64,000 nucleotides of DNA, from contig NC_087381.1 of NCBI RefSeq assembly GCF_963675165.1, forward strand, positions 4,899,378 to 4,963,377, written 5' to 3'. The notes under the pieces were generated by a model. That model saw only the letters and a list, made by a program, of their open reading frames with translations. It was not told where the DNA came from and did no database searches. Source of the DNA: Halichondria panicea. Taxonomy: Eukaryota > Porifera > Demospongiae > Suberitida > Halichondriidae. Position numbers and translations under genes: made by a program. The stretch's first letter is position 1, and the number at the start of each line of letters is the position of its first letter. Positions 1-64,000 of the stretch are shown here, piece by piece.

Positions 1-2810
1 CTTTTAGAAATATACAACAGGTGTGCACCATAAAGAATAATGTGGTTTTGAAACATGTATACACAGACGTACGTACATAAGTACACTCAATAAACTGTCC
101 AACAACAAAACATTTGCTCAATCAAAGCCAAATAGCGAAAATTTGCACACGCGAAAATTTCTTGCTACAAGGTGTACCTAGTCTGTGCTGGTATCTCATG
201 GTGAGAACATAGATTTACTTCTGTATCAACGTCATGAACAGTCACAATCAATGGAATCTGTGTTCTGTGACATGTTAGGGTGACGGTGCATGTATAGTAT
301 CAGCTACGTTGCGTGGATTCAAGTTGTAGCGAGGAATTCTCCCAAAACAATATACCTCAAAAAATAAAATTGCATATTTGAGTGCATGCATGTATGTATG
401 TATGTATAAGCTAGGTGACGAAAATACTATACAATAATTACCCCGTTCGTGTGTGCGCAGTACGCAGGGGTACAACCTTATATTGGGCACATTACTATAA
501 GAGCTGCATGAATCAGATATAGATTAATGCACTCACCAACAAGGCCTTACCAAGCGGTCAGGCTGCATGCTGGCCTGACTGGCACTTTTTGTAGCTGAGT
601 AGGTAATGGTCGTCATTATTGAAAAATCCCATGATCGTTTCCTGGTGAAGGTCGTCAATATAATTATTGTGCATGCTGATCGGTAAGGCCGAGGAAAAGT
701 GATTGACCTTTTTTTAGTTACCGCTGTATGCGAAAGTTTCAAGACTAGAAAAACAGTTGACCTGTTGGCCTGACCACTTTAAATTTGCTTGCTACGCCCC
801 TGGTCAAAATGGTGGTGTCTCGATATGACATCATCAGGGACGTTGAGTTGTGTCCCAATATTGGTGTAAGTGTGTGTGTGGACACAAAAACGAGCTGTTT
901 AAGCAAACTATATACACTTTAAATCATGAACCACTTTAACTGCTAATGATCGAGACTGTCCATAGTTATAATTGAAACTTGTAGGCGATCTTCTAAGGCG
1001 ACAAAAAACAACTATAATCGTTGCTTTATAGATTTACGATCGTTCCCAATTCACGATCATTCCCTAATTATTATAATAAAGTCATTACGATAAAAGTTAT
1101 ACTGTATCCGTTTTTCCGCTTTGCAATGAAGCTCAACCAACGCATGGGGTGAATGATCTATGAGCATCTTGTTTGTACATGGTCTCATTCTCAGTATAAA
1201 CTCTCGCTATTCCATGCTCTCTGACTAAGTACGGCCACCTCAATAATTATATACCGGCCATTTAATTTAGCACAGATTGCTAGCTAGATTTTTACTGCAA
1301 AAAACTCGCCCTGAAATGCGGCCACTCGCTATTCCGTATAATTATATATATACTGGCCATGCATACAGTACTGGCTACCCCAAACTAGGTTTTTAATGTT
1401 TATTATGGCCGGATATGACGTTTTGGGTATGGTTTGGCAAGATTACACTTAAAATAAAAACTGCAAAATTAGTCATTAGATCTGATAGTTTTTAGCTGTG
1501 GCTATTTTCTGAAATGCGGCCACCTCGATATTCCAGCGAAGCTGCACAAGGGTGGCTGGATTAACGATAGTCTATAATTATAGTATTACTGTATGCCTCT
1601 GCATAAAGATGTCTACATTGCTTATACAGTATTGTTTAATGCATGGACAGACCATTGACAAACCAGTGTTGCATGATTTGGTATATATATAGACAGGGAG
1701 ATGCTCTGTATACCCAGTTGTATTCAACCTCCTCATTCAACCGCACACTCTGTCCTCATTTTGACTTTATCTTGTCTCAAAGAGTGCAATGAGATCTTTC
1801 ATCCTGCATGTGCATGAAAGCCATTATTATATATACTGAGCCTGAAGAGGAAACGAATATATGCATCTCTGAAGAAAGTACATAATTATTATAATTGTAC
1901 ATGCATATAATAGTTATAATTCTTATGCATGGTTGCCATTATAAGTATACTGCATGCCCTTTGCAGCTCACTTGGAGAAGTTTTGTGGCAAAATTAATAG
2001 TAAATTGCAAAAAATCCACTTGAGATAAGTGTAACAGTTTATATAAGTAAACCACAATACTGACTATAGAGCAAGGGACAAAGCTTAAATTTTGGAACAG
2101 AAGATTCTATATAGACCAGATGTTGTTGTAGTTTTTCATGCTATTTGGTTTAGCTTACGTCAACTAATGTACGTGAAGTTTTGGCAATAGTATTACTGAA
2201 AACCACTTAAGGTAAGCGTATAACAGTTTACGGCTAAATCATAACTTGGCCAATCTCTATCGGTAGGTACAAAGTTCAAGCCCCAATTCAGTCCATTCAT
2301 GCTGTCTTGATTATACGGAGTATAGCTTTAATGTAGATTCTGTATAGTAATTACCCCAGTGAGCTTCTATCTGATTTCACTGAGGTGGCAAGTAATCACA
2401 TGGACTAGTAGATATTCGTCATGTTTGTGGAAAGTATAGGCTCTATAGGGGTAGTTTGGTTACGACATACACTGCCTGGTCATTTAAAACGATATATATA
2501 AAATTGTTGACCGAGAAACAGCCTGATGCTGAACCAGTCTCCAATTCTCTGCCACATAATATGCCACTTAACTCCTCTTGATAAGGAATATTTTTTTTCC
2601 CACCCACCCTTTCTACTGCCCCGATAAACTCGGAACCCATGCATATCACTTATCACTTTGAATGACAGATGGCGTACCAAGGCCAGAGAATATGTGGAGT
2701 AACTGCTCAGACACAACAGCTGTGTCTTTAGAATACAGCGTGCAAAGCTACAAGTACAAGTAACGTGAGAGCATACATCGATACTAGCCTCCTTCACCGG
2801 CCTTCACAGC
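1..2810. other. Non-genic AT-rich stretch
   Basis: I see no convincing coding exon here; the longest open frames are short and resemble no family I know. A motif close to GCGGCCACCTCGATATTCC recurs near 1232, 1316 and 1514, which looks like remnants of one repeat family. A degenerate direct repeat of about 100 bp is present at roughly 1980-2090 and 2170-2280; both copies contain a CCACTTGAG/CCACTTAAG stretch followed by a GTAACAGTTTA-like stretch. Any regulatory role is unknown. Confidence 0.6.
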
Positions 2811-3044
2811 CACTTCCCTGAGTGAAGTGCGGCCTGGGATCGTGGCTAACATCGGTACATAAGAGATAGCATCCAAGCACTGGTATACTTCTTGCCATCA
2901 ACAGTGATCGGTGCATCTATCACGCTCATCAAATTATATTAATTATAGTTGCATAATTATAATGATGCGCGCCTGTGTATATATATCTAGATTTTCAGTA
3001 CTCTCCATGCAGTTGTTGATTAGTAAAACCAGTAGGTTTTACAT

Positions 3045-3137
3045 TAGCCTCGATCCCAGGCCGAGTTTTCGCTTTTATAACGGTTTTTGTTCGCCTAACC
3101 GTTATAAAAGCGAAAACTCGGCCTGGGATCGAGGCTA
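3045..3137. mobile_element. 93-bp hairpin MITE with 9-bp target duplication
   Basis: The element is an almost perfect palindrome running TAGCCTCGATCCCAGG to its reverse complement, with about 40-bp arms and a short loop. It is flanked on both sides by the 9-mer GTTTTACAT, a perfect target-site duplication. Nine-bp duplications are typical of Mutator-like (MULE) elements. Partial relatives lie near 2830-2845 and 7446-7475. Related termini (TAGTCTCG...CGAGACTA) recur on elements at 55.4 and 58.6 kb. Confidence 0.85.
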
Positions 3138-3928
3138 GTTTTACATAGGATTGGCAGTGGGTTTGCCCGTGTTTAGCAATATTTCAATTAATTTGACTCA
3201 TGTTCAAACTGTTCTATCTCTGCAGGGAAAGGCCACATCAAGAAACTGAATGGACAGATAATTTATTTAGCCTTTACTCTCTTTGTATCTCTCATTTCAT
3301 AATCCATGAACATTTTAAATGTATGAATATTGTCATTTTAAAAATTGCACTATTTCGACGTTTCACCGCTCTTTGTCTGACTGACTAAGTAAGTAAGTAA
3401 GTAAGTGAGTAAGTTTCTTGCCCAGCATTTACTCCAAGTACAGCCCTCTCCAGGACATTCTGCACAGGGTTTCCAAACGGCTACAACCTGGATTACAAAG
3501 CGCTTCTTCAGATTTGCGATTGCTTCCACGAGGCAGATGACCTCTCAGTCTCTCTATTTCTCTTACCTAGACAATTCCGCCATCTTTAATGACTCAGCAA
3601 TTGCAGATAGGCGTGGCTAAGAAACCGTGCACCTAAAATCAGTGCAGTGCTTTTCCAGAGCCTGGAGGTGTTGCTTTTCTTCACACTGTTCAGCTCTAGC
3701 TCCCTTTCTCTGACAAGCATGCTATATGCACTGGCTATATATATCATGCTCTTAAAATGGCTGTCATTTAATACTGATTCACAAATTCAACATAATATCA
3801 AGCAATATTACTCAGTATAATTATTAGTCCAGAGATATTCGAGAAGATATCTGATTAGTCCTGTCTTCTCTTCTTGAACTTCTGTACTGCCTCTTGACGT
3901 TCCACTTGTATTGAAAAAGAAAGGGAAT

Positions 3929-4456
3929 CCAACTAGAAAAACATTTGCAATGTGAAAAATTGCTAGGATTGGCCAGGGGAACCACAAAAAAGCGTGGAAA
4001 CAAGAAATCCGACGAGAGCATAACTCCAATCCGTTACAACGTCATAAACATGTACAATACATAGTATATAGACTGTGTTCCAGGTCCATCTCTACCAGCT
4101 TCCATCCACCACATCAGGTCACCAGTACGGTCCGTGCATGTTACTACGCATGGATGGACTGTGTGTATACCTGTTCTCAACACTGCATGTATTAGGAACA
4201 TCAATTCATCACAAATCATCATAATTATATGCGCACATTCTAAAATGGATGTATAATAAAAGGATTGGTCATCACCCCACCAGTAAAATTGCGTATTTAT
4301 ATTATAATTATTGGCCGGGAAAACAACCAGTACATGTGATTGACGTTGTAACGGATTGGAGTTATGCTCTCGTCGGATTTCTTGTTTCCACGCTTTTTTG
4401 TGGTTCCCCTGGCCAATCCTAGCAATTTTTCACATTGCAAATGTTTTTCTAGTTGG
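3929..4456. mobile_element. Palindromic element with 116-bp inverted arms
   Basis: The segment at 3929-4044 is repeated in inverted orientation at about 4341-4456, nearly without mismatch, around a loop of about 300 bp. Both arms can be read as a short hydrophobic open frame, but this is simply the same sequence twice and shows no recognisable domain. A foldback or MITE-type element is the simplest reading. I did not find a clear target-site duplication. Confidence 0.6.
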
Positions 4457-5105
4457 TATTGGTACATTTTGCTGTGGGCCAGCTTCAGATTCAGTAAAAT
4501 CCGGTAATAAAATTATAATGAATCATCTCTGCAGATCTACAGCTGCAAGACTGTGAAGAGTGCTAAAGTATAAATCAATGTGCACATGGACTTACATGCA
4601 TGGGTCTCCTCTTCAGCCGGCATTTATAGAGCAGGCTGAAATGCAGCTCACATTGGCAATTTGATAATGAAAAACCAGGCTGACAGCTCTTCAACTATAC
4701 TATAGTATAGTCTATAGACCCAGTGGTAGATCTAGCTTGGGGCAGCATATATACAGCACAAGTGTTCTAATTGCTGTTGTGGTCTTAAGATGACACGCAC
4801 ACACACGCGCATTTCAATTATATATGAGAGTGCGAATTCCAGACACACCACAGTGCCACCACCATAATGCTCTTCATTTCCTATTAATTTTTTTAGGCAT
4901 TTCGGATTTTCAGATTTGTGGCACAACATGCACGAACTGAGTCACCCAGAATCTGGGTGACTCGGTAAACCTTTGTAAAATTATACCGTAAACTAGTTTT
5001 TTTACTTTAAACTAGTTTCTTTCCGTATTAATTTTAACAAATACTTGTCTCCTGTGAAGCTGTGGCTTATGCTCTCTATTGCGTTGTCGAGAAGACTTGC
5101 TGGCT

Positions 5106-5307
5106 AGCTGTGGCCCTCTACGGTGTTGTCGAGAAGGCTTGCACATGCACACTACGTATAGTCTGAAGCCAGAAGAAGCTCTCATTTGTACAGTTCAATA
5201 AATCACGACCATCCAACCATCATATGCATGGAGGTAGATGAGAGCCTCTTCTGGTTTCAGACTAGTGTGCAAGCCTTCTCGACAACACCATATAGAGGGC
5301 CACAGCT
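5106..5307. repeat. Imperfect inverted repeat
   Basis: An arm at about 5106-5186 (containing GTTGTCGAGAAGGCTTGC) is mirrored at about 5239-5307. A short direct copy of the GTTGTCGAGAAG block also lies just upstream near 5083. The structure abuts the left end of the inverted lectin duplication and may mark that breakpoint. Confidence 0.55.
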
Positions 5308-5349
5308 AGCTAGCTAGGCTATAAAGCTTCATATACGTGGGCGTGTATA

Positions 5350-5381
5350 TGTGTGTACTTTACCAAAATGGACATTGATGC
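5350..5381 (-). pseudogene. Truncated relic of the AbfB-like third exon
   Basis: Read on the minus strand, this is a splice acceptor (TTTTAG) followed by about 30 nt matching the start of the AbfB-like exon at 16180. The sequence then diverges completely. Arm A therefore retains only the beginning of this exon and cannot encode the AbfB-like domain. Confidence 0.75.
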
Positions 5382-6082
5382 CTAAAATTATAAATAGTTT
5401 GTTTGTATTGCATGAAAAAAGTAACACTTTATTGATAAAGCAGATTTCTTTAAATTAGCTGATTGGCTGCATGAAGATCATGTGACAGCATTAAATTATT
5501 TTGTTATGGCGATACAAAGTCGAACCAATTGTATTGAGAATGTAGCCAGGTATAAAACACGTCGCTGTACAATTAAAAACGGCATGCATGCTGTACATGA
5601 GGCTAGAGATCATATGACAGCACTAAATCTTTTAAAACACACCTATATATAGCCACAATCACATGTTTTATTGCTGGAGTCCATCCGAGTACACCAACAA
5701 TAAAAAATTATTAATAATACGATGTGTATATGAATGGGTTCTGAGCACTGAAAGCTATAGTAATTAAAGCCAACATGCTCGTTTAAGGCTCAAGACTCTC
5801 ACTCAGAGAAACTCTAAAAAGCTAGCCTGCATATGCATGCATTTTATAGCGCACAGGCTCCTACATGCATGCATAACAGTACTTCTTACTATATACAAAT
5901 AGAATCATCATCTTCTGGGAATCAAATGCAAATAACACGTATAGACATGTCAGTAACAAATTCAACACTAAATTAATATGCATCTCTAACTGCATGGCTA
6001 ACTAAAGCTATATAGTAAATGTTACACAGTTGTCTTACAGATCTATATATCAGTTCATTGCATGAGCTACACAGCTATGCAG

Positions 6083-6694
6083 CTACTCAGTATAACAACT
6101 CAGGGAAAATAATTTCCCATGAGCCTCACTTGACAAGTGGTTAGCTAGGACGTGCCCATTGGGGCATCCTGCAACGACAATGAAGTCCTTACGGCAACCA
6201 GGGTAAGGATCTGTGAGACCGAAAACAGATATAGCTCCAGAGCAGCTCATTCGCCCATCACACTGCTGTTTGGCCCAGTTGGTGCTAATTCTTGTAACAC
6301 TGGGGTTGAGATGGCTGGTACAGGTTAAACCATAATAGGCGAAATGGACCGTCATGCCTACAACAGATAAAGAGGAGGAAATTATATGTATATATATATA
6401 TATAGAATTTTTATAATTATGCAGTATATTCGTATACTCATAATTATTTGCTATAAAAATAAAAATAAATTATTATATATATTAATATATACTTTGCTCA
6501 TTTTACAAACGAATGTATGACATTCATGCATTACCACTGTTTTCTTCAGCATCTTCATTGACATGAGCAGCTTGCATTAAAGCCTTCTCTAGAGCCACCA
6601 CTATACTCTCTTCAGATTCAAGTTCAGCTGGAGCACTAGCGCTGCTTATGATCAGCTTAAGAACAATTAGAGTGGCAAAAATAACTGCTTTCAT
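6083..6694 (-). CDS. Secreted SUEL-like lectin, copy A (2 exons)
   Basis: Exon 1 is 6694-6535 (ATG start, donor GTAATG) and exon 2 is 6357-6083 (acceptor TTGTAG), joined in phase 1 to give 144 residues. Residues 1-20 form a signal peptide (MKAVIFATLIVLKLIISSAS). Residues 21-54 are acidic and propeptide-like. Residues 55-144 hold a Cys-rich domain with YYG, CDGRMSC and DPYPGCRKD, which resembles the rhamnose-binding/SUEL lectin fold (Gly-Arg-Ser-Cys and DPC-type motifs). The family call is tentative because the domain is short and diverged. A TATA-like box lies about 70 nt upstream of the ATG. The protein differs from copy B by about one residue (I against L after KDF). It should be extracellular and sugar-binding. 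Confidence 0.7.
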
Positions 6695-6763
6695 TGTCCT
6701 AGTAGATCAATTATATAAGCTGCCCAATTTTTCACTCTCTTAAAAAACTAAAAAGGCAACCTT

Positions 6764-6770
6764 TTTTATA
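6764..6770 (-). promoter_or_regulatory. TATA-like box of lectin copy A
   Basis: TATAAAA on the minus strand, about 70 nt before the ATG. The same box is kept in copy B at 14763-14769. Immediately upstream in both copies is a GCACCAAGGCATA-type motif that resembles the end of a dispersed repeat family (GCACCGAGGCATA). Confidence 0.45.
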
Positions 6771-7525
6771 GTAGATTTATGCCTTGGTGCGCATGTGCAA
6801 GCAAGGTTATTCACTACGGCCTATATGGCTGCTGACATGCAGTTACAGCAATGAAGTGCTTCTATTATGTATAGCCAGCATTATAATTATATAGACATAA
6901 TAAATATTAATAAATTATTATAATAGAAGCTTCCACCGAGGCAGCATGCAGCATATGCATGCATTCACCCCAGGTGCTTTCAGGAAGGGATATACTGTAT
7001 AAGAATGAGCCTGCAGTGCTATAATAGATCTATTATATGCAACCTATATACTGTCTATATATGATTATATAGACAAGCTATACCACCGAGGCATCAGCAC
7101 TGCATGCATGCATGCGGCTTGCATATACCGATGGTGCTTCATATAGTTTATTATAAATACTAGATAAATTAATATTATGTTTAAACATGTATACATGCAT
7201 CTATATAACATTCTGTATATGGTCTAGCAGGCAGGCTACCTTCCTATTGGAATCCCATGCACTCATCCTGGAAGGTAGCCTGCTAGGCCACCATCATGTA
7301 GCACCCCTCGTGCTTTTCATAGGAAGATGCATGCCTGCAATGTTATGCAGCCTAATGAGCTTCCATGCTCACAAAGGCACGATATATATCATGCAGCACC
7401 TCCATGCTTTGGAAGGTATAGTATAATTATATTGCTCAGCTTGAACTAAAAGCGAAAACTCGGCCTGGGATTGACTAGCATGCATGTGATGAATTATTGT
7501 CTGCATGCTGTAATATACTGTATAT

Positions 7526-7840
7526 CAAGAGTAGATAAGAGTAAGAGTGTTGAACTGCTAGCAACAGCAATTTCCTACTCCTGCGTCATCACTTGATAGT
7601 AATCAGTACTGATTAGTTATGCACTTCAATCTATGGTTATGTTAGCAACACTTCCCAGAAACCGCACATGCTGTGATTGCACAGTTCAGTGCTACAAACC
7701 ACAGACCACAGTTTACTTAACAGCACTCGTTAATTGAATAGTGACGACATGCAGTGATGATGCATGTCAAGGCAAATGCGGTTCCACGATTAGTACAGCA
7801 GTTCAACACTCTTACTCTTATCTACTCTTATCTACTCTTG
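7526..7840. mobile_element. MITE with about 33-bp terminal inverted repeats
   Basis: The left end reads AAGAGTAGATAAGAGTAAGA and the right end is its reverse complement with one extra internal repeat of CTTATCTACT. The interior of about 240 bp is non-coding. No clean target duplication was identified. Confidence 0.6.
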
Positions 7841-7848
7841 CGTATATA

Positions 7849-8056
7849 TATAGCGGGTAATTTTCGGGGGACAAAATATTCGTGGTTCAGCAATATTGAG
7901 ACATTTCGTGGGTAATATGTTCGTGGTTGCTGCTTACACTAATACAGGTAAAGATATATAGGCAAGGTCGCTTCATTCGTGGGTAAAATATTCGTGGTCA
8001 GACCTTCAACCACGAAAACCACGAATATATTGACCCACGAAAATTATCCGCTATAT
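7849..8056. mobile_element. Palindromic 'TATAGCGGGTA' element
   Basis: The ends read TATAGCGGGTAATTTTCG and CGAAAATTATCCGCTATA. The interior contains repeated ATATTCGTGG and CGTGGGTAA words on both strands. It belongs to a dispersed family also seen at 24.6, 29.9, 31.1, 31.4, 40.8, 41.1 and 51.8 kb. Confidence 0.6.
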
Positions 8057-8139
8057 ACGGTACATCACAGATTTTAAACGATGGTGACGCGGACAGTAAA
8101 ATTATAAGTGGAACTAAAATTATCTGAAGGCTCACTGGG

Positions 8140-8560
8140 CTAAAATGACTATAATATATATACCACACACTCCATATTATGATGTCTTGTCTGTATATAA
8201 GTTCCCTGCTACATGCCTATGCATATATTGGACGAGCAGTCTGTCTATCCAGGAGGGAACAATAGCTCGGTGCATGGCCTCCATGTTTGGGGACCACCAG
8301 CATTATGATAACATTGCTCTGTGTGCGCGCGTGGGGGGGGATTGAGTTGAGTGCATGTATATGGGAGAGGTTGTATGGGGGGGGGGGGTTGAGTTGAGTG
8401 CATGTAATGGGAGAGGTTGTATTTTGGTTAATTATAATATTATGTAGTTTTTAAGTGGGTGACGAATATACTGCAACATGCAGTGGAACCCAAAGAAAGT
8501 CAACAGTGATAGAAACCCAGTCATCCACGTCCCTAATGATCTAAAAACACTAGCTTCTGT
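8140..8560 (+). repeat. Diverged direct copy of the 17.04-17.95 kb segment
   Basis: This stretch is collinear with about 17,040-17,945. It includes the last exon of the ABHD2-like gene and the flanking GTGGAACCCAAAGAAAG block at 8482. The copy here lacks the MITE present at 17,376 and so gives its empty site at about 8471-8480. A further homologous patch at about 13,530-13,600 matches 18,345-18,425, so the GC-rich block between them looks like an insertion. Confidence 0.7.
8186..8318 (-). pseudogene. Dead last exon of an ABHD2-like gene
   Basis: Read on the minus strand, this aligns with exon 7 of the ABHD2-like gene (17250-17099). It keeps VPKHGGH and [10 protein letters not shown], but the LGFFEGG stretch after the catalytic His is deleted, the frame is altered and the stop is lost. 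No other ABHD2 exon lies nearby, so it is an isolated duplicated exon. Confidence 0.75.
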
Positions 8561-8859
8561 AATTAATGGCCAACTTTGCATGTAGTTAAGTCTGGCTGAC
8601 TGTCTCAAGCTTAGCCTCTTCTCCAACCCTCCCTCTCCTTGATTGGCCCCACTGCGCTCTCTCAAGAACAGATAAAGGAAGCTACATCAGGTACAGAGCG
8701 CTCCTTTGTACCCAGGACTTGCCACAGACAATAGGTGAGTGGCTTACACTCACAATAGCTGCTTTATAGCACGAGCATAGCGGCTCAACCTTAGGATGCA
8801 GTTGCTCGCTAGCCCAGATGACAGGCCACTCACTGCTGTGGAAGCAGCCCTCAGGTACC

Positions 8860-9760
8860 CTCACGCTCAGCCCCGCCCAGGGCTCGCCCACCCACACGGA
8901 ATCCCCGCCCAGGGCTTGCCCACACATACACATGTACACACACAGCCGCCGCAGTATACATACGTGTAGCTCACAGCTGTTAGAAACCCTGCCCAGGGAT
9001 TGCCCACACGGGATGCAGCCCACCCACACAGCTGTTAAAAGCCCCGCCCAGAGCTCGCCCACACACAGCCTGGGCACCAAAAAGGTTTTTCTGTGGGTAA
9101 GAAACAGCTGCAAGAAAAGGGCAACTCCAACGTAGAATGCACACAGCTGTTGGAAGCCCCGCGCAGGGCTCGCCCACACACAACCTGGGCAACCGCCTCA
9201 CCAAACAGGTTTTCTGTACTAATTCGGGTAAGGCACAGCTTGGGCAACCTCACTTCAATGTAGCCCCACCCACCCGCTGCACAGGGATGCAGCCCACCCA
9301 CACAGCTGTTGGAAGCCCCGCCCAGGGCCTGCCCACACACAACCTGGGCAACCCCCTCACCAAACAGTTTTTCTGTGCTAATTCGGGTAAGACACAGCTT
9401 GGGCAACCTCACTTCAACGTAGCCCCACCCACCCACGCTGCACAGGGATGCAGCCTACCCACACAGTGGGCTCGCCCACACACAACCGGGGCAACCCCCT
9501 CACCAAACAGTTGGGTAAGACACAGCTCTTAGCTGCACAGGGATGCAGCCTACCCACACAGCAGCCTCCCACCCACGCGATGCAGCCCATCCACACAGCT
9601 GTTGGAAGCCCCACCCAGGGCTCGCCCACACACAGCCTGGGCAACCTCCTCACCAAACAGTTTTCTGTGCTAAATTCGGGTAGCTGCAGCATGGCTCGCC
9701 CGCTGTTGGAAGCCGGTTTGTCTATACACATAGCTTGGGCAAACCCGCCCCCACACTATT
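8860..9760. repeat. GC-rich minisatellite, unit about 160 bp
   Basis: Units contain CACACAGCTGTTGGAAGCC, CAGGGCTCGCCCACACAC and CCTCACCAAACAG in order. Two well-kept copies start at about 9138 and 9300, with degenerate or truncated copies before and after. The long open frames on both strands here arise from the repeat and are not genes. Base composition is markedly more GC-rich than the flanks. Confidence 0.8.
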
Positions 9761-12306
9761 CACTACTTCAACAGCCCCACCCACCCACGTTGCTCAGGCC
9801 GTCCTTGATTGGTATTGAGGTTAGATTTCAGTGCCCCGAGTTGATTACCAGACCCACCGTATTAGCTTCAATCTCACGCTGGCTATTGAGTCGGACAACA
9901 TTTCCAACCCCATGGCTCGCCTATGCACCGTTGGAAGCCCCGCCCGGGGCTCGCCCTATACACACAGCTTGGACAACCACGCCGGCCCGACCTTGAGTTA
10001 CCCTGAAGCTGAACTCTACAGTGCCTTGTTCTAATCTCACGTTGGATCTTGGGCTGGGTATTTTAGACAAAAACCCAACACCCTTCTGATTATCACAGTC
10101 TACACCATATTGTTTCTGTCTACATGCTACCCACACCATGTGTTTTTTAATATCTGTGTTGCTCAGGCTACTATCGTTCAGGCTACACATAATATTATAC
10201 TTGGCGTTAATTAAAGCTTAGCTCAGGCCACACAGCCCAAAGTTGCTTTTAAGCTGGGTATTCTCTATCTCAGTTTCTCGAACTCAGGCCACATAGCCCC
10301 GCCCAGGAATTGCCCACCCACACCGCCGTTTTCAATCTCAGTGGGCGCGGTAGAAGCGGGCCAGGCCTGCCCACCTAGTCGTATTTTGTATTCATTAATT
10401 AAACCCAGCGCCAGACTGTTACTCAGCACCCATCCGCAGAGCCCCGCCCAGGGCCTCTTTCACGGACCGCTCGCCCAGTCAGTCACAACAATGTTCATAC
10501 TAGCCTGGCCTCTGCACTAGTTAGACTGCCGAGCCCTCTACAGTAGACTAATCTCAGCACAGAATCATACTTTACATTAATTAAAACTTGTCTGTTAACC
10601 TGCAGAGCCCCGCCCAAGGCCTCTCTCACAGCTTTTCATTTCATACCAGCCATCAACAGGTTCTCCGCTAGGGGGGTCCACAGGCCGCTGCTTACAGGTA
10701 CCCTGTGAAGTATTTTCTACAGGCACCGCAAACTCAACCCTCACAGATGTTGAGAGCCCCGCCCAGGGCGCAGAACTCAGAGCCCACTCAAGGCTCCGCT
10801 AACAGCACAGAATCCTACTTTGACCCACATCATACTCATTTCTTCAATCTCGGTCGCTAGTCAGGCCGCGGTACATGTAAACTCATGCCCCTGCCCACGT
10901 CAGAAGGCATGAACTCCCGCTCCGAGGCGCACTTACAGTCAACCTGACCGCCCGGTTGAAATCCCACACAGCCCCTCTCCCACACGCCATCCAAAGCACC
11001 TGCTCTGCGGCAAGTGTTTTCTACAGCCGGCATCGCGGTACATGTAAACTCAAACATTCTTTGCCCACCAGTCCCAGTCCCCTGCGAAGACATGCACTTA
11101 CAATCAACCAATCAACCTGACCGCCAGCCCCGCTCGTGGCGGCTCATTGCGCAGAGTCAGAAGCACAGTGCTCAGTAGTTATACCTGCTTAGCACCATCG
11201 CAGTCAGTAAAGTCATTGCCTGTATTACTGCTTGTCGTGAATCTCCGCAGAGCCCCGCCTCGGCCTGCGCATAGATCAGCACGACCCCAGGCCACACCCC
11301 CGCCAGCAACAATAATAGCTCTCCCACTCAAAACGCATGCGTTCATTGGCAGCGCCGCCTCTCATACTAACCCTGCCACACAATGGAGGCAGACTCGCTT
11401 ATAAGCACCTCATTCTTCTGAATCTCCGCAGAGCCCACCCAGGCCGCACTACCTACAATCAACCTGACGGTTTCAGGCGTAGCTCTGGTCACACAGCTTA
11501 TGATTATTATTATTATTACTACAAGTGTTTAGCAGTCTCAGTTAGGACTCACGGCCACATCCCGCCAGCAACAATAATCAACAGTATGCCAGTGGCAGAT
11601 AGGAAATGTTTTGCGAGTATCACGAGGGTTGATCAATTCGCAACAATAGAATCCGCATTATTACCACACGATCCTTGCCAGGACGCAAGTATATAGTTGG
11701 ATCACAAAGGGTCAACATTTTCTACTGATTTGCACTGTAGCATGCACTATTCTCAGCCCACTACAGGGCAATCCTCTGGATCTCGGGTGCTTTCCCTCAG
11801 GTTTCACCACCGGTCGCACGAACCCGCTGCTAATACTAATAGTTATTCTGACCACGCTTTGGCTGAACGTCCGGGCGGCCATGCAGTGTACCCCCTCAAT
11901 TGTCCATTAGAGTCACAATCATGACCGTCGACTGCTGGCCCTCTATACACATCAGTGAAAGACTATACTGGTCTGGGTGCTAGTCTCCGAAACAAACAGC
12001 TCAGCCTTGCCAGCGTTACACCCACACTCCATGGCATGCTAGCAGTACAACAATCTTCTCCCCGTGAATACCATGCGATTATCCCTGTCGGCTCAGTCCG
12101 TACTGCCGGTATGTTCTTCCCACATTCGCCGACTCTTCACAACTTCGTGCACTTATATTTTGTATATACACGACTTCCATTATTTGTTATGACGGTTTAT
12201 GTATAGACGGTTTGTGTGTAAGCTATATATTTTATTGTAGATAAATAATTCCATATCCGGGTGTTGAGCCATATCGGCAACCTAAAATACGCATACCCAC
12301 ATTCTG
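9760..12306. other. GC-rich block with degenerate GCCCCGCCCAG motifs, no clear gene
   Basis: A GAGCCCCGCCCAGGGC-type motif recurs near 9940, 10295, 10440, 10608, 10755, 11250 and, more weakly, 11430. This suggests an old, decayed extension of the minisatellite next door. Open frames of 60-120 codons on both strands show no recognisable domain. A short TTA/TAT triplet run occurs near 11500-11520. The block has no counterpart in the related 17-18.4 kb segment. Confidence 0.5.
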
Positions 12307-12555
12307 CCTCGACATGGCTACCCCTCAACAGGGATTATTACTCAATGCTCAGTATGCAGCCTACATGTGTTCCCTTAACAGGACCCGCGCCTCGACATGG
12401 CATACCCCTCAATGGGGATTATTACTCAATGCTCAGTATGCAGCCTACATGTGTTCCCTTAACAGGACCCGCGCCTCGACATGGCTACCCCTCAACAGGG
12501 ATTATTACTCAGTATGCAGTCTATATATATACATGTGTTCCCTAACAGGACCCGC
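12307..12555 (+). repeat. Three tandem units of about 84 bp
   Basis: Units start at 12307, 12390 and 12474 with CCTCGACATGGC and end with TTAACAGGACCCGCG. They are almost identical except for small indels in the third unit. The resulting open frames are repetitive and probably not coding. Confidence 0.85.
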
Positions 12556-12634
12556 CATTGTAACCCCCCCTTTTCGGTGTCGTACCCAGGTATTTTCCTA
12601 GTTTTGGGGAGTACACTACCTATTTCTATTCCTT

Positions 12635-13396
12635 GGGGCTGAATGAGGGCCCCCAACACTTACGTGCTTAATGCTAATCGCAGGGGCCCCTCTCTCAGTA
12701 CTCCCCCAAAACCTAACCGCAGTCACGTGACCCCAACCTCTAGCATGACAGAGATAAATGGGCACGTGACATCCGCTTAGACCGGTACTGCCAAAAGATA
12801 GTAATATCCTTGCGTAGGATATGACGCATTACCTATAGATCGCAATCATCTACTGCAATCTGTACGACCATAGTTAAATGTAGTTTAATGTAGTTAAACG
12901 TAGTTAACGAGGGAATACACTAACCGCGGCCTTACCTCGAAGCCCACTATCATATAGGCGTGGCTTCTGGTTACATGCATGCCTACCGCACATGCGCATC
13001 CAGTATAGCATCCTGGTTCCACGTGCTAAAGTACAGCTACTGTCAGCAAGCCACAGACAAATTGGCTGCTCAAATCTTAAGCCTCCCACCCTCCCATTCA
13101 CGGAGGTTTTAAGACCTACATTTTCCATCCGACGATGTTGATATACCGTTTCGGGGGCTGAATGAGGGCCCCCAACACTTACGTGCTTAATGCTAATCGC
13201 AGGGGCCCCTCTCTCAGTACTCCCCCAAAACCTAACCGCAGTCACGTGACCCCAACCTCTAGCATGACAGAGATAGATGGGCACGTGACATCCGCTTAGA
13301 CCGGTACTGCCAAAAGATAGTAATATCCTCGCGTAGGATATGACGCATTACCTATAGATCGCAATCATCTACTGCAATCTGTACGACCATAGTTAA
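12635..13396. mobile_element. Two near-identical 243-bp direct repeats flanking 276 bp
   Basis: 12635-12877 and 13154-13396 are the same length and differ at only a few positions. The repeat begins GGGGCTGAATGAGGG and ends GACCATAGTTAA. The arrangement resembles a very small LTR-type (TRIM-like) element or a recent tandem duplication. The ends are not TG...CA and I see no target duplication or primer-binding site, so the LTR reading is weak. Confidence 0.5.
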
Positions 13397-13851
13397 CACG
13401 ATTTAAAGGCTTGCATGCATGGGGTTCCACTTAAAGTTAAACGAGGCCAACATGCAAGTTCAAGCTTCCTTATAATTATTATAGCTTGCTTTTATTTGAC
13501 ATCAAAGCTTTAACTCGAAATCTAAAACTAATAACTTGTTGTGTGAAAGCTATATCCATGCATCCACAGGTGAGTATAGACTCAGATATAACTTAATTAG
13601 GCCCTGATAAAATTAATTATACTCGGTTAGGTGTCATTGGGCATCAATGTCAATTTTTGGTAAAGATCAGTTACATTAAGTTTTGCATAACGATGTTCTC
13701 ATGGGGCAAAAAATGGCTGAAAGTGAACATTTACTAATCAGCTGCCCTTCTTTTTAGGAAAACCTAATTTTGTAAGGGTCATGCAGTTCAAAAGTCAGTG
13801 AATAACACTGGAATCATGATATTAATTATATGTATTGCTTATACCTAATGT

Positions 13852-14110
13852 ACCGCCATCTCGCTTGTACCAGAGGCACATGTCTGGGAGTGTGACCAAT
13901 CGGATTCCAGGAAGAAGGCAGTCCCATTCCAGGTGGAAGCAAAAGTTAGCCACCAGTTGATCATGTCTACTAAGACATGATCAACTGGTGGCTAACTTTT
14001 GCCACCACCTTTTGGTCACACTCCCCATGCAGACATGTGCCTCTACGTACACAGATGCCTCTTCTGAAATCAGCCTTTGGGAACGCCATTGGTAGAAGCG
14101 AGATGGCCCC
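13852..14110. mobile_element. Large imperfect palindrome
   Basis: The centre is at about 13968 (GTTGATCATGTCT...AGACATGATCAAC). Arms extend outward through AGTGTGACCA / TGGTCACACT and GCCATCTCGCTT / AAGCGAGATGGC. It sits at the outer edge of inverted-duplication arm B and could be a foldback element linked to that breakpoint. Confidence 0.6.
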
Positions 14111-14762
14111 AGGCATGATATATCGTGCCTTTGTGAGCATGGAAGATATACATTATAGGCTGCATAACATTGCAGGCATCTTCCTGAAAAGCACGAGGGG
14201 TGCTGCATGATGGTGGCCTCGCAGGCTACCTTCCAGGATGAGTATAGGATTCCAATAGGAATTAAGGTAGCCTGCCTGCTAGACCATACATGAATGTATG
14301 TATTTAAACTTATACTATACCTTCCAAAGCACGGAGGTGCTGCATGATATATCGTGCCTTTGTGAGCATGGAAGCTTTTATATACATTAGGCTGCATATA
14401 ACATTGCAGGCATCTTCCTATGAAAAGCACGAGGGGTGCTACATGATGGTGGCCTAGCAGGCTACCTTCCAGGATGAGTGCATGCAGTCTATATAATTAT
14501 ATACATGTATATAGGTTGCATATAACATTGCAGGCTCATTCTTATACAGTATATCCCTTCCTGAAAGCACCTGGGGTGAATGCATGCATATGCTGCATGC
14601 TGCTTCAGTGGAAGCTTTTATATAATTATTATTTTGTCAGATAATTATAATGCTGGCTACATAATATAGAAGCACTTCATTGTAACTGCATGTCAGCCAT
14701 ATAGGCCATGGTGATCGAATAACCTAATTGCTTGCACATGTGCACCAAGGCATAAATGTACT

Positions 14763-14769
14763 ATAAAAA
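14763..14769 (+). promoter_or_regulatory. TATA-like box of lectin copy B
   Basis: TATAAAA 66 nt upstream of the ATG, conserved in position and context with copy A. It is preceded by GTGCACCAAGGCATAAA. Confidence 0.45.
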
Positions 14770-14828
14770 AGGTTGCCTTTTTAGAGAGTGAAAAATTGGG
14801 CAGCTTATAATTGATCTATACTAGGACA

Positions 14829-15423
14829 ATGAAAGCAGTTATTTTTGCCACTCTAATTGTTCTTAAGCTGATCATAAGCAGCGCTAGTGCTCCAGCTGAA
14901 CTTGAATCTGAAGAGAGTATAGTGGTGGCTCTAGAGAAGGCTTTAATGCAAGCTGCTCATGTCAATGAAGATGCTGAAGAAAACAGTGGTAATGCATGTC
15001 ATTGAATGTCATACATTCGTTTGTAAAATGAGCAAAGTATATATAATAATTATAGCAAATAATTATGAGTATACGAATATACTGCATAATTATAAAAATT
15101 CTATATATATATATATACATATAATTTCCTCCTCTTTATCTGTTGTAGGCATGACGGTCCATTTCGCCTATTATGGTTTAACCTGTACCAGCCATCTCAA
15201 TCCCAGTGTTACAAGAATTAGCACCAACTGGGCCAAACAGCAGTGTGATGGGCGAATGAGCTGCTCTGGAGCTATATCCGTTTTCGGTCTCACAGATCCT
15301 TACCCTGGTTGCCGTAAGGACTTTCTTGTCGTTGCAGGATGCCCCAATGGGCACGTCCTAGCTAACCACTTGTCAAGTGAGGCTCATGGGAAATTATTTT
15401 CCCTGAGTTGTTATACTGAGTAG
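14829..15423 (+). CDS. Secreted SUEL-like lectin, copy B (2 exons)
   Basis: Exon 1 is 14829-14988 (ATG, phase-1 donor GTAATG) and exon 2 is 15149-15423 (acceptor TTGTAG, stop TAG), giving 144 residues. The signal peptide, acidic propeptide and Cys-rich SUEL-like domain match copy A. An upstream in-frame ATG at 14811 would add six residues before the hydrophobic core. I prefer 14829 because copy A has the same start and the resulting signal peptide is typical. The first exon can also splice in frame to the AbfB-like exon at 16180. Probably a secreted sugar-binding protein. Confidence 0.7.
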
Positions 15424-15810
15424 CTGCATAGCTGTGTAGCTCATGCAATGAACTGATATAGATCTGTAAGACAACTGTGTAACATTTACTATAATTATAG
15501 CTTTAGTTAGCCATGCAGTTAGAGATGTATGTTAATTTAGTATTGAATTTGTTACTGACATGTCTATACGTGTTATTTGCATTCGATTCCCGGAAGATGA
15601 TGATTCTATTTATAGTAAGAAGTATACTGTTACGCATACATGTAGGAGCCTGTGCGGCTATAAAATGCATGCGTATGCAGGCTAGCTTTTTAGAGTTTCT
15701 CCGAGTGAGAGTCTTGAGCCTTAAATGAGCATGTTGGCTTTAATTACTAGCTTTCGGAATTTAAGAGCTGCCCAGGGCTCAGAACCCATTCATATTATAC
15801 ACACCATATT

Positions 15811-15897
15811 ATTTTATTGCTGGTGTATACTCGGATGGACTCTCTGTGTATAATATACACATGCAGAGAGTCCATCCAAGTACACCAGCAATAAAAC
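15811..15897. repeat. Hairpin in the lectin 3' region
   Basis: ATTTTATTGCTGGTG at the left is mirrored by CACCAGCAATAAAA at the right, with GGATGGACTCTCTG inside each arm. Arm A of the duplication has only a collapsed single version at about 5664-5706, so the hairpin was gained in B or lost in A. Confidence 0.65.
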
Positions 15898-16179
15898 ATG
15901 TGATTTTAGCTATACATGTATAGGTGTGTTTTAAAAGATTTAGTGCTGTCATATGATCTCTAGCCTCATGTACAGCATGCATGCCGTTTTTAATTGTACA
16001 GCGACGTGTTTTATACCTGGCTACATTCTCAATACAATTGGTTCAACTTTGCATCGCCATAACAAAATAATTTAGTGCTGTCACGTGATCTTCATGCAGC
16101 CAATCAGCTAAAGAAATCTGCTTTATCAATTAAGTGTTACTTTTTTCATGCAATACAAACAAACTATTTATAATTTTAG

Positions 16180-16643
16180 GCGTCAATGTCCATTTTGGTA
16201 AAGTACACACTGTCCGCATGGGTGCTCTGTATTCCAGTCTAAAAATTACCCTCAATTTTACTTTGGAACAAACCCATTCTCAAATACTGGTGCAATTACA
16301 AAAGGGACGACTCTCACCTTTACAATCTAGTCAGACCTGGCTTGTGAATGGCAGGGCTGGAACAGTTTCCTTTCAAAATTTTATCATTCCTACAATATAT
16401 TTACGACACAAGTCGTTTGTAATACACGAAGATTCCAACGATGGCTCAACACTCTTCAAATATGATGCCTCTTTTAAGGAGCACACGAACTACCTGGGGC
16501 AGTCTGGCTATAATGCCTACGAAGCTACTAATCCTCATTTAAATGGGTTTTTTATCCGACATCAATCCTATCAGCTGATCATCTCTACTGGACATTCGAT
16601 CCACCGTTGGGCTGACCAACTGTTCAAGGCAGTGAGAGTTTAG
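16180..16643 (+). CDS. AbfB-like (ricin-type) lectin exon, likely alternative last exon
   Basis: The exon follows the acceptor ATTTTAG and runs to a stop at 16643, giving 154 residues when entered in phase 1. Its pattern SFQNF...YLRHKSFVI...DASF... then NPHLNGFFIRHQSYQLII resembles the AbfB family (arabinose-binding beta-trefoil; repeated S-x-N-P-x-x-Y-I-R-H). The acceptor phase equals that of the SUEL-like exon 2, and both exons begin Gly-x-x-Val-His-Phe. Exon 1 (14829-14988) could therefore splice to either, giving a 144- or a 207-residue secreted protein. It may instead be a separate gene starting at the Met at 16134, but that frame has no signal peptide. Arm A keeps only its first 30 nt. 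Confidence 0.55.
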
Positions 16644-17098
16644 TCAGAGTTAACTTTTTTTTGCTGATTAATAATATAGCTGTGGAATTTTCAAATACTG
16701 CATGTAGAACTTCGTAGTTAAATACTATCTTAGAACTTCGTAGTTAAATACTATCGTATAGCGTGTATAATTTGAGATTATAAACTTTCGCGAATTTTGC
16801 AGATTTAATTTCGTGGACTATATACATCCTTTTAGCACATGCATGCGATATTAACTTAGTGAGTATAATTATATAGTGGTATACATGCATTTATCAGCAT
16901 ACACTGTATAGGTGCCAACTGCATGCATGCCATGCACATGCCTGTATCCTGAATTATTGTCTGCATGATTGTGTATAAACATCACAGATCGTAATAAAGA
17001 ATAAAAATCTGAACGGTGGTGACAGTATAACTTAACCTAACGTTTACTGAGCTATAAAATGACACTGCTACATGTGTATACTATACACTCTATGATGT
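16644..17098. other. Intergenic spacer between convergent genes
   Basis: Non-coding spacer between the AbfB-like exon (+) and the last exon of the ABHD2-like gene (-). A 21-bp-type direct repeat (AGAACTTCGTAGTTAAATAC) occurs twice near 16707 and 16731. Nothing else is recognised. Confidence 0.6.
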
Positions 17099-18271
17099 CT
17101 AGTCTGTAAGTTCGTTGCTACAGGCCTGTGCATATTGGACGAGCAGTCTGTCTATCCATGAGGTGGTGTTAGGAACGATAGCTCCGCCCTCGAAGAACCC
17201 AAGGTGGCCTCCGTGTTTGGGGATCACCAGCAGAGCATTGGAGTTGTGCTCTGTGCGTGCATGGGTGATTGAGTTAGAGGAGGTATTTTCAATTATGTGG
17301 AGGGTTATGAATAACAGAATATAATTAATTATATGGACTGTCTAGTGTGTGGACAAATATACATACTGTAACATGCCAGAGGAGGTTGGTCACGATTGTT
17401 AATTAATCTTTTATAACCTCCAATTCCGTGGAAACTTGAGAGAAAGTAGCTATCCTAGCTAAGCCAAAAGGCTGCAAACGATCACAGCCTTTTATACTAG
17501 TAGTAAATGATGCTAACAATACTCAGTGACACTAGAAAGTGAGTAGCATAGTCATACTCAAAGTAATAAGGCAGAAACTAAGATTAGTCACAAAGTTCCA
17601 GTTGTTGCTGCACTTTCCTTGTTTCTTTGACTTCTGTTTTAATATAGCGGGTGTAGCAACGATAGTTTAAGACTGCTACGACTCATAGACTAACAGATAA
17701 ACGCTCAAGAATGCCAAAATAAGATAAAAGTGCTGACTCAGCGGGTTGGGTAGGTTGGGGTTCTTTCAATGGCTTCTGTGCATTTACTGTAGGAATTGGA
17801 GGTTACAAAGAAAATTATAAGATTAATTAACAATCGTGACCAACCTCCTCTGGTAACATGCAGTGGAACCCGAAGAAAGTCAACAGTGATAGAAACCCAG
17901 TCATTCACGTCCCTAATGCCTAAAAACCACTTCTGTATATAAAAGTCCAAGTCTAAAATGAATGGCTGCACCAGCAGAGCCTTGCAGCTCTCTTCTCACT
18001 CTTGCAGCTACTAATAGCTAGAGTTCTAGTGCAGAGCTAAGTACTAAGTAGAGTAGCAACACTCCATGGACAAGTTTTGCTACGCACTCTTCTGAAACTG
18101 CTGCAATGGCATTCTAAGTAAGCAAAACTAGGCATAACTCGAGCAATTTGCAAATCCACGAATTAAAATTCAAGAAAACATGACTATAGAAGCCAATACA
18201 AAATCTCTTACTTGAACTTAATTGATCGAGCAGCTTTAGCGGTTTACACGCATGCACGCACACGCACACGC

Positions 18272-18321
<50 letters not shown>

Positions 18322-21081
18322 CACTTGCGCATGCGCACCGAGGCATAATAAATTGTTGTGTGGAGGCTATAGCCATGACGTATAAATGCAGCGCTATGGC
18401 ATCCAGGTGAGAGGCTCAGATATCACAAACAAACAAACCAACAGACTGCATGTACTAACTCGCTGGCTGCGGCGGCCTCGGGTTAACTATAGATCTGCTA
18501 TTAATGGCTGCTGTGAGTTACATTTCATCGACCAAACTTAATACCTCCATGCACTCTTCACTCACCTACGTAGCTCTTGGGTATGTCAAGTATCCTAGTG
18601 TTAGCAAGCACCACTAGAGGGTCATCATTTGTGTTCACAATCAGTACAGGGAGATCGTTAATCTCGTACAACAACTTAATGCATGAAGTCCACCTGAAGA
18701 GAAGGGGAAAAGTTATAACAATCATTTGTAGCGTGTACATTATAGAGGGGAGCACATACAATGTAGTAACAACTGTACAAACACGATTGATTAATCTTGC
18801 AGTGGAACTATATACATAATTGTACGTACTAGAGCACTGCTGAAGTGCTAACCCTCGGCTGTTGACATGAATGAATAGATCTATGAAACCAGAGGAGTGT
18901 TCAGTTATACAAAGAAGCAACAAACCATAATTCTATAGCTTTCCTTGTTCACTGACCCAGGTAAAGGATGAATTAATACATTGGTTACTCCGAGGGTCCA
19001 GGGTATATCTACATGTATGTATCGAATATTATAATATTATTACCTGTACAAGTCCACCACAGAGCTAAAACCACACACACGTCTCGTATAGAATTCGTCC
19101 AGGTCTAACATACTGGTCACTCTGTTCAATCTCTGATAGTCTGGGGGTTGAACCCGGGAAATATCTAGCGCTATACCATTGTGGTCATAGTTACCATGGC
19201 AATGATAGATGAGAGGGTGTGACTGGGTGGTTTTTGACGGAGTGTTCAAATTCGGATTGGGATGGATTCGTGGGTCGTCTGTTGACTGCTGTGAGAGTTT
19301 TTGTTTACAATTGACGTCTGAAAGATTGTGGTCGTGAGTTATTGCTTTGGATGAGGAGGTCAAAAGGGTGTCACTATGACGACGAATGAATGCCAGCTGC
19401 TTTTGTGTGATAATATAGTTATAGAAACAACGAAGGTTGGTCCAGTCATTGAGGTACGACATACAGCTGTGAAACAGTTAATTTGCTTGAATATACATGT
19501 ATGCACTCTTCAAACATGTATTCGACACAAATGCTTTCTGAGACTGTGATACAATGTACGTACATACAGGGTACCTACTTGTTTACATACTACAATATAC
19601 CCCTACCCTTATATGAGAACAATACGATACCCCCACAACACACCCTACACTCACAGCGTAGGGTCATAGCCTTGATACACTGAGGCAGCACACACTCTTA
19701 TTACCCTTATATGAGAACAATACGATACCCCCACAACATACACCCTGCACTCACAGCATAGGATCATAGCCTTGACACACTGAGGCAGCACACACAAATT
19801 TTCTTCGCCTCTCCGAGTCCTCCCCCAGGAAACGCGTGAGTATGCACCCCCCCAGGCTGAACCCAATGCCTACCCATCTGGTGTTTGGGTGGAGCTTGGA
19901 GGCGTGGTCAAAAATAGCCGATAAGTCTCCCGTGCCACCTACATGTAAATACGTGTATTTGGAGGGAAAGGGGTGTAAGGGACATGAATACCAGCAGCTA
20001 TGTAACAAATTAGTTGACAATTATCAGGGTGTCATACAGGGGGAAAGGGATATCCCCCCTCTGGCTCTAATCCCCCCCCCTAAAATTTGCATTCGTGTGT
20101 ACTATATATAGTTGTATGACTGAGTGTCCATAGTAAGCATTAATAATGATCAGGTGTCATACAGGAGGGGGGAGGGGGAAAGGGATATCCCCCTCTGGCT
20201 CCAATTTATCCCCTAAATTTGCATTCTGGTACTGCACAACGTCATGCAGTTGTATGACTTGAGTGTCCATAGCCGGAAATGTTAGATCTAACATGGTATT
20301 GAAATAACAGTTACTTTTTTTAGCTTAAAAGCATGCCTTATTCCCCCAAAATCTTTATGCACCGTGATGATCATTTTAGAAATCACATTCCAAACCACAG
20401 TCAAAGATTTCTCAGTCATAAGGAATATACATTTCATACTGTGGCCACTCGATACTATTTACCCACCATAGGTGAATATCCGTGGTCCAGTGAGTTTCTC
20501 TCCCTTCAGGGCACCCAGATGGTTGTACAACAGAACTCTGAACCCACACGCTAGCGCGTGGGATGTGAATGTGCTCATATACTTGCTCTCACTTGAGTTA
20601 CCAATACCTACACATGGACAGCATTTGAAGAATAGGAAGTTATCCAAATATGGCTGCAAGTGCAGTTTGTGTATCAGTGATATTCGTATTTGGGCTTTAA
20701 AATTTCACTTTTCACAATTATGTGGACATTTCTTGAGTACATACCTTTTGAGCCACATGCAAGGACAGTCTTTCTAATTAAGTAGCTATTTCATTACAAA
20801 GTATGCTATCACGGTCTCACCAGGGCATACTAAAATGGTGTAGGGACAATCTTCTTTATCGCCCTCAGGCTCATGCAGGTCATAGTATAGGGTGGAGCCA
20901 TCGCTCGTAGCAACGCTATATCGCTGGTGGCCTCTGATTGGACGGACATTGAATCGGCCAATTAATCCAAACATGATACTCTGTACATGACCACTCCTAC
21001 CCCATAAGAACGGAGGAGTGTACCTGTGTGTGTGTGTGTGTGTGTGTGCGTGCATGGGTGTGTGTGTGTGCGTGCGTGCAT

Positions 21082-21142
<61 letters not shown>

Positions 21143-21943
21143 CATGTGCGTGTGTGTGTGTGTGAGGTGGGGGAGGTCAACATGTGACAACTTAGGCAGG
21201 TTATACTCAACTACATGTATGAATGGGTATCAATGGCAATTAATAGCAACAATTAAGCTAACAAGCCAACTGAAACTGTCACATGTCTAGCGTACATGTG
21301 TAGCATAGGACAATAATGTGATACACATGTACTGGTATGCAGGTCTCAGTAGCTACACTAAGTCCTACTTGTTTGCCCTACATCTTTTTATTACAAAATC
21401 TGATGCTCTGAGTCTTACTTTTTCCACCCAAACGCTTAGGTCTAGTACATAATTATAACTGGTATGCACGTCTCATAAACATGCATAAACCACTGTCCAG
21501 ACCTCAGATAGAGCTTACTACTTGCAAAACCTAAATACCCAAGTTAGCTAGGGGTTTTCCCACTACAAGTGGTTGTTTAAACCGTAGCTGGGGGTTTTCC
21601 CAGTAACTACAAGAGGTTTAACTTCTCGAGAGTACGAGTGTATTGTGGCATTGTGCATGTGGTGATCACAGCTTTCTACAAAATTATGTCCATATATATC
21701 TCTATGGGTACGATATGCAATGCATGTTGTGACTCACTTTTCTTGTAGAATTGGACATTTGTTGACAATTCGATCACAAAAAGCAGACCCTTCCTGATAG
21801 AACACTGAAGGTTTGTGTCCTCCTAGCAAATGACTGGAGAGCCATTGAAGCAAGCTGGGTCTGTAGGACCAGGTGAAAACCCAGGCAAGTAGCAGAAAGA
21901 GCAGTAGTACGATGGGGTTCAGGGCAGCTAGTGAAGGGAACAT
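17099..21943 (-). CDS. ABHD2: ABHD2-like alpha/beta-hydrolase (7 exons)
   Basis: Exons, in order: 21943-21738, 21023-20821, 20607-20467, 19938-19755, 19466-19044, 18693-18566, 17250-17099. All junctions have GT-AG and the phases agree; the sum is 1437 nt, i.e. 478 residues. Residues 8-27 form an N-terminal membrane anchor. The conserved [16 protein letters not shown] and GFSLGG motifs match animal ABHD2 (monoacylglycerol lipase, acylglycerol hydrolysis at membranes). The likely catalytic triad is Ser211, an Asp in DDP (409/410) and a His in HGGH (441/444). Exon 5 contains an insertion of about 60 polar residues not usual in vertebrate homologues. Intron 1 ends in a (CA)n microsatellite that abuts the splice acceptor. 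The start was chosen as the only Met before the anchor. The gene is head-to-head with the aggregation-factor-like gene. Confidence 0.9.
17376..17853. mobile_element. 478-bp MITE with long TIRs and 7-bp TSD
   Basis: The ends begin CCAGAGGAGGTTGGTCACGA and the right end is the reverse complement; similarity extends about 50 bp inward. It is flanked by TAACATG on both sides (17369-17375 and 17854-17860). The related sequence near 8471 (CTGCAACATGCAGTGG) is the uninterrupted empty site, which proves insertion. It lies just downstream of the ABHD2-like last exon boundary, in intron 6. Confidence 0.88.
17958..18352. mobile_element. Member of the 'CACCGAGGCATA' repeat family with (CA)n
   Basis: It shares TTGCAGCTCTCTTC, CAACACTC and CTCTTCTGAA blocks with elements at 39.65, 50.68 and 54.65 kb and ends GCATGCGCACCGAGGCATA. 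A (CA)n microsatellite occupies 18247-18320. It lies inside intron 6 of the ABHD2-like gene and lacks the 5' part present in the other copies. It also holds the uninterrupted site (GGCATAACTCGAG, 18131-18143) for a MITE found in the 54.65-kb copy. Confidence 0.75.
19604..19800 (-). repeat. Tandem duplication of the 3' end of ABHD2 exon 4
   Basis: About 100 bp covering the last codons of exon 4, its donor site and some intron are repeated head-to-tail (19604-19700 and 19704-19800). The intronic copy retains a GT donor-like site but lacks an acceptor, so it probably acts only as a decoy. Confidence 0.75.
20029..20271. repeat. Two tandem units of about 120 bp in ABHD2 intron 3
   Basis: Both units contain GGTGTCATACAGG, GGGAAAGGGATATCCCC and AAATTTGCATTC and end TGAGTGTCCATAG. 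A related GTGTCATACAGG motif appears downstream of both fusion genes (about 34650 and 45668). A dispersed family is likely. Confidence 0.7.
21024..21165. repeat. (TG)n microsatellite at the ABHD2 exon 2 acceptor
   Basis: A long imperfect TG/CA run directly precedes exon 2 on the coding (minus) strand, so the 3' splice site reads CACACACAG then the exon. CA-rich tracts are known binding sites for hnRNP L, a splicing regulator in animals. Length variation here could affect splicing. Confidence 0.85.
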
Positions 21944-22778
21944 GTTTGTTTCATAGATAGATCTACATTTATAGTATCTATCTATGTTTGTTTAGTCTAT
22001 GAATTAATATGATAGGTAATGAGAGATCTTTCTGGCAATGAGTTATGCTTCAGCCTATTTTCAATTGTTGCTGTACTGACCATCACCTTGCGAAATCAGA
22101 ATGAAAAGCAGAGAGTGGTTTTGCTCCATCTATAAGGGGTCTGTTGATTTACTGCACTAGCACAAGTAATGTAATGATCTCATACACTACTGAGCCTGTT
22201 TAATAAGTGCAACATTAATTTTGTTCCCCTGATTTCATAGTTAAGTACATGTATGTACGTACGTATAGAGATCAGCAAAGTCGGTTTTGCGAACATTATT
22301 TTGGGAAAATTGATGCTTGTGAAAGTGTGCCCTAATTAATTAATTATTTTGTTATCGTGCTTGGTGCTTTGTGTCGAAAGTTGTTGAGGTTTATTTTGGT
22401 TGCCTAGCACTTGAAATGTTCGAAAGAAGCCCTCAAATCATTTATAACGACTTGTGCCGTGAACTATAATGAACAGTTGCCACCTTGATATTAGACCTAT
22501 TGAATTACATCTGTCAGAGAATATCAAATACCACAACTTTTGCTTGTGGTAAGCCTCATGTCAACACCATATGCTGGAAACCTGTGCACTTCATTCAATC
22601 ACATCTGCAGTATAATTATTATTGCATTGTGGAGAATATAGCTATAGTGTTCAGTGCAAAAGCTATAAGCCTGCATGCATGATATCTAGTATCTAATTAT
22701 ACAACTGTATAATGAACAGTTCAGTACATCATCAAGTGAGTTTCATAGTGTGTATAATGTAATTGTTAAGCTAACTGC
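21944..22778. promoter_or_regulatory. Shared 835-bp region between divergent genes
   Basis: This lies between the start codons of the ABHD2-like gene (-) and the aggregation-factor-like gene (+) and must hold promoters for both. No clear TATA box or known element stands out. A TACATGTATGTACGTACGTA stretch lies near 22245. Confidence 0.45.
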
Positions 22779-25700
22779 ATGCTTCATAATCCTAATCCGC
22801 TGCAGATTCAGCTTCTGGTTGCAGTGGTTTGTCTGCTGTCTTCAACTGCTTTGGGCCACCCACTTCAACAGAGTCATAAGGTAACCATTGTGAAATACCT
22901 GCGGTCAAGTCATGCAGCATACAACTGCATGAGTCGTATAATACATACGTACGTACATGTACATGTAGGTTAGGTTAGGTAAAGTCCACCCCTAATCAAG
23001 CCAACAGCGATTTGAAGCCAGGCACCCATCTCCCAATACCTTAAACGAAGGCATTGGTTGGTGTTCCACTATAATTATTGTATCTGATCTGTGAGCATTA
23101 CCTAACCATACTTATAGGTCGAAGCAAAAAGTTATGCTTGCTCCAATGGTTTTACTTCTTCATGGTTTTGTATATTGTAATCAACTGGCATGCTGTATGT
23201 ACACATACATGCAAGAGTGCCCACACTGGTGGTGGTGGTGGTGGTGGTTGGTAACTTAAAGTACTATATAACCACATCTTCTTAATAGGCCTAGCAGTAC
23301 GTACATACGTAGTTTACTACATAAAAGAGGCAAATTGTGTCCAGTGATGGCTATCCTCAATCTCTTAATAAAACTTAATAGGCCTACATACCTAACCATA
23401 CTTATAAGTCGAAGCAAAAAGTTATGCTTGCTCCAATGGTTTTACTTCTTCATGGTTTTGTATAATTATTGTAATCAACTGGCATGCATGCATACGCTTA
23501 TGTATACATGAGTGCCCACACTGGTGGTGGTGGTTGGTACTATAACCATTAATAGGCCTAGCAGTACGTTTACTACATAAAAGAGGCAAATTTGTGTCCA
23601 GAATAGTCCAAGTGGTGGGCTATTTTTTCATCCTCAATCTCTTAATAACTTAATAGGCCTACATACCTAGTTTACTACATAAAGATAATTGAGATTGAGG
23701 ATTGAAAATAGCCTCCACTTGGACTATTCTGGACACATCTCACTGTACACGTTGCTATTAGGTGGACAAGAGGCAGTCGTCACTTGTTTCTTGCTTCTCT
23801 GAAGTTGAAGTGGCTGGTGATGAGACCCGGTGCACTGGAGAGAGGCTAGGAGGAGCAGGCTCCATCGAGGAGTGCTGTCGTCCCCGCTCCACTGGGGGGC
23901 TGGAGGGGGGTGGGTTCTCTTTGGGGGGTCTAACAGACTGTATGCCTTGTCCGGAAAACGGTAAGAGAATGTGTTAATGTATAATTAGTATAGTAGCAAG
24001 AGGCATAGCTTCGTAATTGTATAATTACCGTTTAATTTTACTTGCTGTTAGCCGTTATGAACCACCAATGTAGTGGTGTTATAATTATTATGTTTCGTAT
24101 TTAGAGATTACTTCGTTTGCCTCATTTTCCCAAATGTAATGCTACAATTTACCCACTATTAATTATATGGTACGTACACTACATACTTAGAGTGTTAGCA
24201 AATCATGTAGCAATGAACTTTTATTGAAGGTAAAATTAATGTTGTGTTGTTTTCTGACATAATTATATCACTGTGTATGTTTGTCTTAGTTAATTGTTAT
24301 GTAGGTGATACGGTTCAAACGTTTCTTTTGCAGTGACCAGTGACATTCAAGTGACGTGTTTCTCTGGGGTTGGATGTGATCTCAGTGGAGCCCCACTTGT
24401 CGTACCTGACATACCCAGCTGTTGTCTTTTGAGCGGAGAGAGATCGTACGCCCTGTCAGACAGTCAAGCGTGTCAGACATGTGTAGGTACGTATTAGTGG
24501 TGGAACTGAACAAATGGGAGTTCAAACAAGACTACAGTCTAGAAAGCTTAAAGATATAATACCGTATATAGCGCCTAATTTTCGAGGCGCATACTTTTTG
24601 CGAGTTGACCTTGAACCTTAAAAATTATGGTGACGAAATGGAATCATTGTATATACTATCTAGAGCCATACATTTCGTGCTATACGGTATAATAGGACCA
24701 TGAAGATAAAATTAGTAATTATTTGGTCTTCGAAAATTTGGCGCTATACGGTAACGTAACTATACACACTCCAATCGTTATGGAATATACACTGTACGCA
24801 TGTTTGTAATATCAAGTTCATCATTGGCATGTATCCTCATGCACGTGCACTGTGTGTTTACTGCTGTCATAGTTACACTGTACGTACCTTGTACATGTAT
24901 GTGTACTGTTATGGATCAGAGAGTAGTTGTCTCCCTACTGCATGACATATTGTATGTGCATATAATGTCGTTGCTGCACATGGTATACAGTTGTCCAATG
25001 GGCTGACTCTCCTGGCCTTGATCTGCCTGAGCAGTCAATCAGTCACGTATTAACGGTTGAGTACAGTAAAGGCGCTGACATCGGCCTCACCAACGGCCAG
25101 CTTAGAGTGATCCCTCGCTACATCACTGCAGGTAACACTTTATATGATGCACGCATAAATTTTGAAATAAAAAGCATTTTGTTGCCGACTTTATTCACGT
25201 TCGTGTATGTTTAGCTATGATTATCTGCTATCTTAATATTTGCTGCACATACGTACACGTACATGTAGTATAATTCATATTTTACATATGTACGTATAAC
25301 TGAAGTTTTCTTGGGATTGTTTTCCAGATGCAAATGACATTTTATTGACCGACCCAAACCTCAATCTCAACGGCAGAGACTTCTCAGCTATAATAAGTGT
25401 GCGACCAGACAACACTGCCCTGGAGGTGGGGGACACGCTACAGCTGATACTACAGCCCTCAGGGAGACTAGCACCCAATGAGATACTACTGGATACATTG
25501 GACGTTACAATCATCGATAGAGATGGTACGTAACAAGTATGAGAAATGGCATCACCTACTTGTCAGACTAGCTTTCGTATGAGTTACATGACTTTAGTAC
25601 AGTCATGTATAGGTGAATTCTATTGTTTTTCATGAATAAAATACATGAGCGCCTCATCTGAGGTCAGCTTTATACTATAACAGTAAAACCTGGCCTTTAT

Positions 25701-28700
25701 TAGAGACACATTTTACACGTACATTTGGGGAGTAAGGTTGCAGACTGGGGTGTCCTTTATTGAGGAGTTATTTTTACACAAGCTGTCATTTGGAACCTGG
25801 GCCTTATTATCGCAGATGGACTTTTTTCAGGGGTGGCCAGTACCCACTGTAACTACGTACGTGACTGAATGTATCCCTTAATGTACTCCCTATTCCTCCG
25901 CAGCTGCTGAAATCTTACTAACTGAGTTGGACTATCGACTCAGTCCTGAGGATGACGGGCTACTGACTATTGTCGTCGAAGTTAGGACTCAAATCTCCTC
26001 CTCGGCTTTTCTTCGTCTTATTCCTCTCAGTTTTAGTTCTGTACGTGATGAGATATTGGCCGGTAATCTGTTCCTGGATGATAATATTGTCAGTGAGGTG
26101 TTTCAACCTGAAGATGTGGACAGACCGTCTGAAGCCATCAGTGAGTGACATGTTTATTATGTATATTAGGTTCATTAATTTACCTGATTTAATAGACCTC
26201 ACCAAGCTAGCATGTATGTTCACTCTATATAACTCACTATACACCACACCATGTAATAAACGTCCCTGAGGGTTACTACAAAAGTGCATTCTTTTAAGTT
26301 CATGTAGTTGAAAAATGGTTAACCTTACATGTAACTAAATGACTTAGCTACGTGTAGGTAACTACGTACGTACATGGCTACATATAACAATTTTCTTGAG
26401 ATATGATCCAATTCAGTATAGATTCTGACCCACTTTAATATGGATATGTTTTAGATATATACACGTACGTACGTACGTACGCACATGCACTAATTACTTG
26501 CAGGTGTAGCAGACTTTGACGACAGCCCTATAGTGTTTGAAGTTGACTCGATAGGGGACTATAGAGTCGGTATACCCATTACAGCAGATGACATCTACGA
26601 AGCCGAGCAAAGCTTTGTGGTACTTCTGGAGCTTGTTAACACTTCTTTATCTGATCTGGTAGCAATCACACCGTCCCGGCAAGCTGCCGTCTGCAGGATC
26701 ATTGATGACGATTGTGAGTGTTAATGTTCAATTTGATCATAAGTTAAGTAGTCTGAGCAGTTAGTTCAGTGGAGCCTTTTTGTGTAATTATTTCATGTAC
26801 AGTGTATGTACGATTTTTGTGTTATTGGACAGCCTCAACAAAACCAGCCATCCCAATAATTATGTGCTTTACAACATACATGTATGTAATTTTCTGTCTG
26901 TGTGTCATTCAGTGCTGCATGTTTATAATTTCTGGTGCATTTTTGTGTACCGTTATTATTATGTCGAGGGCATATGGAGCCTCTTATAACATTTATAAAT
27001 GATGATGCTCATTCCCATACAAAACATGTATTATTATGTCTTGTGTAGGTCCCCATCCATAAATCTTGTTCTGTAATTTAGTTGTAGCGTATAGCGCTTC
27101 ATTTTTGATGTTTTTGACGTGCCTTCCTTATTGCACGTTAAAAAGTGTGTTATAATAATCATGCATGTAACTTGCCTGCAGCAATCAACCTGTCGTGGGA
27201 GTTGCCTGCTTACACCTTTTTCGAGGGTCGCAACGATGAATCCAGTCTGAGTGGATTCTTCGATTCACCCATCATCGTGAAAGTGAATGCTTCGCTGACA
27301 GAGTATCTACTGGAGATCTACGCTCAGGTATCGTCTTTCCACACACATACTGTATTACTAGAATGTTTTGCGAGCATCAAACATTTGCAAATTTTGCGAG
27401 GGTTGATCAATTTGCAACAATAAAATCCGCAAAACCTAACTAGTAAATACACATGATCCTTGCCAAAACGCAATAGCTGTAGTAAAAACCATGCTGGTCT
27501 ATACTACATGTACAGTATGTATACTTAGTGAAGTGTGTATGACAAACTGACAGAATTACATGTACGTATTGTATTGTGAGATACCAGTCTACATGCATGC
27601 ACCAATCTTAATTGTTCAAATTTCTTTAGCCGAGGTCGACTACGGAGGACTTACCTTTCCGAGCCGAGTGGAGAGACCCGAATAGGGACATTGATAACGA
27701 CTTTGTAATTGGGACCAGTAGTCCAGGTAAGAGCAGCTGCGTTATAAAGTACATGTAGGTACGTAGCTGTGATGTAATCAAATCAAGTAATGAGTACAGG
27801 TATGTACTGGGAAATTTATAGCATGATAATTATCGAAGTTCTAAATACACTCCAAATATTAAATAAATGTCTTTTAAGTAAAAAATATTTACGCATGCAG
27901 TGTCTGTATTTGGAGCTAAGGTCGACCTTATCGAAGATTCCATTCTGACTAACCCTATAACCCGGCCTGTATGTTCCGGCCCATTCATATTCCCCGTTCC
28001 CCATATCTCAGGTTTGGTTCGCCGCATAGACTCCATGGCTGCTTTAGATGAGATAGCCATTGACATCTTCGCCGACAACGTGTTCAACGAGGGACATGAA
28101 GTGGCCGTTCTAGAGTTCACGAACTCTGAGAACAGACCGGAGTTTCTGTTCGGGGCCAATCCAATCACTCAAATTGTCATCATTGATCGAAGTGCGTAAG
28201 CTTGTACTGTTCGCAAGTACTGTAACAGCCACTTTCGTACGTAGCTTGTAAACTGTAATAATTAATACTAACAAACGGTATATTGGAATAATCTGTTCTG
28301 CATGATACATGATGTGCCACCTACGTACATGTATATTGCCCATTGATAGGACTCAAGTACGTCATAGTCTTGAAGAACGTAGTTATGTTATGCAATTTGA
28401 GCTCATGTAGTTCAGATCGTATCAATGGTTGTGCCCATCCCTATACATGAATTACTATAGAGATACCCTCTGACCCTGACAGATCTGACTGTTGGCTTCA
28501 CCCGTGAAACCACTCGAGTGTCGGAGGGGGTGGGCAGCTTCGAGCTGTGTGTAGCCATCTTCATCCCTGAGTTGAACCTCCTGAGGGGACCGTTCCAACT
28601 GGCTAACCCGTTCACACTGCGGTTAATGTCTGCTAATGGAACAGCTGGTACGTATATAAATGTATGTGGACTGATCTACGTATATATATAAACAGTGATG

Positions 28701-31700
28701 TACTCAAAATTGTTCAAAGTGGTGGCAATTAATACGATTTTTAGAGCTCATACTACATGCATGTACATATATCATAACACACATTATGAGTCGTCCAACC
28801 GTTCTTCATGCATTCATTTAGGTCCACTAGACTACGTCCAGATCACGGCAGATGATAATCTCCTAGTACCGTTTGAGACGGATAACTCCACCCATTTGCA
28901 ATGTTTCAACGTGACGATTATGGAGGACACAGAGTTTGAGAGGAATGAGGATTTCTCTCTGACACTGTCTCTCGAGGGAAGCCCCCTGCAAACTGTGGTT
29001 GTTGAGCCCTTCGTGTCTGTGGTCGAGATCGTTGATAATGACGGTGAGTCTGCACGTATGCAAAGTGGTAGTAGTGCACACTTTCGTAAACTTGTAGACT
29101 TGCATGTACATACGTACGTAGTACAGTCTATGAAATATGGTCACCGCGTACACACACAGCCGTAACTATTGGGTTTGACATATATGCACACACACACACA
29201 CAGCCGTGACTATTGGGTTTGAATTGACTGAGCACACGGTGAGCGAGAACGATGTAGAGGTCACTCTAATGGTGTCCATTTTGGAGGGGCAGACGTCATT
29301 ACCAGTCACTATTGCCCTGTCTACAGTCGATGGTACCGCCACCAGTAAGTACCGTAGACATAATTATACTGTGTCAAAATAATGTTTTTGGTACGCATAT
29401 ATACATGTAGCTATAATTATGCTACTTTTATAGTGTCTAATTTATATTACTCACATGTACAACATCTAGGGTGACTGCATGATTTGTCCCATATAGATGT
29501 TGAAAATACCGTGAGACTTGTGATTGATACCCACTTAATTATGGGTTTTGATAGGTACAGCACGTACGTAACTCTAATCCCTAGATTTATCATGTAATTA
29601 TTATGATGCAAATTTAACTCTCTGTACAGGTGGCTCTGACTACAATGCTACCATGGTGACGTTCACCCTCAGTGACCTCACAGACTCAGTTAACATCACT
29701 ATCGCCATTCTTCCCGACTCCATCGTTGAAGGAGACGAGCAGTTCTCTGCTGTTCTCTCTCTCATAGGACCACTACAGTTCACAGACAAGATTAATATTG
29801 AACCTGGCACTGCTCTCGTGAATATACTGGACAGCAGTAGCGAGACAGGTGTGTGTACAGTACATGAAGTGCTCTATGTACTGTAAATGTTCGCGGTTTT
29901 CGCGGATTGAGCCTGTACCGCGAAAATTTATACCCACGAAAATTTATGAATAGTAGGCGTGTTCAGTATTATGGATTCGAGGCTAACGGTGTGGAGGTAC
30001 AGCTGCATGTTGATGTGCGCATGCGCCAAAAGGCTGGAACTCAGACCACGAAAATAAAATCCGCGAAATCCTTTGTAGAGGTCCATCCGCGAAAATTTAT
30101 ACCCTCGAAATATACCCGCTATACGGTATGTAGTACCTTTAGCAAGGATTATAATTATACCGTAATAATAATTATTATGTACACTGTATAGCTCGCTTGT
30201 ATGGTGGTATGTGTACACTTGAGCTATGTACATGTACATACAGTGCTGACTGCTTTTGAAAGAATTAATGTGAATATTTGGTACTGTACTTACGATTACA
30301 TTAGGGGAGCAGAGTTGTACCGAGGTGGCCATTGTTGAGAGTGTTTGTGTTTTGTATACTGTTCATTTGGGACCTGGCCTAGCTGGCGCTATATATTGCA
30401 GTTGATCTTTCTTTAATTATCAGGGGTTAAAAAGAGGCTCACTAGTACTGTATCGAACACACGATCCATCGTGATTATGATTGTGAGCTCAAAGCCATTG
30501 TACGTACATTGTACATGTATGTATACGAGTGTATACTAGAGTCTAATCCTTACCAATAATTAAGACTTGAATCACTTGATCCTCGATCCAATTGACGTGC
30601 AAAATAGTGTATCCGTACTACATGTATAATGTATGTGCACTATTGTACTCCCATGCATGCAGAGACCGTGATTCGAGTCAACGACACTGTGATTGGAGAC
30701 CCTCTGTTCACTGTCCCCCTGCGTGTGACTAATCTGGGGGAGTTAGGACTGGGGGATAGCATATCACTTTGCTATGAGGTGCATGGTGATGCAGACAAGT
30801 GAGTAAATTTAATGTTGATTCAAAATAATGGGGTGATGAGATTTTGTTGTTTACATAGAGTCCAGCTTAGTATGATATTGTATATAGAAGTGATATTGTT
30901 TTAACTTGCTCTAAATGAAAATTAATGTTACCATGACATAAGTGTGGTGTACGTAGCCATGCACATGTGCTATGTAATATGTACACTGTCATGTATATGT
31001 GAGCGTGCTGTCAAAAAGAACTCTTTTTAGAGTAAACTGTACAAATAGTTTGTGCAGCTAAAGATACGATTGTGTGTCCATTTTTATAATTACCGTATAG
31101 CGTCAGTGTATATTTCGAGGGTATAAATGTTCGCGGTTTTCGCTGATCAAGTACGAAATTAATATCGCATGGCTTAATTGCATGCATACTGCAGAAAGGC
31201 TGCTATTCCGCGAAAACTTTTCTAACGGTCAATCCGCGAATTTACACCCTTGAAATAATTTATACCCGCTACACGGAGATCGAAAACAGTACAATTATAG
31301 ACAAACGGTATTGTTGGCCCATGTTTTGACCTTTATTGTTATACGTACGGTACGGTTAAGTCGATGCATACGTAGGCACAGATAAATGACATACCGTACG
31401 GGTAGAAAATTTCGAGGTGTTTTTAATTTCGCGTTTTTCGTGGGTGGCTGCAAAACACGAAAATTAAAACCCGCGAAAGGCTTTGTTTACGCATGCGAGA
31501 TAGTGACACACCCTAACTCCACGAAATTTACTACCCGAGAAATTTTCCAAATAAGACAGAATATTGAATTGCACGAAAATTTACACCCGAGAAATTTTCT
31601 ACCCGTACGGAATTAGATTATCAATGATTCGATTACCGTTAAATTAAATCAGCCTCATAATTTGGGTAGTGGTGGCTGTGTACGTACACAATCCTAAATC

Positions 31701-34240
31701 TTAATTCAGTACACACATTTTCCTCATTTACGGATATAGCCCTATAAGAGGTATAGAGGTGGTTAACTGTATCAACCGCCACCGACTAGATTGGCACATC
31801 TGTGGTATTATCAGCTTGTGTGTTAATTTAATCTTACTGACAGTAGACAAATAATGTGCATACACTTATAATTGGATGTGATGAATGCAGTATCATAGCA
31901 ACTTATTCACCATGCATGCACACTCTTCACAGGTACTTTAATCTTGTCAGCGACATCTGCACGTCAGTCAACGCCCACTATATGAACGTCAGTGTGTTCA
32001 ATGTGATTGATAGGATTGCCATACGTGCCGTTGATGAGGGCGGGGCTTGTAGGGAGGTGCTCCTCAATGTGGAGGGTATGTGCTCCGTGAGCGTTGACGG
32101 GACATCTGTGGAGTCTAGCTACATGAGGGATGGAATCTCCATTAGAAGGTACATTCGCACATGTACGTACGTGTGTAATGAATACTATTACATTAATTAA
32201 GGCACCTGCTTTTTATACGTTTGAGTGCAAAAATACAAGAATACTGTATGCAAAAATGTTCAGGTGGCGCATAATTAAAAGCGAACTTCATTTTGAAGTG
32301 CCTAGTAATATTATAGCATGTATACATGTACATATATTATAATTATTTCAAGAAACCATTGTGATAATTATCACAATGGTTGAGAGTTGTCTTCTTATGT
32401 GTATTACGTGACTGTACATGTGCTCCTTGTGTATGCAGGTATCCCGGCAACCGAGTAAGGGTATCTGTGCCCAACTGTGCTCACCTCAGTCTGGTGATGT
32501 GGGTGTTCTGTCAGAACAGTACGCTAATGGCTTATGATGCTGACGACAACCCAGTGACGGCGTCGGCAGTCATGATGAAGTTTGTAATAGCTCGAGGATT
32601 CAACTTGCAAGAGAGGTCACATGGACTGATTGGTACGGATAGAATAGTGAAATGATCAATTTATATCCCATGCACTTGTCCAATGAGTGTTTAGCAGGAT
32701 AATTATGAACACCCAGTGAATTATAATTATGCTTGAAGGTACGTATTTACGTACATGTAATTACGTGTGTTTGTATATAATGCCTGCATGCATGTCAGTA
32801 TAGTTAGATCGTTATTATAATTATATACGTATGGGTTTTTAATTTATAGTATCCCTCAGGTGTGTTGGGACACTACAACACATGCATGCATGTACATGTA
32901 CCTCATGCCCATTATCGCCCTTTATTTAGAGACTATAATCTACATGTATTTATTTGATTACCTGTATATTCTAATCGTCTATTTTATTATAATAGCTATA
33001 CAGTAACTGTACCTAATTTAACGTGCGTAACGTACATGTACCTCTATAGGTCAGTTCTGGAACATTCCTATCACTCTTCAACTAGTCAATGATTCGAGCG
33101 AGGGTGGTTTGACCCCTGACCCCTACTACACGGTGATGGTGGCCCATCCTGACTCCGCCCCCAGGACCTTCACCGCGTTCTATTACCCCCGGACCTGGGA
33201 GGTATGCATGTATGCGCATTGTAACACAATTGATCTTCCGAATAAAACGTATGTATGTACAAGCATACCATTAATTTTATGATGTTTTCCCTATTGAGTT
33301 ATTGGTTTGCGTTTTGACAAAAAATTTTAAAGGCCTGAATCTTATTACGTACCTCGATCAGAAGATAATTATAAAAAAACCATCAATAATGAGACAATGT
33401 TTTTGCTAAAAAAGCATTATAGTTGTATGAGTGCATGCTCATTTGGGACCTGGGTGCCTTAATAATGAGTTATAATTGTACTTGTTGCCCAGTGAGTGGG
33501 CAGATCAAAGCAATCCAGTGCTCAGTATATGGCATGTTGCATCACTGCCATGGCTACCATATATTGCACTGCATTATATGGCATTATATGCACTTGCACT
33601 GTGTGTAAATGCAGTAGATTTCTTTAAGAGATATCCATTTGGGACTTATGCCCCACCATTCCACCCAATACTCAGTTGGTCCCTTTTATAGGCTACTACC
33701 TTTACAACTACTAGTGGGAAGAAAACCTAAAAAATTTACTATGGAATTCAGCAAAACTAATGAATACACTAAATTCCTTTAAAACACATGTCTTTTATTA
33801 CGATTTATATGACCAGTCAGACGAGTTTAACGTCATTGGGCAACAAGTTAGTTATTGCAGGCGCCCTCGTGCAACATGCCATATATTGCACTGGATGACA
33901 TAATGCCCTCGGGCATTATATTGCTCCAGTGCAATATATGGCATGTTGCACGAGGGCGCCGGCAATAACTAATACATAAATTGTATTGTATTGACTGTAG
34001 AATTAAACCCTGGGGCTCTCTTTTTTATTGCCGGTATACTACTACAATTTTATACTCTTTTCGTATCTCGTGCAGGTTATTCGTGGTCAGAATGACCCGT
34101 GTCTTTACGCCGGAGGGCAACAAGCTGACAGCACGGACACTAGCAACTCAGTGATCCAGGGGACCTACAGGGACTATGTTGTCAGTGAACCATTTAGCAC
34201 CCAATACCTATATAGCAAGTTTCAGGACGATAGGTGTTAG
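22779..34240 (+). CDS. Secreted Calx-beta protein, aggregation-factor-like (19 exons)
   Basis: Exons: 22779-22880, 23762-23960, 24334-24486, 24991-25131, 25328-25525, 25904-26140, 26504-26713, 27182-27327, 27630-27726, 27901-28191, 28483-28647, 28822-29043, 29204-29344, 29630-29848, 30663-30798, 31933-32148, 32439-32632, 33050-33201, 34076-34240. All are GT-AG with matching phases (mostly phase 1) and total 3384 nt, i.e. 1127 residues. Residues 1-25 are a signal peptide. Residues 35-151 are two Cys-rich modules with CC and CxxC. Residues 152-591 are Calx-beta-like repeats. Residues 592-720 and 721-840 are clear Calx-beta domains (VSEGVGSFELCV, GTA, EIVDND). Residues 841-1127 form a unique C-terminal domain. 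Demosponge aggregation-factor cores combine Calx-beta repeats with a C-terminal 'wreath' domain; I infer this equivalence without an alignment. It would act in the extracellular matrix in cell adhesion. The first exon start is the weakest point. Confidence 0.75.
23098..23735. repeat. Tandem duplication plus inverted tail in intron 1
   Basis: A unit of about 290 bp (23098-23390) is repeated at 23391-23665. Both units have GAAGCAAAAAGTTATGCTTG and a GGT triplet run (longer in unit 1, about 23228-23250). Part of the unit (GTCCAAGTGGTGG / CCTCCACTTGGAC) is then inverted at 23675-23735, directly before exon 2. Confidence 0.8.
24556..24752. mobile_element. MITE in intron 3, ends TACCGTATATAGCGCC
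   Basis: The left end TACCGTATATAGCGCC with ATTTTCGA is mirrored by TTCGAAAATTTGGCGC with TATACGGTA. It is non-coding and probably a TA-target element of the dispersed ACCGTATAGCG family. Confidence 0.6.
29884..30128. mobile_element. 'TATAGCGGGTA' family element in intron 14
   Basis: The left half contains TGTTCGCGGTTTTCGCGGAT. The right half contains its mirrored words and ends CGAAATATACCCGCTATACG. The left terminus is degraded. Confidence 0.55.
31091..31277. mobile_element. 'TATAGCGGGTA' family element in intron 15
   Basis: Begins ACCGTATAGCGTCAG and ends TTTATACCCGCTACACGG, with TGTTCGCGGTTTTCGC inside. Same family as 41129-41343. Confidence 0.6.
31389..31613. mobile_element. MITE in intron 15, ends CCGTACGGGTAGAAAA
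   Basis: Terminal inverted repeats ATACCGTACGGGTAGAAAAT and TTTTCTACCCGTACGGAAT of about 23 bp. The interior contains ATTTCGCG and CGTGGGTG words as in the related family. Confidence 0.7.
33849..33970. mobile_element. 122-bp hairpin element in intron 18
   Basis: AGTTATTGCAGGCGCCCTCG at the left is mirrored to GGCGCCGGCAATAACT at the right, with arms of about 45 bp. The surrounding segment (about 33458-33980) is missing from the equivalent intron of unit 2, so it was gained in unit 1 or lost in unit 2. A partial related sequence lies near 33520-33580. Confidence 0.75.
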
Positions 34241-34246
34241 CTGTAT

Positions 34247-34252
34247 AATAAA
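34247..34252 (+). terminator. Poly(A) signal AATAAA
   Basis: AATAAA a few nt after the stop of the aggregation-factor-like gene. It is conserved in the dead copy at 45294-45299. Its position suggests a very short 3' UTR. Confidence 0.55.
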
Positions 34253-34977
34253 TGCAAGTTAGGTCGCCATAATTATGCTTGTCCAAATTACTAGAATAAG
34301 TATTAATTTTTCTCTTTATAATACATTAATTATGGTGCAAATAATTAGCCATGCTCTTGATTTCTAATCGTGTATGATGAAGTTCTCTGCAGTTTTTATT
34401 AACATTTTTGGCCGCCGCGGTTATTCGAAAACAATACGTTGTCATTGACAGCGTTTACTTGACAGGTAATTGCACGCTGTCAAATGACAACGTGCAATTA
34501 TTGGACCGGATGTGATACGGGATTAATTGCTGTACACTCTCCAGTCACTAAATAGCACATCATACGATTATGAGATTAATATATAGCATGCAGCCATGCA
34601 TGGCCGTAAGAACCAGGGGTGTGGGGGGAAACTTATAGGATCGAGGCAGGGTGTCATACAGGATTTTGAAGTAGAGGGGGGAAATACAAGAAAAGTAACC
34701 AGAAAATTTTGCTAAAAAATGGTCAACTGTTTGTATGTAAAATTGCACACTAGTACTACAGATCAATGCAAAATTAATTTTCGGGAGAGGAAATTGAAGC
34801 TGAAACCCTGGGGGGTCTTGGCTGTAGGTCACATGATCAGCAATAATAAGCAAATTTTCATGTTTTCTGTTCTAATCAGTTGTGATGCATGATTGTATTA
34901 TAAATCATACATGTTAAGATTGTGTGGACTGTAGTACTGGCCAGCCATTCAGCTAGTTATATATAAGTGTCTATATA
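34253..34977. other. Convergent spacer, no gene seen
   Basis: This lies between the stops of the aggregation-factor-like gene (+) and fusion gene copy 1 (-). A small inverted repeat is present near 34428-34500 (GTTGTCATTGACAGC / GCTGTCAAATGACAAC). A GTGTCATACAGG motif links it to the repeat in ABHD2 intron 3. Confidence 0.6.
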
Positions 34978-37900
34978 CTAAACGTGTAATAGTTTGCTAC
35001 AAAAGACACAATAGTCTCCAAGCAAAAATTGGCAAATAGTTCCATACTTAAGCCTAGTAGAACTAGTACCAGTTGCTTTGGTTACCGAGTAGTCAGAAGG
35101 AAGGGAGACGGCAACTAACGACGTATGTACTTTTTTCTTGAACACTTCGGTATCATCATTCAACTCATAGCATTTCTTGACAGTCAGTTCACTGTTGTAC
35201 TTATCAGATCCAAGCACTTCTACTATACTGTTTTTAGACCCATCAATTAGTTTCGAGAAAATATTGGGATTTCTCACTGACTTGTCCAAGGCATATTGGG
35301 AAACCAACATCTTGAGATGTTTGTTTTCTTTCTCGAAACGCATGAAAGACAGGTCAATCTTGGATTTAGACTCGTCACTCCATGCAAGGAAATTTTTCGC
35401 AAGTTTTTCTAAAGATTGGGTGATGATCACGTTCGAGTCCATATAAAAACCACCCCAATTGTACAATACTAGAGCACGGGTGATAAACTTATCCAAATCG
35501 TCATCTAAGAAATCAATTTGGTGGGGTTCAAGAGAGAATATTCTGCTAAATAGCTCATCACGATTGTATTTTGTAACTGTTATCTGGTAGCCAGTTTCTC
35601 TGAAGACATCGAAACGGCCATTATCGAGTGTGTTACTATGAACAAGAACGTTGGCACATGGATGGTAATGGAATACAGATTCGATGGAACGATGATCCTG
35701 CCAAGTAAATTTGAAATCGGGTGATGGGAAGTGAAAGTGAAACTGCAAGCAATCCTTACAAGGAGTTGGAGGGGACAATGGAATTAAACCAAACTTGCGG
35801 GCAGCATCAAACAAAGAAGGTCTTTGACGAATCTCGTACCAAAACGTTGCTCGAAGACGCATCATTGTCGCCACATCGGGATTAGGTGGTGGGTCGTCCC
35901 AGGGAAACTTGGCAAACCACTTAGGTACTTCGTCTATCGTAGTTTTGTACATATCCAAGGTGTGAAACATTGTTGTCAGGCCAACAGTACGAGAGGAGCT
36001 GCCTTTTTTAGAACCACCACCCCCAGGCATTTTATCCGAGTTGATAAAAATCACCGGAGTTCCCATGCCAACGCAGGGTAGAGCACTGTGGATTCGTTGT
36101 GTGATAATCAGTTTAGCTCTTGAATAACGTTCAATTATATCAAAGGCTACAGTAAACCGGCCTTGACTGATTGTACGGGCCTTTCCCTCCAAGTTATGCT
36201 TCACACGGATTCCCCTGTCTCTGATTTTTTTCGGAAGCATTTGAAAATACTCCTCCTTCACATCAACAATAAAAATCTCATTAGTCTTCTTTTTTGATTT
36301 CACTTGGAGCATTAAAGTCATACAACCCGAGAAGTACGCAGGTACATGCAGATCCGTTAACATTTTAAGAGTTCCAGTGTCTCGGCAACCAATCGGTGCC
36401 CTTTCCATCGTATAAGCAACATTTTTCCTCCATTGTGCTGCCATTCGTAGGTGGATATGAATTGAGACCAGTAGAGGGTGGACATTGGGTGGGGGTGGCC
36501 AGCTAGCTCTACCATCTCCCCACCAAGCGTTGAAGAAAACTGTAACGGCTTGATCTTTTTTTGTTGTTGCAATTATGTTATCTCGATCGAGAAAAGTATC
36601 CATAAACGGAAGGAATTGCAGACCGGGGAAATCTTGAATCTCATCACCAACATTCGCTGTCTTTACTGAATTCACTCTCGCATCAAAAAAAAGAGTCCCG
36701 TAATGCTGATTCCATGGTTCGTCCGGTTCCAGTGATAGGAAACGGTACATGAAAACAGTGGTGGCTATAACCAGATCTTCAGCTTCGAAGTACTTGTTTA
36801 CAGTTGGAGCATCGAACGAAATCGAAGTCACTGAATCATAGTTTTCAGAGGGTTTGTAGTATTCATTGTTGAGCATGGTTGCGAGTTGGTTGATGTATGT
36901 GTATTGCTTTGGAAAGCATGCCAGTTTGAAATGTTCTACAGTAGTCTTCGCACGGGCACGGTTCAGTCCAATCCACGGTTTTGTACAACTGGGAATAGGG
37001 ATGTTTTGTTTGTCTTGTAGTTGAACGTTTGGTTCAATGTACACTCCTCCGTACTTCCAGAGAATGCCTAGTCCCACAACTACTTGCAGGTGTTCTTCAA
37101 ATGATGCTTTGGCAAAAAGTTTGTAAAACAGGTGCTTTGAAAGCCATTCTTCAAGAGGTGTTTCTTGAACAAGTTCACCTATTAAAAGAAACTCGGCGGA
37201 AATCTTTTTGTTTGAGAGATCTGCAATGGACTTCATACAGTGTGAAGTACCACAATACACAAGAACAGGATTCCGTTTTGTCAGACTGTTCAAATTTGAT
37301 AAAATTTCTTGCGAGAACGGCCGATCATATACCCAAGCAGAGCGTATTAAATTAGCGACGGCAAGGGGACTCTCAGCAAGAGGAGAAATATTGTTCTCAG
37401 AAACAACGCTTGCAAGATTTGTTGTTGTGATAGTCGAGCCAGTTGAAACAGGTCCTTGTATAAAGAAAATTGACCCCAAACCGACAGCAACCAACACCAA
37501 GAGTAACGGTGGTGGAGAAAACTTATCTCCACTTAAGTTTCGGTAGAGATAGATGTAGAGACCGATGAGGACGGCACCTAATCCGATAATCATTTTCCAG
37601 GAGATAGGGAGTTGAAAGTACGCTAGATTGGCAGCGATGACAATACCACGTTTCAGGAGATTCAAGATGGCGTGTGTTAGTGGAGTGAAATGCTGTAGAA
37701 CATAGATTGAGGCTAAGTTGTAGGTGCAGTGAAAGGAACTTGAGATCACACCTTGGTGTAAGTTTTTCAGGAGAGCAACAGATTGGAAGAAAGCCATTTT
37801 TGAGATAATAAATGGGGTTAAAACAAACACACTGTTTAGCGAAAGAACGGCATACTTTTGAAAAGCACTGTCCCAAACCTTGCCCAATCTCTTCAGATAA

Positions 37901-38469
37901 ATGTTTCTGATCGGGAAAGCGACGTTCGAACAAAGAGCAGCTAAAAGTCCAACCACAAGAAAAGTCGAGTCAAAAGCCACAAACAAACTAGCTCCAACCA
38001 CCATGATGACAATCGCCAAAAGTGTTGTGGAATTGAGGACTGTGTAGTCTCGATAGAGTACCAGAGACAAGCCGAACATGAACAGAGGCTCGCATGCTTT
38101 TACGACTTGCGTCATGCTAGAGCTGACCATTGCATAGGCTGCATTCGTCGCCACGTTCCCGGCAACATTGCCAATCGAAGCTATGAGAATCGTTCTTTTA
38201 GAAGCATCTGCAGGCCATATAGAACTTCTAGAGATTAGCTTTATCCACATAACGGAGACAATAGCACCAATCAGATGTTGTAAAAATGTCAATTCGAGCC
38301 ATCGAAAATCTTTACTTGCATCAGACCAAGAGTTCTTGTCGGGTTTGCTTTGCCCTCTCATAAAGTTTTTCGAAGAGATGGCCGTGATACTGTTGGCAGC
38401 CCACCATATTCCAACCGATATAGCAATAAGAACATTTGCCTTCATCGTTGGTGTAGCCTTTGACTTCAT
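34978..38469 (-). CDS. TPT transporter / sugar transferase / pyruvyl transferase fusion, copy 1
   Basis: One uninterrupted exon encodes 1163 residues. Residues 10-312 form about ten membrane helices of the TPT/SLC35E family, with VKACEP (Lys123) and LLKRG (Lys273-Arg274), positions that bind substrate phosphate in triose-phosphate/PEP translocators. Residues 320-340 are an eleventh helix that would put the rest in the lumen. Residues 400-500 are a Gly_transf_sug (GT32-like) module with GGVYIEPNV in place of the usual GGxYxDxD. Residues about 640-860 match polysaccharide pyruvyl transferase (APIGCRDTGT, YFSGCMTLML, ITQRIHSALP, GTPVIFI). Residues about 930-1090 are a second sugar transferase module with GGFYMDSNV. 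I chose Met at 38469, not 38523: an acceptor (TATACAG) lies just before it, implying a 5'-UTR intron, and copy 2 starts there too. Predicted: Golgi enzyme importing PEP and adding pyruvate ketals to glycans. Substrate unproven. Confidence 0.85.
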   Translation of the reverse strand: MKSKATPTMKANVLIAISVGIWWAANSITAISSKNFMRGQSKPDKNSWSDASKDFRWLELTFLQHLIGAIVSVMWIKLISRSSIWPADASKRTILIASIGNVAGNVATNAAYAMVSSSMTQVVKACEPLFMFGLSLVLYRDYTVLNSTTLLAIVIMVVGASLFVAFDSTFLVVGLLAALCSNVAFPIRNIYLKRLGKVWDSAFQKYAVLSLNSVFVLTPFIISKMAFFQSVALLKNLHQGVISSSFHCTYNLASIYVLQHFTPLTHAILNLLKRGIVIAANLAYFQLPISWKMIIGLGAVLIGLYIYLYRNLSGDKFSPPPLLLVLVAVGLGSIFFIQGPVSTGSTITTTNLASVVSENNISPLAESPLAVANLIRSAWVYDRPFSQEILSNLNSLTKRNPVLVYCGTSHCMKSIADLSNKKISAEFLLIGELVQETPLEEWLSKHLFYKLFAKASFEEHLQVVVGLGILWKYGGVYIEPNVQLQDKQNIPIPSCTKPWIGLNRARAKTTVEHFKLACFPKQYTYINQLATMLNNEYYKPSENYDSVTSISFDAPTVNKYFEAEDLVIATTVFMYRFLSLEPDEPWNQHYGTLFFDARVNSVKTANVGDEIQDFPGLQFLPFMDTFLDRDNIIATTKKDQAVTVFFNAWWGDGRASWPPPPNVHPLLVSIHIHLRMAAQWRKNVAYTMERAPIGCRDTGTLKMLTDLHVPAYFSGCMTLMLQVKSKKKTNEIFIVDVKEEYFQMLPKKIRDRGIRVKHNLEGKARTISQGRFTVAFDIIERYSRAKLIITQRIHSALPCVGMGTPVIFINSDKMPGGGGSKKGSSSRTVGLTTMFHTLDMYKTTIDEVPKWFAKFPWDDPPPNPDVATMMRLRATFWYEIRQRPSLFDAARKFGLIPLSPPTPCKDCLQFHFHFPSPDFKFTWQDHRSIESVFHYHPCANVLVHSNTLDNGRFDVFRETGYQITVTKYNRDELFSRIFSLEPHQIDFLDDDLDKFITRALVLYNWGGFYMDSNVIITQSLEKLAKNFLAWSDESKSKIDLSFMRFEKENKHLKMLVSQYALDKSVRNPNIFSKLIDGSKNSIVEVLGSDKYNSELTVKKCYELNDDTEVFKKKVHTSLVAVSLPSDYSVTKATGTSSTRLKYGTICQFLLGDYCVFCSKLLHV

Positions 38470-39650
38470 ATCCGAGACCTGTATAATAAAAATTAATGTG
38501 CGTACGTGTATGTGTATATGCATGTGTATTAATTGACCCAGCCACCGAAATATTGGTCCAATATCCTGTATACTTTTACCTATATAGGATGGTGACTAAG
38601 TTGAGCAATTAATTAATATATACATGCATGCATGCCCAGAATTGTTGTAGTGATCTCGATCTAAACTCAACATAATTATACATTCGTAGTTTTAATAATT
38701 ATGTAGTAAACTAGGTCTAAGAGACGTAGCTGCACGAGGAATACAGTAAAGCTGATGTACTGTGTGTGCGTGTGTTGTATGAATTCCAGCTGTAACTGCT
38801 CATGAGTCAATGGTTGAAATACGATGAAAACTAACAGCTTCTATATATAACTACATGTAACGCTTCTATATCCACATTCTCTCTTGATATCTTGCCTTAC
38901 AACAACAATGTGAATCACAGGATGATTTTCTACTCTTTCTGTTCCACATGTCCACAATTTCCTATCTGTAAGTAATGCAGGGTGATTCCAGAGCAATTTA
39001 AGTATCGATCGTTTAGGCTGCTGTATACTTTGTCTGGGAAAATCTTTGCTCTATACCGATGTAGTAACATGTAGGAATAGACACAGCTATTTATCTAAGC
39101 TGACTCATATAGTACCATTAAACACCAGGCACTTGGACATTTTCGTAGCTGCATTTTTATTAAAAACTAAACAAATTCCTAAGAATGTACCAGATGTGAT
39201 AACAGACAGCTAAACAAACATTTCCTGGATGAGCATGCCCACAGACCCCCCTAGATTGCCGTGTGCCTGAGTACACGGATATCCGGCTTGCCGCCCCTAT
39301 TTGAAATACGACTTTTGCACCCATGCCCCCCGGTCAATATTTTCTGTACGAAGGCCTGACTGTAAGGTCACAAGTCGGACCACGCCCACTCTAGTTTTAC
39401 AGCATGTTTTATGAAACAGTTCACCAACATGCATAACATAATCATACCATTTTTACCATTTTTCTTTCCGTTATATTAATATCGGCACGGGAACGAGGTT
39501 AAAAATATTACGCTCACCTCAGCCATCGAAGAGTCTGTAATTAGGAGAGGTCTCTGACACGTACAATGTACTATGCTCTACGCTGCATGGTAAGAAAAAT
39601 CAAGCGGGTGATCAAATCTTATCGCAGCAATAATTTAAAACTGTACATAA
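38470..39650. other. Upstream region of fusion gene copy 1
   Basis: Includes a likely 5'-UTR intron acceptor immediately before the start codon. The rest is conserved in unit 2 (about 49531-50683). An open frame seen in unit 2 (50474-50004) is not maintained here, so it is probably not a gene. Confidence 0.55.
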
Positions 39651-40203
39651 TTAAAGCACCGCGGGTGCTGATCGATGCCTCGGTGGAGGTGCTAAAGCTA
39701 CATAACATAAAGCTATAGTAGCTTTATATACACACATTATAATTATCATGATGAACATTTTTGCATTAGCTGCATGCATGCAAAGAGTGGGCAATGATCG
39801 ACCATGATTGTGTTGATCGATGCCAAAAGTTCAAGTCTAAAATTAATGGCTGCATCAGCAGAGCCTTGCAGCTCTTCCCACTCTTGCAGCTACCAATAAC
39901 TAGCATTCTATAGTGCAGAGCTAACTACTAAGTAGAGTAACAACACTCGGTGAACAAGTTTTACTATGTACTCTTCTGAAAAGGCTGCAATGCATGGCAT
40001 TCCAAGTAAGCAACACTTGAAAACAAAGCATTATTTTGCAAATCCATGAATCAAAATCCAACTATAGAAGCCTATAGAAACTCTTGCTTGCATTTGATTG
40101 ATCTTTGAGTAGCTGTAGCAGTCTACACACACAGACACACTAACATACTATATTATATACCGTATACCAGTAACCTCGCTTGTGCATGTGCACCGAGGCA
40201 TAA
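39651..40203. mobile_element. 'CACCGAGGCATA' family element, unit 1 copy
   Basis: Begins AAAGCACCGCGGGTGCTG, contains ATGCCTCGGTGGAGGTGC and TTGCAGCTCTTCC, and ends GTGCACCGAGGCATA. The two ends share an inverted ATGCCTCGGTG / CACCGAGGCAT repeat. The copy at 50684-51236 is its duplicate by descent. Confidence 0.75.
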
Positions 40204-40785
40204 TTAAGAGTCTGTTTCTTATTGCTCACTGCCACAGCTCTTGTTACTTGCAAAGAATGGTTTTGGGAATATTGATATCACATAATAAAATAAGCTGTTA
40301 ATGTACAGTCTCCATTTCAGAAGGTACTATATACATTTTGAGACACTATCATTTTGAGACATGATTGTACCAATTACGGCGGCTAGTTTTACCAGCTTAG
40401 GTTCTAAATTGGGTGCCAAATGAAGCCTTTAAAGCTATACATGTATTTATCCTGCAATTTTAACGTGGCCGTTACTCTAAATGAGGCGCCAGTTGAAGCT
40501 CATGTATTTTTCTCTGTTCTCTTTGTGCAGCAAGGAAATTAATGTTTGTGGAGCCTTAATTACGGTATATGCGATCATGCTACGTCATGCATGTATGTAT
40601 CTCCAGCACAGGAAGTCTAACTAAATTGCCAAGGCAACTCACAGCACAGTGGCTGCATGGCATGAGCATAAATTAATGTCTTGCACCTATAGCTGCACCT
40701 ATAGATGCACCTATTGGCTGGTATGTACTGGTTGAGTTAGCTGCAGAAAACATAATTATTATGAAGAAGCCGCATATACTGTACA

Positions 40786-40985
40786 GTTGGTGAGATCTGG
40801 GGGACAAAATATTCGTGGTTGAAGACTGCATGGACCAGAATACTTTATACCCACGAATGAAGTAACCTTGCTACCTTTACCTGCAGTGCAGCAAGCAGCA
40901 ATCATGGAAACATGCATGTTACTGAAATTAATATTACTCAAACAAATATTTTGCCCCCCCCCCCGAAAATTACCCGCTATACATG
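40786..40985. mobile_element. 'CGGGGGACAAAATATTCG' family element
   Basis: It carries GGGGGACAAAATATTCGTGG at the left and CGAAAATTACCCGCTATA at the right, with a C homopolymer near 40955. The matching element in unit 2 is at about 51810-51978, and collinearity between the units is interrupted exactly at its right end. Confidence 0.6.
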
Positions 40986-41128
40986 GCTGTGGCCAAATAT
41001 ATGATATGGATCAGCAAATATCTTATAATTAAATTTTGTCTCATCTCTGCATAAACATTACCATCGATAAACGTGCAGAAATTTATTTTACAATGGCTGA
41101 AGTCAAAACCTCTTGTGTGAAAACATGT

Positions 41129-41343
41129 ACCGTTATAGCGGGTATATAGTTCGAGGGTATAAATGTTCGTGGTTTTCGCGGATATTAGGCATGTACCGCA
41201 AACATTTATAACCGCGAATTTAATATCGCATGCATGCATACAGCAAAAAGGCGCTATTCTATGAAAATTAAATCCGCGAAAACCTTTCTAAAGGCATTTC
41301 CGTGAAAATTTATACCCTCAAAATATACCCGCCATACGGTATT
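41129..41343. mobile_element. 'TATAGCGGGTA' family element, absent from unit 2
   Basis: Begins ACCGTTATAGCGGGTATATA and ends TATACCCGCCATACGGTA, with TCGTGGTTTTCGCGGAT inside. It lies in the 41.0-41.98 kb part of unit 1 that has no match in unit 2. Confidence 0.7.
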
Positions 41344-43823
41344 AGAAAACAAATATTAAACTCTACCTGTCAGTTGAAACTTAGAAGTACATGTAGACAC
41401 AGCATGCATACTCCTGAGAACCTTGACACAACAACTTCAATACCTACCTCCAGAAGCTTCTTTCTCAGCATAGATACCATGTTTCCAGCAAGGAATTTGC
41501 ACTTAGATCTAGTCTATAGTTGAACATGACATCACATCCTGGGGTCCACAACTAACATCAGCTTGCAGGAGTGTACTCCTGCTAGCTCCTATAGTTTCCT
41601 TAAGCCCTATAGGGGAGATAGTCTGACTAATAGTTTCTTTGTTCTCAAATTTAAAAAAATAGACAATGCTAAAACTTGGCTAGCTATTATCTCTATACTC
41701 TTGTGCAGATTAGTGAGATTTGAAAGAGTTGAAAGATGTTTAGATCTACTTGTATATAATTATCAAAATTTAAGTAAGCCGTTGCCTACTTAAAAACGAC
41801 AAAGGTCAAGTATTACCAATTTCACTTCCTCTATGAGTATTATAGTTTCGCGAACGCAACGTTTTCCTATAGAGGGAACGTCTGGTCACTATTGTATTTA
41901 TTCCGTGGTCCTTGCCGGAATGTTAGCAGTGCCAATCAAATTTAACTACCATACTACATGCTTAGTGGCGGAAATACGAGTTCGCTGTTTTCGTGGGTTA
42001 GCAATCCTACATTCCTAAAATTGTTCTTATTATCTGTTATCTGCTATAGCGTGCAAAGATAAAGGCGTGGCCTGGGGATGTCTGGTAAGCAGTCATCAGG
42101 GCTGCATCCAGTCAGGGGGGCAAATTAGGCAAATGAAAAGTATAGGGAGGGAAAAACCTCCGACGCGAAGGCATGCACCAAGCATGTACCATAAAACTAG
42201 GGGGCATGCTCTCGTTGGATATTAATTTGGAGGCTTAGATCACTTCTGGCGCAATTTCAGCTCATATATGTAGCTATCAATGTGACATTACATGCATGAT
42301 TGTTGGAAATTGTAGTGTTAGGTACGCAGAATAGCTGTTTAAAACTACTGACTATACCTACCTCAGCTTCTATATGTCTGTGTCCATCCTATAATTGTCA
42401 AAATTAAATCCCAGGGGGGGCGAAATATACCCCCCTCACCCCCCCCTCAATGCAGCCCTGGACTCATGACACCTAGTAAACAATTTATTCAACAAAATGC
42501 TTTTAAGAGGCCATGCATTCACGAAATTTAAGTGCCTCGAAAATGTTGCACTACACAAAATGAACGTGAAAAAAAGGAAAATAATTATTGACTCTATAAA
42601 AATTAATGTTGTACCATACCGGGCTGCAAAGGAACAAAGAGCTCAAACCCAAGCAAGAGCTAAACGAATATCTTGCACGTAGCTACATTAATTCCTTAGT
42701 GCAACAGAATCAGTGCAATAGTGACCAGACGTTCACTCCCCCTCTAACGTCTGCTCGCGAGACTACTCTGTGAGGTGGAGTCATGTGTCATGTTTAATTA
42801 GTAAGAGTAATTCTGCACTTCCAAGTACAAATGTACAAGTTTACAGTGAAAACTAGACAAACGACTTTGGGGACCAAACTGGAGTTTAATTAATGTACGC
42901 ATATACACTGTACATGTACCACTAGTCTAAGATAGATATACACCTGTAAATGAACCAACTACACAATCATGCATATCCTGAATCATACTGAAGCACTCAC
43001 CCTCAGTCTTAAATGTTCTGGTAGTACGTACGTGCAGTCAATGACTCCTTTGTACAGCTCATCAGAGAGACGGCCTGCGCGCTGATGTGTTAGTAATTCA
43101 CTGCGGGTTTGATGCAAGCTGTGGATATAGTGTAGGACCCATTCTAGGGCCGTGTCTGATGCTGTTGCTTGATGATAATGAATTGATTATGAAGTGTGCC
43201 ATGTTTTGAAACAGTTGTTGTGTTTGGGGATCCTAAATGTAATACGATCGCTAAATGCGATTGTGTTTGCAGTGATAATTTTGGTGTCATTCTCATTTGC
43301 TCATTGGAGATCAGTATGCATAGAGCTTGCAACAATTGACATAGAAAGTACTAAGATATCGTTAATGTCATAATGTAATCACCACTCTCTTCAATAATAA
43401 CAATCGAAGCATCCCGTTTAATCACACTAAGAAGTTCCCTAAAATGTCAAATTAGTTTATTGATGGATGGATTCTGTTTATATGAAACTATATGTTTGAA
43501 TATTCTATGGCCGTATATGATAATATTCTTCTGTTTTTCACATGATAATCAAGAAGCGTGCCGTGTTTGTGGCAGTTGTGTATCGAAGCACCCCATACAC
43601 GGCATGCTGTATCTGTATCTTTACAAGTCAGCCATGCAGTCATGTTACTCATGTACATGTATATAGATTGATGGTATGAGATAATTGCTAGCAAATAATT
43701 TATGATTTTGTAGATAGTCGTGTGTTAATGGTTATTTGTTAGTGACCTTACTGATAGTATTCACAGTTGTACCCTCTATGGCAACTAACTCTAATTGCAC
43801 GATCTGTTGGTATGAATGAAGTA
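41344..43823. other. Non-genic end of unit 1 and junction
   Basis: 41344-41980 is unique to unit 1. 41980-42560, 42570-42935 and 42935-43080 are shared with separated blocks in unit 2 (52640-53250, 54328-54646, 57711-57836). 43080-43823 is the junction spacer. It holds a degenerate direct repeat with AAGTGTGCCATGTTT / AAGCGTGCCGTGTTT (about 43190 and 43553). I recognise no gene here. Confidence 0.6.
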
Positions 43824-45287
43824 CCCAACTGTGCTCACCTCAGTCTGGTGATGTGGGTGTTCTGTCAGAACAGTACGCTAATGGCTTATGATGCTGACGA
43901 CAACCCAGTGACGGTCATGATGAAGTTTGTAATAGCTCGGGGATTCAACTTGCAAGAGAGGTCACATGGACTGATTGGTACGGATAGAATAGTGAAACGG
44001 TATAAACTCCATGCAATTTATACATGTATCCCATGCACTTGTCCAATGAGTGTTTAGCAGGATAATTATAAACACCCAGTGAATTATAATTATGCTTGAA
44101 GGTACGTATTTACGTACATGTAATTACGTGTGTTTTTGCTATGCCTGCATGCATGTCAGTATAGTTAGATCGTTATTATATATAATTATATACGTATGGG
44201 TTTTTAATTTATAGTATCCCTCAGGTGTGTTGGGACACTACAACACATGCATGCATGTACATGTACCTCATGCCCATTATCGCCCTTTATTTAGAGACTA
44301 TAATCTACATGTATTTATTTGATTACCTGTATATTCTAATCGTCTATTTTATTATAATAGCTATACAGTAACTGTACCTAATTTAACGTGCGTAACGTAC
44401 ATGTACCTCTATAGGTCAGTTCTGGAACATTCCTATCACTCTTCAACTAGTCAATGATTCGAGCGAGGGTGGTTTGACCCCTGACCCCTACTACACGGTG
44501 ATGGTGGCCCATCCTGACTCCGCCCCCAGGACCTTCACCGCGATCTATTACCCCCGGACCTGGGAGGTATGCATGTATGCGCATTGTAACACAATTGATC
44601 TTCCGAATAAAACGTATATGCATGTACAAGCATACCATTAATTTTATGATGTTTTCCCTATTGAGTTATTGGTTTGTTAGAGGCTCAGCATACCTCATGT
44701 ATAGAGGTGTCTTCCTACATGTATTCAATATACATGTGAACACATCAAGTAGAAATGGAATATTTTGTGCACCCCCTCCCCCCCAAAATTGATAACCTAA
44801 ACATTTTTACAAACTTTTTAAAGGCCTGAATCTTATTACGTACCTCGATCAGAAGATAATTATAAAAAAAAACCATCAATAATGAGATAATGTTTTTGCT
44901 AAAAAAGCATTATAGTTGTATGAGTGCGTGCTCATTTGGGACCTGGGTGCCTTAATAATGAGTTATAATTATATCAGATGGCCTTTCTTCATGGGCTAGC
45001 TGATTCTACCATAGTACGGTACATAAATTGTATTATATTGACTGTAGAATTAAACCCTGAGGCTCTCTTTTTCATTGCCAGTATACTACTACAATTTTAT
45101 ACTCTTTTCGTATCTTGTGCAGGTTATTCGTGGTCAGAATGACCCGTGTCTTTACGCCGGAGGGCAACAAGCTGACAGCACGGACACCAGCAACTCAGTG
45201 ATCCAGGGGACCTACAGGGACTATGTTGTCAGTGAACCATTTAGCACCCAATACCTATATAGCAAGTTTCAGGACGATAGGTGTTAG
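43824..45287 (+). pseudogene. 3' fragment of the aggregation-factor-like gene
   Basis: Exon equivalents: about 43824-43990 (exon 17, lacking its 5' end and acceptor), 44417-44566 (exon 18) and 45123-45287 (exon 19, protein identical). It has an in-frame 9-nt deletion (loss of Ala-Ser-Ala before Val-Met-Met) and a Phe-to-Ile change in TAFYYP. There is no upstream gene body, so it is a dead fragment unless joined to another promoter. The stop and AATAAA (45294-45299) are intact. Confidence 0.85.
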
Positions 45288-46041
45288 CCGTATAATAAAT
45301 GCAAGCTAGGTCGCCATAATTATGCTTGTCCAAATTACTAGAATAAGTATTAATTTTTCTCTTTATAATACATTATAATTAATTACGGTGCAAATAATTA
45401 GCCATGCTCTTGATTTCTAATCGTTGACGGAAGTTCTCTGTAGTTTTTATTAACATTTTTGGCCGCGGCGGTTGTTCGAAAACAATACGTTGTCATTGAC
45501 AGCGTTTACTTGACAGGTAATTGACAATGTGCAATTACTGGACCGGATGTGATACGGGATTAATTGCCGTACACTCTCCAGTCACTAATAGTACATCATA
45601 CAATTATGATATAGTATGCAGCCATGCATGGCCATAAGAACCAGGGGTGTGGGGGGAAACTTATAGGAGCCAGGGTGTCATACAAGATTTTGAAGTAGAG
45701 GGGGAAATAAGAAAAGTAACCAGAAATGTTTGCTATAGTCAACTATTATTTCAATACCCTGTTAGTTGTATGTAAAATTGCGTACTATACACGAATGCAA
45801 AATTAATTTTAGGGAGGGGAAATTGGAGCTGACACCCTGCATTGGGGGTCTTGGCTGTGGGTCACATGATCAGCAATAATAATTTTTGCAATAATAATTT
45901 TTGCAAATTTTCATGTTTTCTGTTCTAATCAGTTGTGATACATGATTGTATTATAAATCATACATGTTAAGATTGTGTGGACTGTATACAGTACGTGGCC
46001 AGCCATTCAGCTAGTTATATATAAGTGTCTATAATTATATA

Positions 46042-49000
46042 CTAAACGTGTAATAGTTTGCTACAAAAGACACAATAGTCTCCAAGCAAAAATTGGCAAA
46101 TAGTTCCATACTTAAGCCTAGTAGAACTAGTACCAGTTGCTTTGGTTACCGAGTAGTCAGAAGGAAGGGAGACGGCAACTAACGACGTATGTACTTTTTT
46201 CTTGAACACTTCGGTATCATCATTCAACTCATAGCATTTCTTGACAGTCAGTTCACTGTTGTACTTATCAGATCCAAGCACTTCTACTATACTGTTTTTA
46301 GACCCATCAATTAGTTTCGAGAAAATATTGGGATTTCTCACTGACTTGTCCAAGGCATATTGGGAAACCAACATCTTGAGATGTTTGTTTTCTTTCTCGA
46401 AACGCATGAAAGACAGGTCAATCTTGGATTTAGACTCGTCACTCCATGCAAGGAAATTTTTCGCAAGTTTTTCTAAAGATTGGGTGATGATCACGTTCGA
46501 GTCCATATAAAAACCACCCCAATTGTACAATACTAGAGCACGGGTGATAAACTTATCCAAATCATCATCTAAGAAATCAATTTGGTGGGGTTCAAGAGAG
46601 AATATTCTGCTAAATAGCTCATCACGATTGTATTTTGTCACTGTTATCTGGTAGCCAGCTTCTCTGAAGACATCGAAACGGCCATTATCGAGTGTGTTAC
46701 TATGAACAAGAACGTTGGCACATGGATGGTAATGGAATACAGATTCGATGGAACGATGATCCTGCCAAGTAAATTTGAAATCGGGTGATGGGAAGTGAAA
46801 GTGAAACTGCAAGCGATCCTTACAAGGAGTTGGAGGGGACAATGGAATTAAACCAAACTTGCGGGCAGCATCAAACAAAGAAGGTCTTTGACGAATCTCG
46901 TACCAAAACGTTGCTCGAAGACGCATCATTGTCGCCACATCGGGATTAGGTGGTGGGTCGTCCCAGGGAAACTTGGCAAACCACTTAGGTACTTCGTCTA
47001 TCGTAGTTTTGTACATATCCAAGGTGTGAAACATTGTTGTCAGGCCAACAGTACGAGAGGAGCTGCCTTTTTTAGAACCACCACCCCCAGGCATTTTATC
47101 CGAGTTGATAAAAATCACCGGAGTTCCCATGCCAACGCAGGGTAGAGCACTGTGGATTCGTTGTGTGATAACCAGTTTAGCTCTTGAATAACGTTCAATT
47201 ATATCAAAGGCTACAGTAAACCGGCCTTGACTGATTGTACGGGCCTTTCCCTCCAAATCATGCTTCACACGGATTCCCCTGTCTCTGATTTTTTTCGGAA
47301 GCATTTGAAAATACTCCTCCTTCACATCAGCAATAAAAATCTCATTAGTCTTCTTTGATTTCACTTGGAGCATTATGGTCATACAACCCGAGAAGTACGC
47401 AGGTACATGCAGATCCGTTAACATTTTAAGAGTTCCAGTGTCTCGGCAACCAATCGGTGCCCTTTCCATCGTATAAGCAACATTTTTCCTCCACTGTGGT
47501 GCCATTGGTGGGTCGATATGAATTGAGACCAGTAGAGGGTGGACATTGGATGGGGGTGGCCAGCTAGCTCTACCATCTCCCCACCAAGCGTTGAAGAAAA
47601 CTGTAACGGCTTGATCTTTTTTTGTTGTTGCAATTAATTTATCTCGATCGAGAAAAGTATCCATAAACGGAAGGAATTGCAGACCGGGGAAATCTTGAAT
47701 CTCATCACCAACATTCGCTGTCCATACTGCATTCACTCTCGCATAAAAAAAAAGAGTCCCGTAATGCTGATTCCATGGTTCGTCCGGTTCCAGTGATAGG
47801 AAACGGTACATGAAAACAGTGGTGGCTATAACCAGATCTTCAGCTTTGAAGTACTTGTTTACAGTTTGAGCATCGAACGAAATCGAAGTCACTGAATCAT
47901 AGTTTTCAGAGGGTTTGTAGTATTCATTGTTGAGCATGGTTGCGAGTTGGTTGATGTACGTGTATTGCTTTGGAAAGCATGCCAGTTTGAAATGTTCTAC
48001 AGTAGCCTTCGCACGGGCACGGTTCAGTCCAATCCACGGTTTCGTACAACTGGGAATAGGGACGTTTTGTTTGTCTTGTAGTTGAACGTTTGGTTCAATG
48101 TACACTCCTCCGTACTTCCAGAGAATGCCTAGTCCCACAACTACTTGCAGGTGTTCTTCAAATGATGCTTTGGCAAGAAGTTTGTAAAACAGGTGCTTTG
48201 AAAGCCATTCTTCGAGAGGTGTTTCTTGAACAAGTTCACCTATTAAAAGAAACTCGGCGGAAATCTTTTTGTTTGAGAGATCTGCAATGGACTTCATACA
48301 GTGTGAAGTACCACAATACATAAGAACAGGATTCCGTTTTGTCAGACTGTTCAAATTTGATAAAATTTCCTGCGAAAACGGCCGATCATATACCCAAGCA
48401 GAGCGTATTAAATTAGCGACGGCAAGGGGACTCTCAGCAAGAGGAGAATTATTGTTCTCAGAAACAACGCTTGCAAGATTTGTTGTTGTGATAGTCGAGC
48501 CAGTTGAAACAGGTCCTTGTATAAAGAAAATTGACCCCAAACCGACAGCAACCAACACCAAGAGTAACGGTGGTGGAGAAAACTTATCTCCTCTTAAGTT
48601 TCGGTAGAGATAGATGTAGAGACCGATGAGGACGGCACCTAATCCGATAATCATTTTCCAGGAGATAGGGAGTTGAAAGTACACTAGATTGGCAGCGATG
48701 ACAATACCACGTTTCAGGAGATTCAAGATGGCGTGTGTTAGTGGAGTGAAATGCTGTAGAACGTAGATTGAGGCTAAGTTGTAGGTGCAGTGAAAAGAAC
48801 TTGAGATCACACCTTGGTGTAAGTTTTTCAAGAGAGCAACAGATTGGAAGAAAGCCATTTTTGAGATAATAAATGGGGTTAAAACAAACACACTGTTTAG
48901 CGAAAGAACGGCATACTTTTGAAAAGCACTGTCCCAAACCTTGCCCAATCTCTTCAGGTAAATGTTTCTAATCGGGAAAGCAACGTTCGAACAAAGAGCA

Positions 49001-49530
49001 GCTAAAAGTCCAACCACGAGAAAAGTCGAGTCAAAAGCCACAAACAAACTAGCTCCAACCACCATGATGACAATCGCCAAAAGTGTTGTGGAATTGAGCA
49101 CTGTGTAGTCTCGATAGAGTACCAGAGACAAGCCGAACATAAACAGAGGCTCGCATGCTTTTACGACTTGCGTCATGCTAGAGCTGACCATTGCATAGGC
49201 TGCATTCGTCGCCACGTTCCCGGCAACATTGCCAATCGAAGCTATGAGAATCGTTCTTTTAGAAGCATCTGCAGGCCATATAGAACTTCTAGAGATTAGC
49301 TTTATCCACATAACGGATACAACAGCACCAATCAGATGTTGTAAAAATGTCAATTCGAGCCATCGAAAATCTTTACTTGCATCAGACCAAGAGTTCTTGT
49401 CGGGTTTGCTTTGCCCTCTCATAAAGTTTTTCGAAGAGATGGCTGTGATACTGTTGGCAGCCCACCATATTCCAACCGATATAGCAATAAGAACATTTGC
49501 CTTCATCGTTGGTGTAGCCGTTGACTTCAT
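46042..49530 (-). CDS. TPT transporter / sugar transferase / pyruvyl transferase fusion, copy 2
   Basis: Intact 1162-residue single-exon paralogue of 34978-38469, with the same start codon and upstream acceptor. It differs from copy 1 by roughly two dozen substitutions and loss of one Lys in a Lys run near residue 727. Most changes are in the glycosyl/pyruvyl half (Phe452Leu, Glu562Lys, Asp596Tyr, Lys603Trp, Cys907Arg). The transporter half is almost unchanged (Ala293Val). All motifs listed for copy 1 are kept, including GGVYIEPNV and GGFYMDSNV. The two open frames have survived since the duplication, so both are probably functional, although the event may be too recent to tell. Confidence 0.85.
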   Translation of the reverse strand: MKSTATPTMKANVLIAISVGIWWAANSITAISSKNFMRGQSKPDKNSWSDASKDFRWLELTFLQHLIGAVVSVMWIKLISRSSIWPADASKRTILIASIGNVAGNVATNAAYAMVSSSMTQVVKACEPLFMFGLSLVLYRDYTVLNSTTLLAIVIMVVGASLFVAFDSTFLVVGLLAALCSNVAFPIRNIYLKRLGKVWDSAFQKYAVLSLNSVFVLTPFIISKMAFFQSVALLKNLHQGVISSSFHCTYNLASIYVLQHFTPLTHAILNLLKRGIVIAANLVYFQLPISWKMIIGLGAVLIGLYIYLYRNLRGDKFSPPPLLLVLVAVGLGSIFFIQGPVSTGSTITTTNLASVVSENNNSPLAESPLAVANLIRSAWVYDRPFSQEILSNLNSLTKRNPVLMYCGTSHCMKSIADLSNKKISAEFLLIGELVQETPLEEWLSKHLFYKLLAKASFEEHLQVVVGLGILWKYGGVYIEPNVQLQDKQNVPIPSCTKPWIGLNRARAKATVEHFKLACFPKQYTYINQLATMLNNEYYKPSENYDSVTSISFDAQTVNKYFKAEDLVIATTVFMYRFLSLEPDEPWNQHYGTLFFYARVNAVWTANVGDEIQDFPGLQFLPFMDTFLDRDKLIATTKKDQAVTVFFNAWWGDGRASWPPPSNVHPLLVSIHIDPPMAPQWRKNVAYTMERAPIGCRDTGTLKMLTDLHVPAYFSGCMTIMLQVKSKKTNEIFIADVKEEYFQMLPKKIRDRGIRVKHDLEGKARTISQGRFTVAFDIIERYSRAKLVITQRIHSALPCVGMGTPVIFINSDKMPGGGGSKKGSSSRTVGLTTMFHTLDMYKTTIDEVPKWFAKFPWDDPPPNPDVATMMRLRATFWYEIRQRPSLFDAARKFGLIPLSPPTPCKDRLQFHFHFPSPDFKFTWQDHRSIESVFHYHPCANVLVHSNTLDNGRFDVFREAGYQITVTKYNRDELFSRIFSLEPHQIDFLDDDLDKFITRALVLYNWGGFYMDSNVIITQSLEKLAKNFLAWSDESKSKIDLSFMRFEKENKHLKMLVSQYALDKSVRNPNIFSKLIDGSKNSIVEVLGSDKYNSELTVKKCYELNDDTEVFKKKVHTSLVAVSLPSDYSVTKATGTSSTRLKYGTICQFLLGDYCVFCSKLLHV

Positions 49531-49562
49531 ATCCGAGACCTGTATAAAAAATGAAAATGCGT

Positions 49563-49569
49563 ACGTGTA

Positions 49570-49606
<37 letters not shown>
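49563..49606. repeat. (GTATGT)n microsatellite upstream of fusion copy 2
   Basis: A hexamer array GTGTAT repeated about six times. The unit 1 equivalent (38500-38528) has a much shorter array. It lies in the putative 5'-UTR intron. Confidence 0.8.
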
Positions 49607-50683
49607 TAATTGACCCAGCCATCGAAATATTGGTCCAATATATCCTGTATACTTTTACCCGTAGGATGGTGACTAAGTTGAGCAATACATGCATGCATGC
49701 CCAGAATTTCTAAACTCAACATAATTATACATTCATAGTTTTAATACTTATTATGTAGTAAACTAAGTCTAAGAGGCGTAGCTGCACGAGGAATACAGTA
49801 AAGCTGATGTACTGCATGTGTGTGCGTGTGTTGTATGAATTCCAGCTGTAACTGCTCATGAGTCAATGGTTGAAATACGATGAAAACTAACAGCTTCTAT
49901 ATAACTACATGTAACGCTTCTATATCCACATTCTCTCTTGATATCTTGCCTTACAACAACAATGTGCATCACAGGATAATTTTCTACTCTTTCTGTTCCA
50001 ATGTCATGTCCACAATTTCCTATCTGTAAGTAATGCAGGGTGATTCCAGAGCAATTTAAGTATCCATCGTTCAGGCTGCTGTATATACTTTGTCTGGGAA
50101 AAGCTTTGCTCTATAGCTACTGATGTAGTAACATGCAGGAATAGACACAGCCATTTAAGCACCAGGAACTTGGACATTTTCATAGCTGCATTTTTTATGT
50201 GAAAAACTCTACAACTTAAATTCCTAAGAATGTACCAGATGCGATAACATACAGCTAAACAAACATTTCCAGGATGAGCATGCCCACAGACCCCCCTAGA
50301 TTGCCGCGTGCCTAAGTACACGGATATCCGGCTTGCCGCCCTTATTTGAAATGCGACTTTTGCAACCATGCTCCCCCCCCAGTCAATATTTTCTGTACAA
50401 AGGCCTGGCCGTAATAAGTCGGACCACTCCCACTCTAGTTTTACAGCATGTTTTATGAAACAGTTCACCAACATAACTTAATTATATGATTTTTACCAAT
50501 TTTTTGTTCCGTTATCGGCACGGGAACGAGGTTAAAAATATTATGCTCACCTCAGAGTCTGTAGTTAGGAGAGGTCTCTGACACGTACAATGTACTGTGC
50601 TCTACGCTGCATGGTAAGAAAAATCAAGCGGGGTGATTAAAGGACTATTTTACCGCAGCAATAATTTAGAACTGTACATAATG

Positions 50684-51236
50684 AAAGCACCGCGGGTGCT
50701 GATCGATGCCTCGGTGGAGGTGCTAAAGCTACATAACATAAAGCTATATAGTATAGCTTTATATACACACATTATAATTATCATGATGAACATTTTTGCA
50801 TTAATTAAATGCTGCATGCAAAGAGTGGGCAATGATCGACCATGATTGTGTTGATCGATGCCAAAAGTTCAAGTCTAAAATGAATGGCTGCATCAGCAGA
50901 GCCTTGCAGCTCTCTTCCCACTCTTGCAGCTACCAATAGCTAGCATTCTATAGTGCAGAGCTAACTACTAAGTAGAGTAACAACACTCTGTGAACAAGTT
51001 TTACTACGCACTCTTCTGAAAAGGCTGCAATGCATGGCATTCCAAGCAAGCAAAACTTGAAAACAAAGCATTATTTTGCAAATCCACAAATCGAAATCCA
51101 AGAAAACATGACTATAGAAACTCGTACTTGCACTTGATTGATCTTTGAGTAGCTGTAGCAGTCTACACACACAGACACACTAACATATTACCGTATACCA
51201 TGCAGTAACCTCGCTTGTGCATGCGCACCGAGGCAT
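50684..51236. mobile_element. 'CACCGAGGCATA' family element, unit 2 copy
   Basis: Equivalent by descent to 39651-40203, with ends GAAAGCACCGCGGGTGC and GCGCACCGAGGCATA. It retains the uninterrupted TACTTGCACTTGATTG site (about 51124) that is broken by nested elements in the 54.65-kb member. Confidence 0.75.
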
Positions 51237-51978
51237 AATTAAGAGTCTGTTTCTTATTGCTCACTGCCACAGCTCTTGTTACTTGCAAAAAATGGTAAGG
51301 GAATATTGATATCACATAATAAGCTGTTAATGTACAGTCTCCATTTCTTAAAGAAGGTACTACATTTTGAGATATGACCATTTTGAGACATGATTGTAAT
51401 AAACATCTAATTACGGCGTCTAATTTTACCAGATTAGGTTCTAGCCAAATGAAGCCTTTAAAGTATTTATCCTGCAATTTTAACGTGGCCGTTACTCTAA
51501 ATGAGGTGCCAGTTGAGGCTCATGTATTTTTCTCCGCTCTCTTTGTGCAGCAAGGAAATTAATGTTTGTGGAGCTTTAAATACGGTATATACGGTCATGC
51601 TAAGTCATGCATGTATATCTCCGGCACAGGAAGTTAACTAGATTGCCAAGGCAACTCACAGCACAGTGGCTGCATGGTATGAGCATAAATTAATGTCTTG
51701 CATGCACCTATGGCTGCACCTATATAGATGCACCTATAGGCTGGTACTGGTTGAGTTAGCTGCAGAAAACATAATTATTATGAAGAAGCTGCATATACTG
51801 TACAGCTGGTAATTTCCGGGGGACAAAATATTCGTGGTTGAAGACCGGACTAGAATACTTTATACCCACGAATGAAGTAACCTTGCTACCTTTACCTTCA
51901 GTGCAGTGCAAGCAGCAATAATGGAAACATGCATGTTACTGACTCAAACAAATATTTACCCCCCCCCCCCCCGAAAAT

Positions 51979-52630
51979 TGTTGGGTCCCGCCCACGCACC
52001 AGAAGCCACACCGACGTTTTTACTGCCGTATGGCAGAGGACACACCCTAATTACAAAGAACAATCCCAGAACAGAGAAGATATCAACTCTACCATTGCCT
52101 AACTGACTCATCTATATAGCTATATCAATATCTATACTATACAGGTATGTCACAGTGTATATATATGTATATAATTATAATTATAGAAGAAATAGTCCAG
52201 TTGACTTCTACTATTTTGTAGCATGCAGCTTTATTAAGTCACAGTACGCATGCCCAGGAAACTTATTATCTGAAGGTGTGGTCTGACTCTCCAACACAGT
52301 GGCGGATCCAGGGGGAGATCCCAGGGTGCCACAGATCCCCCCTTTCAGTCTAGCTATTGTGGCTTTTACTACAATACCAGCTAGCTATTTGTAGCCATTG
52401 TAATTTGATTCAATGATTGTACCTGTTGTTTTGATCCATCAACTGCCAAAGGAGTGTATATAGGCTAGCTAGTTGACTATTCGTGGCAACTAGCTAGCTA
52501 GCTAGCTCTACGCAAGTCTATTATGGGACTTCCCCTGGCTGAGTATGGGATTTTCCCTAGTCATGTGTGACCGGAAGTGGGCGTAACCCCAAAAAATGTT
52601 TGCCCTGCGCGAAACTTTCACTACTCGCGC
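51979..52630. other. Unit-2-specific stretch, no gene seen
   Basis: No match to unit 1. It contains AT-rich simple sequence around 52160-52190 and a GCTAGCTAGCTAGC run near 52490. No recognisable coding sequence. Confidence 0.55.
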
Positions 52631-53253
52631 AAAAAACGAGTTCGCTGTTTTCGTGGGTTAGTAATCCTACATTCCACGAAAACAATTGTTTTTATTATCT
52701 GTAGCGTGCAAAGATAAAGGCGTGGCCTGGAAATGTCTGGTAAGCAGTCATTAGGGCTGCATCCAGGATTTTGGGTCAGGGGGGGCAAATTGGTCAAATG
52801 AAAAGTATAGGGAGGGAGAAACCTCCGACGTGAAGGCATGCACCAGGCATGTACCAAAAAACTAGGGGGGTCCGGGGGGGTATGCTTCCCCGGAAAAATT
52901 TGGATATTTGGAGACTTAGATCACTTTTGGCACAATTTCAGCTCATATATGTAGCTATCAATGTGACATTACATGATTGTTGGAAATTGTAGTGTTAGGT
53001 ACGCAGAATAGCTGTTTAAAACTACTGACTACCTACCTCAGCTTTTCTATGTGTATGTGTCCATCCTATAATTGTCAAAATTAAATCCCAGGGGGGGCGA
53101 AATACCCCCCTTACCCCCCTTCAATGCAGCCCTGGACTCATGACACCTAAACAATTTATTCAACAAAATGCTTTTAAGAGGCCATGCATTCCACGAAATT
53201 TAAGTGCTCAAAAATGTTGCACTACACAAAATGAACGTGTAGAAAATGAAAAT

Positions 53254-54327
<1,074 letters not shown>

Positions 54328-54996
54328 ATAATTGACTCTATAAAAATTTATGTTGCACCATACTGGGCTGCAAAGGAACAAAAAGCTCAGACCCAAGCAA
54401 GAGCTAAACGAATATCTTGCACGTAGCTACATTAATTTCTTAGTGCAACAGAATCAGTGCAATAGTGACAAGACGTTCACTCCCCCTCTAACGTCTGCTC
54501 GCGAGACTATACTCTGTGAGGTGGAGTCATGTGATAGTACATATGTACAAGTTTACAGTGAAAACTACACAAACGACTTTGGGGACCAAACTGGAGTTTA
54601 AATTAAAGCGCATATACACTGTACATGTACCACTATAGTCTAAGATGAAAGCACCGCAGGTGCTGATGCCTCGGTGGAGATGCCAAAGCTACATAATATA
54701 AAGCTACTATTATACACATGATAAACAATTTAATTTTGCTGCATACAAAAACTCAGAGAGTGGGTAATAACCGACCATAATTGTTGTTAAAAACGATTGA
54801 TGTCAAAAGTTCAAGTCTAAAATTAATGGCTGCATTAGCAGAGCCTTCTCTTCTCACTCTTGCAGCTACCAATAGCTAGCGTTCTAGTGCAGAGCTAACT
54901 ACTAAGTATAGAGTAGCAACACTCGGTAAACAAGTTTGGCTACGTGCTCTTCTGAAAAGGCTGTAATGGCATTCCAATTAAGCAAAACTAGGCATA

Positions 54997-55321
54997 CCGT
55001 ACTTCTTCTAAATAAGGCGCCACCCAGACTGAAAAGTAATTTAAAGTCTCCATATAGAGCTCCACGTGGCTAGAGAGATTATTTTTTGGTGGCGCGTTGT
55101 AAATGGAGGCTAACATCACATCTTTTTTCAGAAAGCTTGAGGATGCTGAGAATGAAGCCTGGAATCGAGGATACCAAGATTGTTCAAATAACCTCTATTT
55201 ATAAGGCGCCCTTCTAAATACGCGCCTCCCTGGACCAAATCTAATTTTTCTGTCTCTAATTATGGCCCTTGCTCATATTGTAATTATTAAAAAGAGGCGC
55301 GCTTATTTAGAAGAAGTACAG
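54997..55321. mobile_element. TA-target MITE, ends CCGTACTTCTTCTAAATAAG
   Basis: Terminal inverted repeats CCGTACTTCTTCTAAATAAG and CTTATTTAGAAGAAGTACAG flank 325 bp and are bounded by TA on each side. Family members without it read GGCATAACTCGAG (18131-18143), the pre-insertion site. TA duplication points to the Tc1/mariner superfamily as mobiliser. Confidence 0.85.
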
Positions 55322-55421
55322 TAACTCGAGAACGAAGCATTATTAATTTTAGCAAATCCACGAATTAAAATCTAAGTAAACATGACTAGACTAGAAGCCT
55401 ATAGAAACTCTTACTTGCACT

Positions 55422-56011
55422 TAGTCTCGAATACCCGCCTCAACCTAAAAGCTTGAGTCTGGTCAAACTCACATATGAACTTTGTTCTGCACAGTCAGCA
55501 AAATCACGTGGGCTACACGCCCACAAGCATAGTGACAAAGCCACAAGCCACCGCACGTTAGGGACAGAACATACACAGAGGGACAGTGTATCAATTAAGG
55601 CTAGGAGTTGAAAGTCTACGAGAAAAACACTGAGCTTGAAGCCATCATTGCACAGAGCTAGAGGGCCATGAAACCATGGTCGACGGTCACATTCATGCTG
55701 TTGATTTCGACAAGGTGTTCCAAAGGTCCTGTTGCTAGTCTGGAGAGTACTAGTATCACATCCTTACAACTCTCTTCATGAATTTTCCTACGTCACCTTC
55801 TGTCTGGGGCTAATTCTTTCTACTAGTAAACAATCCATGCTGCCGTGGCGGTTAGCTATAATGATATTCATGTAGACTATAATTTTATTCATGTTTCACA
55901 CCCACTTGTGGTCAATTAATGTCCAAGAATTTCCTGGATACACTTGAACCAAACCTCAATGTGAGTTTGACCAGACTCAAGCTTTTAGGTTGAGGCGGGT
56001 ATTCGAGACTA
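55422..56011. mobile_element. 590-bp MITE, TAGTCTCG...CGAGACTA, 9-bp TSD
   Basis: Terminal inverted repeats of about 52 bp start TAGTCTCGAATACCCGCC. The left target duplication is ACTTGCACT (55413-55421). The matching right copy is at 56365-56373, displaced by a later MITE that landed in the terminal TA. Termini and 9-bp duplication match the elements at 3045 and 58624. Confidence 0.85.
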
Positions 56012-56362
56012 CCGTAAGATCTCGATTTAAAGCGACACTTTTAATAATTACGCAGCCAGAGGTCGCATCTTTTGGAGGTTGAAAAATTATATTGAAGTCC
56101 TGGTGTCGCATATTTAGAGGGTCGCATCTAATTGGAGGTAACTTTACAGAGTCTACTTGCCTCGATTTCAGGCCGCTTAAAAACACTGATTTTCCAGTGG
56201 GCTACAATCGAGGCTAGGGAGTGGCTGCATTTACCTCTATTTAGAACGCGACATTAAAAAATAATTGTCAACGCAGCTGTTGCTACTTTTAGAGGTCAGA
56301 AAATTGCTGAAGCTCCTGGGTGTCGCATATTTGTAGGGTCGCCTTAAATCGAGGTCTTACGG
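56012..56362. mobile_element. TA-target MITE, ends CCGTAAGATCTCGATTTAAA
   Basis: Terminal inverted repeats CCGTAAGATCTCGATTTAAA and TTAAATCGAGGTCTTACGG flank 351 bp, bounded by TA on both sides. The left TA is the last dinucleotide of the preceding element, so this insertion is younger. Confidence 0.85.
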
Positions 56363-56484
56363 TAACTTGCACTTGATTCATCCTTGAGCAGCTGTAGCAG
56401 TCTACACACACAGACCACAAACACACTACCGTATACCTTGCTTGCGCATGCGCACCGAGGCATAGATACACCTGTAAAATGAAC

Positions 56485-57355
56485 CATAGATATAAGAAGG
56501 GAGAGGGATGGGAAACGGAGCACGTGCGCACAATCACTTCTGTGTAATGCCAAAAGGTTGATCCACGTTTCGGCTCTAGACACCCCGCCAACCCAGCGGG
56601 AAATGTTATTACTATCATTCACAGCTCCCCACTGGGACTCTTAGTACTGTGCTGAGCATCCACACCTACTGTGCATCATATAGAAGCATTGTGTATCTCA
56701 CCAAGAGCTTGAAAACTTTCAAAGGCAGTTTTTGAGTGTTGTATTATCGTTTCGGCTCTATCTAGTGGCTTTGTGTACCTTCTACAAGGAGAGGCTGTGA
56801 CTACAGCCCAAAATATTAATGACTCTCTCTTTCTTAAGTAGCTGGGCATTGTATGCAAGTAAAATCAAAGCCAATGTTCATTTTTGTCTTAGTAAGCTGG
56901 TTTTTAAAAGCAGACTTTTTGTGTACCCATTTAGAAAGTTACATCAATGATTGAATGTAGGTAAATGTCTCTTTGTATTCATTGATAGTTGGTTCATCGT
57001 ATCGGCACAGTAATTTACGACAAAACTTTGCTACATTTCCATAATTCTCTATCATGTCTGTGACTGTACTGGTATACTCAACAGTACAGACAGAGCTCCT
57101 CTCAAGAATTTGCTGTCCAAGCTGCTTTTTACTGCTTGGAGGGTCTCACTAACTATTGCTGCTACCTTGTTATGACTGTTCCACTAGCCATTGCTAATAT
57201 ATAATTATATGGAGCTCAGTAGCTAGTTTATAGCCTAGTACTAGCTAAAAGCATGGGTTGGAGGAAATAAAGAAGAAAACATTGACCGAAACGCGGATCG
57301 TCAATGCTATTTACGTAGCGTTTCCCATGCATCCCTCTCCCTTCTTATATCTATG
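56485..57355. mobile_element. 871-bp element, ends CATAGATATAAGAAGGGAGA
   Basis: Terminal inverted repeats CATAGATATAAGAAGGGAGA / CCCTTCTTATATCTATG, flanked by AATGAAC (56478-56484 and 57356-57362). Unit 1 reads straight through (GTAAATGAACCAACTAC, about 42948). It has short open frames but no recognisable transposase. Confidence 0.75.
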
Positions 57356-57363
57356 AATGAACC

Positions 57364-57710
57364 TAGACTGTAAACCACTCCCTTCGCTCTGGGCTCTGGG
57401 GACTGGCAAGTTGCCGTGTTGAGAGTTGTCCCATTGGAATGCAATTAGAACAAACCACAAAATGAGTAATGCGTGGGTGATATTATTTCAGCCTCGATAA
57501 CAGACCGCCAGTGATGTACTTATACTTGAGGCCGATAATATTTTGGTGTAGTAATACAGTCATGTAGTTAGCGTGTGGGCGGTGGCACATGACTATTTGT
57601 GACGTTTACATTCTTGTGGCAGCGTGACATTCTTCACGCACTGGGACAACTCTCAACACAGCAGCTTGCCAGTCCCTTTCTCCCGAGAGAAGGGGAGTGT
57701 TTCCAGTCTA
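57364..57710. mobile_element. 347-bp MITE, TAGACTG...CAGTCTA, 9-bp TSD
   Basis: Terminal inverted repeats TAGACTGTAAACCACTCCC and GGGGAGTGTTTCCAGTCTA, with a further inverted block GGGACAACTCTCAACAC inside. The 9-mer GAATGAACC flanks both sides. It is inserted in the right target duplication of the preceding element. Confidence 0.82.
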
Positions 57711-57893
57711 GAATGAACCAACTACACAATCATGCATATCCTGAATCATACTAAAGCACTCACCCTCAGTCCTGAATGTTCCGGTAGTACGTACGTGCAG
57801 TCGATGACTCCTTTGTACGGCTCAGAGAGACGGCCAGCCTTGATTATTTAATCTTGGTTCTGGACCAGGAGTTTGACTATCTACAAGAGTTTA

Positions 57894-58432
57894 TGCACCT
57901 ATCAATGCAAATCCCCACCCACCCCCTCACGGGAGAGGGTGGGGATTTGTAAGTCATTTGCAAAATAACTTCCTACTTGGGGGCAGGGCTTTTGTCAATC
58001 CGTATATTCAAGGATACAAGAATCAGTATACTACAATAATAAATATGTGTTTCTTCTTTTTCTTTGTGACCTCCAATGCCAAATGGACTATAGCAGGTAT
58101 ATAGAGCTAGTGTGTATATGCATATGCATATGCTAGTCATTGTTCTTGGATATAGGCCCTAGTTTGTGCTTAATAGTATGGAGAAGAAGGTGGTTGTGTC
58201 TACTAGTGGTAGTATAGAAGTGCACATTGTGAACCATTCTTTTTATTAATATAATATTGTTGAATCCCCTGTGTACGTGTGGGGGGAGAGTCGTTTGTAG
58301 TGCTATGGACATGCATTTGTACAAAGAGGTGTTCCCTGGGGGAGTGTCTTTGTAACTCCCCTATTGACAAATCCCTACCCTATCCCGTGAGGGGGGGTGG
58401 GGATTTGCATTGATAGGTGCATTATACAGGGA
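57894..58432. mobile_element. 539-bp element, ends TGCACCTATCAATGCAAATC
   Basis: Terminal inverted repeats TGCACCTATCAATGCAAATC and GATTTGCATTGATAGGTGCA; a second inverted CCCCACCC...CACGGGA block follows inside. No transposase is seen. Confidence 0.75.
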
Positions 58433-58623
58433 TTTGAGGAGTTCTTGCAACTGTAAACTCGAGAGCGGAAGTACCTGTCACGTGAACCAAGCTTGGTAAC
58501 AAGATTGAATTTTGGCTCATTCCAAACCAATTTTTCTCCAATAGAGCCTATTCATTTTTGTTAAACTGGGAAAACATCGACTTACATCAGAAAGCTAAGA
58601 GCCTTTGGTACACAACCAAAAAT

Positions 58624-58915
58624 TAGTCTCGCGGACCCAGACCCTGAAAGGAGGGTCTGGCCAATTTCACCGTACAGAGTTGTGTTGACCGCGCCACAAA
58701 TATCGTGGCGCTCTAAGTGGCTGATAAGTGTTTGTAGTAAGTTGTGAAACCGCACAGCTGCACTAAATAGATTTGGCAAATCTAATTATGTGGTTTCACA
58801 CATCCGTCCTCCACCCACTAACCACTTATCAATGCAAACAGCCACTTAGACCGCTGCACAAGTAGCTCATGTGTAATTTGCCAGACGATAATATATCGGC
58901 TGGTCCACGAGACTA
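58624..58915. mobile_element. 292-bp MITE, TAGTCTCG...CGAGACTA, 9-bp TSD
   Basis: Terminal inverted repeats TAGTCTCGCGGACC and GGTCCACGAGACTA are flanked by perfect 9-mers ACCAAAAAT (58615-58623 and 58916-58924). Same termini and duplication length as 55422-56011, with a different interior. Confidence 0.87.
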
Positions 58916-58924
58916 ACCAAAAAT

Positions 58925-61366
58925 CCACGTATATGATTAGCATCTGTGAGAGGTGCACTTATTATACTGATGTGTGCACAGAACCGTATGAAATCTATTT
59001 TGTAATACAAGTGGATCAGATGTGTGTTAAAGATGTGTGTGCAATATGTACTTCACTCGTGATTGCCAATGTGATGTTCTGCTATGTATCACAAGTGAGG
59101 AAGGAGCTGCTCTGTTACACATCTGTGCATGTGAGCAAATGAGAGCAGTAATTTAAATTGTTTATTACTGTAGCTATTAAGAAGCAGGCATTAACGCTTG
59201 TTGACAGTGTGGAAAGGTGCAGACTCACATGAAGGTTTGTTAGACAACCAGAGTTTAATACTTTGGTTATTTTTATGTAGGGTAGAACAACTGGCCAGAC
59301 AGCTAGACGTCAGTCATCTATAGAGTGGAAACGCGTGAGTCTAACTATATAATTATGTATGCACTGATGATCAAAATTATAATTATATATTTCTAGGCTT
59401 GAAAGTCATCATTATTTTGACAACATTCAGACGAGGGGTTAATTGATGATCCACTACTTCCCTGTTACTTTATAATTATACATTTATTTCAATTATTAGA
59501 TGGCTGCTTTTATTGTGACCCCTTATGTGACTAACTATGAATGGCTCGCACTTTCAAAAGTGAGTGCACTACATGTACGTATACATTTAGACGTGTGTAC
59601 GTGTACATTTTACAATTCAAACTCTACCCCTGCGTGTGTATATATAGGTGTTCAGAGTTGCATAGTGTGCTTCATTTTGGAAAGCAGACAAGTATGTAAG
59701 CGGTTCTTAGACCTGGTAAGGAATGTAACCCACACATTAAAAAAAAAATAGAAGTGCACCCACTGCTCTACCTTGTGGAAGACCTTGCTGTCTCTTCGGT
59801 CCCACTGCTGCTTTTAATTAACACTGAAAGGTTAATGTTTAAACTGTGTACGTATATATGATATGTAATACTTCCTTCGTCTTGTGTTGCAGGTGTGAAG
59901 CCTTTAATTTATATTGATGAGGGAGAAGAAATAGACGAGCCCTATAAGTGGTGATATTACTGCTTCGTTTTCAACATTAGAAGCATTGAGATTTGTCTGC
60001 TCAAGTGGCTATTACCAGAGTGAGATTTTCAACAGTGAGTATTATAATTTATGCTGTTGGTTTACCTACGTTATACTTATTTAGGTGTGTTGCTGGGTTG
60101 ACTAATCTCTACAACCATGCAGCATGGAATGGCCTAGTGTCTCATCACACATCTTGGCAAGGCTATATCAGTCTGGAGCACTGAGAAAGGTAAGAATATT
60201 TATTGTACATGCATGGATTAAGCTATAATTATATGTTTGTTTGCATGCTATCTAAAAACAAGGCTCGTTGAGAGATATTACCAGATATTGCCTTGTCTTT
60301 CAATGGCACCAATCAGAATGGTGTGAAGTCTCAAGAGAATACGATATACATTCATCATCGTCTTGGATGTTTTGGTGCAAACGTATATGGAGCAGTTTAT
60401 GGACACATGTACGAATTACTTCTTGCTTGAATGTAAGTGTTCAATATCAATTTTGAATATAATATTATGCAATGTACCATTGACAATATATTTCAGGTTG
60501 TGTATGCAGGACTCCTGTTGTTCATTCTAATTGCTTAATTGACGGCATATAGTGGTCTGTGCCAAGAAGAATCTTCTCCCTTCCACCTTACCAAAATGAG
60601 AGGCTTTTGACCCTTCGGACTGAACACGTAAACACATGTTCCTGACATGTACATATGTTACACTGGACAATTCGACCTACAGGAGCTCGAGTTGGGTTTC
60701 ACCATATACAATGAGCAAGACTGTCCGTTGTTAACTTAACATTACTACGCAGCCTTTTACAATCGAACAAGAACGAGAGCAACTTAGAATTATCATAGTA
60801 ATTTTTATAAGTTGTCCTCTAGCTATTTTAACCATCCTTTTCATGCATGCACTTGTCAATACATAATTATCTCTGCCAACCTGCATGATTGTAGATCTAG
60901 TCTACTGTAAATACAATGATATACAACCAAGCCACTAGCTCTAGCTTTAATATATTTACATGTCTGTACCAGATTATGTACAATGCTGAATCACAACTGT
61001 ACAGCTTCCGCACATATCTGTGCTATCACTTGTGTAACACATCATTGCCCAGATGAAATGTACAAGTTCAATTGCACACAACTGTACGGACTTGTACATT
61101 AACAGATCAGGACTTTTTGGTTGTGTAAAGGCTTTGCACCACAGCAGGTTGTCAGCTGAAGCTATCCTTGAGATTCTAATCGTTTTGTGAGCTACTACTT
61201 GCCCCAGCCTGCCCGTAAGCTGTTGAAAGTGTATCACTAGTCTCAGTAAAATCTCTCTGTGCTGAACACTAGTAGGTGTACAGTTCACATACAGAATTCC
61301 AAGCTTTTCAGTAATTGAAGTTGAACTGAGGCAAGGAACATTTCAGTTTGAACAGGATCTGTACGT
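58925..61366. other. No confident gene
   Basis: Several short open frames with plausible splice sites lie on the plus strand (for example around 59500 and 59993). None shows a recognisable domain. They may be 5' parts of the spliced gene that follows, or debris of a transposon-derived gene. Confidence 0.4.
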
Positions 61367-61633
61367 GTGTATGATGGATTCTTGAGATCAGACCAGAGCT
61401 TTCCAGACCCTTCTAGACCGTCTACCACCCCTTTTGCTATCACTATTAAAGACCATTGTTTTGTTGATGTAAGTTGCTACCCAATTTTGTTGTACTGGTG
61501 CATACTCAAGTACTATATACTTCTCTTACAGGTTGAAGAGTTTTGTAAAGTTGTGTACGTACGACACCTAAAGGCTTTTGACAAGCTTGGTTTTCTAATC
61601 GTATGGGATTGGCTACTTAATGATGGAGACTGA
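61367..61633 (+). CDS. Unrecognised spliced open frame
   Basis: Two exon-like segments join in phase 0: up to 61468 (donor GTAAGT) and 61532-61633 (acceptor CTTACAG), reading ...KDHCFVD then VEEFCKVVYVRHLKAFDKLG and a stop. The 5' limit is uncertain. I do not recognise the family. Its closeness to the next open frame suggests they once belonged to one gene. Confidence 0.35.
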   Translation: MYDGFLRSDQSFPDPSRPSTTPFAITIKDHCFVDVSCYPILLYWCILKYYILLLQVEEFCKVVYVRHLKAFDKLGFLIVWDWLLNDGD

Positions 61634-62154
61634 TGATGATACTGATAGTAGTGTGTGTGACAGAATATCTAGTGAAGAGTTTGCATCCCAAGAAGAAGAC
61701 ACTCAAGAGAGCTATGTTCCATTTAAATGCATAGGTGTCACTCGTGATACGGAGTATCAGAACATTCTCCGTGAAGTTAAGGATATAATTAGATGTTGTA
61801 GCACCTTTACTTGAACTGCAACTTTCAATAATTGTATGGTCATCATTTGTCACAATAAGTGGTGACATTGTTCCAGTGAAGATGAAACCTGAGCCAGAGA
61901 ATATTGTTGATCCTGAGGCAATTTCTTTTCAGTGCCTTCATAATGGGGTTTGGCGGACAATTGGTTATGTTGTTTCTGAAATTTGTGAGGAAGTACACAC
62001 AGCTATCAAAAAAGGGGACATATTAGTAGTCAAGTTCGTGTGGGTAAAATTCAAGCTTTGGAAGAAACAGCCTGGTTATTATGCTTGTATTGGAGTCACT
62101 CGGAGAGGAGAATGGTCGATAAAGGTTAAAAGATGTTGTAGCACCTTTACTTGA
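61620..62154 (+). pseudogene. Split domain resembling HIRAN-like region of repetitive gene family
   Basis: The first piece (61620-61790) ends PFKCIGVTRDTEYQNILREV. After about 70 nt the second piece resumes (about 61862) with GDIVPVKMKPEPENIVDPEA and IGYVVSEICEEVHTAI, ending GVTRRGEW. The order GVTRD...VPVK..PEN..D..AI...IGYV is that of HIRAN-like domains and of uncharacterised, repeat-like proteins in sponges and cnidarians; this is from memory. Each piece runs into an almost identical 68-bp sequence with a stop. Intron or insertion is undecided, so the gene is marked as probably broken. Confidence 0.4.
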
Positions 62155-62196
62155 ACTGTAACTTTCAATAATTGTATGGTCATCATTTGTCACAGT
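61788..62196 (+). repeat. Two 68-bp direct repeats
   Basis: AGATGTTGTAGCACCTTTAC... at 61791-61855 recurs at 62131-62196 with one or two differences. Each copy follows directly on one half of the HIRAN-like frame. Confidence 0.8.
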
Positions 62197-62309
62197 TGTT
62201 ATAATTCTGAACGTATGACATTGGATAATTAACGCATGCAAATGACGTATGATAATTAAAGAATACAAGGTAAAGAATACATATAATAGCAGTAATATGT
62301 CCTCGAAAG

Positions 62310-63746
62310 TTAGACATACAAGTGTTTGGAAATGTAAGTGGGAATATTAGGTGGTGGCGGCAGCTCTTCTGGTGGATTGTGAAAAATCGCTCTTGTATGA
62401 AGAGTTTTGTGTGATGGAAGGGAGGCCTTCCCACTTGAAAACATAGAAGTGGCCATCGACTCAGCTCTCGAGACTCTAGACATTTTTCTTGGTGATTGTG
62501 TGGATGGAATGTCAAAATCAGGTCTGTCACCCTCATAGAAGCGGTCGTGGTTGGAGGTATAATAAAAATATGGCAGATCGGGGTCATTCCGTTTCTCATA
62601 CTCATTACAGATTTTTCTCCAAGAAAACTTCACTTCTTTCGACGTAAAGTTTTTCCCGAGTAAATCCCTCACCACACTAAAAAAACACTCTACATCATCA
62701 GTGGTAGATGCTCGTGGGTGTTCAGGTGGCAAACTCCGGTTAACTAGCTCAATTCGTCGAAACTCAGAGGTCTCAATGTGTAAGATAACTGCAATCAACA
62801 CTTCACTAAACCCACGCACACTGGATATGTCCCTATCAAAAAAGCATACTGATTGTTTCATAGGGTTAGCGGTGAGCTTACTTGTTTACTTCCAATAAGC
62901 TGAAGTCATATTCAGACTGGTGCCAGGGCATGAGATCGTCCAGAATATACTGCAGGAACTTGTAGTTCAGCCGGCATCTCTGAAGCTGAGATAATCCACG
63001 CTCATCAGCTGCACGTCTCCAACCGTTTACAGCATGAATGTAGTTGGCCTCAGCTGTGTATCCTTTCCTTTCCATGAAGTGTGCCAGAGGTAGAGAAAAC
63101 AATCTTTCAGCATCACTGACCGATTGCTTTCTCAAACCGACAAGAGCAGAGTGTGTCAATCTAGAGGTTTCGTCCTTGAGAGCTTCCATATAGTGCTCTA
63201 CTTCAATGTCATCTGGACCTCCATTACGGGTACACTTGGCCATCCTCTGTATAAATTAAAGAGTGCAGTGTGTAAATGTAAATGTACATTCATTATTATG
63301 TATAAAAGAGTGCAGTGTGTAAATGTAAATGTACCTTCAGTACATGGGCCGGGTCTTATCTCTCATAAAAGACGTTTCCAGTTTCTGGATGAACTTCTGG
63401 CACATGCAAATGTTGTCTGAAAGGTACACCATTTCGATCGTATTCTCTGACGGTGTGGTGAACTCAAGTTGAGCTAAAATAGACCTCAATTTGTCCACTT
63501 CTTCTTCTCTCTTTCCTACGGTAATTATTAATTATCATCTTCGAGCATTAATTTATGTGCAACTTGTGTTACCTGGAATCCACGAATGAAATTTGTAGCC
63601 ACTTGGAACCGTGCGAGGTCTAAATCGAGATATGATATCCTCCCATGTGAGGCCAAGAACTTCCTTCCAAATGTGTATCTCACATAGTAGCTGTGCTGAT
63701 ACGAAAGGACTTGGTTTCAGACATGTGATCAATGAGTTTGCCATCA
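62310..63746 (-). pseudogene. Decaying transposon-derived gene, at least 4 exons
   Basis: Exon-like segments on the minus strand: 63746-63573 (WKEVLGLTWEDIISRFRP), 63515-63335 (EEEVDKLRSILAQLEF), 63246-62882 (CTRNGGPDDIEVEHYMEALK) and about 62858-62310 (STTDDVECFFSVVRDLLGKN, then YFYYTSNHDRFYEG). The DDVECFF...RDLLG pattern is one I associate with abundant, unnamed transposon-like proteins in sponges and cnidarians. Exon 2 has an in-frame TGA before its donor, and the exon 2/3 and 3/4 phases do not match, so the gene looks broken. Alternative donors could rescue part of it. Confidence 0.5.
63263..63335. repeat. Tandem duplication at an exon-intron border
   Basis: AGAGTGCAGTGTGTAAATGT with AAATGTAC is repeated about 44 bp apart. 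It covers most of the short intron between the second and third exon-like segments and touches the donor site. Confidence 0.75.
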
Positions 63747-64000
63747 CTGAAATATAGAAAAAAATCTATGAGTGAAAAACGTACATGAACCTGACCTAAC
63801 AAATTACGTTTTGGAGTCAGCAGATACTTTCTTTTATAAGCGGGAGTACTTAGCCCTGATGGTAGAGCGAATTTGAAGCACAGACAGGGGTCTGGTATAC
63901 CCTTTGTTTCTCATCGAATTATACTCACCGTCGCTACTAAATCCTAAAAGATACACATAATTATGTACACATAATAATACACTATTTTGTATATAGGTCT

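Follow-up and report, generated by a model that had tools for sequence, protein, structure and literature searches.

The window analysed here is a 64,000-nt stretch of contig NC_087381.1 of Halichondria panicea. It carries two copies of a long fusion gene on the minus strand. Copy A (34978-38469) reads through 1163 codons without an internal stop, and copy B (46042-49530) translates into 1162 aa, which bears out the original prediction that the unbroken 1163-codon frame is present twice. These are the only ATG/GTG/TTG-to-stop frames of at least 250 aa within the 64-kb window. A genome search found a third copy on contig C1, stop-free, intact and 93% identical, and the three intact frames range from 1149 to 1163 codons. 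The features are as follows:

33973..40925, no strand: left arm of the tandem duplication, carrying copy A, 92.9% identical to 45020-51942
45020..51942, no strand: right arm of the tandem duplication, paired with 33973-40925
34978..38469, minus: fusion gene copy A, 1163 codons and a stop in one coding exon
46042..49530, minus: fusion gene copy B, tandem duplicate, 1162 codons plus stop
38470..38485, minus: TATACAG, then GTCTCGGAT, directly 5' of the ATG of copy A, found in 3/3 copies
37549..38424, minus: TPT transporter domain of copy A (residues 16-307), with candidate phosphate-site residues K124, K273 and R274
37450..37515, minus: additional (eleventh) hydrophobic helix of copy A, residues 319-340, by hydrophobicity
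36670..37437, minus: first, weakly supported glycosyltransferase-like module of copy A (residues 345-600), where GGVYIEPN replaces GGxYxDxD
35830..36669, minus: pyruvyl transferase module of copy A, approximately residues 601-880, with D609, R696, R792, H794 and K813
34981..35829, minus: Gly_transf_sug (GT32-like) module at the C-terminus of copy A, residues 881-1163, where GGFYMDSN replaces GGxYxDxD

The TATACAG and GTCTCGGAT stretch looks like a splice acceptor that would close an intron in the 5' UTR. As for the surroundings, a Calx-beta gene adjoins the window copies. A general siting of the fusion gene with aggregation-factor genes was considered and rejected: the C1 copy lies ~740 kb from the closest Calx-beta among the matches listed, and for this reason no link to such genes is claimed. 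The source genome also holds silicatein-like exons, recognised by what we take to be a silicatein motif. Judging by these exons, the host is an animal, very probably a demosponge.

Selective constraint

Copies A and B differ at 1.4% of coding sites, against 5.0-5.8% in three flanking stretches, and a single 3-base indel falls in the coding part, whereas the flanks hold 303 gap columns. All gaps within the coding alignment of the copies are whole codons. Comparing each window copy with the third copy gives dN/dS values of 0.33 and 0.34. The coding signal covers the full length of the frame, far beyond chance. A chance frame or an assembly artefact is rejected, because the third copy exists on a separate contig. 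The fusion gene of this demosponge is thus real and constrained.

Among the single modules, constraint is strongest in the TPT part, with dN/dS of 0.05, 0.17 and 0.19 in the three comparisons. Comparing each window copy with the third gives 0.28-0.50 for the three other modules, and the C-terminal module is under purifying selection (0.26-0.29). For the pyruvyl transferase part, copy A against copy B gives about 1.45 from few changes (14/297 residues), so one of the two copies may be relaxed or adapting.

Transporter module and added helix

The TPT domain (PF03151) matches residues 16-307 in Pfam with an E-value of 1.9e-30 and 106.7 bits (cut-off 30), spanning profile positions 4-290 of 291. 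EamA is also matched above its cut-off. The phosphate/PEP translocator model TIGR00817 scores 81.1 bits, far below its cut-off of 317.9. In the alignment with the plastid translocator 5y78, K124 and K273-R274 fall on its Lys (TM4) and Lys-Arg (TM9). The phosphate site of the plastid translocator has been named (PMC9010763), and by this alignment we take the three residues for its counterpart. The Lys-Arg pair also occurs in an SLC35E1-like TPT gene of this genome, so it does not single out PEP.

An extra hydrophobic helix follows the TPT domain at about 319-340 (319-337 by computation), close to the eleventh helix originally placed at residues 320-340. Ten helices presumably precede it, as in the TPT family generally. 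A sequence scan of the region of copies A and B that would be luminal found no sequon for N-glycosylation, which counts against the reading preferred below.

Pyruvyl transferase module

PS_pyruv_trans (PF04230) matches residues 683-812 of copy A above its cut-off (E 8e-10). The scores of the two window proteins, 39.5 and 40.2 bits, exceed the cut-off of 25.3, and their matches cover profile positions 115-279 and 110-279 of 280, the first part of the profile being unmatched. With this match and the intact third copy, the claim that TPT transporter and pyruvyl transferase are joined in one polypeptide stands. A profile search of the whole 131 Mb genome found PS_pyruv_trans in the fusion frames and nowhere outside them; broken remnants are also present.

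Relatives of the pyruvyl transferase amount to 58 loci (49 + 7 from searches, plus L001 and L002). Alignment A2 holds 42 of these, prokaryotic and viral-contig, and the three sponge copies, giving 45 rows. The 16 loci left out as near-duplicate, cut off, short or otherwise not needed are L005, L009, L020, L022, L025, L032, L039, L041, L042, L047, L050, L051, L054, L056, L057 and L058; the reason for L050 was that it comes from the same genus as a listed germ. Alignment A7, used for the fold, holds 36 of the 42 relatives and the two window rows.

D609 and R696 are each found in 45/45 rows of A2, and H794 in all 44 rows with a letter there, one row being cut off at that point. R792 is present in 28/44 rows, with another residue in 16/44, and is kept in 3/3 sponge copies. 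K813 of the sponge copies is aligned as Lys in only 4/45 rows. Residues critical at the donor site have been described for CsaB and Pvg1p (PMC10435577, PMC4872226), and by motif we take D609, R696, R792 and H794 for these.

The only part aligned to Pvg1p by sequence is the RxH stretch, in a weak match of a four-row profile to 5ax7 (E 0.67). PDB sequence searches with three modules gave no match. The AlphaFold model reaches pLDDT 70-96 in most of the pyruvyl transferase part. Searching with it in Foldseek placed Pvg1p (5ax7) at rank 2, with E 7.8e-5 and probability 1.00; the TM-scores are low (0.28/0.41), probably in part because the model includes the disordered first module. The predicted fold matches that of Pvg1p (GT-B-like).

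Glycosyltransferase-like modules

Of the two sugar transferase modules in the original prediction, the C-terminal one passed Pfam and the first did not; TPT/EamA and PS_pyruv_trans, also expected there, were found. The C-terminal Gly_transf_sug covers residues 927-1024 (E 9e-8, 33.2 bits in the whole protein, 25.8 bits when searched alone, cut-off 23). The first module, at about 345-600, reaches E 0.12 and 13.5 bits against the same cut-off, and 7/2000 shuffles reach its score on each of two profiles, so that support for it as glycosyltransferase-like is modest.

The DXD motif is degenerate in 3/3 copies, reading EPN in the first module and DSN in the C-terminal one. By contrast, DTD is kept in both stand-alone paralogs of the C-terminal module. 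Since the usual DXD is lost, the flanking modules are more likely to serve in acceptor binding or scaffolding than as active sugar transferases. A profile-profile comparison of the C-terminal module with Caps_synth gave 69. For the first module, the same approach gave probabilities of 1.3 against Caps_synth and 3.8 against the C-terminal module, neither of which was taken as evidence. Modelled alone by AlphaFold from two rows, the first module was uninformative (pLDDT 36), and the larger model is mostly <50 there. The C-terminal module has two weak relatives in viral_contigs.

Relatives and origin

The best tblastn match to the sponge pyruvyl transferase is Sphingobacterium L003. By tree path, the three nearest loci are L003, Mucilaginibacter L007 and L004 (on a contig labelled Nanohaloarchaea), and the sponge branch is long (1.47). 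The stand-alone Bacteroidota enzymes L003 and L007 share the NxGD, IGCRD and TxRxH motifs with the sponge, but they are of single-domain length and lie in exopolysaccharide operons beside flippase-like and GT4-like genes.

Bacterial Caps_synth + PS_pyruv_trans fusions, such as that of Sphingobium sp. V4 (WP_285833803.1), also place a glycosyltransferase module immediately before the pyruvyl transferase. The Sphingobium protein differs in having no transporter by Pfam and in ending after the pyruvyl transferase. Neither window protein matches Caps_synth at E 1 in Pfam. Block uptake of a bacterial glycosyltransferase-pyruvyltransferase fusion by the sponge was considered and rejected: a common clade of the sponge and bacterial Caps_synth fusions has an AU p of 0.0003, the tested clade having been selected on architecture, though only once the tree was known. 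L014, whose N-terminal reading looked wrong, was dropped from the Caps_synth alignment.

Searches with query P0001 in viral_contigs, genome_contigs and phages, and with the TPT part in viral_contigs, found no relative, and PHROGs gave no match. Codon use across the four modules contains no clear outlier from which a transfer could be dated; it departs most from the rest in the TPT part.

Discussion

A sponge gene joining a transporter to a pyruvyl transferase in one chain is unusual. In fission yeast, Pvg1p is fed with PEP by the transporters Pet1p and Pet2p (PMC4872226). The sponge protein resembles this system in its predicted fold and in the proposed import of PEP into the Golgi for use by a PS_pyruv_trans enzyme. 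It differs in that the yeast proteins are separate, whereas in the sponge a single chain combines transporter and transferase and includes one or two glycosyltransferase-like modules besides. The plastid triose-phosphate/phosphate translocator (5y78) shares the TPT family and the putative phosphate-site residues; it has no fused enzyme, its match spans 253 residues only, and the sponge protein lies under the TIGR00817 cut-off. Cryptosporidium, like the sponge, is a eukaryote with pyruvyl transferases, by annotation only (cgd7_2583 and cgd6_1450), and the accessible text of the source mentions no fused transporter for them (PMC6877471).

The best explanation, which we hold by a narrow balance of probability, is a multi-pass protein of the secretory pathway that imports PEP and uses it for luminal glycan pyruvylation. 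The N-terminal TPT transporter would bring phosphoenolpyruvate in from the cytosol and the added helix would place the remainder of the chain in the lumen. There the pyruvyl transferase would use PEP as donor to form pyruvate ketals on glycans, in parallel to Pvg1p in the fission-yeast Golgi. We infer the Golgi location, luminal side, PEP cargo, activity, glycan acceptor and role of the flanking modules. The more specific proposal, that this animal Golgi fusion imports and spends PEP and thereby makes the pyruvylated galactose of sponge adhesion glycans, is tentative.

Other readings were weighed against this one. The cargo of the TPT part may instead be a phosphorylated sugar or triose, or else a nucleotide sugar that serves the flanking modules, with PEP entering by a separate transporter. 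The low TIGR00817 score, the Lys-Arg pair common to the SLC35E1-like gene and the presence of one or two glycosyltransferase-like modules on the same chain all speak for such a cargo, which we nevertheless consider unlikely: all three residues of the plastid translocator's Lys, Lys-Arg site are retained, which fits a single-phosphate substrate, and both glycosyltransferase-like modules lack the usual DXD. It is improbable that the TPT part is a mere membrane anchor or localisation module, transporting nothing, in a Golgi pyruvyl transferase. Transporter folds retained as anchors have precedents, but here this part shows the strongest constraint of all modules and retains its phosphate-site residues.

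An equally slim chance is given to a full glycan-building machine, in which both sugar transferases are active with unusual metal-binding motifs and add the acceptor sugar that the pyruvyl transferase then caps. The C-terminal module shares 27% and 26% identity with two stand-alone frames elsewhere in the genome and is under purifying selection, and a bacterial enzyme clade fuses Caps_synth and pyruvyl transferase; EPN and DSN nonetheless replace DXD in every copy, against DTD in both stand-alone paralogs. Finally, the single coding exon adjoins a gene split into many short exons, the resemblance of the third copy to the window is slight beyond the CDS and roughly 100 bases on its 5' side, and a broken remnant lies near that copy. 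These points would suit retro-copies or decaying duplicates without function, a reading that is scarcely credible given three intact frames of 1149-1163 codons, indels in frame only, dN/dS of about 0.33 and flanks much more diverged than the coding part.

As for the significance of the preferred reading, PEP import joined to luminal pyruvylation, sponge adhesion glycans bear 4,6-pyruvylated galactose, published on the sponge adhesion proteoglycan since 1993 (PMC7828597, PMC6801904). In the open-access texts consulted, no animal or sponge pyruvyl transferase is named. The fusion gene is a concrete candidate for the enzyme behind this glycan, and its making therefore becomes directly testable. 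Furthermore, the subfamily's spread among bacteria and its lack of other members in the sponge genome raise the question of horizontal gain. If the proposal is true, a transporter would be joined to the enzyme consuming its cargo within the secretory pathway, with a bearing on how donor supply limits glycan capping.

The fusion frame and its copies

The original prediction held that a single unbroken frame of 1163 codons is present twice, and both frames of the window indeed translate open. Residue numbers below are those of copy A.

34978-38469, minus strand: fusion frame, copy A, open for 1163 codons
46042-49530, minus strand: fusion frame, copy B, open for 1162 codons

Both copies are carried by a tandem duplication (33973-40925 against 45020-51942, 92.9% identity). 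A search of the sponge's own genome (131.5 Mb, 39 contigs) revealed a third copy, also intact, on contig C1, at 93% identity, with a pyruvyl transferase remnant containing stops near it (C1:8702152-8702656). The same search gave a 29-residue pyruvyl transferase fragment (C8:414133-414219) and two stand-alone frames related to the C-terminal module.

An alternative in-frame ATG at 38523 extends copy A to 1181 codons. This is probably not the start, since the other two copies have no ATG in that frame further upstream, and all three share TATACAG-GTCTCGGAT-ATG directly 5' of the start at 38469. The shared element looks like a splice acceptor at the end of a putative 5' UTR intron.

Coding constraint

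The coding sequences of copies A and B align over 3489 bases, with 49 substitutions (1.4%) and a single 3-base gap between them, whereas three flanking stretches of the duplication show 5.0, 5.8 and 5.4% substitutions, with 93, 122 and 88 gap columns. Over 1149 codons of the three copies, dN/dS of the whole frame is 0.37 for A against B, and 0.33 and 0.34 for the window copies against the C1 copy.

dN/dS by module, window copies against the C1 copy
TPT transporter: 0.17 and 0.19
Linker: 0.47
First glycosyltransferase-like module: 0.29 and 0.30
Pyruvyl transferase: 0.48 and 0.50
C-terminal glycosyltransferase module: 0.28 and 0.29

For A against B, the pyruvyl transferase part has a dN/dS of 1.45, with 14 of its 297 residues changed. 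Every gap in the alignment of the three copies consists of whole codons. Taken with the divergence of frame and flanks and the dN/dS values, this makes the entire frame look to be under purifying selection.

Transporter part and topology

The Pfam families expected for the protein, TPT/EamA, PS_pyruv_trans and Gly_transf_sug, were all matched. TPT covers residues 16-307, and a PDB search matches this first part to the plastid triose-phosphate translocator 5y78 (2e-17). The assignment to the TPT family is strong. The match to the TIGR00817 profile falls far under its cut-off.

K124 (TQVVK) and K273-R274 (LLKR) align with a Lys and a Lys-Arg pair of 5y78. From this alignment, we take them for the phosphate-holding residues of helices 4 and 9; PMC9010763 gives the phosphate-site residues as K204, K362 and R363, in its own, separate numbering. 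The weight of the pair is tempered because an SLC35E1-like TPT gene on C4 likewise has Lys-Arg. A more distant TPT gene on C15 has Lys-Ala at the presumed equivalent place.

TPT-family transporters have ten helices, with both termini in the cytosol. An extra helix had been predicted at residues 320-340, and the hydropathy scan, which does not resolve all ten TPT helices, places one at 319-337, past the TPT domain. With this eleventh helix added to a ten-helix transporter whose ends are cytosolic, residues 341-1163 would lie in the lumen. The loop preceding the helix has two basic residues and one acidic, a balance that weakly favours the luminal reading. Sequons are scarce in the presumed luminal part (none in copies A and B, two in the C1 copy) and do not help this reading.

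Pyruvyl transferase part

Pfam finds PS_pyruv_trans at residues 683-812, bearing out the pyruvyl transferase module of the original prediction, and the family assignment is strong. Searched with the profile, the sponge's own genome has this domain in the three fusion frames only. By tblastn against plasmids, a Sphingobium protein matches at 28% identity (2e-19). With a four-row alignment as query, 49 loci were found in genome_contigs and 7 in viral_contigs; of 58 loci, 42 were chosen and aligned with the three sponge copies.

Asp 609 and Arg 696 are kept in all 45 rows, His 794 in all 44 with a letter there, and Arg 792 in 28 of 44. By motif, we take these four to correspond to an Asp, two Arg and a His to which docking and mutants of the pyruvyl transferases Pvg1p and CsaB point (PMC4872226 and PMC10435577).

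An AlphaFold model from 38 rows has mostly pLDDT 70-96 in this part. Foldseek with that model ranks an uncharacterized Klebsiella protein (6x1l) first and Pvg1p (5ax7) second and third. The two 5ax7 matches have E-values of 7.8e-5 and 9.2e-5 at probability 1.00; their TM-scores are low.

Glycosyltransferase-like modules

Two sugar transferase modules had been proposed. The C-terminal one stands, with Gly_transf_sug at residues 927-1024, while the one at 345-600 stays under the Pfam cut-off. Gly_transf_sug occurs at five places genome-wide: the three fusions and two stand-alone frames from C1.

L073:4485-5417: stand-alone relative, intact DTD motif
L074:5846-6565: stand-alone relative, intact DTD motif

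These frames are 27% and 26% identical to the C-terminal module; one stops short and the other matches through the last residues. By eye, the first listed begins with a membrane-anchor-like helix. Both read GGIYMDTD, against GGFYMDSN in all three fusion copies.

Module 345-600 scores 4.8 bits with the profile of the C-terminal family and 3.0 bits with the bacterial Caps_synth profile, levels reached by 7 of 2000 shuffles on each. Its motif is GGVYIEPN, and it is read here as a probable decayed relative. The sugar transferase modules are probably inactive as such.

Origin and relatives

Among the 45 rows, Pfam finds Caps_synth in eight and Gly_transf_sug in 11. The Caps_synth match was seen directly for L001, the Sphingobium fusion protein; L016, L018, L027, L028, L029, L046 and L048 are taken to be the other seven, as they align to L001 across the Caps_synth part. 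Also, 47 phage records (45 Synechococcus) match this Sphingobium protein, at about 40% over the Caps_synth part (its residues 4-167) among the 20 listed. Among the closest relatives, two from Bacteroidota lie in exopolysaccharide operons, downstream of a flippase-like and upstream of a GT4-like gene.

A tree of the 45 rows has two sets. The sponge copies sit on a long branch within the one of 28 rows (support 98/92); the Caps_synth-fused rows, eight in all, fall in the other. A constrained tree grouping the sponge copies with these eight was rejected (p 0.0003). The order glycosyltransferase-pyruvyltransferase thus probably arose more than once, provided that module 345-600 of the sponge protein is a glycosyltransferase at all. 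Gain of the sponge pyruvyl transferase from bacteria is possible.

Other features of the window and genome

24755-33300, plus strand: gene of many short exons with Calx-beta domains
28692-29162 and 29578-29883, plus strand: Calx-beta, over the Pfam cut-off
26494-26721, plus strand: Calx-beta, under the Pfam cut-off
16134-16640, plus strand: domain of the arabinofuranosidase B family (AbfB), Pfam 2.7e-14
19754-20020, minus strand: exon resembling an alpha/beta hydrolase, under the Pfam cut-off
5351-7426 and 14113-16210: inverted duplication, pieces of 87-95% identity

The Calx-beta gene is of a kind known from sponge aggregation factors. The stretch 32467-33477, at a guess the 3' part of this gene, recurs at 43821-44970 along with the tandem duplication. 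Calx-beta is strongly expanded on contigs C1, C2, C5, C9 and C15 (at least 151 matches), with tandem arrays, e.g. at C2:270-278 kb.

Three exons with a silicatein-like active site lie within 11 kb at C2:656915-667884, one on the opposite strand. The three places encode CGASYAF in a papain-type active-site setting with Ser replacing Cys, the silicatein hallmark. Together with the Calx-beta matches, these exons agree with a demosponge as host.

Pyruvylated glycans and phosphoenolpyruvate

PMC7828597 and PMC6801904 describe 4,6-pyruvylated galactose on Microciona adhesion glycans, and PMC6994554 pyruvylated glycans for sponges in general. In passages and abstracts of open-access papers on pyruvyltransferase and sponges, no sponge enzyme is named. 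By title and abstract start, the open-access papers retrieved on transporter-glycosyltransferase fusions do not bear on this build. Two polysaccharide pyruvyl transferases are reported in Cryptosporidium (PMC6877471), and yeast Pet1p and Pet2p carry phosphoenolpyruvate (PEP) into the Golgi for Pvg1p (PMC4872226).

The joined architecture in the sponge is real and constrained, and PEP can fairly be inferred as the substrate transported.
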